64,000 nt of DNA, from assembly GCA_013398955.1 (NCBI GenBank), contig VWPU01014174.1:1-64000 (forward strand), in the 5' to 3' direction. The notes below the pieces were generated by a model. The model was not told where the DNA came from and made no database searches. It saw only the letters and a list, made by a program, of their open reading frames with translations. Position numbers and translations under genes: made by a program. The DNA comes from Callaeas wilsoni. Its lineage: Eukaryota > Chordata > Aves > Passeriformes > Callaeidae. The number at the start of each line of letters is the position of its first letter. Within the stretch, counting starts at the first letter, position 1. Below, piece after piece: positions 1 to 64,000 of the stretch.

Positions 1-205
1 GGGGCTCAGAGATGCTGAGTGGGCTCAAGGGCTCTGAGGGGGCTCAGAGGCTCTGAGGGGGCTCAGGAGCTCTGAGGAGGCTCAGGAGCTGTGGGCGGGC
101 TCAGGAGCTCTGAGGGGGCTCAGGGGCTGTGAGCGGGTGGGGAAGGGGCTCGGAAACGCTGAGGGGCTCAGGGGCTGTGAGGGGGCTCAGGGGCTGTGAG
201 GGGGC
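1..205. repeat. GC-rich minisatellite (about 20-bp unit)
   Basis: The first 205 bases are imperfect tandem copies of a roughly 20-bp unit around GGGGCTCAGGGGCTCTGAG, with transversions at one or two positions per copy. It lies just upstream of the first visible centrin exon, so it is probably in CETN2 intron 1 or the promoter-proximal region. Open frames across it are an artefact of the repeat. Confidence 0.85.
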
Positions 206-262
206 TGAGCCCCCCAGGCACCCCCGTTCCCCCCGCCCTGACCCTCCGTCGTACCGTGCCGA

Positions 263-3130
263 GGCCTCCGGCTTTAAGCAGCCGTCGCTGGGAGCCGCGT
301 CCCAGAGGAGGAAGGGGAGCCCCAAGCTGGAGCTGCCGGAGGAGCAGCAGCGGGAGATCCGCGAGGCCTTCGAGCTCTTCGACACCGACGGCAGCGGCAG
401 CATCGATGTCAAGGAGCTGAAGGTCGGGGTTTCCCTGGAAGCACAGAGCCGCTGAGGTTATAAGGGAACAGGGCCATAAATACCCAAATAACCTTAAAAA
501 GCACAGGGGTTTCCTGGGATTCTCCCTCCTCCCTCCGGCATAAAACCTGATGGGCAAAAGGCACATTTTTCTCTTTAATTGCAGCTCTTTACTGCTCTTA
601 TCCAGCGTGTTTAGGGCCAGGCTGCCCAAAATTCATGGATCATTCTGCACTTTCTGTCCTGACTCCTTCTCATAAAACATCAAAGAAAGGGGTTGTGCAC
701 ATTAAAAAGGTGGGAGTTTCCCCTCTCTTGTCTCATTGAGCATTTAATGCTTTATTATAATTATAATTAATGTTGTATTCTTGTTGTTGTTGTTGTTATT
801 AAAATGATCCCAGCTGTGGAATCCACCAATATAATTAATTTTCATGTTTTTATTCATTGCAAAACACTTTTGATCCCTCCCCACCCCAGCCCTTTGGGAA
901 GAACAGTCATCAATAAATTAGAACTTACTTTGCTTCCAGAATTTGTCCTTCCCATTCTCTGCTTGGATGTCCTGGATGCTCCCTGAGACCACAGGGAGGA
1001 GATCTGGTTTCAAACCTGCTGCTTGGCCCTTTATCAAAGGAGGAAAAGGTTTTCCCAACAAGGTTTTCATCACTGGAATGAGGAATAAACTTATTTAAAT
1101 TCCCTATGGTTGACCGATTTAAGATGGTGAGAGTGTGTGTAGGAAATTCCTGGATTAGCTGGAGGATTATTCCAGAGCAGGAATGTTTGTATCCCTGTTT
1201 TCTGCATCCTGACGGGCGTGCAGAGCAGCCTCACTCTCAGCCTGCCCCTGTTTTCCTGGAGACACGGAATGTGTGACCACGGTGTGGCAGAAAGTTCCCC
1301 CTTTCCCCCCTCTCCTGTGCTTTTACTGATCAATTTGTGGGATTTGTAACTTGATTTGTCCTTCCAGGTGGCCATGAGGGCCCTGGGGTTTGAACCTAAG
1401 AAAGAAGAGATCAAGAAAATGATCTCAGACATCGATAAGGAAGGGACAGGAAAAATCAGCTGCAATGACTTCCTGGCAGTGATGTCACAGAAAATGGTAT
1501 GGGGGTTTTACAGGTCCAAAGAGAGGGAATTTTGAAGGTGCACGAGGACCTTTTATCTCCTTTTGGGTTTAGAGGGAGATTAAAGCACTATTTTAATCTT
1601 AACAATTAAATATATAAAAGTTGGGGTAGTCCCTCTCTTGGATTCTCTCATTTTTCAGAGAAAAATTAAAATCATTGTATCATCAATGAGTTTCTTTAAC
1701 AACCAGAGGGGTTTTTTTGTGTTTGAAAAAAAGGGAAAAAGGTTTTTCTCACGGATGGAAACCGGCTCTGACCTGCAGGAAGCTTTTGGAGGGCTGATGT
1801 GTGTCATGGGGGTGTTTTCTTTCCTTGAATTCTAATTTACAGATTAAATCTCTGGTTTTAAAATCTTAAAATGTTGAGTAAAACCAGATATTTAGTAGCA
1901 GGAGATCCTGATAGTGAAATGGCAAAGACATCTGGCTAGCAAGGATGGAAAAAAAATCCCTGAAAGCCTGAAATTCTGGAATTCTGGCTGTGTCTCTGTC
2001 TCCTTTCAGCTTTTATGTATAATTCCTGCTGGCTCCTTTATTTGTTCCCAAGGGTTTCTCAGTCTAGCAGATCTTTTATAACTTTATTTTGAGTGTCACC
2101 TACAACACAACCACTCCTATTTTACCTTAAACTCGTTCTTTCTTCCTCAAGGCTGAAAAGGATTCCAAAGAGGAGATTCTCAAAGCTTTCAAACTCTTTG
2201 ATGACGATGAAACTGGGAAAATCTCTTTCAAAAACCTCAAACGTGTGGCCAAAGAACTGGGGGAGAACCTCACAGACGAAGAGCTGCAGGTGTGGACCTG
2301 GTGTTTGGGGCATCTTTATGCTGGAGCTGGGAGGAAAATCCTCTCTGTGCTGGTAGGAAGGGAGAATTTGTGTGCATGCGAGGCCAGGGAGGGGCTGAGC
2401 CCACGTGTGTGGATGCTGAAATGCTGTTAGCAGGGAAATTTTCTCTTCTTGCATTCATTCTGTGAGAACTTTTCCTTTGCTGTGTAAGCGATGTAAACAA
2501 TAGATAGGGGTTTTGTAAATAGCATTCATATCTGGTGTCTTCTGACCTTGTGTACGTTATATTAGGAATAAACATTTCTAAGTGGGTGTCTGAGACTTTG
2601 ACCAATCACCCTAGGAGAAGTGTGAACACTGTTCAATTGCTTTATGGAACTAGAATATAAAAATGGTATTGTAAATTTAATAAATAATTCATTCCTCGCT
2701 CTGACTCCTGCCTCGCTGCATCTCTGAACCCCTGCTTGGAAGCCCACACACGTGGATGTAGGAATGGCATCGTCCAGTTGCAGTTTTGTGGAGCAGCAGT
2801 GATGTGAAAGGAATGACTCTGCTCCAAGCGCTTCGTTTCCCCCAGGACATTTCCTGTAATATTTCCTGGTCAGATTTCGCTATAAATACACCCAGCAGAA
2901 CAGATTTTAGGAAGTATTTTGTCTGAGGTTGAGCCAACACTGTCCCCTCCAGCACAGCTCGAGAGTGGCTCGAATTCCAAATGAATCCAGTAATTCCTAA
3001 TAAAATCCACACCTAACTCCTGATCCCAAATCTCTTGCAGGAGATGATTGACGAGGCAGATCGGGATGGGGATGGGGAAGTGAGCGAGCAGGAATTCCTG
3101 AGGATCATGAAGAAGACCAGCCTTTACTGA
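263..3130 (+). CDS. CETN2: Centrin-2, EF-hand calcium-binding protein (5' end outside or unresolved)
   Basis: Four coding exons are visible: about 263-422, 1368-1496, 2152-2289 and 3041-3130, with stop TGA at 3128-3130. All junctions are GT-AG and all these introns are phase 0. The translation has four EF-hand units, including loops beginning DTDGSGSID and [12 protein letters not shown], and ends in the centrin signature KKTSLY. It is close to human CETN2 along its whole length. Centrins bind calcium at centrioles and basal bodies, and CETN2 also partners XPC in nucleotide excision repair (family knowledge). The first exon, expected to carry only the start codon region, is not identified. The left edge of the 263 exon, at an AG before GCCTCC, is the least certain boundary. 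CETN2 is preferred to CETN1 because mammalian CETN1 is an intronless retrocopy. Intron 3 carries a solo LTR at 2408-2748. Confidence 0.93.
2408..2748 (+). mobile_element. Solo LTR of an ERVK-like endogenous retrovirus in CETN2 intron 3
   Basis: A 341-bp element begins TGTGG and ends CCACA, a perfect 5-bp terminal inversion of TG...CA type. It is flanked by an exact 6-bp direct repeat, CACGTG, at 2402-2407 and 2749-2754. It has an AT-rich TATA-like stretch near 2653 and an AATAAA at 2679-2684. The 6-bp target duplication fits class II (ERVK) elements. It has no coding capacity. A close copy starts at 63697. It is in the same transcriptional direction as CETN2, so its AATAAA could in principle cause premature polyadenylation. 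Confidence 0.85.
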
Positions 3131-3219
3131 AGCCCAGTGGGATTTATTCCTTGGCACTTGTGTACATTCCTTAGGTAGGGGCCTCACTTTTGCTGTGTCT
3201 TTTCTGCTGCCTCCAGAGA

Positions 3220-3225
3220 AATAAA
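3220..3225 (+). terminator. CETN2: CETN2 polyadenylation signal
   Basis: A canonical AATAAA lies 90 bases after the centrin stop codon, giving a short 3' UTR. Confidence 0.75.
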
Positions 3226-3809
3226 TACAGGTCAGTTCTGTTAGAAGTGTTTTGTTCGGAAGTTTTAAAGGTCTTTGGGAGCAGTTTGCACCACCCTGTT
3301 TACAGGCAGCAACGTGGTTGCTGGTTATGATGTTTACACTGCTTTAAATACACAAATCACATTTTTGTGACCAAATTCAGATCCTTTTCTGACTAAAAAA
3401 TTGGGTTCAAATGATTCTAGTTTGGTGAAGAGATGAGTCAAAACCAGACAGTGTCAATCTGTTGCTCAGTGTAAATCTTCTTTGGGTTTATGTCTTGGTT
3501 TGGGCCCTACAGTGAACTCTTTTTATGACGTATTTGCAGGGACCAGCTTTTTAGAATCTGTTTTATGGGGATTATCCCTTCCCCCTTTTTTAGGGCATTC
3601 TTTAAACTCAAAATAAAAATAAACTGTTGCAACTTACCTTGTGTTCAGTTCACATGGCTAAAGGAATCCCTTTGCAGAAGGAAATTCCCAGCTGAGAGCT
3701 CTGTTCTTGCAGGAATGCTCAGAGCCTGCTGATGGGGTTGGATTTCAAACAAAATTTCTTATTTTAAGCCATCAGAGTTGTGGAAAGAGTTTTGATCCCC
3801 TCTTTGCCA

Positions 3810-4250
3810 AAAAGAGATGTGGCCAGGCTGGAGAGGATCCAGAGAGAGGCCACAAAGATGAGCCAAAACCTGGGGAGCTCCCATGTGAGCAAAGACTGAG
3901 AGAACTGAGCTTGTTCAGCCTTGGGAAAATGAGATTTAGGGGAGACCTTGTCACCATGTTTGGTATTTGAAGGGTGGCTACAAAGGACATGGAAACTCCC
4001 TTTTCACAGGGAGTCACGTGGAAAAGACAAGGGATGATCTGTACAGGTTATTCCTGGGGAGATTCTCAATGGCCACCAGAGGACAACTTTTCACCATGAG
4101 AAAATCAGCTGTTGGAAGTGGTGGATTCCCCACATTTGGACACTTTAGGATTCATCAGGACATCTTGCCTAGACAGCGTTTTTACCTAGAAAGGTTGGAC
4201 CAGGTGAGCCTTGATGTCCTTCCAACCTGGAATTCCCTGGTTCTGTTAGT
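3810..4250 (+). mobile_element. CR1 LINE 3' fragment
   Basis: The order GGCTGGAGAGGATCCAG, then a run ending in CTTGTTCAGCC, then GGTTGGACCAGGTGAGCCTT matches the diverged 3' end of avian CR1 in plus orientation. It fills most of the space between CETN2 and the GATD3-like 3' UTR. The rest of 3231-4480 shows nothing I recognise. Confidence 0.75.
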
Positions 4251-4484
4251 GCAGGAGAAGAGTGTCACCTCTTCCCAGCAGAGCTGGCCGGTGACTCGGG
4301 GCTGGTCCTGCTCTCACCAGTGTCACATTCCTGCTTCGGTCTGGGTTCTGACAAGTCCCAGCAAAACAAGGGGGAGGTTGTGCTGGGGATTTCTTCCTGT
4401 ATCATTTTCCCAGCTGACCCAGCGCTTGTCCTGATTCAGAGGGAAAGGTGCAGAGAGAAGCAGAATTCAGTAGAAGCATCAGGT

Positions 4485-4490
4485 TTTATT
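4485..4490 (-). terminator. Candidate polyadenylation signal of the GATD3-like gene
   Basis: TTTATT on the plus strand is AATAAA on the minus strand, about 530 bases past the stop codon. The implied 3' UTR would span the CR1 piece at 4610-4830. Confidence 0.45.
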
Positions 4491-4609
4491 TGGTAGCAGA
4501 ACTGGGTTCCTTCCTTTGGCCACAATTCACTGCTCTGAGGGAGGGGAGTGGGCATCAGAGCCCTGTGGGAGCCTGGCTCCTGCCTGGCCTTAAGCTGAGA
4601 GAGGGCAGG

Positions 4610-4830
4610 GATAGATGGGACCTGGGGAAGGAATGGCTCCCTGTGCGGGAGGTGAGGCCCTGGCACCGGGTGCCCAGAGCAGCTGTGGCTGCCCTGGATC
4701 CCTGGCAGTGCCCAAGGCCAGGCTGGAGCGCCCTGGGATAGTGGAAGGGGTCCCTGCCCATGGGAGGAGATTGGAACAAGGTGAGATTTAAGGTCCCTCC
4801 CAGCCCAAACCATTCCATGATTCTACAATT
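4610..4830 (+). mobile_element. CR1 LINE 3' tail
   Basis: The CR1 tail pattern (TGCCCAAGGCCAGGCTGGA, then CCTGCCCATGGGAGG, then CCAAACCATTCCATGATTC) is present on the plus strand. Confidence 0.8.
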
Positions 4831-5022
4831 CCATGCCGGCTCCCAGCCCAGCTCCTGCCAGTGAGCGATGTGTCCTTGGCAGAGCACACCACCTCCAAGG
4901 TTCTCCCTCCTCAGCAGCTTCCAGAGGTCTGGGGGCAGAGCTACTGAGTGTCACTTTTCCTGTTGCTGTGTGAGAGGGGAAGGCGTTATCCATGGAAGAG
5001 GAGCTGGATGCCTGTGGGGTAT

Positions 5023-8000
5023 TCAGGCCAGCCTGAGCACTTCTCGGACCATTTTCCCGATGCCGTCGTGGATCTCGTGGATGGGGGCGTTGCACATGAA
5101 GGCGCTGGTGGTCACCAGCCTGTTCCTGGCGTCCACGTGCACCTCGGTGACGTGGCTGTTCACGTGTCTGCAGCCCAGCTCCTTCATGGCCTCAGCAGTC
5201 TTGGCGTAAGGCCACCTGCAAGGGAACAGGGAATAAAAACCTGGAGTGGGGAATGTCCTGCACACTGTGCTTTGGTGAAGGGCCAGAGTGAGAATTCTGT
5301 GGTCACTGCATAAAATCTGCTAAGTAGGATCCAAATCATTTACTGCCCGAGGAGTTTCTCCAGGACTACACAACAGGAAAACATCCTGTTCAAATGAGTT
5401 AAAAATCTGAAGTAAAGCCAAAATAACACCTGAAGTTCCACTTCAGCTGTTCCACTACCTAACAGCCCCTAACTGCAGAGTGAGTGGTTATAGAATCCCA
5501 GAATAGTCTGGGTGAAAAGAGACCTTAAAGCCCACCCAGTGCCACCCCTGCCATGGGCAGGGACACCTCCCACTGTCCCAGGCTGCTCCAAGCCCCGTCC
5601 CGCCTGGCCTTGGACACTGCCAGGGATGCAGAGGCAGCCACAGCTTCTCTGGGAACAATTAGATTTAGGTTTGGGGTGGGGTTTTTTTCACCAACTTCCT
5701 ACAAGTTAATGAAAAAACTCCTTCCTAGCAAAAGCCATCAGCATTCCTTGCCTGCCCTTAGGAGGATCCAGTCACAGCTTCCCTGTAGGACTGCAGACAG
5801 TTTCACTCCCTCCCTCTCCTAACACCCCGAGCCTTGGGTCACACCATGCTGCTCCTGCCTTGGATCTGCTTAACTTGGAGTCAGCAAAGGTTTTTCCCAC
5901 CCTGGGTCTGTGAGGCATCAGGGAGGCAAATATTTGATAAATTACATTTAAATTAATTTAAAATAAAGCATCTTATTTGAAGCCAGCAGAGTTGTGGAAA
6001 CGAGTCACAAAAATGCAAACAGATCTGGTGTTACATCATTCCTTCTGCTCTGCTGAGAAATGATAAAATGAGGATTCCAGAGTTTCTACTTTTCCCTGTT
6101 AAGTCCCCAGAAGGGCTGGAGTTGCTGAAGGCCTCACTCGAGGCAGAGCTGAGTTCTCAGAAATAACGTTCAGCCACTTGTGAGACTTCCGACAGCTGGC
6201 CAGGATCCCTGGCCAGGATCCGTGGTGATTGTCATCACCCCCCGGTCACTCACTGCTCACACTCCGTGTCGTGTCCCACGGTCACCTCACATCCCGGGAA
6301 GAGTTTGGCTGCCAGCACTGGGGAGATGCAGCACAGCCCGATGGGTTTGTGGGCAGCGTGGAACGCCCTCAGGACATCCTCCACCTCTTTGGAGATGCTG
6401 CAGTTCTTGCCCTGGGTGGCCCAAGTGCTCAGGTTTTTTGCCACCCCGAAGCCACCTGAGAAATGAGAAACAGTTTAGGCTGGAGATTACATCCAGGGCA
6501 GGATTTTTGCCAGGTGTTGTGCGGTGGAATGCTAGGGCGGATCAGATGGATGGCAGCATTTGTTCAGGGTCAATAAAAGAATTAAAATTGGCTCTCCTTC
6601 CAAACCCTGCTTCCAGCCTGTCCCTCTCCAGCCCATGACTGCCACGTCATCCCAGACCTATGGAATACCTGAGTGTGGACAGGCAGACCCCACACAGTCC
6701 TACCTGGAATGATGAGGGCATCCAGCTCCTTGACATCCAGCTTAGCCAGGTCCTTGATGTTGCCTCTGGCTATCCTGGCACTTTCCACCAGGACATTGCG
6801 CTGCTCCGGCGTCGGCTGCCCCTTCGCGTGGTCCACCACGTGCATCTGGGGGATGTTGGGGGCATAGACCTCTGCCTGGAGCGAGGGGAAAGGGCTGTTA
6901 TCCTTCAGGAACGATGGATAAACGTGGGAAAGGCACAGGTAGTGAGTGGGAATGCTGAGGGGCTTTCTTGGAAAAGAGCTGGGAGGGAGGGAAGGAAACC
7001 TTTAGTAGTTTGTGCCCAGAAGTGCTTGTTTGGGGAGCTGAAGATTCCATCCATATCCCAATCAATCCCTCTTGCCAGGTGACCACCCAGAGAGCTGCTG
7101 TCCCACCACATCTCCCACAGGGACAGGACTTGCAGTTTCCTCTCTCCGCTTACTGTTTTCCCAAAGCCAGAGTGTTTTTCTGGAAAACGCTTCCCCTTCC
7201 TTCAGCACTTTCAAGCTCATGTGCAGAAATTAAGAGTGGAGGTCGGTGAACGGATTTTGGGACTGTAGCACCTGTGCAGTTCTGGGCCCCACAATTTAGG
7301 AAAGATTTAACTAAGACCGAGGTGTCCCAAGGAGGGCAAAGCTGGGGACAGGGCTGGAAGGAATGTCCTGTGAGGAGCAGCTGAGGACTTTGGGATTATC
7401 TAGGGGGGAGACAAGGGGGCTGAGGGGCAACGTCATGGCAGCTTCCTGTGGAGACGGAGGTGCCGAGCTCTCCTCCCTTCCAACTGAAATATTCCGTTCT
7501 ATGCTGTTCTATATTTCCTTAGAAAAGGAGGGATTGAAATGACGCCCGAGTTTCCTCCACTAGAGGCCCCTGCCGATCCAGGGATGAGGGAGGGACGTGC
7601 TCCGAGCCTGCTGGGTTGGGATATGGCAGGAGGGAAGCGACGGCAGCAGCTCCAGGGGAGGAAAAGGCAAAATTACCCGCAGTGGAGAAAACGTCTGGCC
7701 AAGTCTCATCCTGGAGCCAAAGAGAGAAGGCAGGGTTGGAATGGTCTGGAGCTGGGGGGGCTGGCACATGTCACTCCTGTGCCTCTGTGTTCCAGACAGC
7801 AGCTCCCATTCCCAGAGGAATGGCTCCGACCCAGACACGTGGGTGGTTCACAGCTGAGTGCGATGTTCCATAGGCTTTCCCTCCCTCCTTTCCCAGTCTC
7901 ACTGAGCGGCTCTCCTGACTCTTAGAGCAGCTGCACCTTTTTTACCCCTCCTCAAGTTCAGCTCACAAGAACTTGCCTGTTCTCTCACCCCTGGAAGTGT

Positions 8001-8570
8001 CCAAGGCCAGCTTGGATGGGGCTTGGAGCACCCTGGGATGGTGGGAGGCATTCCTGCCCATGGCAGGGGGTTGGAATGGATGAGCTTTAAAGTCCTTCCC
8101 AGCCCAAACCATTCTGGGATTCTCTGATTCTATTTTCACTTCTATCCTTTGAGGTTTTAAAAAGATGAATTTCAAACAGCCCAAACTGTCTTTTAAATAG
8201 AAATAGCAGGAGAGCAAAGAGGATGTGCAAGCCAAAAGCAAAGAAAGAAGGCATTCAGGAAAGTCTTGGAGAGTTTGGATACATTGGATACAGAGCCCCA
8301 AGCCAACTCCGTGGAACAGCACAGCCGAGCAAGGAGCTCTCCACACCATTCCCAGTGACTCCAGGCACCCCTGCTTGGTGGCTGGGGAGTTCGTCTCAGA
8401 GACAAGGAGGGGAGAGGTTGAGGAGCAGAGCCGGGGAAAGAGCCGGGGCCGCTGCCTCTTACCTGTGCCCCCTCCCGGCTGAGATGCACCAGCACCGCCG
8501 AAGCCTCGTGGACCTCGCTGCCATCGAACACCCCGCAGCCAGCCAGCACCACGGCCACCCTCTTTGCCAT
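5023..8570 (-). CDS. GATD3-like: ES1/GATD3-like protein (DJ-1/PfpI superfamily), 224 aa
   Basis: There are four exons on the minus strand: 8463-8570 (start codon at 8570), 6704-6875, 6254-6455 and 5023-5215 (stop at 5025-5023). Splice sites are GT-AG and the coding length is 675 bases. The product matches GATD3/ES1 from end to end. It opens with [19 protein letters not shown] and carries the nucleophile-elbow segment [13 protein letters not shown] and the C-terminal [13 protein letters not shown]. Proteins of this family are glutamine-amidotransferase-like class 1 domain proteins. The mammalian form is mitochondrial and has been linked to deglycase-type chemistry (family knowledge, function not settled). 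This copy starts directly at the domain and has no leader ahead of it, so either it is cytosolic or an upstream exon was missed. A minus-strand TATA box lies 71 bases upstream of the start. Confidence 0.93.
5490..5670 (-). mobile_element. CR1 LINE 3' tail in GATD3-like intron 3
   Basis: The minus-strand CR1 tail is seen as AGAATCCCAGAATAGTCTGG, then CCATGGGCAGGGACACC, then GGCTGCTCCAAGCCC. Confidence 0.85.
7275..7515 (+). mobile_element. CR1 LINE 3' fragment in GATD3-like intron 1
   Basis: The segment from GTTCTGGGCCCCACAA to TCCCTTCCAACTGAAAT and TTCTATGCTGTTCT fits the CR1 reverse-transcriptase 3' region and tail in plus orientation. Confidence 0.65.
7985..8130 (+). mobile_element. CR1 LINE 3' tail
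   Basis: The plus-strand tail is CCCTGGAAGTGTCCAAGGCC, then CCTGCCCATGGCAGGGGG, then CCATTCTGGGATTCTCTG. It lies in intron 1 of the GATD3-like gene. Confidence 0.85.
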
Positions 8571-8640
8571 GGTCCCCCGGGAGCAGCTCGATTCCCTGGA
8601 GAGCCCCACCGCTGTGAGCTCTGGTCACTGCCTGCAGCCC

Positions 8641-8646
8641 TTTATA
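8641..8646 (-). promoter_or_regulatory. TATA box of the GATD3-like gene
   Basis: On the minus strand the sequence reads GCTATAAAGGG, centred about 73 bases before the start codon. The spacing supports the chosen start as the first coding exon. Confidence 0.6.
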
Positions 8647-9149
8647 GCACCAGCCCTCCCCCAGGAGCAGGTGGGGCCAGGAGGGTTGGGCTGAGTTTCT
8701 TACTGGCAAGGAGGTTTTAGTTCCCGTTCCACAGGCAGGGCATGTAAATATTATTTGTTTCCTCCACTGGCTGCTCCGTTACAGATCTTCTTCCCAGCAC
8801 GTTGTCTCCAGAGCCGCCTCAGCTGACATGCCCTGCTCAACAGAGCAGCTGTGTTTTCCCCCCTCAGCTGTTGATTTTCCATGCTAGTTCAGACTAAAGC
8901 ACCAAAAGCTTTGCACAGGAGATGGTATCAAAGGGAGCCTGCCCAGAGCCAGGATTCCAGCCAGTGCATTCCCCTCCGTGCCCCGTTCCTTAAACCCTGC
9001 ACTGCTTAGGCTGCTTCAGACTTTTAACACCAACATTTCCTTTTCTGATCCTGAATGTTCCTTCCCTCAGATCCTATCTCCCAAAAGTGGATATTTTACA
9101 CTTTGCTGTAGTTGTTTGCTGGTTTTTCCATCCTGAGTTTAGAAATTAA

Positions 9150-9280
9150 TGAAGTCATAGAGTTGGAAGGAACGCACAAGGATCCACAAAGCCCAACTCC
9201 TGGTCCTGCACAGGGCACCCCAACAATCCCACCCTGGGCCTGAGAGCATGTCCAAACGCTTCTTGATCTCTGGAATAATG
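9150..9280 (-). mobile_element. CR1 LINE 3' tail, diverged
   Basis: GTCATAGAGTTGGAAGGAAC followed by CCCAACTCCTGG and a ...TCCAAACGCTTCTTGA end is a CR1 tail in minus orientation. Confidence 0.7.
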
Positions 9281-9686
9281 GGATTCTTCGTCAACGGCAC
9301 CATGTCTCCATGTGCCAGGGAAGTGGCACCAGGAACTGGTGGAACTCTGGAGGGGCCCTGGCAGCCGGATCCAGGGTCTGGAGTTCGTCCTTCCCACCCT
9401 GGCTCTGCTCACCTGGAGATGATCCTGTACCTCTCTATTTCAGCCCGGCCCTGGTGAAATAACTGTGCCCTATGGAGGCTGAGAGAACAAGAAACTCCCA
9501 CAACATGGCTGCAGGGTGTTTTTCAGGGGTTATTTATAAGACGTGTTCCTTGGGGCTCTGTCATTTTTGGGACAGACATGAAGTACGTCCTGTGGGCAAT
9601 GAACCCGTGGCTTGTCAGGGTGGTCAGTCAGGGCAGGCCTGAGGAGGAGGCTCACTGCTGCTGCCTGTGACTTCATTATGGCATAT

Positions 9687-10315
9687 TGTGCCGGTTTGGA
9701 CACAAATCCAGGAGGAAACAACCCAAAAGGAGTGTCTCTCTCTCTCTCCTGCCTGCCAGGCAAGCAGGCCCCGGCAGCACCTCCCCCATGGGTTGGGGAA
9801 AAGAATCTCTTGAATGAAAGTGAAAAAATCTCTTTATTTAACAAACAGAGTCCCCAGCTGTCACGGGGCAAAAAAAGACATTGAAACCCCCTCCCTCGTC
9901 CCCTAAAAGAGGACTGTGGATTTTAGAGTTCTTTCTGTAGGTAAAACCTGCAGTCCGGAGCTGGGCCGGGCCGGGCAGGGTCCGACGATCCCCCTTGGAG
10001 GGTCCCGCCCAGCCGGTCCGGAGATGGGAGCCGGTCTGGGATGAAAAGCAAGCCAAAAACAGTCCAAAAGGGAACAGAAGCCGCTGAGGCAGATCACAGT
10101 CCCTTCTCCGCTGAAAGCCAAAGAGACTAGAGAGCAAAACTCTTCTCTTTGCCCTCCTCACTAGCAGAAAACTGTAAACATTCTAGCTGCAAGGTCAAAC
10201 TGGCCGCTTTGAAGAGTTCTCTCGGCTTCTCTCTCCCCCTTTTCAATTTAAAGGTACACTGGAGATCAAGCAGGTGATGGGGAACACAGTATTGTCATAG
10301 AATCACCCCAAGACA
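9687..10315 (-). mobile_element. Solo LTR, minus orientation, about 629 bp
   Basis: Read on the minus strand it begins TGTCTTGGGGTGATTC and ends CCAAACCGGCACA, i.e. TG...CA. A polyadenylation signal (TTAAATAAAGAG, plus-strand position about 9834-9841) lies roughly 150 bases from its end. Flanks are CATAT (9682-9686) and CATGT (10316-10320), a 5-bp target duplication with one mismatch. A GC-rich stretch at 9955-10025 fits a retroviral promoter/R region. There is no internal retroviral coding sequence next to it, so it is a recombined solo LTR. I infer an avian endogenous retrovirus, and the class is uncertain. Confidence 0.75.
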
Positions 10316-10320
10316 CATGT

Positions 10321-12300
10321 TTCTCCCAAAATGAGGGATTTCAGGCACCCAGCTGCTGCCTGGACAAGCAGGAACAAGAAACGCACGACAGAGGCCTTGC
10401 AGTCCCACTAATCCAACCCAGGCTGTGCCTCTCAGTTACTTTTATTGCCCAGAACAGGAATTAAACTGAGATGTGCATGAAAAACACCCAAAGCCTTTCC
10501 CCTGCTGTTTGTTTTGCTATCTAAGGAATCCTAACTATGGTTTAGGGGGGTATGATTTCCTGTTGCGTGAAAAAACAGCCGAGCGATGTTGCAGCCTGAA
10601 CAGGGAATTTCTCCTTCCTGCAGCTGCTTCGGGAGCAGTCCCGTTAGCGATGGAACAAAGTAGCCAGAGGCTGAGGATTTCCACAACCTGCCTGCTGCAA
10701 ACCACATCAGTTACCCCTGCCTGCTGTAAACTGGCTGGGCTGGTTCCCCTTACTGGGATAATTGGTGCAACTGGACCAGCCAGGCTTGTTTCCTCCCCTT
10801 AGAAAAACATCTGTCTCAACAGACATGTCAGCCCTAAAGATCTCTCTGCACTCAAGAGATGACTGATAAATAACATTTCTCAGCTGGGCTATCCCAGCCT
10901 GGGTGGCCATGTCTGCACACGTCTGTTGTGGGAGAGACATTGGCCCTTGGTATTAAACACGTGGCTTTAATCTGCATTAATGTTCTCGTGAGGAGGGGTG
11001 GGAAGGGACCCTCTTCCTGCAGGGTGAACACAGTTAGAGATAACAGGAAAGTCTGGGAGCAGTGATAGGGATCCAGCTGGATCCAGCTGCCATCGAGCTC
11101 CAGCTGGCTCAGAGGGCAGGAGGAGCAGGGGCCTCTGACAGCACCTGATGCTCTGGGGTTGTTGTGGATGCTGTCACAGCTCCAACACCTGTTGGATGAT
11201 GGCAGGCCTGACTTTGAGCTCCAGCCAGTGCAGCTCCAAGCCCCGTTCCCAGCAGCTTTCCTGTCCTCCAGCCCTGTCTGCGGAGCAGGATTTATGGGGG
11301 ATCACAGAGCAGGATCTGCTGAGGGGAACATCAGAGCTGGCTGCTGGAGGAGCTCTGCAGAGCCATTCCTGCCCAGCCCAGCAGTATCGGTGCTAAGCTC
11401 TGCACACTGTTCCACATCTTTTATCTTGTTGGGAGAGTGGGGTTTGCTTTAACTGGAGCTGAGCGCCTCAGGGGAACAGTCCCCACACTGGTGCATCACC
11501 ACAAACAACACAACAGAGGAATCGAAGCTCTGTCAGCTCTCACAAAACTGCTCTCTGACAGTTCCCACCTGACCCATGACCCAGCATGATGCCAAGGCCA
11601 GCGTCTGCTGCCTTCTGCAGCCTCCCCTCCATCCATAAACACTTTTATGCCCTGGCCACACATTCCCCGTGGGAAGCAGCAGGAAGCTGCCCACAGGTCC
11701 TTCACGCCCCCTTTGGGATACAATCCTGGCAGTGTCTGACACTCACTCCTGACCTGGAAAGCCAGCGAGGCTCCTCTGGGCTGGAAGAGCTGGATGTGGA
11801 GTGACAGAGGGACAGAAGTCACCTTTAAGGGAACGGCACTGAGTCTGCCCTGCGTTTGCCCAGCTCAGGGGGCTGGTGCCAGGCATTCAGAGCTGTGACA
11901 GGGACAAACAGCCAGCCCGTGGCCAGCGTGAGGAGAAACAGCTGGTCCCCAAGGAGCTGCTGGGCTTGCAGAGTGCTTGTTTGCTCCAGCAAGGTGGATG
12001 CTTGCAAAAACCTTCATTTTAACCAGTGTAATTTCCTCACTGGCAGAAGCAAAAAAGGCAGCAACAGCAATAAACCCTCAGCCTTATTTTTCAAGCGTCT
12101 TTTTTAACAAGGGTTAATCAACAGTAAAATTAAGAGGCCCCTGGAGGGAGCTACCAGCAGCCCACGCTGACTCACAGCCCCAAATTTATTGCAGCCAGAA
12201 TTTCATTTGCATTTCCTCCCGCATGCAGAGAGGAGCAGGAACAGAAGAGGTTTGTAGGGAAAAGGGGTGGAGAGCAGGGAGGACCGGCGGCAGCGGAGAT
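10321..12300. other. Gene-free stretch upstream of gene A
   Basis: No exon or structural RNA was recognised between the solo LTR and the gene A promoter. The stretch from about 11000 to 12000 is moderately GC-rich, with short local repeats such as GATCCAGCTGGATCCAGCTG near 11070. A consensus AP-1 site, TGACTCA, lies at 12168-12174, about 135 bases upstream of the TATA box. Confidence 0.5.
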
Positions 12301-12308
12301 GGTTTGGT

Positions 12309-12314
12309 TATAAA
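12309..12314 (+). promoter_or_regulatory. TATA box of gene A
   Basis: TATAAA within GGTTATAAAGAGC lies 61 bases before the proposed start codon at 12375, which suggests a very short 5' UTR on exon 1. Confidence 0.6.
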
Positions 12315-12374
12315 GAGCATGGGAGGAAAGAGAGGCAGCAGTGCAGCCCTCGGCCGGGGCTCCAGCGCGCAGGG

Positions 12375-15300
12375 ATGGGCGGCAGCGGGGCTGAGTCACT
12401 GCATTCCTGCGTCGGGCTCCTGGGCATTTCCGCAGGTAGGGATCGCTCCTGGCAAGGGACGCGGGCTTGGGACGAGCTTTCCGGGACACCCCCCTTTTCC
12501 AAGGGGGCTAAAGAGGCTGTTTATCCGCAGGCTTCTCTGCCTGGGGAAAGCTTTTCGATCCAGAGATCCCTGCGCCTGCTTTGGTGGCCAACAAAATATT
12601 TGTGTTGGCTTCCAAGGGCTGGCCTGAAGTTTTGTACTCGTTCCATGCTGGGTGGGAAGCAAATCCAAACTTTTTTTGGTAGTAAATCATCTCAGTTTGG
12701 ATGCACTTTCCTCCCCTCTCCTTTTCCAGCCCTTCTCCCTGCAGCTCTGTTTTCTGTGTTCACTCCTTTTCACTTGCTCCTTCTTTGTGTTCCATCTTCC
12801 CGGATTTTTCAGCTGGTTTTCCGTTGGCACGAGGCTGGAGAGATCAGATGCAGGGTGTGTGTGTCTGCCTTTTGTTTAACTGGAATTGTGGATTTTTACC
12901 TTTATCTGGCAACAGGGGAGCACTTTCAAACTCTTCATACAATCCCAGGTTTGTGTTGGAAGGGACCTTGAAGATGATCCAGTGCCATCCACTGCCAGGG
13001 GCAGGGACATCTTTCCCTAGACCTGGCTGCTCCAAGCCCCCTCCAACCTGACCTTGATGGCATGGGGCATCCACAACCTCTCTGGGCAACCTCAAATGAT
13101 TAATTCCAAGTTTTTTTCAAACCAGGCACCCAGAAAGAAGCAAAACCTTGGGCACAAACCAAGTTACACTCCCCCAGCTCCTTAGGCTTTCCTATTTGCA
13201 GATCTTGCACTGGTATTTTTGCTCTATTCCCTGCTCTGTCAACCCTGATTCTCTCCTGGTTTTTGGGCCACGTTTACAAGCTCTTTGTTCTTCCCCTCTC
13301 CCTGTCCCACAGGATCTCTCTTGCTGGCCGTGCATTTCTACAGCTCCCCCAGAGCCGCCCCTCTGATCCCCAGCACAGCTCTCGGAGTCCTCCTGCTGAT
13401 TTTATCGGCTCTTCTGGCATATGCAGGTAAGATCTGGGGGTGGCCAGGCCCAAGGCCTCCTTTCCACAGCTTTGCACATCCAGGTCTGCTTTGCCAACAG
13501 GATACCAACCATGGCAGCCTTGCTGGACCACTCATCCCTTCTCCCTGAGGAGTGTGTTGTCCAGAGAAGCTGAGCCTGCTCCATCCCTGGAAGTGTCCAA
13601 GGCCGGGTTGGATGAGGCTTGGAGCAACCTGGGCTAGTGGAAGGTGTTCCTGCCCATGGCAGGGGTGCAATGGGAGGAGCTTTGAGGTCTCTCCCAACCC
13701 AAACCATTCCATGGCTCTGTGTCAGCACAGCAAATTTTTCCTCTATAGGCAAGAAGAGAAATCAATGTTTGTTTTAAACAAATGCTCTACCAGGATCTCA
13801 GAGTTTTAACACACTGAATACACCATTTCTCTCCCAGGCTTTCTGAGAGTGCCCTCAGCATCCATGGATTGAAATGTCCATGGGTAAATGCCAAGAGAAA
13901 ATGGCTCTACTTATCTGAGAGAAAACAGTCACTGCCTAGAGCAAAATCCACACTTTCTAGAATGAATATTGAATTATTTATCCTTTGCAACTCATAGCAA
14001 TGAGAACATGCAATCACAGAATCATCAAATCACAGAATTGTTCCGGTTGGAAAAGACCTTAAAGATTGTCAAGTCCAACCATCAGCCAGCACCGCCACCA
14101 AGGTCACCACTGAGCCATGTCCTCAAGTGCCACATCCATGTGTCTTTTGAACACTTCCAGGGATGGGGACTCCACCACTGCCATGGGCAGCTGTGCCAGG
14201 GCTGGACAACCCTTTCCATGAAGAAATTTTCCCTGATACTCAATCTGAACCTCCCCTGACACAACTTGAGGTCATTTCTTGTTCCCTGTCGCTTGTTCCC
14301 TGGGAGAAGAGGCTGACACCTCACTACAACCTCCTTCCAGGTAGTTGTGGAGTGTGATAAGGCCCCTCTGAGCCTTCTTTTCTCCAGGACAAATCCATCA
14401 CCAGGCAGGACCTGTGCTGATCCTTGCTCCATGGTGATCACGCTTCCTGCCTTTCCTGACTGCTGCTTCCCACCTCCTACTGTCTGAGATCACAGCCCTG
14501 TCTCCATTTGCTCCCCAGGGGTCCGGAGAAGCCTCAGGAATGCCTCGCTGCTGGTGTCCCTGTGCCTGACCCTCTCAGCGTTCTGGTGTGGCTATGGAGT
14601 GATCCTCATCCTGGCAGGGCAGGGAGTGCTGGCCGAGCCAGGGGATTTCCGCGCTGCGCTGGTGCCCGGCCTGGCCACCTTCACCCTGGCACTGCTCCTG
14701 GTGGCCGTGGTGGGCTTCCTCTGTGGAGAGCCTGTCCTGGCCTCGGTGGCTGCTGCCGTGTCCCTGGCCAATGCCCATGAGGTGGCCCTGCACTTCAGCT
14801 CCTCACTCGGCCCCTCGGCCGTGGCTTGCGGTCACCTGATTGTCTGCTTGGTCGGGGGCTACTTTGCTCTGGGGAGGATCCTCTACTTCCTGACCAAAGG
14901 GAAAGTTGCCCTCCCTGGCACGGATCTTGCCGAGAAAAAGGCCCAGGAGCAGAGCCGGGGCAGCGCTGGCAGCACCAATCACTTTGCAGCCCCGGGGCTG
15001 CTCCTGAACATGCTGTCGGCCAGTGTCTTCTGCTGCAGGCTCCTGGGGGTCACCCACAAACTCTTCCTGGGCCACGTGGCCTGGCTGTGGGCAGCTGGCA
15101 CCTACCAGATTGGCATCTGTGTGTTGTCCTACCGTGCAATGGATGTTCTCATGGCCACAGCCTTTGGCTTCACTTCCATCCTCCAATTCGCTGGAGGTTA
15201 CTGCCTCCTGTACCCCACCTGGCAGCCAGAGGAGCCGTCTTTCCCTACCCCATTCCTGGTGGTTTTCGCCATTCTTTTTGCTGTCTTGGCTCTTTTTCTC

Positions 15301-18300
15301 TCCCTTCAGAGCCCTATGGATGGCCTGTACTTGCTGGTTTTTGTCACCTACTGTGTTGCCTTGGCTTGCAGTCCCAGGGGGTTTTTTGCATGTGGCCCTC
15401 AAGGCGTGGCCGTGGCCATTTTTGTGGCCTCAGCCTTGGTGACTCTGATTCACCTGTACAATGTGAGGGCAAGGGCCAAGATCCCAACTGGGAAGCATGC
15501 TATGAAGGCCCTCCTTGCCCGCAGCAGCCTCCTGAAGCTCCGGGAAGGGCCAGACCTTCACGCTCCCTACCTGGGCTATTCCAAGTATGCAGATGCAGAA
15601 GTCCTTGCCTATGCCTGCAGTGTCCTGGCTTCTTTTGCCCTAACAACCACGGGAGAACCCCAGGCTCCCCTTGCCACTGTTGTCATTCCATGGGTGGTGG
15701 TAGCTGGTGGGATCCTGAAACTCCTTGGCGGCTCAGTGGCCTTTGCCCGGGGTAAAACCCTGGAGAGCAGTGCCTTCATCCTCTACGCTGTCATGTGGAT
15801 CATCTGGGGCCTGACAAGGTATGGTGGCCTCTACGGCACCACCAGAAGCTTCCACGCAGCTGCGGGCATCGTCGCCTTCATGCTCTTCAACAGCTTCATT
15901 GTCTTCTGCTCGCTCTTCTTAAACATGGCCTGGTTCTTCTACTCCCTCACGTTCATGCTCATCGCTGTCAGCTTCCTGCTGGATGCCATCCATGCTCTTC
16001 CCGCTGGATACGACATCGCTGCCACCCTCATCTTTGGGCTGGTCAGCTTTTACTGCTTCCTGGCTGCCCTTTCCAGCAGCACCTTTGAGAGCTGCTGCTT
16101 GCCCATGGGGGGGCCCATGGTGCAGCTCAGTGGTGCTGGGGCAGGAACGACCAACTGCCTTCACCTGCCTGCCAGGAAAGCTTCCTCAGTCAAGAGAATT
16201 GCAGGTAAGGGAAAAACAGAGGGCAGAATGTGGGGATGGAGGGGAAATTCTGGGAGGTTTTGTAGCAGAACACTCTTAAAAGGACATTATTCCAATCAGA
16301 GTCACAGAATGGTTTGAGTGGGAAAGGATGTTAAAGCCCATCTTGTTCCATGGGCAGGGACACCTTCCACTAGAGCAGGTTGCTCCAAGCCCCATCCAAT
16401 CTGGCTTTGATGTGGAAATCTGGATAATGTGATGATGTTTTGGTGAAGTGTGCCAAGTTACAGGCTTCATGATCTGAGCTGAGCAGCAAATCCACTGCTC
16501 TGTCTCCTGCATCATTTCGCTATGTCCTCACCCGGTCTGAGATCCAGGAATCCTCCAAGCTGGGGCTACCACCCCAAGCTTTGTGCAGAGAAAGCAGAGC
16601 CAATGCTCGGTCCTTGCTCTCTCCACCTCTGGCCCAGAACCCCCTAAATGCCAGATGTCCCCTTGGAGGAATGCTGTGAAAAGGCACTGCCAGAGCTGGG
16701 AAAAGGAGGGGAGAGCACCACACAGGCTGTGACAGCTCTGCCGTGGGGATTACACCCCTCACCTGTCACTGAAGGGCTCGTGCCCTGTTCCCATGCCAAC
16801 AGATATCCTGAGGAATGGCGGCACTTGTGGCATCCCCACGGACACCGTGTACGTGCTGGTGGCCGCCTGCAACCGGCCTGACGCCGTGGAGAAGGCTCAC
16901 CGGTGAGTCCTGGCACCTGGGCTAGGCTCAGGAACCTTCTAGAACTCGAAGCTGCTATTGAGTGCTGGCTACAGCAGCCCGTGAGAGCAAGGCAGCTCAG
17001 CCTCGGTGGGAACAGCAAGGTGGGAGAAGATCCAGTTGAGGAAGGGAGGGAATTGAGCTGTAGTTGTGTTCTGAGACACTGAAGGCTGGTGGAGCCGGGT
17101 AACTTGGACACCACAAGAAACCCGAAGCAGTGACAAATGGGGCAGGGGGCTGTTGTTCTTACTTGGAGGTACATGTTGTCACAACAAAACCCCTCTGGTG
17201 ACAACAGACACTTGCTGTGCGCTGGGGCCCTTCATATTGATGGGGTTTCCTCAGAACTTGGGCCATTGGGATTTTTACCCATCACCACACAAGAAGTTAA
17301 AGCCTTGGTTTGGAGCAGACATTCCTGATTGGGAATAGTCATTACTGTTCCTTCCCATCCAGTCAGTTGTTGAACAGTCCTACTTTTACTCCAGACTGGT
17401 GACCTGGGGCAGCGCCTGCACACCTTGTCTTAGCTCTAGACCTCCCCAACAGTTTCCTTTCCTTGAAATTAAATCCCCATCTTACTTACAGGTTCATCTT
17501 TTCTTCCCTCTTTTCCAGGTCCAAGCGTCAGGCTCAGGATCGCCCCATGTCCCTCTGGATTTCCAGCCTAAAGCAACTGGAACCTGCCAAGCATTTGTTC
17601 ACTCCCCTCCTTTGGGACTTCATGGAGGCTGCCTGGCCATCTCCCATTAGCTTGGTCATTCCCAGAGGTGAGGAAATGCTGTTAATTCCAAGCTCCCAGG
17701 AGAGCTTTGGGTTTGAAATTCCTGAAACTGTGAACCCCAGCAACACCACGTGTTCCATGGGGATATTTCTGGTAAGATCATTGTGTTTGGACTGATGTGC
17801 ATCTCGAAGTGCTGAGTGACTCTGCTTGGTGCAGGTGAATGGGTGGATTTTCTGGGAATGAAGGACTCTGCTAAGTACGTTGGAACCCCTCAGAGTGTGG
17901 CCATCCGCATCCCCGACTGCTCTGTCACCACACACCTCATCGACCTGGTGAGTCAGAGCCCCTCAGCCTTGGTGACCAGACCCCCTCTGTGAGAAGGGCT
18001 GAGGTCTGCAGGCAGCTGGGAGGGATTTTATCGCAGCAAAGAGGGAAAAAGGAGCAACCACCAGGTCAGGAAATCAGGAAAATGCCCTTAACAGACACAG
18101 TTTCATTTCCAATGTGGAACACTGTTGGAAGCATGGGCTTCTCTGAGGCCAGAATAACTTCAGAAGGTGCAGAAAGTGGACAGAGGAACTGTGATACCCT
18201 GAGTGTTCTAGGACAGACATTGTAGGTCTTTGGCAAGTGCTATTGCTGGAAAACAAGATATCATTTCATGGCCATCACCACTAAACCCAAATTTGTCGGT

Positions 18301-20444
18301 GTTGGTCACTCAAACACAGTTTGGTGGGACTGTAGTTGCATGCAGAGTAGGTGCCTCACCTGGGTGAGCCACACTGAACTCTCTTCAGAGTCACAGATGA
18401 AGTTCAGAGCTCAAGTCACCTGTTTTATCCCAAAAACCCTACTCAGATCTTTGATTCAGGTTTTTCTGTCGCCAGGTTGGCCCCATTGTGGTCACATCAG
18501 CCAACCCAACGGGAGAGGCCGACACGACCCACCACAACCAAGTGTATGCCAAGCTGGGAGATAAGGTAACCAAGAGATGTGGGGATGGAAAAATGCAACC
18601 ACTTTGTTTCCAGAAGGGAAGTCAATAGATGGTGTCAGGAATCTGGGAAAGCCTCTAATTAAAAAAATCTCATGGATGTTCCTCATGCTGGTGTCAAAGA
18701 GAAAGAACACTTTAAAACACAGAACTTGGTGGGAAACCAAACCTCTTCTGCTTTACATAGTGTAGTTATGGCTTGGCAACGTGAGTCGGTTGATATTCCA
18801 AGACAGGATGATGGGAGCAATAAAAAATTCCTTCTTGCTTACAAGCAATCAAATCCTGGTGCCTGAATGTGCCAGGGCTCCAGCTGGCACTGGGCTGTGA
18901 GAACTCAGGGATTCCCATCTAAGGCTGGGGCTGTTCTAAAACTGGTGCCAAGCTCCAAAGTATTCCTGGCTTTTAGCGCTTTCCTGGAAGTGCCATGGTC
19001 ATGGCCTTTCATTGTCTTTCATTGGTTTAGGCGGGATCTCAGGAAAAGGTTCATCCCCCAGAGGGTGCTGGGGCACTGCCCAGGCTCTCCAGGGAATGGT
19101 CCTGGCCCCAAGGCTGCCCGAGCTCCAGGCGCGTTTGGAAGGGTGGAATTGTTGGGATGTCTGTGCAGGGCCCAGGTTGGATTAATGCTCCCTGTGGGTC
19201 CTTCCAACTGAGGATGATTCCATTATTCTACAATTTCACTGCTGAATTCTGAGAGTTTTACATTTTGTATCACCATGAGAACTTTATGTGAGGGCAGCTT
19301 TAAACAAGAGGTGGTACAAATCTTCCACCTCTAACTCCTCAAAAATCAAAACTTCATACACATTTTCTTTGTGGATGGGACTTCTCCAGAGCTCCTCAGC
19401 TTCTATAAACCTGTCTGTGCTGTGCTGCTGACCTGCACCCCACAGAGCTCTCCCTGTCCTTGTTTTGAGGTTCGTTCACTCCAAATCCAGTGCTGGTGTC
19501 ACTGCAGTGGGGCAGGAAGGAGCAGCATTGCCTTTGATGAGGATTACTTGCTGTTGAGAGGAGAAACTCTCCTTTTCCAAGGGGAATTTGGTGTGGAAAT
19601 CTGTTGGTTTTAGGTGGATGCAGTTCTTTGTGGTGGGCCTTCTCCAGAGAACATTGCCTCCACCGTGGTGGACTGCACCAAGATCGACAGTGGGAACATT
19701 GGATTCTTCCGAGTCGGCATCATCCCCAAGTCTCAGGTGAAATTCAGCTGGATTTAGTTTCCATTCCCTTTCTCCATTGAATGAGTTTCAACCTGGGGCT
19801 TCCTAATGCAGTAAGGAGACAAAGAAGTCTGCGATAGCGTGAGGAGTTATCCCAGAGTGGTGTGAGGGCCAACAGCAGAGCTCCACGTTTCTCTGTCCTG
19901 ATCCTGCTCCGGAGCACCGGAGCACCTCTGTGGAGCTGGGGAATGGGCAAGGTGGGGCTGATTCATCCATGGAAAGGGCTCTGAGATCCACGGTCAGGGA
20001 CCTCCATGGGGCAGGCTCTCTGTGGTCACCCATCCCAGAGACCTCTGAGCACAGCAATGATTTGTGTCATCCCAACACCGAGCCAGATGCTTGAAAGACA
20101 AGATCTTGTGGAAGGTCTCCCTGCCCATGGGGGATCTTTAAAGGTCCCTTCCAACCCATTATTTTATGATGATTTGATTATTTCAACAGCTGGAGAAGAA
20201 ATCAGTGCTCTCCCCTAATTCCTAACCTGCTCCCAGCCGTGTTTACTCATTCCAGGTGCTGCAGATCCTGGAGCAGGTGCAGAAGAAACACCCGATGGTG
20301 CCTACCAGTGGCACTTGCCCCACAAAAGGCCGGGAGGAACTCCAGAGTCATGGCCATGCCGTGCACAACGGGGTGGGCACAGCTGCCTTGGTGGAGCCGG
20401 GGCTGGATCCCACTCCCGATTCCGAGCACCACACCAGCTTCTGA
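12375..20444 (+). CDS. Gene A: triple AceTr-like membrane protein fused to a YrdC/Sua5-like domain, 874 aa
   Basis: Nine exons are seen: 12375-12435, 13313-13426, 14519-16204, 16803-16902, 17519-17667, 17835-17947, 18476-18565, 19614-19736 and 20256-20444. Phases agree throughout and the total is 2625 bases with stop TGA. Residues about 1-600 are strongly hydrophobic and contain three diverged copies of one module. Each copy has a first helix near a GLLG/GLLL-type turn, a helix pair with a charged turn between (for example YAGVRRSL, VLSYRAMD, VAFARGKT), and a closing helix ending in a Pro-Gly-like LPG/IPTG/LPMG. This fits the GPR1/FUN34/YaaH acetate-succinate transporter plan. Residues 621-812 are a YrdC/TsaC-type domain with PTDTVY (632-637), SKR (655-657), IRIPD (727-731), TSAN (748-751) and STVVD (787-791). 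The usual YPG before the beta strand is WPSP here, so catalysis may be weakened. The remaining 62 residues are a non-conserved tail. The function is unknown. Canonical YrdC makes threonylcarbamoyl-AMP for tRNA t6A, but canonical YRDC is soluble. Confidence 0.85.
12940..13095 (-). mobile_element. CR1 LINE 3' tail in gene A intron 1
   Basis: The minus-oriented tail is TTGGAAGGGACCTTGAAGATG, then GGGGCAGGGACATC, then GGCTGCTCCAAGCC. Confidence 0.85.
13575..13720 (+). mobile_element. CR1 LINE 3' tail in gene A intron 2
   Basis: The plus-oriented tail is CCCTGGAAGTGTCCAAGGCC, then CCTGCCCATGGCAGGGG, then CCAAACCATTCCATGG. Confidence 0.85.
14005..14395 (-). mobile_element. CR1 LINE 3' end, longer copy, in gene A intron 2
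   Basis: About 390 bases of CR1 run from ATCACAGAATTGTTCCGG and GGAAAAGACCTTAAAG to the reverse of the AGAAAAGAAGGCTC region. It is one of the two longest CR1 copies here, and it ends about 120 bases before the large membrane-coding exon. Confidence 0.88.
16295..16410 (-). mobile_element. CR1 LINE 3' tail in gene A intron 3
   Basis: TCACAGAATGGTTTGAGTGG, then CCATGGGCAGGGACACC, then GGTTGCTCCAAGCCC, minus orientation. Confidence 0.85.
19020..19240 (+). mobile_element. CR1 LINE 3' end in gene A intron 7
   Basis: A weakly conserved CR1 segment runs from GGCGGGATCTCAGGAAAAGG through GGGGCACTGCCCAGGCTC to TCCTTCCAACTGAGG and a final CATTATTCTAC. Confidence 0.65.
20085..20170 (+). mobile_element. 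CR1 LINE tail fragment in gene A intron 8
   Basis: The segment GGAAGGTCTCCCTGCCCATG, then AAGGTCCCTTCCAACCC is a short CR1 tail in plus orientation. Confidence 0.6.
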
Positions 20445-20834
20445 CTCCCGCAGCTCCAGCAGCCCCGTGCTCACCAGGACATCGTCTGCTGGAAAATGCC
20501 ATGTCGGCCAAATTGGGGAATGGGAGAGGCTTCCCAGCTGCAGGGGTGATTCATTCGTCTTTCTATGGACACTGCTCAAATATCCCAGTGCGGCACTGCC
20601 TTACAAACCACAGGCACCCAGCAGGAAAATCTTCCCTTGGGGACACTGCCAGCTTTCCCTGGAGATCAGTCACGACCAAAGCAAGTGTTCCTTTGGTGAC
20701 AGGCTGGCTCCAGAGTAACAGAGCTTTATCCCTGTCACTGCGAGGGAATTCCTTGGATTTGGGGCATGGAGTGAGGTGAAGTGGTGCAGAATTACGTGGT
20801 GGGGGAAGAACGCTGCATGAAACTTGAATCACAC

Positions 20835-20960
20835 AGAATCATTTAGGTGGGAAAAGACCTTTCAAATCCTCGGGTGCAGCTGTCCCCCCAGCACTGCCAA
20901 GGCCACCGCTGACCCATGTCCCCAAGGGCCGCACTGCGTGGGAGAGGAGGAGGGGAGATG
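20835..20960 (-). mobile_element. CR1 LINE tail downstream of gene A
   Basis: CACAGAATCATTTAGGTGGG, then AAAAGACCTTTCAAATC, then CAGCACTGCCAAGGCCACC is the minus-oriented CR1 tail. Confidence 0.8.
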
Positions 20961-21968
20961 TGTCCGGGTGCTGTGCTGGTGGATCCAATGGATTTGGCAA
21001 AGTCTGGGCTTGGGAGCTGGGGGTGTCTCCTGCTGTGTTTTCTTCAGAATGGAGGTCACCCGTTTTTGACCCCACTCGGGACTCCTGTTGGGAGAACCCA
21101 GCACTCCAAAGAAATGCCATGACCTGAGATGCCATTTCTGTATTTCACACTCAGTGTCAGGGTGGAATTCCCATTTGGATGACCCCAATATTATATCCTT
21201 AGAGGTGCTGGAGCTTTCGGGAAGACCCTCCCTTCCCATGTTATGCTGAGTATAAATTTCAGGAGAGCAATCTCCATGTGTTTGAGGATGCCAGGAGCTG
21301 GTCTCTTGCCTTACAGCCCAACTCTTCCCATCTCATGGCACTTTTCCTCTAGAGTGAAAATCCCATGGGATCAGAGGAAGGAATTCCAGCCACTCCAGGC
21401 AGTCATTTGTCTTCTCCAGGGGCCCAACTTCTCTGCAAACTTCCGAAATACAGAGAAGGACTTGGAGACGTGCTCACCTATGACCTTACTGTCGTCACTG
21501 GGACATGGTGGGATGGCTCCTGGAGTGTAGGAGTTCCTCAGACTTTTTAGGAAGGACAGGCAGTGTGGAGTGGTGGCTGCTGACCAGGAGGAGTTGGGAA
21601 GGAGTCTCAAACCTTCGTGAGGAGTTTTCCTTGGCAAACACTGCAGTTATGGCGTGTTCCATCTCCAAAAACTGCTGATCTTATTCTTACCTGACTCAGG
21701 TACAAGGTGCTGATTAAACTCCAGCTGAAACCAATCCATTGATCATTGATTTCACCTGAAGTTGTGCTGGAATTTAAGGATAAAAGTGGTCCAGTCGGAG
21801 GCGCTCAACCTCGACAAACTCTGGCAAAACGGGATTTCCTCAGCTTGTCCTCACAGAGCTGATTCTCTTCCTGCAGAGAAAATTCCAGAGAATTCACTGT
21901 GTTCAATAATTTTGCTGGTCTGCTTCCTATATGTCCTTGGAGTTTATTAAAACTGGTTTTCAGAAAGC

Positions 21969-21988
21969 AATAAAATATTTTCAATAAA
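21969..21988 (+). terminator. Candidate polyadenylation signals for gene A
   Basis: Two AATAAA hexamers (21969-21974 and 21983-21988) are the first canonical signals I find downstream of the gene A stop, about 1.5 kb away. The long 3' UTR this implies, crossing a CR1 tail, is inference. Confidence 0.3.
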
Positions 21989-24119
21989 CAGATCTCACCC
22001 GGGGCTGTGCAATCGTGACAAAACCTTGTGGGGCAATGGGTTCTGGATTTTTGGGTTCCTGGCCACACAGGATATAAGCAGGATCTTAGGAGGGAATCAA
22101 ATTGCGACACTTCCAAGGTGGGGAGGAGAAGGCAGGGAGAAGGTAACTCCTCACAGCAGCCTCTGGTACCAGCTCAGAAATGCCAGGGCTGAATTTCACC
22201 CCTTAATCACTTAAAAAAACCCATAAACACCAAAATCTGAGGGAATGTGGTAAGAGGTGGGAATCTGGAGAGGCGCTGACACATCACAAAGCCTTTTGGT
22301 GAGGGAAAACTGCCCTGGCTTAAATGTGCCAGGGGTGCTGCTGCCCTGTGCTGCAAATAATGATTTTTTAGTGTGGCACAAATTCAAAGTGGCTCAAAAA
22401 ACTGTGTTCTTCTCTTGATGCTTCATCTGGATACATGTTTCCTCTTTTCTCCATATTTTTTGGTTTTCACTCACAGAAAATGTTGGTTTCAGTCTCAGGA
22501 CACTGAGGGAAGCATTTTTCTCTTTGCTGAAGTGAGACAAGGAGAGGTTTCATTTCAGGCTTGATTTTACCCCACCCACAGCTCTCCCGTGTACCAGCAA
22601 ACCGGAAAGGAACAGTTTAGGGAAAAGGATATTTAAATGGGATCTTTCACTTAAATCAAAGCAAAAAACCATTTCTACTATTTCCACAGGTTCCTAGCAT
22701 TTAAGGGGAAGCAAAACATTTTTGAAGAGAAGTGGAGAGAGGAAAAAAGCTGCTGTTTTAAGTGGCAAATCCAAAACACTTCAGTCAGAAAGAGCTGAGA
22801 TAAACTTTTGAATATTTGGATACATATGCTGAAAAATCACAGATCAAATCTATTTTGGGGTATCAGCAAGAGTATTTTCATCACTAAAACTGGGGGTTAT
22901 GGTCAAAAAAGGTTGTCCAGGCCTCCTGAGGAGAGACCCTCACTGAGCCCTTCTGTGCTGCTCAAGGGGAAGGAACCGTTCCATTCCCGTGTTCTGAATA
23001 AGAGGGACACAAGGGGATGTGAGGTCCTTGAGACCTCCGCCACAGGAGGAGGAAAACCAGAAGAGACCTCTGTGAAACCAATTTTGGTTGCATTGTCAAT
23101 GTCTCGGAGATCTTTAGGCCTGAAAGGTCATGCTGGGAGACAAAACAACCTCATGAATGGGGCTCTTTGTGAACCAGCCAACTCTCCAATCCCACTGGGG
23201 TTGGAAATAACCCGGGAAGAAGGGCTGTCCCACCTTCCTTCTGCCCTTTGTGGAGTCTAGACATCCGTGTCAATGGAAAAAAGATTTTAAAAGGATGTAA
23301 AAGAAGTGTATTTTCCAGTGGCAGGAAAAAGCCAGCTCACCCTTCGAGAATAGAGCGGTGCCATAGGGACAGGAACTGACTCAGTGCCATCGCCCAGGAC
23401 GTGTCGGTGGAGTGGGTGCGCCTGACTCGGGGTGGGCAGAGCACTTCTGAGGGGAAGGGCGGCTTCCCAACCTCGGCTGGGGCCAAACCAGACCAGCAGA
23501 AGCCTTGGGACGTGGGCAGGAATGTCCCTTGGTCTCTTCCAACCTATGGAAAAGCCAGGAACTGGGAGCTCTGGGGGGGATGATAGCATTGGAATTGATG
23601 ATCTTGGAGATCTTTTCCAACCTTATCAATTCTATAGTTTTATGGCTCTCCTCTTGGGTTCTTTCTCCTGAGGCTTGGGATGGGGTATGGGGTGGGGGAA
23701 AAGCCAGGAATAAAGTCCTGCTCAATTGGGTGATCTTCAGTCAAAGCCAAGCCCCGTGACCGTGGCAGGGTTGAGGGCACAGCTTCTGCAAACACGGCCT
23801 GCAGTGAGTTCGTGTCACACTCACCTGCTGCTCCTCCCTGTCCCAGCAACAGCCTGGGGTTATTCCTGCAAAACCACCGGATAATCAGCTCTATCAATGA
23901 TGGAGAAACACCGTAATTCAAAATCCTGGGCCAGATCTTCAGCTGCTCCACAAAACAGCCAGGGTTTAACACCTGAAAGTGGCTGAGTTGTGGTGCCCAG
24001 CTGGGCAGCCTAGTGTGGAGCCATCCTGGAGTGCCACATTCCTGCCAGAGGTAACACTGGATTTAGGGATGGCTGGGTGACAGCCACTGGGCCCTGAACC
24101 AAAGCAGAAAATAACTCTG

Positions 24120-24260
24120 TTAAATCCCAGAATCCCAGACTGTTTGGGGTTGGAAAGGACCTCAAAGCTCATCTCGTTCCACCCCCTGCCATGAGTAGGG
24201 ACACCTTCCACTAGACCAGGTTGCTCCAAGCCCCGTTCAACCTGGCCTTGGACACTTTGT
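24120..24260 (-). mobile_element. CR1 LINE 3' tail
   Basis: CCCAGAATCCCAGACTGTTT, then GGTTGGAAAGGACCTCAAAG, then GGTTGCTCCAAGCCCCG, minus orientation and well conserved. Confidence 0.9.
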
Positions 24261-26119
24261 CCTTTGCCGCGCGTCTCCCTCGTTGTGCTCCTGGAGCTGC
24301 CTGCTGTGGAACAGCAGGAGAGAACTTATCCCCCTAGGGAATAGATGGATCATGTACAAAATCATGGAGGAAAAAGCAGCTTTCTGGAAACTGAGTTTCT
24401 TGAGACTTAACAACAATTAACGGGATTAATTAAATTCAGTCATGGTTCCAGCATCTTCTTCCTTTCTGCTTCCCCTCTGAAGATTTCCATCCCCTCTTTC
24501 TGCAGGACACTGCCAGCTTGGGCTGAGAGAGGAAAGGGTCTGTGGGAGCTGCATCCTTGGGCAGACACCGGTGGGTTTATGGGATCACTGGATGCCCCTG
24601 CTCCATTCCCATGGGTGCTGTCACCTCAGTGCCAGTGGATCCCAGGGGATAACAGAGCAGCCAAGGCAGGGGGTCATGTGGGGCTGGACAGGGAGGTCTG
24701 CCCTGAACATCCAGTTCAGCAGCTCTAATAAATACCTTGAGTGAAAATCTCGTGTTAAAGGGTCAGCATTGTCAGTTCACGTGAGAACTTTTCATTCCTT
24801 CTTGGAAAACACATAGAGATTTCACTCATGTTATTATCTCTTTCTAGATAGCAAAACCCAGGAATTTCAGCAAATTCTTCTGCTCTGGCCATGAGATGGA
24901 TGTCGGGGTTGGGACAGTTGTCCTGAGAGAGGTTCTTCTGTCCCAGCAGCTGTGGAACAGAGTCACTGAGGTCCTCCAGGACCCAGGCACCTCTGAGGAG
25001 CCTCATGTTCTCATATCCTGCTGCAGAAGAAGGTTCTTTGACCGTGTCTCTGCCTTGGCTCTGTGCAGTTCTGGGGTTTATGGTCCCATCCCAAATTTAG
25101 AGACATAACTGGCATTCCTTGCTCACCCAGGTGATCACCTCCTCACAGGAGATTCTCCACCTGAGCACCCTCATTCTCACATCCCATTTTTTATGTGACC
25201 CACCCAGCAGGAAGTAGCGTGGGCCTTTTGTGAGGTGTTTTTGTTCTGTGAGGAGTTCCAGTAAATACCCAGCTCCAAATTCCTTCCCTGACACAGCACC
25301 AATTACTGGAAGTGCTACAACCCCTTCCTCCTTTGACCTCCTGTGTATCACTGCTGGTTTACACCACACGATCGCTCTCTCACCTGCTGAATTAATGTGG
25401 ATTCAGGTGATCATTCTCGCTGTGGCTTCCAGCACGACCCTGTGCACTCAGTGAAAACTCCCTAAAGCAGCAGGATGTGCCCAGGTTTTCTGTCAGGAAT
25501 TCTTTAGAACCTGGAGGGTGGATGAGTACCAGCAGAACTGACCCTACCCCGATCACACTCACCTTATCTCCTCAAAGTTCCCAAAAGTCCCCAAACCACC
25601 CCTGGCATCCTGTGCCTGCAGCCTTCCCAAGGTCCCTGTTGTCCTACACCGGGTTATCAGATCCTACATGACCCAAGGGGTGCCACAGACCCCTGTCTCC
25701 CTCTTTCCCAACCCTATGATTGCTCCAGGCTCTCCTTCCCTTGCAAAACCAACCGAGTCCTAATTGGAAGCACAGGAGTCTCTTGTGGAATTAGAAATGG
25801 CAAAAGAAGTGAGGAATGAGGAAGGGATAAGGAAGGAGCAGACATGGAAGCTGGCTGTTGTTTTGGGAGTGAAGAAGAAACCAAGTCCAGAGGGTTGGAC
25901 TGATGATCTTTCCAACCCCAATGTGTCCATGATTCCATGACTGCTGGGACATGGGACACAGGCTCCTCGGTCACAGAAACAGCTGAGCTGGGCCTTCCAC
26001 AGACATTTAATGGTGATCCTGTTCCCCATCTCACTTCCAAGGTCTCGTCCTCAGAGACCTGAGGGAGGTGGAGGCCTTGTCCAGGTCTCTTCATTGCTAA
26101 ACCTCCAATATGAAACAGC

Positions 26120-26235
26120 AGCTTTGGGGGGTTCATAACCGAGCAGCCCGGTCCAGTGGAGCTGTCCCTGCCCATGAGAGTGGAATGGGATGGGCTTTAA
26201 GGTCCCTCCCATCCCAGACCATTCTGGAGTTTTGG
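26120..26235 (+). mobile_element. CR1 LINE 3' tail
   Basis: CCGGTCCAGTGGAGCTGTCC, then GGGCTTTAAGGTCCCTCCC, then AGACCATTCTGGAGTT, plus orientation. Confidence 0.75.
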
Positions 26236-27844
26236 GATTACTGAAGTGGGTTTTGCACAGCAGCAGGTGGATCCTTTGAGGTTGCCTTGTCTGTGGTGCT
26301 ACAGATTCTGGAGATTTTGGAACTTTCTGGACGTGCTTTGCCAAGAACAATTCCTCCTGTCCCTTGAGGAGCTGAGTCCCACCAGATCCCTGGTGGAATG
26401 GTAGGAGTTGGTTGTGTACGTGTCTTCACAGGTTGTTTTGTCCTGCTCCTCAGCACGAAATTATGTTTAAATTGATAAAATACAAATTCTTGGAGCTGTG
26501 ACCTAACTGCCTCCAGGATGATGCATTTTCCTGCCTCATAAAATTATCTGACAAATAGAATTCTTTGATCAATCAGTGAAAAAAAAACCCAAGAAGAAGG
26601 AAGGAGACAGGTATGGGTAGGGCAGAACTGAAACCAGACAGCACTGCCCTGATGTGGGGCAGGTCCGGGAAGGGCATCACCAGCTCCTGGCCTAGGAAGG
26701 ACTTCCTTATTTTTAGACTAAATCATGAATTGGTGAAAGCTGCCACCAGAGAGTCCAGGCAAGAGGATGAGTTGGCTCTCTGTGCTGAGACAGAGATGGA
26801 AATCCAGATGTCTGGGAAGCTGAGCTGACCAAATCCTGCTTTCCTGAGAAAGGAGGCACCTCAGAGACACTGGAGCCCTGGTGGGGCCTGAACGTGCTGC
26901 CACCCCCCAGGTGCTGGTCCCTTGGTCCCAGAACAGGCCAGGCCGTGGAGGGCTGGATGGCCACTCCCCAGTATTCCCTTCACAGGCTCCAGCAAGCTCC
27001 TGGAGCACAGATGGAATGTCCTGCACCACCACTGACATTGGTGCAATTTAATTCCTTGACAACGTGAACACTCAGTTCTGTACCAGCATTTTCCACCACC
27101 GTTTCTTTTAAAAAAATGATTAATAAAATAATGTCCTATTACCTAAATCCTTCTCTCCCATCTCTGCCTCTGCACCTCCTTCCCTCTCCCTGCACACACA
27201 AGGGGCTGCTCCTCTCTTCCAGACCTGGTCCCCATCCCTGAAAACTATTTCATTGGAGCTCAGCTCACTTTGGAACAAACACCAGGATGAGAAGGGGGGT
27301 GGAAATTATTAAAACCATCCACAGGAGAGATTTAGGGATAAATATGACAAGGTTTGCATCCTTTACCCCTAACTCTGGTTGACATTGCTGCTTCCCATTG
27401 GGAAATGAGCCTTCCCCATTGGGAATGAGCCTTCTCCAGGGCGTAGCAGAATGGAAAACACAACAAGAGGCGTTAAAAATTAGCAATAGCTCTGATGAAA
27501 GGCCCCTGTGTTTAGAGAGCCTGACTAAAGGAATTGAAGGCTCCTGTTGTTGATCTAAGGGAGGTGTGTTTGTTTCCCTCTAAACTTGCAGAAACACCGG
27601 CAGAGGCTGCAGAGACCTGGGGAATTTGCTTTGGAAGAATTGTGGGAATGTGACAATGGAGACATCGCTCCAGGTCCCACCTTTCTTGTGCTGGGTTTAG
27701 TGTCAGAGTCCCAGCATGGTGCTGCTCACTCCTGTGGGCCATGGGGTCTAAGCCATTTTCCAGCCTCATTTGTCCTGGGAACTGCTCAGAGCCCAGTAAC
27801 GAATTCCATCATGTATTTGGCTAAAGTGCCAGAATCAACAACAT

Positions 27845-28000
27845 AATCAAAGAACCCCAGAATTATCTGGGTTGAAAGCGAATTTAAAATTCATCTCCTG
27901 CCATGGCAGGGACACCTTCCACTATCCCAGGTTGCTCCAAGCCCTGTCCTACCTGGCCTTGGACACTGCCAGGGATGGGCCATCTCCAGTATATCCCTAC
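27845..28000 (-). mobile_element. CR1 LINE 3' tail
   Basis: AGAACCCCAGAATTATCTGG, then CCATGGCAGGGACACCTTCC, then GGTTGCTCCAAGCCC, minus orientation. Confidence 0.88.
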
Positions 28001-28159
28001 CATGAAAAGCCTTTTTGTTAAGGTGCTGTGAATTACATTTCACAATAACATCAATTCTTTGCCGTTTATCTGAGATTTATCATGGCCTCTCAACCAGCAA
28101 ATCTTTGCTCCACAACCTCCAGTGATATTGGTCAGAAATCCCTGGCTGTGTGTGCTAGG

Positions 28160-28260
28160 CACAAATAACCTGGTCCAGTGGAAGGTGTCACGGCAGGCGA
28201 TGGGAATTGGGTGATCTTTAAGATCCCTCCCAACCCAAACCATTCTGGGATTCCATGATT
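28160..28260 (+). mobile_element. CR1 LINE 3' tail
   Basis: ACCTGGTCCAGTGGAAGGTG, then CTTTAAGATCCCTCCCAACC, then CATTCTGGGATTCCATGATT, plus orientation. Confidence 0.8.
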
Positions 28261-29339
28261 CCGCCAAATATGTTTTTTTAAAGTAAATGCTTCCCTTTAT
28301 TTAGCAGTAACACTGAAAAATCAAATTTATTTCCTTCTTTGCAGCAAAGAGAGGCGGCAGCTTGTTCCTGGCATGAACTTATTGTGCAGTTTATTGTGAT
28401 AAATAAAACCCCCCATTTTTTTTCCTTTTTATCACCTGATGGTGGAAAACAGGTGCAGAGCAAACACCTCTGACCCATAATTACTCCTGAGTCACCAGAA
28501 CACTCATGAGACGTGAGTGCCAAAGTGAGCAGCCCAGACTATGGTGACTGTTTGGGTTTTTTTTTCCTCTAACATAATTTGTTTGTTTCCTTATTCAGTA
28601 GATCATAAAATCTCAATTAGTGCATAAAATTTTGCAGCCCTGGCTCTCAGCTGCTCGTAAGCACAGCCAGTTCATTCATTTCATTGTGCTCTGCTGAGAG
28701 GGAACTCTTTACATAAATTGTATAAGGAAATACTAATCCTGGTTGTCCTCAAAACAGAGCCATAAGCTCCTGTAATTTTCTTATGTTTCCCCACTCATAA
28801 CATAAATTTTGGATTTCTCACAGCTCTTGTTGGAATCTGTCTGTATTTTCACCCCTGGTTCCCAATCACAGTGCACTCTAGTGCTTTCCTCAAGGGCTGA
28901 CAAGTCCCAGGCTCCCTTTACCTGCTACAGAGCTCCAGAGGTAACTTTTCCATCCTCTCCTGGATTTACCAAATCCTGGCTGTTTGGTGTGAGCAGTGAA
29001 GGCGCAGCTGGGGAGCTCCACATCCTTCCCTGGAGCTGACACATCTCATGGCACCAACATGGAGATGGTCTAACAACCCCACATCACAAGTCAAGAAGGG
29101 ACCTTCTCCTCTTCTGTTTTCTTGGGGTTTCTTTGCTGTTCCAGCAGTTTATAGCCAACATTAACAAACCTCACTTGCTCAGGAAGTTCAAGTAATTTTT
29201 CAAGCTTTAAGGTATTTAAACATGAGAGGAGTTCCGTGTTGTGGGACTTCACCACATGCCTTAAAGTTAAGCCTCTGCTGGGTGGTGATGAACCTCAGCT
29301 GGCACTTAAATCCATTTATTGAATAAGTGTTTATCACAC

Positions 29340-29435
29340 AAGCATGGAATGGTTTGGCTTGGAAGGGACCTGGAAGCTCATCCCGTTCCATGGGCAGGGA
29401 CACCTCCACCAGCCCAGGTTGTTTAGCTGTCCTAA
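29340..29435 (-). mobile_element. CR1 LINE 3' tail
   Basis: GCATGGAATGGTTTGGCTTG, then GGAAGGGACCTGGAAGCTC, then CCATGGGCAGGGACACC, minus orientation. Confidence 0.8.
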
Positions 29436-29807
29436 GGTATGTGCAGGGAGGAGAGCCTGACTAAATTCCGCTTCCAGATGCTGGCACGGGCTGGGAAACC
29501 ACAGGAGGCTGGGAATGCCCAGCTGTGCCCGAGTGGGTTTGCAGGGTCAGGAGGCTGCGGGGTGAAGGGGAGCCTGTGTTCCATCCCAGGAGCGGCTGCC
29601 AAGGATCTTTAACTGGGAGTTTGGGGAGCTGCTTGAATGAAACAACATCCGTGACCTGGAGAAAGAGTAAAAGCTGCTATTTATGGTGACTTCTGAGTGC
29701 AAACGGAATGGCAGCACCAGCTGGACAACAACGGCAGCGCCAAAGCAAGCGGAGCACGCTCGGGGCTGGCGTTGGTGTTGACATGTCAGCAACGAGGCAT
29801 GGGAGGA

Positions 29808-30076
29808 ATCCAGCCCCAGGGCTCCCAGGTTTTCCTGCCCTGTCGGGAGGAATCCAGCCCCAGGGCTCCCAGGTTTTCCTGCCCAGGTCCCATGGCAGCG
29901 GGAGGAATGCAGCCCCAGGGCTCCCAGGTTTTCCTGCCCAGGTCCCACGGCAGNTCCCAGGTTTTCCTGCCCGGGTCGGGAGGAATCCAGCCCCAGGGCT
30001 CCCAGGGTTTCCTGCCCGGGTCGGGAGGAATCCAGCCCCAGGGCTCCCAGGGTTTCCTGCCCAGGTCCCACGGCAG
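29808..30076. repeat. Minisatellite with an assembly N
   Basis: This holds about six copies of GGAGGAATCCAGCCCCAGGGCTCCCAGGTTTTCCTGCCC, alternately spaced by GGTCGG or by GGTCCCACGGCAG. A lone N at 29954 interrupts a unit, so the true copy number is probably larger than shown. Open frames on both strands here (for example 29547-30281) are by-products of the repeat. Confidence 0.88.
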
Positions 30077-30963
30077 TGTCGGGTGAGCAGGTGGGATGTG
30101 GCCTGAAGGAGAATTCCATGAACAAGGTGCTACAAAACAATGATAAGGAGGAAGAGAAGGGAAAGGTTTTGTCCCCTGGGCTGTGGGAGGTGGGGCTGTG
30201 GCTGTGCCGGGAACGATCTCCCTGCCCAGAGCGGGAGGGAGGAGAGGGAACAACGGTAGGGAACTGGCTGAGATCTCCCACTTGGACACTGCCTCCAGGA
30301 CGGGAAAAACATTACAGAAAACCTCCAATCTGTCATGCACCTCGCAGTGTTTTGAAGCCTTTGGGTCTAACTCATTGTTTCTTGTGTTGAGGTTTGTCTT
30401 TAGTGAGAAAATTCCCTCATCCCTGGCTCCTCCTGGGCCTTGTTTGCTTTGGGAGAGAGGGAGGTTCTGTTCCCTGCTCTTGGCAGAAACTTCTGCCCCT
30501 CCACGGGGCCTACCTAAGGCAAGTCCTGGGGACAGGGCTGGGGACAGCCCTGGGGACCTGTGTGGGGACAGCCTTGGGGCAGCAGCACTCAGCCCAGGGG
30601 CAAGGTGGTGGAACAAGATGGTCTTGAAGATCCCTTCCAACCGAAGCCAATCCATGACTCTGAACCCTCGGCATCCCCCAGCCTGGCCATGGATGTTCAC
30701 GGATGTTCCTTAGCATTTTCAAGGAGCTGAGTGCCCCAGGATGAGCTGGGGATTCAGCTGGGCCAAGCAGGGAGTGGCTGGGAAGATGGCAGGGAAGGAA
30801 TGGGGTGAGTTACTTGCCGTAAAACCTCTGTCAGAATTACACCTCCCAGTATTTATTCCTTCCTCTGACGTTTAGTCATGGAGCTTTGCCATTTTGGGAG
30901 GATGAAGAGCTCGGTGGAGATCAAATGAAAATCAAAGCCTTTTCTTATGTTCCAAAAGGAGGA

Positions 30964-30969
30964 TTTATT
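30964..30969 (-). terminator. Candidate polyadenylation signal of gene B
   Basis: Plus-strand TTTATT gives AATAAA on the minus strand, about 370 bases beyond the gene B stop codon. Confidence 0.5.
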
Positions 30970-31337
30970 TAGTGGGGTTTAGAACTTTAGAATACACAGA
31001 TCTGAGTGTTGTGGAGGGGATGCACAAGCAACCACGGCATTCACAGTTCAATGCACCTCAGAAACGCAGGAGCTCTGGGAATTCCTGCAGTAAAGCATCA
31101 GCTCCTGGGCAGCTCTCCTGGAGATTCCAGGCACTTACTGGGGATAAACAACAAATCACTGCAGAAAGCTCCCAGGAGAGGCCCCAGGTGGGGAAGTGCT
31201 GCTGTTCCCAAGGAGGTAAGAGCTGGATCAGAGAAGGAATGGCTCTCCCAAGGTCATGTGCTCCAGCAACACATGGGACACCTCATGTTTTAGGGAGAGC
31301 AGACGTCGTTCCTTTGCTCAGGGAAGGTTCCTTCGGT

Positions 31338-34300
31338 TCAGACCACTCTGTTCTTCACCCTTTCAAAGATCTGCATCACTTTTCCTGCTGGGATGCAGCC
31401 TTCCCGCACGATGGTGATGCCACCTTCCCAGAGGGAGAATGAACAAGTCAGGACAATTCCCAAAGGGGCACAGAAAGGAATGTAAAGGAACATCTCGCAC
31501 CAGCAAAGCCACTCAAAATAAAGTTGTGTGGAAGGACCAGAAACTTGTCAGAAAGTGAAACCACCAATGAACACTGACCTCACACTTTGTTCAATGGTTT
31601 GGTTTTCCACTAATGAATCCCTCTCAAATGTCAGCCCGGAGCCACCCAGGACACCTCAGCGTGTGCTGCTGCGTCACTGTGGGCAAGCTCCTGTGCCACC
31701 CTCATTGTGGTGGTCCGAGGCAGCACCCACCCCTCCTCCCGGCAGCACCCACCTTCCCACTCAGATTTTCCTTGCACAACTGTGTTTGTCCTCCTGCCTT
31801 GCTCCCTGTCAACACAGAGGTCCTCCCAGGACATCTTTTGTTTGCTTCTCTTCATCAACATGTTTGCAAATGTCCGGGCACTCAAGAGCTGTTACTCTTG
31901 GAGCACTCTGTGCTGCCAGATTGATACTGGGAAAGGCATGGAGACCTCCCAGGAAAACGCAATTGCTGACACAAAGGGCGGTTCTCACACTCACTTTCAT
32001 CAATCTTTGTGCAGTTGACCACAGTGGATGCCACCACCTCGTCAGACTCTCCATCACAGAGAACACCCTCCAGCTTATGGCCAAGGCGCCTGTGGGGGTA
32101 AAAATAGCAACAACCCTTCACAGAACTTGCTGTGACCTCGTGCTGAGGCTCCCCTCGGTGCAGGACGTCAAACCGAGGTCTGCCACCACTTAAACAGGTG
32201 GGTGGCACTGCCAGTGACCAGGTACTCACGAGATGACCATGTCGTGGTGGGTGCTGTCCACCTCCCCACTGGGGTTGGCCGAGGTGATGGCCAAGGGCCC
32301 GGTCATGTCGATGAGGTGCACCAGGACTGTCAGGTCAGGGACTCGGATCATGATGCTGTCCTGGGTTCCCACCCTGCTGTACCCTGCTCCGACTCCTGGA
32401 AGGATAGGCAGAGGATGTTGGCAGAAGCACGGCTGGCACAGCCCCTGTCGTGGCACCAGGGGGAATCTCCTGCTTTCTTTTGGAAGTGACCCTGCTCCAT
32501 GCACCCAACTACATGTGTCTTTGTGGACGTTTATTGCTGAGCAGAAATCTGTGAGAGCAGAGGTACAATTTGGGGTCTAACTGGGTAAAAAGGAAATGAT
32601 TCATGGCTGGAGACATCACAGCTGTTTCCATGGACACGGGATCTCCCTATATCCCAAAGCCTGACTTCCTGTGATGACTGCCCATCCTCCCATCCTCCAC
32701 CACCTTCCTCTGCCTGTTAAACATGGGTAACTCAGAATCACAGAATCAGCTGGGTTGGAAAAGACCTTTGAGATGATCGAGTCCAACTGATGACCCAACA
32801 CCACCTTGTCACCCAGACCATGGCACCAAGTGCCACATTCAGGCTTTTCTTAACCACCTCCGGGGATGGGGACTCCAACACCTCCCTGGGCAGCCCATTC
32901 CAATGCCCAATCACCCTTTCAGTGAAGACTTTTTTCCTAATGCCCCACCTAAACCTCCCCTGGTGCAGATTAAGGCTGTTCCCTCTCCTCCTGTCCCTGT
33001 TCCCTGGGAGCAGAGCCCGACCCCCCCGGCTGCCCCCTCCTGTCAGGGAGTTGTGCCGAGCCACAAGGTCCCCCCTGAGCCTCCTTTGCTCCAGGCTGAG
33101 CCCCTTTCCCAGCTCGCTCTGCTGCTTCTCACAGGACTTGTGTTCCAGCTCCTCCAGTTCCCTCATTCTGTGCTCTTTCCATGGATTCCCAGGAGCCAGG
33201 GTTGAGGTGAATCATCCCAGTGCTCACAGTGCCTGCCTGTGTCCAAATGGTGGGAAGGCAGAGGCGATGAGCAGGGATGACCATCGGAACCCTCTCATCT
33301 CCTGGATGCTCCACCCTGGTTTGCTCATTCCCAGTGAACAGCGAGGGGCTTGGGAGAGGGGACCCTCCCAGGCTGAGGAGCCTCCCTTGCTGCTGGTTAA
33401 AGAACTCATCCTGCTGACTCGCACTCTTGATGAGTCATTCCAGCTGATTAACACCCTCTGCTAAACATCCACCAAAGCATCTGGGAGCTCCAGAGGGGAT
33501 TTCTTGGGATAAAGTGACCAGAATCTCTCCCCATCACATCCCAAAGGGTGTTGGGATTGCAGACCCGCCGTGCCGAAAACATGAAAGGGGGGCGGAAGGG
33601 TTGTCCTGCTCATCTCACCCAACTTCTTCAGCCACTCTCCCTTCCGGATAATGCAGCCGATGCCACCGGGATAAACGTTTTCCATGAATTCCCAGAGCAG
33701 GGGGCTGATGGGCGGAGCAGCTGCTCGCAACTGCTCCAGGTTGGAAATAAAGATGCAGATGGGCTTTTCTTGAGGCCTGTCCTGAAAAAACAGGGAGAAA
33801 ATAGATGAAGAGGGAAAGTTTACCTGGAGAACCTCGAAGCTTGCTGGGATCCTGGTTCGTGTGTTTCCCAGGGAGCAGGAACTCCAGGCAAGGAAGGTGT
33901 TGTGTCTGCACAAATGCTGAGCTGTGATTGATGCCCCAGCTCAGATCTGCACGTGCAAATTGAAGAGGAGACAGAGCAGCAGCCTGCCCTTGGGAGCCTC
34001 TGGGATGCATCCAAATCCCCCTCTTTAGGCACATCCATCACAGGGACAGCAACGCTCGACTCAGTATCAGCATTTTTTGGATCTTACACACCAGGGGCCT
34101 GATTTTTTCCAAACTTCTGCTGGTATAAACCAAGGTCAAATGCACCAATTCATGATGGGATAAGGGATGGAGAGCTCAACCCCCTGCAAACCAACATCTC
34201 CGTTATCACCCCTCCAGTGCTATGACAGAAGCTTGGTGAAATAATAAATTCGGTGTAAAACCAGCAGTGGAGATGGAGGGGAAATAAAACAAGCTCACAA

Positions 34301-37300
34301 AGCGGTGTCATTTCAGTCCTCAACTGACATCAGCTTCAGTGGGGCCAAATGACTCAGGAACTGGGCATGTATTTACATTCTGTTTGTATTCTCTCATCGG
34401 CAGGGAAGGTCAGCACTGGCACCAGGGCAGCACAGAAGAGACGGCCTTTGTGCCGCTGCTCGCCTTCGGGGCCAGCTGAGATCGTCTGTTATGGTTATTT
34501 CTCCAGGCTAGCCAGGAAATTGCCTCATGGACAACAGACAGGGCCAGGCTGCTAAGGCTGGATTGAAGGTGCAAACTCTGCGGCTGGTTCCAGCACTGAA
34601 CGGCTCCAAAGGTCTGGGGAAATGCAGCCCTGGGATTCTGATTCAGCACTTCATAAGGCACAGAGGACAAACACTGGTTTGGACCCGCTTGTGAGTGGCT
34701 GTTCCTGTTTGGAGTTGTGCTTTGTCCATCCCAGGGATGTCGCTGCCTAATTCCCAGTGCTCCAGCCTGGAGCAGAGGGGCTGTACCCCGGCTTGCTCAG
34801 AAAATGGTCCCTGATATTCTGGTGTGGCTGCTCACGAGCTGCCCATGGTCACCTCCTGAGTCTTGGGACAGCCTGAAACCAGGGGCTCCCCTTTCTGCTT
34901 CTGCACGAACTCATGGGCAGCACACAGAGCCAGGTAAGCAGAGACATCCCTGAATTCCCACCTTGATCCTGTAGACCTTCTCGATGGCTTGAGGGTGTTT
35001 GCAAGAGGCTGCCAGGGCATACACGGTGTCTGTGGGGACCCCACACACGGCCCCTGTGTTCAGCAGCTCCGCGATGGTCCTCAGGCCACTCGTCAGGTGG
35101 GACTTGGGGCAGACACAGGGCAGGGGGTCTTCCTCGTCCTTCTTGGAGCTCTGGACCTGCCAGGAGCCAGGAGGCAACGAATAAGCAAATATATGGAACA
35201 CAGGGCAGGATTCCATCCACCCAAATGCAGGGATCCACTGTGATCCCTTGGCAGTCCAAGGGCAGGGGCAGCACCTCTAGGGATGCTTCCCCCAAAGCTG
35301 GCGAGGTGAATTCCAATTATCAAAGTCAAAGAGAGCAGCTCAGGGTGGACATTTCAACTGCCAATGCCCAAAATTACGGGAGATGAATCCCACCCACCAC
35401 AGCTTCCTGGAGAAATGGCTGCTCTCCAAAGTGACCTAAGGAAACTGTTCGGGAATCCAAAATCCAGAAGAGGATGGAGTTTGAAGTGCATTCCCATGAA
35501 ATGCTGATTTAATGGAAATGTTTCTCTGCAGCAGGAATTGGAGCTGTCAGATCCATCACCCTGGATGGGGGAATTGCCCTGGTCAGACACACCAGATGGC
35601 AGAACGAGTCTGAAGTTAAGAAAAGATGGGGAATTCTTGCTGTCCAGTCTGGGAAACTTCTTAAACTCCCTGCTCCCAAGGTTATGGCTTTGACACTTCA
35701 GTCTACCAGGAATTCTTAGATTGGAGATGGCTGATTCCACAGGACCATGGAGACAGGCATTTTGGAGCAAGGTAGGAGTCTTGTGAACATCCCTGCCCTT
35801 TGTCCAATGTTATTCCTAAAGGAAGAGAGGTCATTTCCAGCTCACAACTCCCTACAAAACTGCCATGACCAGGACTTCGAACAGCACTAAAGCGTTCAGC
35901 AGAAGGGAAATTCCACGGGAATCTGCACTGAAGGCCCCAGAATATCCACTCTGAGCAAGGAAGGTACACCACCGTGCCAAGCATCTCTTACTGTGAGCAG
36001 AGGAGGTCCCATCACCAGGAGGTCCTTCCCGAACATGCAGTTGGTCAGCGAGGCTGTGGCTCCATAGAAACAGATGACGCTGAGGATGCTCAACATCACA
36101 ACTGGAAAAAAATCCCAGAGTCAGAGGTAGGAAGGGTGATTGAATCCCCATCCCTGGAGGGATTTAACAGTGTGGACGTGGCACTTGGGCACAGGGCTTA
36201 GCAGTGCTGGGGGAATGGTTGGACTCAGTCTTGGAGAGCTTGGATTTCATGATGCTGTGATTCTGTTCTGTGGTGACAAAGTCCTGGTGGAACAGCTCCC
36301 ACTAATCCCCTTGCTAAAGCACTCCATGGAATTAAAACTAAAATTGTCGCTTGCAGCAAAGCCAAAGCTTCAGCAGAACTACAGCCATTGACAGTGGTGG
36401 CATGTTCAGCTCATCCCACGCCTCATGGAACATCCATGGTGAAGCAGAGCTGGCCAGAACCTCCAGAGGTGCTCTGATCCAGCAGTATTGGGTTTATTTG
36501 GAAGCTCAAGGCCCTGGGGATGATAGGAGGAAAGATTTCCTTCTCCAGCCATGCTTGCACACACACCAGACTTCCAGGGAAAGAGGAACGCTCTCTGTTT
36601 GATTTTCCCACACTGAGCTTTCCACACTGCTCCCCAACCCCGGACCCACTCCCTGCACTCTGTGGGTGAAGGTTTAATGTCCAAGTTCCCCTAAAACTCA
36701 CTTTCAAATGGCAAAGGGAGATTCTCCAGTGTAAAGAGCAGAAAACAAATGGTCAAGACCTCCATGGCCAGGGTCAGGCAGAACAGCACCACATTAAAAG
36801 AGGAAGCTGTGGAAAGAAACACAAACAAGAGGGACCCACATCAAGCACGGCCCATAAAATGTCCATGAACCAGCAGAAGAGTTCCTAAATCAACTGAGGC
36901 TTGTTTGATTAAACTGAGCAGCCTCAGCTCTGATTTCCCTGTCCATGGAGGAACAAAGAGGCACTGCCAGGGTCTGTTCAGCCCTCAGGTTCCATGGACA
37001 GGCTGCCAAACCCTTGATCTGCCAGGACACTGTGCTCACATGGAAAACACTTCTCCGGCAGCCAAGCAAGTTCTGATTTACACCAGCTGGGTTGGAGTGT
37101 GGCTGTGGATTGCTGCCAGTGGCCCAGTGCATTGAATACTTTCACCTGATTTGATCCTTTTATTTTCTTTGAAATGTTCTCGCATTCCCTCGGGGCTGTT
37201 TCTCCTAAGCCCAGCTCAGCTTCTGTTACTGGCTGTGGGCAAAACATCCCCGTTCTTGCTTAATCAGAGCGACAGGGAGAGCTGAGCCTCCCTCACTGGT

Positions 37301-40300
37301 GCATCTCCACCACAGAGCAACCACAGGAGGATTCATGATCTGACCCCAAACGCCCCTCAATAAACATCCCACGTGGTTCTGAGACTCACCCAAAACGATT
37401 AAAAAAGCATTGAGCACCAAAAAGGCAACGGAGCCAGCAGTGAATCCCTCGGTGTTCCCCACCCCGATGTCCAGCAAGTGGCCTGAAACAGAAGCAGCAC
37501 ATCGGGTTATGAGCAAACCACGAAGAGCAGCGTGACAGGAGAGCGGCAGGAGAGCGGCAGAGCCTCAGCTGGGATTACTGCAGCTCCTGCTGATGGATGG
37601 TGGCCTCATAAAAACCCTCCCTCATCAACACCCGCTGCTTCTGCCATGCGAAGTATTTGAGGTATTAACCGTGGGACTGGTGACGGTTATCCAAAAAAAG
37701 CTCTGGATTTTACCTCCAGCTTGGACTACTCAGGGCCTGGCTGGACACTTTAGCAGCTCCTGCCACATGTCTGAAGCCACAGCTTTAACTTTCCCCACAG
37801 GTACTTATTTTAAGAGTGCCTGGCATAGAGGCTGCATGAACACTCTGCCCATCTGGAGCAAAATGCAGCTTTTAAAAGCCAGGCTCAGCTTCTGAGAGCT
37901 TCTTTCATGGCTGTGACCAGCTGGGATAAACTTCTCCAGGCTCCCGAAGGAGAAATCCAGAACCTGGAGTCTTCCACTGCATAAAAGCATCTCCTGAGTT
38001 GTTATTCTGAGATAACAGCCCAGAGCCAGCCCTATCTCACAATGTTTCTGCAGGGAAATCTTGGCTTTTATTGAAGACACAACTTGGAGTCCTGGAGCTG
38101 AGAGCACCAAGTGCCTGCAGAAATGACAACCAAGTGCAAACTGGGGTGATTTGCGGATTTTTTCCAAGGAGGAATATCAGTAAACCTGATGTCATTGACT
38201 CTCCTGAAAGAAGGAATTCCACTGAAGAAAGCAATCTGAACTTCCCTGAGAACATCCCTTAAAGCAGGAACCATCCCATGCTTTACCTGCCAGGCGCAGC
38301 CAGGTCCAGGCTGCCCAGAAGGCAGCGTAGCAGAACGGGAGCACAGATCCAAACCTCTTCCCGCCCTGCACCTGGATCCGGCACACGAACAGCTGCCCCA
38401 GGGCTCCCGGGATGAGCACGGAGGGGATGGAGAGCTGCTGTCTGCCCGTGTCACCCACGCTGCCCTGGGCGGCCGCAGCCGCAGCCAGGCCATTGCAGAT
38501 GTAGAACAAAGCGTCTGGCACGGCAGCACTGGTGCCACTGGGAATGTCCTTGGACCTCGAGAGCCAGGTCTGGAGAGCCCCCAGCATGGCCTGGAGAGCC
38601 GAGCTGGACAGGGCCTGGGCACCCACGGGAACCAGAACCTTCTCCCCGATGGAGTTGATGAGGCTGGCGAAGGTGGCGTACAGGGAGAGGGCGGTGCAGA
38701 GGCTGCAGGCGGCCCCCAGGAAGGGCCGGGCACCAGGCAGTGGGATCTGGTGGACGAAGGCAGAGGTGAGGATGATGAAGGAGGCGTTCTGCAGCATCTC
38801 CAGGGTGTCTTTGTGGGTCGACATCAGAAACAGCAGGCAGGCGGTGGCCAGGAAGAACCACGCTCCAAACATTCCCAGCCTGCTGTCCTGAGCCGCGGGC
38901 AGCCCAAGGGAGGTGGTGAGCACAAACTCTTCCCAGGACATCACCAGCCAGAGGAGGCTGTGGACACCAAACTTGGTGGTGTGGTAGCTGTCCCCTCTGA
39001 GGTAGCTGTAGAAGCTGGAGAGCAGCTGGCAGCTGGAGATGATGGATATCCACGCTGCTCCCACACAGAAGGTCTTCATGTACCCAAAGAAGTAAAAGGC
39101 AAATATAAAGGGTGACACAGCGTCACAGATGTTCCCCAGGGCCATCGGCTCCGCGTACTTTGTGTTCTTCTTCTTTTCCTCCCCGAGGGCCTTGGAGGAG
39201 CTTTTCTGTGCCGACCCCAGCAGGAGGACATTGAAGAGGGGGTGCCCAAAGCCAGGCAGGACGTACCTTTGAGTGATGCCCTTGAGGAGCAGAGCCACAG
39301 CCCCGTACAGCCCGCACAGGACAATGCCCAGCTCCAGGACTCCGGACACCACCAGGGCCCAGTCCCCGAAGAGCGCGACCGCCTCGAAGCCCAGGGCCAG
39401 CGCGATGGCCCCGAAGATGAAGGGCATGATGTAGTTGACAGTGGCCGAGCAGAAGGAGAGGATTAAGGAGATGGCAATGTAGGCCACCAGCCCGGCCACG
39501 GCGCTCTGGCTGGCTGAGGGCACAGCTGTGCCGGAGGCTGGGAATTGGCTGGCATTCCCGGAGGGAAGCGTTGTGTTCTCCAGGGAGGGATACGCGGCAG
39601 ACAGGACACGTGTGGCCCCGTAGCTGCTCCACAGAGCAGAGAAGGTGAGGAAGGCCGCGCCTCCAAGGTGGTCATACTTGCGGAAGGCGAGAAATCCGGC
39701 CAGGAGCTGGACAAAGCCTCCAATCAGGATGAGGTGGACACCTGAGGGAGGCAGGAAGGGGTCAGGTGTGAAGCCAAGCACAAAAGGGCTGGAGCTGCAG
39801 GAAGCTCCAGGGCACACCCCGTGGCAGGTCCCACCCTTCCAGTGAGCAGCCCTGTGGCCTCTGCCTGCCCCTCTTCCCACCTTTATGGGAATTTCTGGGG
39901 CCCCTGAACCCCTTGGCTCAGTGCGGTGAGCAGGCCCAGGGACGGTTTGGATCTAGCAGGGAATGGCACATGGAATATTTGGCCCAGTGGCTGGGGAAGG
40001 AGGAACAGCCATCCCTGGGAGCACACAGTCCTGCACAATGGACACAGCCCACATTTCCCCACCATCCCACCAGTGGTGTCCATGGGGATGATCCTCAAAG
40101 AGTTCAGGGGATGTTCAGCCCCACCCACCCCGCCCTGAACAGCAGCACTCACCTGCCAGGACCTGCTCTGCTGCCTGAGGCCCGAGGCTGGTGGCGGCCA
40201 CGGTGAAGTTCTGCAGGCACAGGAGGAAGGCGCTGACCACGTTGCCGAGCAGCCCCAGCACCCCCGGCTCGCTGTAGAAGACGGCGGCGAACCCCTCGGC

Positions 40301-40309
40301 GCTCGCCAT
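31338..40309 (-). CDS. Gene B: triple AceTr-like membrane protein fused to a YrdC/Sua5-like domain, 874 aa
   Basis: Ten exons on the minus strand: 40153-40309 (start at 40309), 38287-39741, 37390-37482, 36702-36806, 35992-36101, 34962-35156, 33619-33781, 32230-32395, 31995-32089 and 31338-31423 (stop TGA at 31340-31338). The total is 2625 bases with consistent phases. Residues about 10-640 hold three AceTr-like repeats. Each repeat's second helix pair is recognisable: GGFVQLLAGFLAFRKYDHLG, SCQLLSSFYSYLRGDSYH and GQLFVCRIQVQGGKRFG. Each repeat closes with a helix before LPG, VPVG or VMG. EPGVLGLLG and EPMALGN recall the family's first-helix NPAPLGL motif. Residues 660-874 are a well-preserved YrdC domain: PTDTVY (681-686), YRIKDR (702-707), YPGGIG, IRVPD (776-780), TSAN (797-800), ASTVV and IVREGCIP. 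The likely role is a membrane-bound carboxylate transporter or sensor coupled to a nucleotide-binding YrdC fold. The activity is unproven. Confidence 0.87.
32735..33175 (-). mobile_element. CR1 LINE 3' end, longest copy, in gene B intron
   Basis: About 440 bases match the CR1 3' end in minus orientation: AATCACAGAATCAGCTGGGT, then AAAGACCTTTGAGATGATCG, then GGGCAGCCCATTCCAATGCC, then TGAGCCTCCTTTGCTCCAGG. It is the best preserved CR1 copy in the window and lies in gene B intron 7, between the exons at 32230-32395 and 33619-33781. Confidence 0.92.
36110..36270 (+). mobile_element. CR1 LINE 3' tail in gene B intron
   Basis: CCATCCCTGGAGGGATTTAA, then GTGGACGTGGCACTTGGGC, then GGGGGAATGGTTGGACTCAG ending ATGCTGTGATTCTG, plus orientation. 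It starts within about 10 bases of the upstream edge of the exon at 35992-36101. Confidence 0.88.
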
Positions 40310-42600
40310 GGCCCTTCCAGACAAAACAGCAGAGTCGGCCCTCGCCCTCACAGCCTCCCCGGCAGCGGCGTCTGCAGCGGGCTCGGGCACCCGGCCAGCC
40401 TTCAGAGCCGTGCCCCTGCCCCGAGCAGGGACAAACTGGTGACAGGCTCAGGTGTTTCCATGTTCCTCCCCGCGCCTCGCTGCAGACAAAGGCTCGATTC
40501 AAAGCACCACTTGAGGTGCCTACTTTCCGCAGCCCTATCCAGAAAAAACACACACAACCTATTTAGGCGACCAGGATTCCTGGCAAAAACATGTTTAGGT
40601 GCCCCAAAGCGCTGCAGGTGGTGGTGATGGTTGCTGTCCCCTCTTCTCCAGGCTGCTGGAGATGGAGAGGCATGAATAGCCCAACACAAACCAACAGACA
40701 TCCAGACGAAACCCACAAGGTATTTTTGAGCCGTTCCAGGACGTTTCTTATCCACTGTTGCAGACAAACAGGGCAGGCACGGTGCACACACACACACAGT
40801 CTCCCTTCCAGATGGAATTTTCCAGCTCCATCCCTTTCTTGAAACCCCAGTGACTAAATAGGCTATTTTCAAACCCTTCATATTTCTCCCATGAACTCGT
40901 CTGTTTGCAGGCAGCCCCCACGTTTCCACTCCTCAGCACTCCTGGGTACCAGGAGCTGAAGTTTTCTCTCTGGAGGGTTTTGTTGGGAAACAAAGATGAA
41001 AATAAAACAGCAATGTTCTTGTTATTTGGATATTTTTAGAATATTTGGTGAGCTAAAAAAGCTGGAAAAGGAGAAGGTGATGTATTCTGTTGTCAGCCAT
41101 TCCAAAGAACCCTTTGGAAAGGGAGGAAAGCTCCGCTATTGTTAGGGGAAGCGAGGAGGAGGGAAGGAGCACCACCCAAAGAAAAATAATATGGGAATAA
41201 TAATGAACCTAAATCCCATGATCACACAAATCCTCAGCACAAATTTACATTTTGCAAACATCAGTACCCTCTGGACTCTCTCGTTCTGCTAAAACCCCTG
41301 TATTTTCCTCTCTCCATTTATTCTAAAGGATGTCACTTCCCCAAAGGAAGAAGGATGAAGGATAAATCGGCTCCTGACAGCTCCAAACTGGTTTGGTAGC
41401 TTTTAGCCTTTCCAAATAAGGAAAGGCTAAAAACTTTAGCTTTTAGCCTTTCCAAATAAGGAAAGGCTAAAAACTTCCCCCAAGCAAAGCTCGGGGAACA
41501 ATCAATTATTCAATTATTTGGTTGTGCTAAAGACTGGAATTTGGGTTCAGAGACAGAGATGCACCAAATCCCAGTTCTGGGGCAGGAATATTCCCTTTTC
41601 CCATCAAGGCAGGCCCCAAGGAACTCTGTGCCCTTGAGCAGAGCTGAGCCTGTGGATTCCACGATTTTGCCTTTTTTTTATGATTTTAAATGACACTTCT
41701 GTATAAAGAAGCAGTTTGGTTTAAATGGTTATGCTTGGAAATGAGCCACAAAATTAAGTTCCTGCAGATGTTTTGCCCTGAAACAGCGCAGGCAGTGGCT
41801 CAAAGGCACGCTCAGAGCCCCTGCTTGGAGTGGGTCCCTGGAGGAGGAGGGTGAGCTGGGATTTGGGAGGGACATGGGAGGGAGATTTGGGCTGGCCAGG
41901 TGACTCCTTGGCTCCCAGCAGCGGTTTTTAATTTGCCAGAGCTCATATTGTTGTTGTTTTCTGCATAACAGGCCTGCAACAAAGAGCTGGGAGTGGGGAG
42001 GGATGGAGAGACTCAACTCACAGGGATGTTTTCCTCTTCTTCCAGTGCAGACATGGGAGAAGGGAGGAAGAGAAACATCAGGACATGCTGTGTCAGGCTA
42101 AGGAGGTGTAAAGGGGAAGGAGTGAGAGGATTCAGCCCAAGATACGGAAAAGGAGGAGGAGGAGGAGGGTTTGGGGTTGGAAGCAGCTGCAGTCGTACCC
42201 TCTGCTCACACCTACCCCACACACACCAACCCAGACTCGCGGTCCCTGCTCTTGGACCAGTTTGCAGCTGGGCATTGTCCCTGCCTCTGTTTCCTGCAAG
42301 GTCAGGACACGTCAAACCATGAAAATCCTCCTGGGGTTGTCTCAGGAGCAGCAGCACCGGAATGCCAAGGGCTGCACTGAGCCTGGAAAAACGAGGCTCA
42401 GCAGGGGAACCCCCAGGCGGCTTTTCTGCTCTGGTTTGGCTCCGGGATAACCCCACCCATGGGTGCTGTCACTGTGAGGAGCCATTTCTCCATGTGCACC
42501 ACAGAACACTGGTGGTGCATCAGGATACCGTGGGATTGTACAGGAGGCAGAGGAGCAGACGGAAAATCCCTCTCTCCCAGGTGGGATTAGCAGCTCTCTG
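40310..42600. other. Upstream region of gene B, gene-free
   Basis: The 100 bases above the gene B start are CpG-rich (GGCGGCGA and GCAGCGGCGTC-type runs at 40280-40400), consistent with a TATA-less promoter. A CA run, (CA)n, sits at 40784-40798. Beyond a duplicated hairpin at 41401-41476 nothing else is recognised. Confidence 0.5.
41401..41476. repeat. Tandemly duplicated perfect hairpin (40-bp period)
   Basis: Two adjacent copies of a palindrome with 13-bp perfect arms, TTTTAGCCTTTCC and GGAAAGGCTAAAA, around an AAATAA loop. They start at 41401 and 41441 and no base differs between them. The identity implies a recent duplication. Confidence 0.9.
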
Positions 42601-42609
42601 CACACCCAG

Positions 42610-43195
42610 GGCACCCGCAGCACAGCCACTGTCCAGGAAAACCGGGATGGAGATGTCCCAGGGCACCAGCAGCACAGCCACTGTCCAGGAAAACCGGGAC
42701 GGAGATGTCCCAGGGCACCAGCAGCACAGCCACTGTCCAGGAAAACCGGGATGGAGATGTCCCAGGGCACCAGCAGCACCAGCAGCACACTGTCCAGGAA
42801 AACCGGGACGGAGATGTCCCAGGGGACCAGCAGCACAGACACTGTCCAGGAAAACCGGGACGGAGATGTCCCAGGGCACCAGCAGCACAGCCACTGTCCA
42901 GGAAAACCGGGACGGAGATGTCCCAGGGCACCAGCAGCACAGCCACTGTCCAGGAAAACCGGGATGGAGATGTCCCAGGGCACCAGCAGCACAGCCACTG
43001 TCCAGGAAAACCGGGATGGAGATGTCCCAGGGCACCAGCGGCACCAGCAGCACACTGTCCAGGAAAACCGGGATGGAGGCGTCCCAGAGCACCAGCAGCA
43101 CCAGCAGCACACTGTCCAGGAAAACCGGGCGGGAGATGTCACAGCGGACCAGCAGCACAGCCACTGTCCAGGAAAACCGGGATGGAGATGTCCCC
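42610..43195. repeat. 52-bp minisatellite, about 11 units
   Basis: Tandem units of CACTGTCCAGGAAAACCGGG then (A/C)TGGAGATGTCCCAGGGCACC then AGCAGCACAGC, with a period of 52. Some units have an added CAGCAC(C) triplet or a GGACCAG variant. Because 52 is not a multiple of three, all three frames on both strands stay open, giving long spurious frames such as 42362-43411 and 42342-43379. It lies between gene B and the ACOD1-like gene. Confidence 0.95.
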
Positions 43196-43199
43196 GTGC

Positions 43200-44460
43200 T
43201 GAGGAGACACTTGGACACCTGGGGTACTGCCAGAGCGCTGCACCTCCCGGAGGGATGGGGCAGCTCGGGACCATCCTTCCCTTGCTCAAATCCCTCTGCA
43301 GTGAGGGTAGAGCCAAAGCCACACCCTCCCTCATCCTGCCCCCTCCACATTTTTTCCTTTCCCTGCTTGCCCCCGACATTCCTCACCCTGGAGGTTGCGG
43401 GAATGCTGTGAGAGGTCCTCTCTCCCTCCTGGCTCCTGTCCCGCGGTGACCTCTGAGCCACATGGGACAGGCTCTGGACACCACTTCCTTCACTCACTGC
43501 TGTCCTCACGACAACTTCCCTTCACCCCCTTCCAGGAAAGGTCATTCCCATCTCATCCCACTCCCATGGGGCTGTTAGGCTTTGCAGGATTCACTCTGTG
43601 CATCCGACAGTCGCTGCCGCTTCCCTGTGATTGATATTAACGGGAATATTCCAGGGCACGGACATTCCGTCCCCAGGAGGCTGGAGCAAGGCTCCCCATG
43701 CCATGGAACACATCTACAAACACCAAACCATTCCATTCTCACTCATCCCCAGGGGCATTTTGCCATTAGTTTTCCATCCCACCTTGTTAGCGATAACAAA
43801 CATTTACAGAGCTCTGAGGAAACACTGCCTCTCTCCAGATAAACATGGAAAGAGAACAAGATTCATTTTGGATAAGCACACAGCAAGATGAACAGTGCAC
43901 AGCCACAACACACAGCTGGATTTCACATCACAGCCCTGCCTCTCCTCTGGTGCAAACCAGCACAGAATTGCCAGGGAGACATTGCTACGACAAACGTCTG
44001 CATGGGAGTTAGTAAAAAATTCAATTTTAAATAAAGGTGTGTCCCACTAGGTTGTTATTCTGCCCAAAATAATAAATGTCCCCAGGTTCCACTGCTGGAC
44101 AAAGCTAAGAGCCATGCATTCCCCCAAAATCCAAACATTGCTTTGGGAATGAAGGCTCCCGATGTTCCCTGGAAGCTCCAGGGTGCACTCCCAGTTCAGT
44201 GACCCAGCAGAGCTGGAGATGGAGAAGGAGACCTGGGAAAGACTCAGCCAAACACCCAAACACTGAAGGTATTCGAGAAAAGCATCCAAGAAAACCACCA
44301 CTGCCTGACTTCTGCCTCTGCAGCCGGGATTTACCTGCTTTGGTGACACTTCGGCTCAATGGGAGGATGCTCTTGTCCCTCTCATTTCCTGGTAAATCCC
44401 ACTTTTATAGTCCTCCTCGGGAGGAGGAGCCTGGTGCCGGTTGCTTCACCCATTGGCACC
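43200..44460. other. Gene-free promoter-distal region between gene B and ACOD1-like gene
   Basis: Nothing recognisable as an exon or known repeat. Several short open frames lack homology or splice context. Confidence 0.4.
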
Positions 44461-44483
44461 TGCAGCATTTTGGAGACAGGAGT

Positions 44484-44492
44484 TTCCTTGAA
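44484..44492 (+). promoter_or_regulatory. Candidate STAT (GAS-type) site upstream of ACOD1-like gene
   Basis: TTCCTTGAA matches TTCN3GAA and lies 189 bases upstream of the TATA box. Mammalian ACOD1 is induced by inflammatory and interferon signals (established knowledge), so a STAT site would make sense. The motif is short and could occur by chance. Confidence 0.25.
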
Positions 44493-44680
44493 CCTTGTCA
44501 GTTATTGTCCGAAATATTTTTTTATTTCCTGAAACGGGGGGGGGTTCCCTTCTGTCCAGTAGAGACAAACCACCCCTCCTCACGGATTCCCCCCACCCTC
44601 TGGCTCCCCAGGGGCTGATGTCATCCCCCTGGAAATTCAGTTGCACAAAAACAGAAAGCAAATTGCCTTTTGGACACAGA

Positions 44681-44686
44681 TATAAA
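44681..44686 (+). promoter_or_regulatory. TATA box of the ACOD1-like gene
   Basis: TATAAA in AGATATAAACCC lies 94 bases before the proposed start codon at 44781 and supports that first exon. Confidence 0.6.
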
Positions 44687-44780
44687 CCCTGCCACCAGCA
44701 CCTTCCAGCCACACACCTCTGCCATCCCTCGCGCCGAGCACACCGAGCTGGGAAAAGCACTGGGAAAAGCAGCCACCAGC

Positions 44781-47700
44781 ATGGTCTACTCCACCTTCCA
44801 GGTAAAACTCTTCCAAGCAAAACCCTCCCCATCTCTGAGCTTGCCTTTTGCACTTTAAGGAGGAAATGTCGCTTTCCGGGTGGTTCCTCCACCGGTCCAG
44901 CTGAGCACGGCGTTAAATGGGAACCTGCCCGAAAAGTAACAAATTCCAATGGCTTTCACAGTCACTTAATTCAGCTACTGACCTTTTCCTGCCATCCTGC
45001 TCCTTTCATGTGTCCCAAACATCCTCTGGACCCTGCCATGTGGGGTTTTTTGTTGCTGGGATGTGCTCCGTGGGTTTGGTTCCTCGTGCCCACTCCGAGC
45101 TGGTCCCGCTTGCTGCAGGATCTCGTGGCAGGGCTGCAAAGGCGCTGCTGCCCCTTCCGCTGTGTGGCTTTATTTCCCTGGGTGTTCTTGGCATCCCTGC
45201 TGGACGCAGATTTGGAAAATATTTTTTCCCTCCTTTAAATATGTTGTTACTTTTATGTGCTCGTTTGATCTGTGTCTCACGATGAGAGGCACAACCAAGA
45301 AAACTGCTCTGAGAAAGCTTCCAGCAGTTCCAGTGACAAATTCCCTCTCTGTGTCTCTCCTCTAGAAATCCCAGAAGTTCTTGGCAAGCTCTCGGCAAGT
45401 CCACAAAACTGCTGCCCACGGTTTGTATCTCTCAGCATTCCCCATCCTTTCCTAGCGGGCACCCCTAAATAATCACAGCATTGCTGGGAAAGAGGCGCTG
45501 GGCTGGGCACACCGAGAGAAATCCTCAAATTCTTGGAAGGAAAAGCTTCCGAATGTTTGGGGGTCTTGTGGTGCTTTGTGCCCTCGGGGATAAAGCACCA
45601 GGAGAAAAGCAGCAAAGAGTAAAAATGTGGATTGTTAGTCCTGTGCTAAACCAGAATTTTGACTGGTTTAGAACCAGACTTACCAAATTCTTTGACCGCA
45701 AATGTAAGATGTCGAAAGGGTGGCTCAGATCCTTAACTCCTCCACTTGTCACTGCTTCCTAATCACACCTGATCCTGCTCTGGGCATTGCCTGGGGTGAT
45801 TCATGGATCTCTTTCTGTGGCTCCAGCACTGCCCAGCTTTGGACAAATTAACCACAACTTGCCTGTGTAGACACTTGGTCTATTTTGTCTCTTAATTTGG
45901 TCTGTTTGTCTATTAACTGATCTTAAAATGTGTTCTTGGTCCATTGTGTTTATTAACGTCTTTTTAAAATTTTATTTTAAGTTTATTATAAGTTTATTAA
46001 CTTCTTTTAAAAAGGGCTCTTGGTTTATTGTAAGTTTATGTTTATTGACTTATTTTAAAAGATATTCTTAGTCTATTACATCTATTAATTTATTTTTAAA
46101 TTAGTTATTAATACAATAAATGCTAGGAATGTTGCTTAATGAACACTTGGGGACCACAGAAATAACAGTAATCCACAGGGGTTTATTAGGTCTTGGATCA
46201 AATTTAATTTTTTAGTGAAGTCCTGCCATACCAGAAGGAAAACCCCAGAGTCACGGAATACTGTTAGCTGAAGGGTTAAAAAACCCCGCTGCCTGCTGAG
46301 GTGACAAAGAGCATTTGATGCCGGGAAGGAAACAATCCAGCTTTTCTGGGTGCTGGGTGATTGGAGCAGATTTTCCTGCAGCCTCTCCAAGCCCTGACAT
46401 CACCGCTCCGCTCCGGGAGGGCGGCGGGGGGAGCCGGGATGCTCCCGGGGCCCCGGGCTGGGGTCGCCAGCGGGTCCCGAAGTGCTGAGGGCCGGGATTC
46501 CCGCAGGAACGCGTTCCCCAGGAGCGGGAGGTTCTCCCGGTGCTCCAGGCCGTGATGACCTTCCCAGCTGTGTTTACAGGAGGCTCGGGCTGCGCTCGAG
46601 GTGAGCCCAGGCGTGAGCCAGCGCTCCGTGAGTCACTGATGTGACATTTCGGGATGAATCCAACCTAGGGAAATTAGGGAATGCTCACTTCATTAATTGC
46701 CGTGTCTGCTGTTCCAAAAACAAAGCCTCTTGTGTACCTGCCCACCTGGATGTGCTTTCCTCTCGGAGCAAAGTATTTTTCTTTCTTTCACGTGTGATTA
46801 ATTTAATTTAGACATTAATTCAGCTTTTATCTGCATCTGTGTGTGCACCCCCACATCCATCCATAAGTAAATGTATGGATTTGCCATCCTGCAAGTGTTG
46901 GCTACATGGAATTTTATTTTTCCTGCTCTCCTGTGCGCTCTCAAAATAACCTTATAAATTATAACAGGCCATAACAATTTTATTCTAGGAATTAGAAATA
47001 TAATTATATTAATTATATTCTGTATTCCAATTCTAGAATTAGAAATAATGTCATAAATTATAAATTAATATACGAATTCTAAACATTATATATAAAAATT
47101 AATGTATATAATAATGAGCTATATATAATCTAAGCAAGGCAATTTGTCACTGAAATGAAAAAATACAATAGACACAAACTGGGGATTTTCCATAGAATTT
47201 TAACTTATTTTTAAGGATTAGCATCCTTTGGAGTACATAGGGCTTAAGAGCTTTGTTGCCTGAGTCAAGACATTTCTGTGCCTTGTAGGATGAAATATCC
47301 GGATAAATCAAGGCTTTGGGTCTAGTCCTGCTTTCCAAAAAATTATGGAAGTTTTGGATTTCTGTGGTCCATTCCTGCCTCTGCCTTTCCTCTGGATAAA
47401 GGGACATCATTTGTATTGACACCTCCCAAAAAATGGTTGTTGGACCCCCAAGGCGAGGGGATGGGTCCGAGCTCTGAAGCTGCTTCACCTGAACCTTCTG
47501 GAAGCCACCCCACGAGGTGCCCAGAGCATCCGTGGAATATGGAATTTTATATTTGGAACATATGGAATCTGAGAGTATCCAGGTTGGAAGGGAGCCATGG
47601 GGATGATGAATTCCAGCTCCCTGCCCTTGCAGGACTCCTAAAACTGACCCAGCTGGCTCAGGCAGGTGCAGCTCCCCGAGCCCGGGGACAGCGGGGTGAG

Positions 47701-50700
47701 GAGCCGCGGCTGCCAGCGCAGGGCTCACCTTGTCCTTGTCCCCTCCCTGTGTCCCGGCGCTGCAGTGGTGGCCCGGAGCGCTCCCGAGGAGACCGTGACC
47801 AGCAGCTTCGCCTCCTTCATCCACGCGGCCCGGCCCGAGCACTTGTCGCAGACCGTGCGGCAGCGGAGCAAGAGGATGATCCTGGACAGCATCGGCGTGG
47901 GGCTCGTGGGCAGCACCACGCGCGTCTTCGACATCGCCCTGCGCTACTGCCGGGTAGGGACAGCCCCGCCACCGCCACCGCCACCGGCACCGCCACCGCC
48001 ACCGGCACCGCCACCGGCACCGCCACCGGCACCGCCACCGTCAGGGCTGATCCCGGCGGCTGCCGGGGCTGGGGGTGCCTGGCACCATCCCCGCTCCCTC
48101 CAGGGCTCGCCTGACATTCCCTCCTTTCCACAGGAGCTCTATTCCTCGGTGGCCGTGAGCTCTGTCTATGGAAAGCCAGGAGTGAAGCTCTCCCCGACGC
48201 TGGCAGCCTTCACCAACGGCGTGGCGGTAAGGCTGGATCTTCCCGGGGATCTGTGCTCCCTGCTCTTCCAGGGGAATCTGTGCTCCCGGCTCCTCCAGGG
48301 GAACCTGTGCTCCCTGCTCTTCCAGGGGAATCTGTGCTCCTGGCTCTTCCAGAGGGATCTGTGCTCCCTCCTCTTCCAGGGGGATCTGTGCTCCTGGCTC
48401 CTCCAGGAGGAGGGAGCACAGGGGAACCTGTGCTCACAGCCCTTCCCGGGGATCTGTGCTCCCGGCTCCTCCAGGGGAATCTGTGNAGGAACCCGTGCTC
48501 CCTCCTCTTCCAGGGGAATCTGTGCTCCCTCCTCTTCTAGGGGAATCTGTGCTTCCTGCTCTTCCAGAGGGATCTATGCTCCTGGCTCCTCCAGGGGAAC
48601 CTGTGCTCCCTCCTCTCCCGGGGGGATCTGTGCTCCCGGCTCCTCCAGGGGAACGTGTGCTCACAGCCCTTCTAGGGGAATCTGTGCTCCCTCCTCTCCC
48701 GGGGGGATCTGTGCTCCCGGCTCTTCCAGGGGAACCCGTGCTCACAGCCCTTCCAGGGGAACCTGTGCTCACAGCCCTCTAGAGGGATCTGTGCTCCTTC
48801 CTCTTCCAGGGGGATCTGTGCTCACAGCCCTTCCAGGGGAATCTGTTCCAGTTTTTCCAGGGCAATCTGTGCTCCCGGCCCTTCCAGGGGAATCTGTTCC
48901 GGTTTTTCCAGGGGAATCTGTGTTCCTGGCTCTCTCAGGGGAATCTGTGCCCTGTGGTGCCAGGAATCAGCATTCCAGGAAACAGAGTGGTCACTGATGG
49001 GGGACAAAAGCCGGGAATCTCGTGGCCGAAGCGCCCATGGGGGCACTGAGTGGAGGCTTTGGCAGAATTTCCTCAGGAATATCAGCAAGGAGCCCTCATT
49101 TCCCCAGCGTCCAGCCACACCCACCAGCACGTCCTTGTCTCTGTCTCCCTGGCAGACTCATTCCATGGATTTTGACGACACCTGGCACCCTGCCACTCAC
49201 CCCTCCGGGGCCGTCCTGCCCGCTCTCCTGGCAGCTTCCCAGATGCTCCCTCCGAGCACCAAACCCAACGGCCTGGATTTCCTGCTGGCATTCAACGTGG
49301 GCCTGGAAGTGCAAGGGAGGCTCATGCACTTCTCCACTGAGGCTCACGACATTCCCAAAAGGTAAGGCTCCTGTTCTTCGCCGAGGAGGAAGAGGCTTGG
49401 TGAGTCTGGATTTTAAAATGTTAGTTTAGGTTAAGCCCAGTTTCAGTCCAGTTTAATTTAGCTTTACCTGAGGGTGCAGCCTTACTGAGAGCCAAATGCC
49501 AGAGGCGATTGCACAACATACTTATTTGGTGATTTCCAGGGATTTTGCCTCAAAAATAACCCTCAGGAGGACTCCCAGGGAGTCTGCAGTGCCATCGCCT
49601 GACCCAGCCAGGGCAGGATCCCAGAGCCAGGCAGAGCCTGGTGGTGGGCACAGCCCCTGGACCAACCGCTGCCACCAGCAGTGCCCTGGTGTGATCTGAG
49701 GGATGGAATCAAGCAGGAACGGTTCCCTTGGGTGTGTTTGAGGCTGAATTATTTGTCTGAGGGATAGAAAGTTGGCTGTGTGGACACAAGCCGTGGCACC
49801 TCCTGGAGAAAGTTCTTTCTGGAGATGCTGAGATCCCCCTGGTGTCTCTGAGGAGGTTTCAAGCAGAAACTCAGTTTTCAGTGTTAATTTATGTTAACTA
49901 ACTCTAAATTTAGAGTTAAACTAAACTCTAGTAAAACTTTGACTTGAGTTAATTTATTAGTTAAAATTTATGGTTAGATTTGGAGTCAGGTGAATCCCAC
50001 CTGCACCAGAGCCACGAGGGAGTTCCACTGGCTGATGGGCCCCTCATTTTCCATTAATTTTTCCATGGGAGGGGTGCTTTGGTGTTTCCTGTGCCAGGCA
50101 GCCAGAGCTGCTCATTCCTGCCATCCCCCTGCAGGTTCCACCCTCCCTCGGTGGTGGGCACCCTGGGCAGTGCCGCGGCCACGGCCAAGCTGCTGTCCCT
50201 CAGCTCGGCCCAGTGCTGCCACGCCCTGGGCATCGCCGCGTCCCTGGCCGGGGCGCCCATGGCCAACGCTGCCACCCAGGCCAAGCCGCTGCACGTCGGG
50301 AACGCCACCCGCCTGGGCTTGGAAGCGGCTCTGCTGGCGGCCCGAGGGATGGAGGCCAACCCCTTGATCCTGGATGATATCCCCGGCTGCTCCGGCTTCA
50401 GCGCCTTCTACAGCGTCTACCAACCCAAACCGCTGTCCACACCCAGCGAGCACCACGAGTTCCTGCTGGAAAAGCAGGATATTGCCTTCAAGCGATTCCC
50501 AGCCCACCTGGGGATGCACTGGGTGGTGGATGCTGCCTTGTCCGTCCGGAACCTCTTCATCAACTACGCGGGGTCCTTCTCTCCCTCTCTGATCCGCACC
50601 ATTGTGCTGAAGATCCCGGTGTCCAAGTACATCAACCGGCCTTTCCCCAGCTCGGAGCACCAGGCGAGGCATTCCTTCCAGTTCAATGCCTGTGCTGCCC

Positions 50701-51053
50701 TGCTGGATGGAGAGGTGGGCCTGGGCTCCTTCTCCGAGAGCAGCATCCACCGGCAGGAGCTCAGGGAGCTGCTGGACAAGGTGGTGGTGGAGCACCCTGA
50801 AGACAACGTGGCCAACTTTGACAAGATGTACGGAGAGGTGGCCCTGCTGCTGCACAGCGGGGACGTCCTGACGGGCAAATGTGACACTTTCTATGGGCAC
50901 TGGAGGAAGCCCCTGAGCAAAGAGTCGCTCCTGAAGAAGTTTCGGGCCAACGCCTCCCACGTGCTTCCAGAAGAAAAAATAGAAGCCATCATCACTCTGG
51001 TGGACAACCTGGAGAACCTGTCAGACAGCTCCCAGCTGGCCTGCAGCCTGTGA
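44781..51053 (+). CDS. ACOD1-like: Cis-aconitate decarboxylase (IRG1/ACOD1)-like enzyme, 493 aa, probably mitochondrial
   Basis: Six exons: 44781-44801, 45366-45420, 47766-47953, 48134-48226, 49156-49361 and 50135-51053 (stop TGA at 51051-51053). Phases agree, and the total of 1482 bases compares with 481 aa for human ACOD1. It is a member of the MmgE/PrpD family. Active-site positions of human ACOD1 are all kept: Asp93, Thr97 and His103 in MDFDDTWHPATH, His159 in RFHPPS, Lys207 in ATQAKPLH, Lys272 and His277 in FKRFPAH, and Tyr318 in KYINRPFP. The reaction would be decarboxylation of cis-aconitate to itaconate. The first 25 residues begin MVYSTFQKSQKFL and are rich in Lys, Arg, Ser and His with no acidic residue, a typical mitochondrial presequence. 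It is unclear whether this is the ACOD1 ortholog or a second paralog. It is head to head with gene B and convergent with GLOD5. Confidence 0.93.
46376..46560. promoter_or_regulatory. CpG-dense island inside ACOD1-like intron 2
   Basis: A sharply bounded GC-rich, CpG-rich block (runs such as GGGCGGCGGGGGG and CCGGGGCCCCGGG) stands in otherwise AT-rich intron, with AT-rich runs at 45950-46130 and 46900-47130. It could be an alternative promoter or enhancer. No coding exon with family homology is seen in it. Confidence 0.4.
46900..47130. repeat. AT-rich low-complexity stretch in ACOD1-like intron 2
   Basis: Runs of TATAAT, AATTATA and ATATATAA type with little G or C, in clear contrast to the GC-rich exon 3 that follows. 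There is no target duplication or other mobile element feature. Confidence 0.7.
47530..47645 (-). mobile_element. Possible CR1 LINE tail
   Basis: ATCTGAGAGTATCCAGGTTG, then GGAAGGGAGCCATGGGGATG, then TGCCCTTGCAGGACTCC resembles a diverged CR1 tail in minus orientation, just upstream of ACOD1-like exon 3. Confidence 0.5.
47965..48042. repeat. CCACCG-type simple repeat in ACOD1-like intron 3
   Basis: Tandem CCGCCACCG/CCGGCACCG hexamers begin 12 bases after the exon 3 donor. The stretch is open in proline- and alanine-rich frames, but the phase and family alignment show it is intron. Confidence 0.85.
48235..48960. repeat. 27-bp minisatellite filling ACOD1-like intron 4, with an assembly N
   Basis: About 25 diverged copies of GGGGAATCTGTGCTCCCTGC plus CTCTTCCA fill nearly the whole intron between the exons at 48134-48226 and 49156-49361. 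The 27-bp unit is a multiple of three, so frames stay open and give artificial 9-residue repeats. The N at 48486 marks a probable collapse. The unit carries a polypyrimidine-like CTCTTCCA followed by GGGGA but no regular AG acceptor. Confidence 0.93.
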
Positions 51054-52279
51054 GGGCACAGCACGGGGGCTTGGTGAGGGGCTTGTTCTGGTGAAACTCT
51101 GATTCCTTTCTTCATTGGTGCTTTCCTATTGACTCCCAAGGACAGGGAAGTTCCCACTCCTTCCAGTAGATAATTCCAAAGGAACCCACGAGGCAGGATG
51201 TGTGTCTGGGTTGCACACAGAGTAAACTTCAGCTCCTCGTTGATGCTGGCTGAGGAACTGAAAGGCCACCACAAATTTAAAAAAAATCCCATGGAAGTCT
51301 CTGAGAATCCTGGGGTATCATCCAGTTCTCCAGAAGGAACAGTGCCTATGCGTTTTTTATAGCTGGATTCCAAGCTTTTTCTGGGCAGAACGCCTGACTG
51401 CCGAGTCTGGGAAGAGGAGGAAGTTCAGCTGCAGAGCCTGTGCTTTTCTTAGTGCTCCACTGGGCAATTTTGGGATTATGGTCAGGCAGTGCCGCTGGCC
51501 ACAGGAAAAACCCGTCATTGCTGCAAACAGCCCTGCCTGCAGAACTCCCCAGCAGAGAGGGATTATTTTCCTTTCCAGTGAAAGCCTCCTGTTTCTCCAG
51601 CCCTTGGGAAGTGTTTGCCACTTCTCTGTGTACAGAGGATGGTTTGAGGACCGTTGAGACCTGGATGTCTTTTCTGAAGGAAAGACAGTCACTACGTGAG
51701 GAATCCTACATCAGTACCATACCCCAAGAGGTGATCCCTGCCCATCCCAGGGCTGGCCACACCATCCCTCCTGGCTTTCCCAGGTTTCCCTGTTCAGAGC
51801 TGGCTCACCACGTGGCCCATGGGCACCTCTGGGAGGTGACTTGGGCACACACACTGTGACTCCCATTGGGAAATTCCTGTTTCCCTTCCCTGAGAGGAGA
51901 GGAAGTTCATGGAGACTCGGGACATAGCTCATCTTTCCAGCTGGGATGAAATCTGTGCTCCTGAGCAGTCATTCCCTGAAAGGCTCCTTCTCCTGCATCT
52001 TTCCTCGGCAGTGAGACGGAGAACTCAACATTTCTCCACGTGAAACACTGGGATTGTTGATACAAAGGGCTCCTTTCCAATACAATCATGATAAAAGTGT
52101 GGAATTTGCTGTGGAAATTAGGGCTCGAGAGGGATGAGACCCAAGCAGACAAGAAGGAAGTTCCTTTTCTCTTGGTGGTCATGGTTTGTGCAGGGAATGA
52201 ACCATCTGGAAGAAAACTGTTTTCTCACCTGTTAATCCGCTCTCTCCCACTGTCCAATATTCACAATGCATCTTGCTGA

Positions 52280-52285
52280 ATAAAG
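52280..52285 (+). terminator. Candidate polyadenylation signal of ACOD1-like gene
   Basis: AATAAA lies about 1.2 kb past the stop and is the first canonical hexamer on the plus strand after the gene. It implies a long 3' UTR. Confidence 0.4.
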
Positions 52286-52779
52286 AATGGAATTAAATTC
52301 ATTTTCTCAGTAAAAATTTATGTTGCATTATATAAACCATCAGTTTTAATTGGAATACTCATAATATAGAGGCTTTTCCAATAGATGGGGAGCCCAGCAG
52401 AGGTTGGGACAGGAACAGCTGGAATGCTGGCCTGTGGCCAGTGGTTTCTCCAGGGAAAAACATTGAGCCCCACAGTTATTTTTCCTGGAGACAACAACAA
52501 CCATCAGCCAGCAAAGCCTCCAGTGCTCCAACACCATCACTCCAAGAGAAGTTCCTCCATCAGCAACAAATTCCAAATACTTGCTGAGTTTCCATGACAA
52601 GTTTTGAGTTTGCCATCGTTTGGGTCAGGTGTGAGATCCCCAAATGTGTCATTCCATGTTTCACACTCCGGTGGATGGGAAACCCACGGAGCCAGTGCCC
52701 TTCAGGCCAGCTCAGCACTTAAAGGGATCAATGTGTGGGACAGGACCGAGATGGGCTCCAGTGGAGGGAACAAAACCCT

Positions 52780-52935
52780 CTCCCGTGGCCTTTGACCCCC
52801 TCCCATGAGCACCGACCCTCTCCCGAGGGGATCAACCTTCTCCTGTAGGCTTTGACCCTCTCCCACGGGCGGCGACCCTGTCCTGTAGGGATTGACCCTC
52901 TCCCGTGGGTTTTGACCCTCTCCCGTGGGCAGGAT
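52780..52935. repeat. Short minisatellite (about 20-24 bp unit)
   Basis: Six or seven variable copies of TTTGACCCTCTCCCGTGGG, followed by a CpG-rich segment to about 53050. It sits between the convergent ACOD1-like and GLOD5 genes. Nothing else is recognised from 52300 to 54250. Confidence 0.8.
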
Positions 52936-54252
52936 CCCCGGTGGGGTCCCGCGTCAGCCGGACGCGGCCGGGGGCCATCAGCACCCTGGAGAGCAGCCGC
53001 CGGATGCTCCGCGGGCGCCGGGGCCGAGGGGACTCGGCTCGCGGGGGTCCCTCCCTGACATCCCTTCCCAGATCTCCATTCACAAGATAAAGGTGAGGAG
53101 ATGCCCGTGGTGGCTTTCTCCCATGACATTCCTGTCTTTAGTTGCCACAAATGACTCAATGGAAAGCAGCTCATCCCCGCTGATCATCTAAAGCACTGAA
53201 TATTTTGCGACTTTGCCTTTTTTCGCACCATGCAGAATTTTGGATTTCCCACGAAATTCCAGCAAGGAAAAAATGAGTACGAGTCAGAGCTTGTTTCAAT
53301 TTTATAGAGGATTTGGACTGTAGAGGTCGGAAGAGTCCTCCCTCCTTTCCAGCGCTGTTCCCGTGAGGATAACAGTGCTACCTCGGTGTGGCCAGCCTCG
53401 GAACTGCTCTGCCTGAGAATCCCCAGTCCTTCCTTGCTTTATACTTTTAAAATAACTTTGAAATGGCTTTTTAAATAACTAAAGAAAGAAGAAAACGTAG
53501 GACAGTCCCACAAGTAACCAGATGCCATCAGAGTCAGGCTCCTCTGTGTCTGACCGTCCTCAATCCCTGCATAAATCCAGGTGAACTCCTGGACTTCTGG
53601 CACTCTGCCCTTGATGTAGGCACCCCATCCCTGCTTTTTCCAATCCTGGGTGACAGAAACCCCACAATTACGGATATAGAGCTGAGGATGAAACTTGGAG
53701 CTTCAGTGTCAGGAGTGTTTGAGTGTGAATGCGAGGCCAAATTCCCAAATCCCAGGCAAGAAGTGTGTTTGGACAGTCAGAACAGGATTTAAACCTCTGG
53801 CTGAGTTGGAGAGGCACCAGCACCAGGCAGCTTGAGACGAGAAACAGGAGGATGAGGAAGGGAGACAGAAATTTCCAACTGTGGAAATGTGACTCTGAAG
53901 AGGAAAGAAGTGACAGATGGACAGTGTAGGAATGAGGAATTCAACTGCAGCAAAAGAGATAGCAGGAATTAGTGAAAATGTCCTGACATTTGCAGTGAAG
54001 CAGCTGCAGGACAGATCTTTCCAGGAGGCCACGAAGTCTCCATGACAGAGATGTATAAAAGCAGGATTCACACCCAGAGCAGAGCAGGCTGCCTTGGGAA
54101 AACTTCCAATGGCCTTGCAGCCCTACTTTGTGGCTGGATTTGAGGCTTGTCCCAGGTTTACACAATTAAAGCTTGGATCTGTAAATGGGCCAGCCAAACC
54201 TGGCCTCTGCATCCCGTCTCCTGCTGGGACACAGGCGGAGCATGGGCTGTGC

Positions 54253-57650
<3,398 letters not shown>

Positions 57651-57758
57651 TGTGAGCAAATCTGAGCTAAAAGCAATAAATCCATTAATATTTACAGCTC
57701 TGGACTTTCATCTGCCAGAGGACTTTCAGTGGAGAGCTGTGGAGCGGTGGTGCCTGTC

Positions 57759-58328
57759 GGGATACCTGGATGTGGGAACACCTCTCACACGGAATATCTC
57801 CATGTGGTTTACCCCTGGTTTAATCCTGTTGGGATACCTGGCTGTGGGACCACCTCACACACGGAATATCTCCAGGAGGTTTAACCCTGGGTTAATCCTG
57901 TTGGGATACCTGGATGTGGGAACACCTCTCACACGGAATATCTCCATGTGGTTTACCCCTGGTTTAATCCTGTTGGGATACCTGGATGTGGGAACACCTC
58001 ACGCATGGAATGTCTCCATGTGGTTTAACCCTGGTTTAATCCTGTTGGGATACCTGGATGTGGGAACACCTCACACATGGAATGTCTCCATGTGGTTTAA
58101 CCCTGGTTTAATCCTGTTGGGATACCTGGATGTGGGAACACCTCACACATGGAATGTCTCCATGTGGTTTAACCCTGGTTTAATCCTGTTGGGATACCTG
58201 GATGTGGGAACACCTCACACATGGAATGTCTCCATGTGGTTTAACCCTGGTTTAATCCTGTTGGGATACCTGGATGTGGGAACACCTCACACATGGAATG
58301 TCTCCATGTGGTTTAACCCTCTGGTTTA
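57759..58328. repeat. 72-bp minisatellite, eight units
   Basis: Units start at 57761, 57833, 57905, 57977, 58049, 58121, 58193 and 58265, an exact 72-bp period. Each contains GATACCTGGATGTGGGAACACC, then CATGTGGTTTAACCCTGGTTTA. The last four are nearly identical and the first three differ more, so expansion has gone on at the right end. As 72 is divisible by three, one frame reads as eight 24-residue repeats (57652-58329), but with no promoter, splice or homology support. Confidence 0.96.
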
Positions 58329-58703
58329 GCACAGGCTCACTGTGACATTCGAGCACAGAAAAGAAGGAGAAAGTCCATGGAGAGAAGATGCTTTTCCATT
58401 GGGAATGGTCTGCTGAGGGGATGTGGCACCGGTGCTCACTTTGGTGGAAATCTGAGGCTTGGAAGGTCATTTCCTAGTGGCAAAATGGTTTCTTGGAGCA
58501 GGGAAGTTGTGGTTCGGGTCCGACAACTCCAATTCCCCAGGGGAGATTTAGTCCAGGACCAAAAAGTCGGGGGGACTTTGGGATTAAGTTCAGGGTAGGA
58601 ACCCAAATATCCAACTTGGGAATGGTTTTGTGTTCAGCTCCTTGAAGGTGTGGCTCCAGACAAGGATTCCTGAGCTCCTCCCAACATCCAGGGAGGGATT
58701 TCC

Positions 58704-61700
58704 CTACATGTTGGACACGGTGATGGAGTTGAAGTAGCTCAGCAAGTCCTCCATGGTGAAGTCCAGGGCAATCCCCGCTCCTGCATAGCAGCGTTGGATG
58801 AGCTCCTCAAACTCCTGGTACTGCCGGATGAACTCCTGCTCCATGGCCTGCCACACCACCTGGAAAACCAGAACCCCTGCTCCATGGCCTGCCACACCAC
58901 CTGGAAAACCAGAACCCCTGCTCCATGGGCTGCCACACCACCTGGAAAACCAGAATTCCAGCTCCATAGCCTGCCACACCACCTGGAAAACCAGGATTGC
59001 AGCTCCATGGCCTGCCACATCACCTGGAAAACCAGGATTCCTGTTCTGTGGCCTGCCACGCCACCTGGAAAAGCAGACCTCAGCTCTTGCCCCTGCCCCT
59101 GCAGCCATAAAGGCAGTACTGTCCTGAATCCCAAACCATCCCAGTGTCACACCCATCCCACTCCAGTTACCGGCAGAAGATTTTCCTCTGGGGACAGATA
59201 TTTGCGGGTTTTCCTGTAAAGGGTCTCCAGGGCTCTTTTGACTTCCTTGCCAGGATATTTTTCGATGACTTTCCGGAGTTCCTGCTTGCTGTAGGCCAGC
59301 TGGAAGCTGACCTCCTCTTCCTTCACTCCCTGAGCCAGGCGGGCTTTCACTCCCTCAAAGAAATGCTGGAAAGGGAAGGAGACATTCCATGGTGAGCCAT
59401 CCTAAGGTGGATTCCTGTGTCAGGGCTGACACCTGATCGGTGTCCTCAGTTCCCTTGCCATGTCTAATTCTGTTGAAATGCACAAGTGGGGAGTGTTTAA
59501 TGAAGTACTGGAGATTTTTGTCCTCCAGGAAAGCAGAGTTTAGGGAATTTTGTGGTTCTGTCCCCTCCCTGCTCAACAAGCAGCATCTCTAAGGGTTGCA
59601 GGCCCATGGAGCAATGGGGCTGCTGGAAAAATCCCTCCTGTTCCTTGGTGCTCCTCCCAGTTTTCTCCCCACAGAGGGTTTGGAGCTGGGGGTGGGGATG
59701 GAGGATCCCAGAACCTGCAGAGGTGTAAAGCAAAACATAAATTTTTTCAGTTCTTGTGACATCTCTGCCACAGCTGGACAGGGCATTCCACATCTTCTGT
59801 AAAACAAGGGAATAATCCCTTCCTTCATCCTCCTGTGTTCAAACAGCCCAAGAATCTCTTTCGGTATTCTGGCTGCAACTTGGCAGTGGAGGAATACCCT
59901 AAATCCCAAGGATTTTAAGTTCCTAAATGTATGGACTATTCCCAAGAACTAGGAGTGGGCTCCTGCACTACTTACACCTCTTTGCACCTTCTCTTGGTGA
60001 AGAGAAACTGAGGGAGATGGAGGAGGCCATGCCAGGATTTTGGGAAATCCAGGTGCCCTCATACCCCATTCACTTTGTTGTGAGCAATAAAATGATCCTT
60101 TCTGTGGAGAGTTGCCGGGATGAACCACACGTACTCACAGAGTTATTGGTGGAACTCCTTTTTTTGATTATTATAGGCCTGGTTATATACATTAGTCAGC
60201 TTGTTCACGAGCCACTTAGCAACTTAGGATTGGATAATAGCTATTATTATGCGTATAGTAATTAATGCGGATTGGCTATAGCTAAACAATCATGATTTTT
60301 CTTTATTCTTTTCTTGTGGTTACATGCTCCTGTTTTCTCATCCTGTCTTCCCATCTTGTTACTTTCTTACCAGTGACTTGGTTTCTTCTTTCTTGCTTAT
60401 TCAGGATGATCAGGGTTGCTGAGGCCTGGGTTGTGCACATTCCAATGAGCAGCTCCCATGAGAAACTGCTCCCAGTATCCATTTTCTCTGAGAAACTGCT
60501 CAACAATTACTGAAACCTGGGTTGTGCATGTAGCTTAGCGCTGCATGTCCTTGCTCAGAGAGCCATTCTTCTACACCTTTCCATTGGAAAAGGGAGGGTT
60601 TGAAGCCATAGCAGAGCTCAGGTAGCACAAGACATGGAGCTGATTCTCCAGCCAAGCCAACAAATGTTTGACAGCAACGACTGGAAACAAATTGGATGTA
60701 ACAGGTCCCATAAATAATTCCAGCTGGGCTCCGTCTGCGAGACATTTTAGGAAGAGGGAAGGAGCGGAAGAGCCACGGTCTGGGGAAGGAGGGAATGTCT
60801 GATTGAGTTAGCAGAGCCAGATGCTCTTAGCTCAGTTAACAAAGCAGCCACTCGGGAAGTGGCTGGATGGATCAGCCCAGGCAGCCGTGAAAAAAGAACC
60901 GGGATCTGCCAGATGCCGGCACACAACCGGAGCGGGAATGGGAACAAACTGGGAACAAACTCCCCACCAGTGCTTTGGAATTCTGCCCCCCTTGTGTCTT
61001 GGTCCACCACCTGGGCAAGGGCACGAGGAGAAAGCAGCAGGAAAATGAAAAAATCCCGCACATGGTTTGGATTGTCAGTGAGAAGAGGGCGTGGGAAAGG
61101 CTTCCTTGTTGGCAGGCTGATCCCATTATCTGGATATAAGGAACTTTTTCCAGTGAGGACGAGCTGGGATAATCAATCAAACCTGCTCAGGGATGTGATA
61201 GAGTCCCACCACTGGAACTTTCAGGAAGTGACAGGACAGGGAGCTGCAGAATCTCATCCAGGCAACCTCCCCAGTAAAGTTTGGACTGGATGATCCTTTG
61301 GGACCCCTTCCAGCCCGGGATTCTGTGATGCTGCTGAGGTGGGACTGCACAGCCAAACGCAGCAGCGGCCAGGGAAGGGAGCGCTGGACAGGACATTTCA
61401 CATCTGCTGTAAAACAAGGGAATAGTCCATTCCTTTATACTCCTGTCTGTTCATACAGCCCAAGAATCTGTTTGGGTATTCCTGCTGCAATTTGGCTGTG
61501 GAGAAATACCCTAAATCCTAAAGATTTAGAGTTCCTAAATGTATGGACTGTTTCCAAGAACCAGGAATGGGCTCCTGCATTATTTACACCCCTTTGCACC
61601 TTCCCTTGGAGTCTGTGCTCAGACTGGGGGAGCTGGAGAAGGCCGTGCCAGGATTTTGGGAATCCCTGAGGAGAATGAAATCCAGGTGCTCTCATATCCT

Positions 61701-63675
61701 GTGACAACGAAGTAACATAATTCCAGACTGGATTCAGGGCAGGGAGATTTGAACACCAGTTAATCCAGAGGTTTGGGAAGAGCCCTTGCCCTTGGAGGCC
61801 CAGGCCAGGGTGCTGTACTCACCTTGAGCCTCTCCAGGGGCTGGCCCAGGTATGTGGTGACATATTTCTCCATGTGCTCCCTGGACCTTTGCTCGGCTTC
61901 TCTCTTCTTTTCCTCCAGGCAGGGGATGTTCTTTTGGCACAGGAAGTTGTGGATGTGGTGGAAATTTTCCATCATCACCATATCTGTGTTCACCTTTAGG
62001 TTTGCTGAGGACAGGCTGTTGACTGGAAAGGAAGGAGGGAATCAGGTGTGGAGAGAAGCCCCTGCGGGCTGTCAGGAGGGACGTGCCTTTGGGATGGCTC
62101 ATTTGAACCATCTGACTTCAGGAAGAGTAATTATAACACAAATCCTGACCCCTGGCCGTGACTCCCTACCTCACCTGCTTCCCTGCAAACATTCCTGGGG
62201 CCTGGCTGGGCCGTGTCCATGGATTAATCAGTGGGTCACCCCAGGCTCCTCTGCAGCTGGGAGCTGCCTCTCTGCATCCCCTCATGATCTGTGGTCAGAG
62301 CTGTGACCTCTGCAGCTCCCCAGGTCATCTCAAGGCAGGAAAACAAGATATTTCCACTGACAGGAAGCTGTGGGCTCCAGGTGGGACAACACGGGGATCT
62401 ATGGAACCTCCCCAGCCTGCTCTCCCAACCCCTCTCTCTTTACCAACACCCCTTGGTGTTCCTGGGGGAGTTTTTCTTGGCTCCCCAGACCTTGTAAGAG
62501 GAGTCTGATCTGTGAGGAGCTCTCCCTCCATAGAGGGACAGGAGATGTTGGAATTGGATCCAAAGCTGAGCCCGTGTGTCTCAGTCCTGTCACCCCCGGG
62601 CCCATCCTGCTGTGACAGACACTGCTCACCCGGAATTTGTCTGGTGCTCCCAGGCTCTTGCTCAGGGAAAGGGGTTCCAGGAGCAGGCAGTGTCCAGGGG
62701 ACAGGCAGCTCCCACCCTTCCACACCTGGAATTTGCCTGGTGCTCCCAGGCTCTTGCTCAGGGAGAGGGATTTCAGTGCCCAAGGACAGGCAGCTTCTAC
62801 CCCGCCCTGGTGGCCCAGCTGGTGACTCCTGCAGCTGCAGGTGAGCGTTTCCTGACCAGGACACCCAGCCTTGGCACTCACTGCTGCTGAAGATGCTGCT
62901 GGCCAGCCTGAGCTGGGCCTTGTCCAGCTCCCCCCGGCGCCGGGATGTCCGGAACGCCTCCTCAGAGAAGGCCACGAACTCCTCGAAGCGGCTGACGCAG
63001 GGCAGGATCCCCCCTCTCATCCTGCTGGGAGTCTTGGCCTCCTCGATCTCCTTGCACAAGGTCCCCTGAGAACGACACAAAGACGTGGCACCCTCAGATC
63101 CGACCTCGTTTGGTGGAGCAGAGGCCAGGAAAGAAGACAAGGAGCTGGGTTGGGGAATGCCGCTTCCATTTAGAACGCCTTCTATAATTCTGTTCAGAAG
63201 ATTCCAGAAGAGGTCAAACATCACTCAGGTCTACTGGGTTTCCTCCTACTGACACTCACAATGCATTTGTTGAAGTTGCTCTTGGCCAGGAGCAGCACAT
63301 TCCCCAAGAGGCTGTGGAGGAAGGACGAGGGGGGAGCTGAGGAAGAGCCCCGGCTCCTAAACACGGAGTCACTCAAGGTCACCAGGGCCTGCAGGCAGCC
63401 CAGTGGGTGGGCCTTGTTGCAGATATCCAGAAATGCCCTCAGCTCTGGCTCCAGGCAGCTGAAGAGCTCACTCAGCAGTTGGGTTGTGGCTTCTTCTGGC
63501 CTTAAAAACCAAACCAAACCATGGGAAAGGTCAGGAATGAACGGGAAGGGACCCTTCAGCCCACGTCCTGCCAGAACACCCGGGGTATCCCATCACCCAC
63601 GTACCGGCTCCGGGGCTTGGTGCAAGGAGGATCCCCTGGAGGTGCCGTGGGCTCTCTTCCCTTAGTGGCAGATGC
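58704..63675 (-). CDS. EXOC1-like: Exocyst complex component 1 (Sec3)-like protein, C-terminal part, 5' end beyond window
   Basis: Six exons on the minus strand: 63605-63675, 63260-63500, 62882-63065, 61823-62022, 59171-59365 and 58704-58859 (stop TAG at 58706-58704). They encode about 348 residues and the gene continues past 64000. The translation aligns with the C-terminal third of human EXOC1 (894 aa): [77 protein letters not shown], then [22 protein letters not shown]1/Sec3 helps tether secretory vesicles at the plasma membrane (family knowledge). Many substitutions and a short proline-rich exon ([12 protein letters not shown]) point to a diverged paralog rather than EXOC1 itself. The last exon's acceptor is part of a 41-bp minisatellite. 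Confidence 0.92.
58841..59085. repeat. 41-bp minisatellite containing the last exon's splice acceptor (six copies)
   Basis: CCATGGCCTGCCACACCACC followed by TGGAAAACCAG recurs every 41 bases at 58841, 58882, 58923, 58964, 59005 and 59046. On the minus strand each unit is TTTTCCAG, then GTGGTGTGGCAGGCCATGG, that is, the acceptor and first exon codons VVWQAM. The copy at 58841 is the one that joins to the rest of the exon. Confidence 0.95.
59779..60020. repeat. Dispersed duplicate, copy 1
   Basis: About 240 bases, from GACAGGGCATTCCACATC to the TTTGCACCTTC end, are repeated at 61386-61625 in the same orientation. The copies share features such as TTCCTAAATGTATGGACT, with identity near 80-85 percent by eye. 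It may be an unrecognised interspersed element or an old duplication. It lies in an EXOC1-like intron. Confidence 0.8.
60100..60330. mobile_element. AT-rich insertion, possible LTR fragment
   Basis: A stretch with unusual composition (GGTTATATACATTAGTCAGC, TTAATGCGGATTGGC, then an AT-rich CTTTATTCTTTTC run) interrupts GC-rich intron. It has TATA-like and CCAAT-like (ATTGG) elements reminiscent of retroviral U3. No clear ends or target duplication were found. Confidence 0.3.
61170..61330 (+). mobile_element. CR1 LINE 3' tail
   Basis: CCAGTAAAGTTTGGACTGGA, then TGATCCTTTGGGACCCCTTC, then CCGGGATTCTGTGATGCTG, plus orientation, in an EXOC1-like intron. Confidence 0.75.
61386..61625. repeat. Dispersed duplicate, copy 2
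   Basis: Second copy of the block at 59779-60020, starting GACAGGACATTTCACATC. It sits directly after a CR1 tail, about 1.6 kb from copy 1 within the same intron. Confidence 0.8.
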
Positions 63676-63696
63676 CTGAAAAAAAGATTGGAGTGG

Positions 63697-64000
63697 TGTG
63701 GATGCTGAAATGCTGTTAGCAGGGAAATTTTCTCTTCTTGCATTCATTCTGTGAGAACTTTTCCTTTGCTGTGTAAGGGATGTAAACAATAGATAGGGTT
63801 TTTTAAATAGCATTCATATCTGGTATCTTCTGACTTTGTGTACATTATATTAGGAAAAAACATTTCTAAATGAGTGTCTGAGTCTTTGATCAATCACCCT
63901 AGGAGAAGTGTGAACACTGTTCAATTGCTTTATGGGACTAGAATATATAAATGGTATTGTAAATTTAATAAATAATTCATTCCTCACTCTGGACTCCTGC
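63697..64000 (+). mobile_element. ERVK-like LTR, cut by the window end
   Basis: Starts TGTGGATGCTGAAATGC and is near-identical to the LTR at 2408-2748, with a few substitutions and small indels, until the window stops 304 bases in. The preceding bases GAGTGG (63691-63696) would be its 6-bp target site. It lies in an intron of the EXOC1-like gene, antisense to it. Whether it is a solo LTR or the 5' LTR of a longer provirus cannot be told. Confidence 0.85.

Follow-up and report, generated by a model that had tools for sequence, protein, structure and literature searches.

Vertebrate ATO proteins of about 900 residues, which join three Gpr1/Fun34/YaaH units to a Sua5/YciO/YrdC domain and fall into two clades, have been described (Ghasemi et al., iScience, 22 June 2026, PMC13316224). 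According to that paper, the fusion occurs in every major vertebrate lineage except mammals, its meaning is unclear, the YrdC domain is missing from protostome clades, and a SatP-like six-unit ring is put forward as a hypothesis; AceTr relatives are presented there as proton-dependent monocarboxylate permeases. SatP itself is titled succinate/acetate permease in the PDB.

Here, we analysed a 64,000-nucleotide stretch of DNA from the bird Callaeas wilsoni (the window), in which one gene (gene A) encodes an ortholog of this family with the same architecture: about 900 residues, in which three AceTr units precede a Sua5/YciO/YrdC domain at the C-terminus. The fusion architecture is already published, so it is not new in itself. 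What is new is a head-to-head IRG1L neighbour 4.5 kb away, the linkage of both genes on the same contig, the fusion in platypus and a second ATO3-YrdC gene (gene B). The text of PMC13316224 is silent on itaconate, aconitate, irg1 and synteny, and no link between the fusion and itaconate or IRG1L was found in the open-access literature.

Structure and conservation of the fusion gene

Gene A runs on the minus strand from 40309 to 31338 in 10 exons, with GT-AG borders and one open frame of 874 residues. Exons 1-5 encode the long membrane region and exons 6-10 the YrdC domain; at three borders, other AG/GT choices (3-6 bases) likewise preserve the frame.

40153..40309, minus strand: exon 1, start codon and first membrane helix of repeat 1 (EPGVLGLL); matched by the ortholog profile (A1) at E 5e-20
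38287..39741, minus strand: exon 2, remainder of repeat 1, whole repeat 2 and first half of repeat 3, with sequons NTT108 and NAS115
37390..37482, minus strand: exon 3, repeat 3; profile match
36702..36806, minus strand: exon 4, repeat 3; profile match
35992..36101, minus strand: exon 5, last helix of repeat 3; profile match
34962..35156, minus strand: exon 6, linker and start of YrdC (PTDTVY); PF01300 match in the bird's own genome
33619..33781, minus strand: exon 7, YrdC, motif DRPQEKP, the K of KDR being the end of exon 6; profile match
32230..32395, minus strand: exon 8, YrdC, motifs IRVPD and TSAN; profile match and PF01300 match
31995..32089, minus strand: exon 9, YrdC, motif ASTVV; profile match
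31338..31423, minus strand: exon 10, C-terminus and stop; profile match

The earlier note had read these exons as a single fused protein of 874 residues, and this reading is borne out by the one open frame and by the joined protein being kept from sharks to birds. A mis-joining of two adjacent genes, or a pseudogene, is ruled out by the same open frame with its GT-AG borders and by 108 full-length orthologs which align over both halves; nothing was found in support of this explanation, and its probability is negligible.

In a search whose scoring was limited to the 8,000 candidates with the most words in common, 327 relatives of gene A were found. Among the best 120 of the 327, all 115 that carry a species name were vertebrate (115/115), PF01300 was present in 120/120, and the closest match listed was LOC104691596 of the hooded crow at 94% identity. 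The alignment comprised 108 of the 120 listed, with 840-920 residues, and left out 12 that were shorter or longer. In this alignment, the YrdC part had the lowest mean column entropy and was thus the most conserved (0.66 bits versus 0.93, 1.23 and 1.14 bits for the three repeats); 66 of its 212 positions were invariant, as were 90 positions in residues 1-640. Platypus carries a full-length ortholog (P0026, 872 residues, 67% identity), despite the exception made for mammals in PMC13316224.

The threefold AceTr-like repeat claimed in the earlier note proved to be real. The PF01184 profile does score on the gene A protein, at 30.4 bits against a curated cut-off of 25, which is a lenient threshold; the platypus ortholog lies under this cut-off (21.4 bits versus 25). 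A six-frame PF01184 scan of the whole genome (1.0 Gb, 12,470 contigs) gave no match, and single exons give none, we think because the signal is split by the exons. In direct profile comparison repeat 1 matched repeats 2 and 3 weakly; against gene B, it did match unit three, at 4.3e-6. A SatP-type six-helix fold is present in each of the three units, and repeats 1 and 2 match it closely. The exact NPAPLGL motif at TM1 is absent and EPxxLGL stands in its place in repeat 1, where E14, P15, G19, L21 and N23 are invariant in 108/108 orthologs. By count, N23 aligns with Phe17, which we take to be a residue of the SatP constriction; the position is Asn here. Given EPxxLGL and an invariant Asn at the putative constriction, inferring the substrate from SatP is unsafe, and given EPxxLGL instead of NPAPLGL we call gene A AceTr-related, with a shared fold, rather than a canonical Ato transporter. 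Compared with the SatP/AceTr succinate-acetate permease (PDB 5ys3, 5zug), gene A differs in having three units per chain, EPxxLGL versus NPAPLGL, and a fused enzyme domain.

With loop sides predicted from a SatP-like topology, the 108 orthologs carried 3.1 sequons per 100 residues in predicted lumenal loops, compared with 0.54 for loops on the cytosolic side, 0.24 for helices and 0.23 for YrdC. As many as 251 of the 306 lumenal sequons fell into one fast-evolving loop of repeat 1, which connects helices 3 and 4, and at least one was present there in 105 of 108 orthologs. Lysine and arginine together made up 13.8% of the predicted cytosolic loops and 4.8% of the lumenal ones. The pattern points to a secretory-pathway membrane protein in which both ends and the YrdC domain would be cytosolic, and a mitochondrial location is disfavoured because of the sequon bias.

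The YrdC domain and a second paralog

The fold of Sua5/YrdC (PF01300) and the PTxT, KxR, SAN and ST motifs are all present in gene A. Residues P681, D683, T684, Y686, K705, R707, R777, S798, A799, N800, S836 and T837 were invariant in 108/108 orthologs and T682 of PTDT was kept in 105/108, in agreement with the earlier note, which had named the motifs PTDT, KDR, IRVPD and TSAN. The pocket surroundings differ from Sua5, with YPGG in place of WPGP and with invariant C714 and C748. Judged by its motif residues, the domain is apparently competent for catalysis.

We then compared this domain with the Sua5/TsaC/YRDC threonylcarbamoyl-AMP synthases, with which gene A shares the fold and the motif residues checked. 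A separate gene on contig C7272 of the same bird genome, taken for canonical YRDC, is 29% identical to the gene A domain, compared with 52-60% identity between the gene A domain and mollusc or marine forms. A branch with support of 100/99 in the YrdC tree separated the gene A domain, gene B, the mollusc and marine forms, P0194 and P0211 from the bird gene taken for canonical YRDC, P0238 and P0239, the exact place of the YRDC row being unsure because of its long branch. The gene A domain is therefore ruled out as an ortholog of canonical YRDC by the separate gene, the 29% identity and this branch, on which the YRDC row is long, and the separate gene makes it less likely that gene A is the main t6A enzyme of the cell. 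Unlike Sua5/TsaC/YRDC, the YrdC domain of gene A forms its own clade, is linked to a membrane protein and is followed soon by the end of the chain. In proteins that combine a YrdC-type domain with other parts, such as TsaN and HypF/TobZ/GdmN, the partner domains are soluble, unlike the transporter part of gene A. TsaN (the TsaD-TsaC-SUA5-TcdA modular enzyme, 8ide) and HypF/TobZ/GdmN nevertheless resemble gene A in carrying the domain within a larger protein.

In the octopus protein P0173, YrdC seems to be attached to the final part of the last membrane helix, whereas the domain is said in PMC13316224 to be missing from the protostome clades. Its 35-residue tail matched at E 8e-6, while the best of 1,200 shuffles reached 0.23. 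The test covered six N-termini; marine P0164 came after P0173 (E 0.0075), and P0194, P0163, P0179 and P0211 ranked lower than several shuffles. The P0173 match suggests a fusion that extends beyond vertebrates.

Another ATO3-YrdC gene lies in the same window:

12375..20444, plus strand: gene B, second ATO3-YrdC paralog, exons 12375-12435, 13313-13426, 14519-16204, 16803-16902, 17519-17667, 17835-17947, 18476-18565, 19614-19736 and 20256-20444

Gene B has nine exons and 874 residues and is divergent from gene A. The A1 profile matched it over positions 252-871 (E 2e-113); exons 1-2 lie outside the profile match and are placed by frame and splice borders only. A Pfam scan of its 609-residue open reading frame (14488-16314) gave no family; visual inspection and a match to the ortholog profile identified the frame as part of gene B. 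In the gene B protein Pfam recognises YrdC alone (E 2.5e-33), with no match to PF01184. Its KxR motif reads KRQ, the R being lost, and the other motifs are retained. In the YrdC tree, gene B lies outside gene A plus the molluscs (99/97) on a long branch, and it may represent the second vertebrate ATO clade of PMC13316224. Further neighbours in the window gave weak or no Pfam matches, one being without a PDB match, and none of the few identified genes around gene A was a t6A partner.

The IRG1L neighbour, linkage and expression

On the other side of gene A we identified a gene for a cis-aconitate decarboxylase-like protein, oriented head-to-head with gene A:

44781..51053, plus strand: IRG1L (cis-aconitate decarboxylase-like), 493 residues, exons 44781-44801, 45366-45420, 47766-47953, 48134-48226, 49156-49361 and 50135-51053
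40310..44780, no strand: interval of 4,471 bp separating the gene A start codon from that of IRG1L, a candidate shared regulatory region

NF-kB-type sites were not enriched in the window (30 versus 27.7 expected), which leaves them unsupported as a control element shared by gene A and IRG1L.

The IRG1L protein contains the MmgE/PrpD domains and the residues of the active-site motif, and matched solved ACOD1 (PDB 6r6u) at E 3.2e-169. Ten positions of the active-site motif were identical in 111/111 sequences, including that of the window. Among the orthologs, the name 'immunoresponsive gene 1, like' is frequent in fish and sharks, and 'cis-aconitate decarboxylase-like' in birds. A second gene of the family, on contig C1018, is 54% identical to IRG1L and scored 456 bits to solved ACOD1, compared with 350 for the window gene over the same exon; as it scores nearer to solved ACOD1, we took the C1018 gene as ACOD1 proper and the window gene as its paralog IRG1L. 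IRG1L thus shares the active-site motif residues with ACOD1/IRG1 (PDB 6r6u) and differs from it as a paralog. On this conservation, IRG1L likely makes itaconate.

We further examined the linkage of the two genes in other species. Forty species are named both among the best 120 of 327 gene A relatives and among the best 120 of 842 IRG1L relatives, the scoring of the IRG1L search having been limited to 8,000 candidates in the same way; in 33 of them gene A and IRG1L shared a contig. The test compares the length of the longest contig of each 90% cluster, and so speaks to same-contig linkage and not to distance; the count of 33/40 leaves out rows without contig data or species name and some second rows per species, for example a second Pleurodeles assembly. 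The linked species span chimaera, stingray, sturgeon, gar, teleosts, frogs, newts, a caecilian and lizards. The contigs differed in the other seven (Ascaphus, Chelonia, Eleutherodactylus, Engystomops, Mantella, Ranitomeya and Scyliorhinus), some of which may reflect different assemblies. With seven extra rows, partly chosen for matching and adding five further species, the count becomes 38/45, whereas 33/40 comes from the two sets of best matches alone. None of the 33 linked species is a bird, and linkage in birds is given by the window itself and an added antshrike row. Five species had locus tags in both sets: the tags were consecutive in four (Albula, Aldrovandia, Phrynocephalus and Prochilodus), whereas in Engystomops they were far apart.

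The mammals among the matches listed were platypus, with the fusion (P0026), and echidna, with IRG1L (P0261). No therian appeared among the best 120 of 327 gene A matches or the best 120 of 842 IRG1L matches, from which we infer that therians lost both genes; nothing was found in the literature on loss in birds or monotremes.

Fish orthologs of gene A carry the name si:ch211-153b23.3. After nanoparticle exposure of zebrafish, irg1l, si:ch211-153b23.3, si:ch211-153b23.5, zgc:100868 and noxo1a are reported as hub genes of one module (PMC11140123). In two further zebrafish papers, on Shigella sonnei infection and on PFOS exposure, irg1l is listed together with the.4 and.5 genes of si:ch211-153b23, and.3 is not named. 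Elsewhere, zebrafish irg1l is induced 10-50-fold on bacterial immersion (PMC3206475), si:ch211-153b23.3 is non-significant in a Stim2 study (adjusted P 0.18; PMC11489432) and has table values of just -0.2 to 1.9 (PMC8877790), and IRG1L expression in chicken jejunum correlates with the abundance of a gut bacterium (PMC11171086). The co-listing of zebrafish irg1l with the gene A ortholog or its sister genes supports a partnership between IRG1L and gene A.

Proposed function and alternative explanations

Taken together, we tentatively propose, at somewhat below even confidence, that gene A encodes a threefold AceTr/SatP-type membrane protein with a cytosolic Sua5/YrdC domain, which acts as a partner of an itaconate-making IRG1L. 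In this scheme, whose substrate, oligomer, direction of transport and YrdC product are conjectural, IRG1L would be induced by infection or epithelial stress and produce itaconate (methylene-succinate). The ATO3 part, probably as two chains forming a SatP-like ring of six units, would move itaconate or a related small dicarboxylate over the plasma or endolysosomal membrane. The cytosolic YrdC domain would bind ATP and form an adenylate, threonylcarbamoyl-AMP or a relative, which would regulate or use the transported compound. Itaconate is an analogue of succinate, and our guess of itaconate or another dicarboxylate as the substrate was made for this reason. Position links gene A to IRG1L, and expression and distribution do so in part; this is a strong lead rather than a demonstration. 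Several results speak against the proposal: nearby gene B has no PF01184 match and has lost the R of KxR, seven of 40 species have the two genes on separate contigs, the locus tags of Engystomops are far apart, two of the three zebrafish papers name.4 and.5 instead of.3, most of the lumenal sequons sit in one loop, and NF-kB-type sites are not enriched. Linkage and co-induction can also be compatible with shared regulation in which the chemistry is not shared.

Such shared regulation is the core of another explanation, in which gene A is an epithelial transporter of acetate or short-chain fatty acids, like microbial Ato, and is linked to IRG1L through a common inflammatory control region only. 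The closeness of repeats 1 and 2 to the SatP fold, the monocarboxylate permeases among AceTr relatives in PMC13316224, and the correlation of chicken jejunum IRG1L expression with the abundance of a gut bacterium (PMC11171086) would fit an acetate transporter. We nevertheless consider it unlikely, as the pore motif has diverged (EPxxLGL, N23) and a linkage that extends from cartilaginous fish to lizards, and is seen in this bird, is more specific than shared tissue alone would call for.

The earlier note had guessed at a transporter gated by nucleotide or carboxylate or a compartment-specific TC-AMP synthase, and had not mentioned the two neighbours that provide the best lead, IRG1L and gene B. 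The two remaining explanations place the weight on the YrdC domain. If the membrane part were mainly an anchor, gene A would be a tethered threonylcarbamoyl-AMP synthase for local t6A modification of tRNA. This is improbable in our view: another gene is taken for canonical YRDC, the fusion YrdC forms a distinct clade at 29% identity, the repeats are themselves conserved with their 90 invariant positions in residues 1-640, and the few neighbours identified include no t6A partner. Alternatively, YrdC could be a nucleotide or carboxylate sensor which gates the channel and releases no product. The altered pocket surroundings (YPGG for WPGP, invariant C714 and C748) and the loss of R from KxR in gene B, which retained its other motifs, are consistent with a sensor, but the motif set of gene A is invariant in 108/108 orthologs, beyond what simple binding usually needs, and we give the sensor an equally low probability.

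The fusion has so far been an orphan: PMC13316224, the one paper found on it, leaves its function open. Its conserved pairing with a likely itaconate-synthesis enzyme, together with the zebrafish co-listing, turns the partnership of gene A and IRG1L into a testable question, namely whether non-therian vertebrates move or process itaconate in this way. In its broadest form, which we regard as rather doubtful, many non-therian vertebrates would possess an itaconate locus in which the compound is made by IRG1L, then moved by an ATO3-YrdC protein and coupled by this protein to ATP-dependent adenylate chemistry at the membrane and outside tRNA, and therians would have lost both. If true, a transporter-enzyme step, apparently absent in therians such as mice and humans, would be added to an intensely studied immune metabolite pathway, and a YrdC domain would have a role outside tRNA.

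YrdC domains of the fusion-gene clade in other proteins

The YrdC domain of the ATO3-YrdC fusion gene groups with domains carried by other protein forms, apart from the gene taken for canonical YRDC. A 370-residue protein from an ENA contig (P0194) carries hydrophobic helices followed by a YrdC domain of this clade. When its membrane part was compared with the end of the last membrane helix of the fusion protein, against shuffled sequences, the match was not significant.

Annotated fish and frog proteins include short YrdC-only members of this clade (P0144-P0151 and others among the matches), and zebrafish si:ch211-153b23.4 is named YrdC domain-containing protein-like. Two snail proteins, P0140 (Batillaria) and P0153 (Pomacea), carry a tandem pair of YrdC stretches of this clade.

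Repeats in the window

Three minisatellite-like tandem repeats were seen in the sequence, and an intron of the fusion gene contains a stretch resembling a bird CR1-type repeat.

about 32730-33200, CR1-type repeat-like sequence, within the fusion-gene intron
42590-43190, minisatellite-like tandem repeat
48230-48900, minisatellite-like tandem repeat, in an intron of the cis-aconitate decarboxylase-like gene IRG1L
57650-58320, minisatellite-like tandem repeat

Other coding-like stretches

Further protein-like stretches lie on the minus strand.

8624-8196, minus, exon-like stretch
7001-6585, minus, exon-like stretch
55710-56099, minus, VOC glyoxalase-like exon (Pfam PF00903, E 2.3e-6)
58707-59354, minus, Sec3/exocyst C-terminus piece 1 (Pfam PF20654, E 2.1e-5)
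62328-63224, minus, Sec3/exocyst C-terminus piece 2 (Pfam PF20654, E 7.8e-4)

The two exon-like stretches presumably resemble ES1/GATD3 of the DJ-1 superfamily; a Pfam scan of both returned no match. A PDB search with the first Sec3-like piece likewise gave no match; both pieces may perhaps derive from an EXOC1-like gene. The VOC exon, which we take to be GLOD5-like, adjoins IRG1L within the window.
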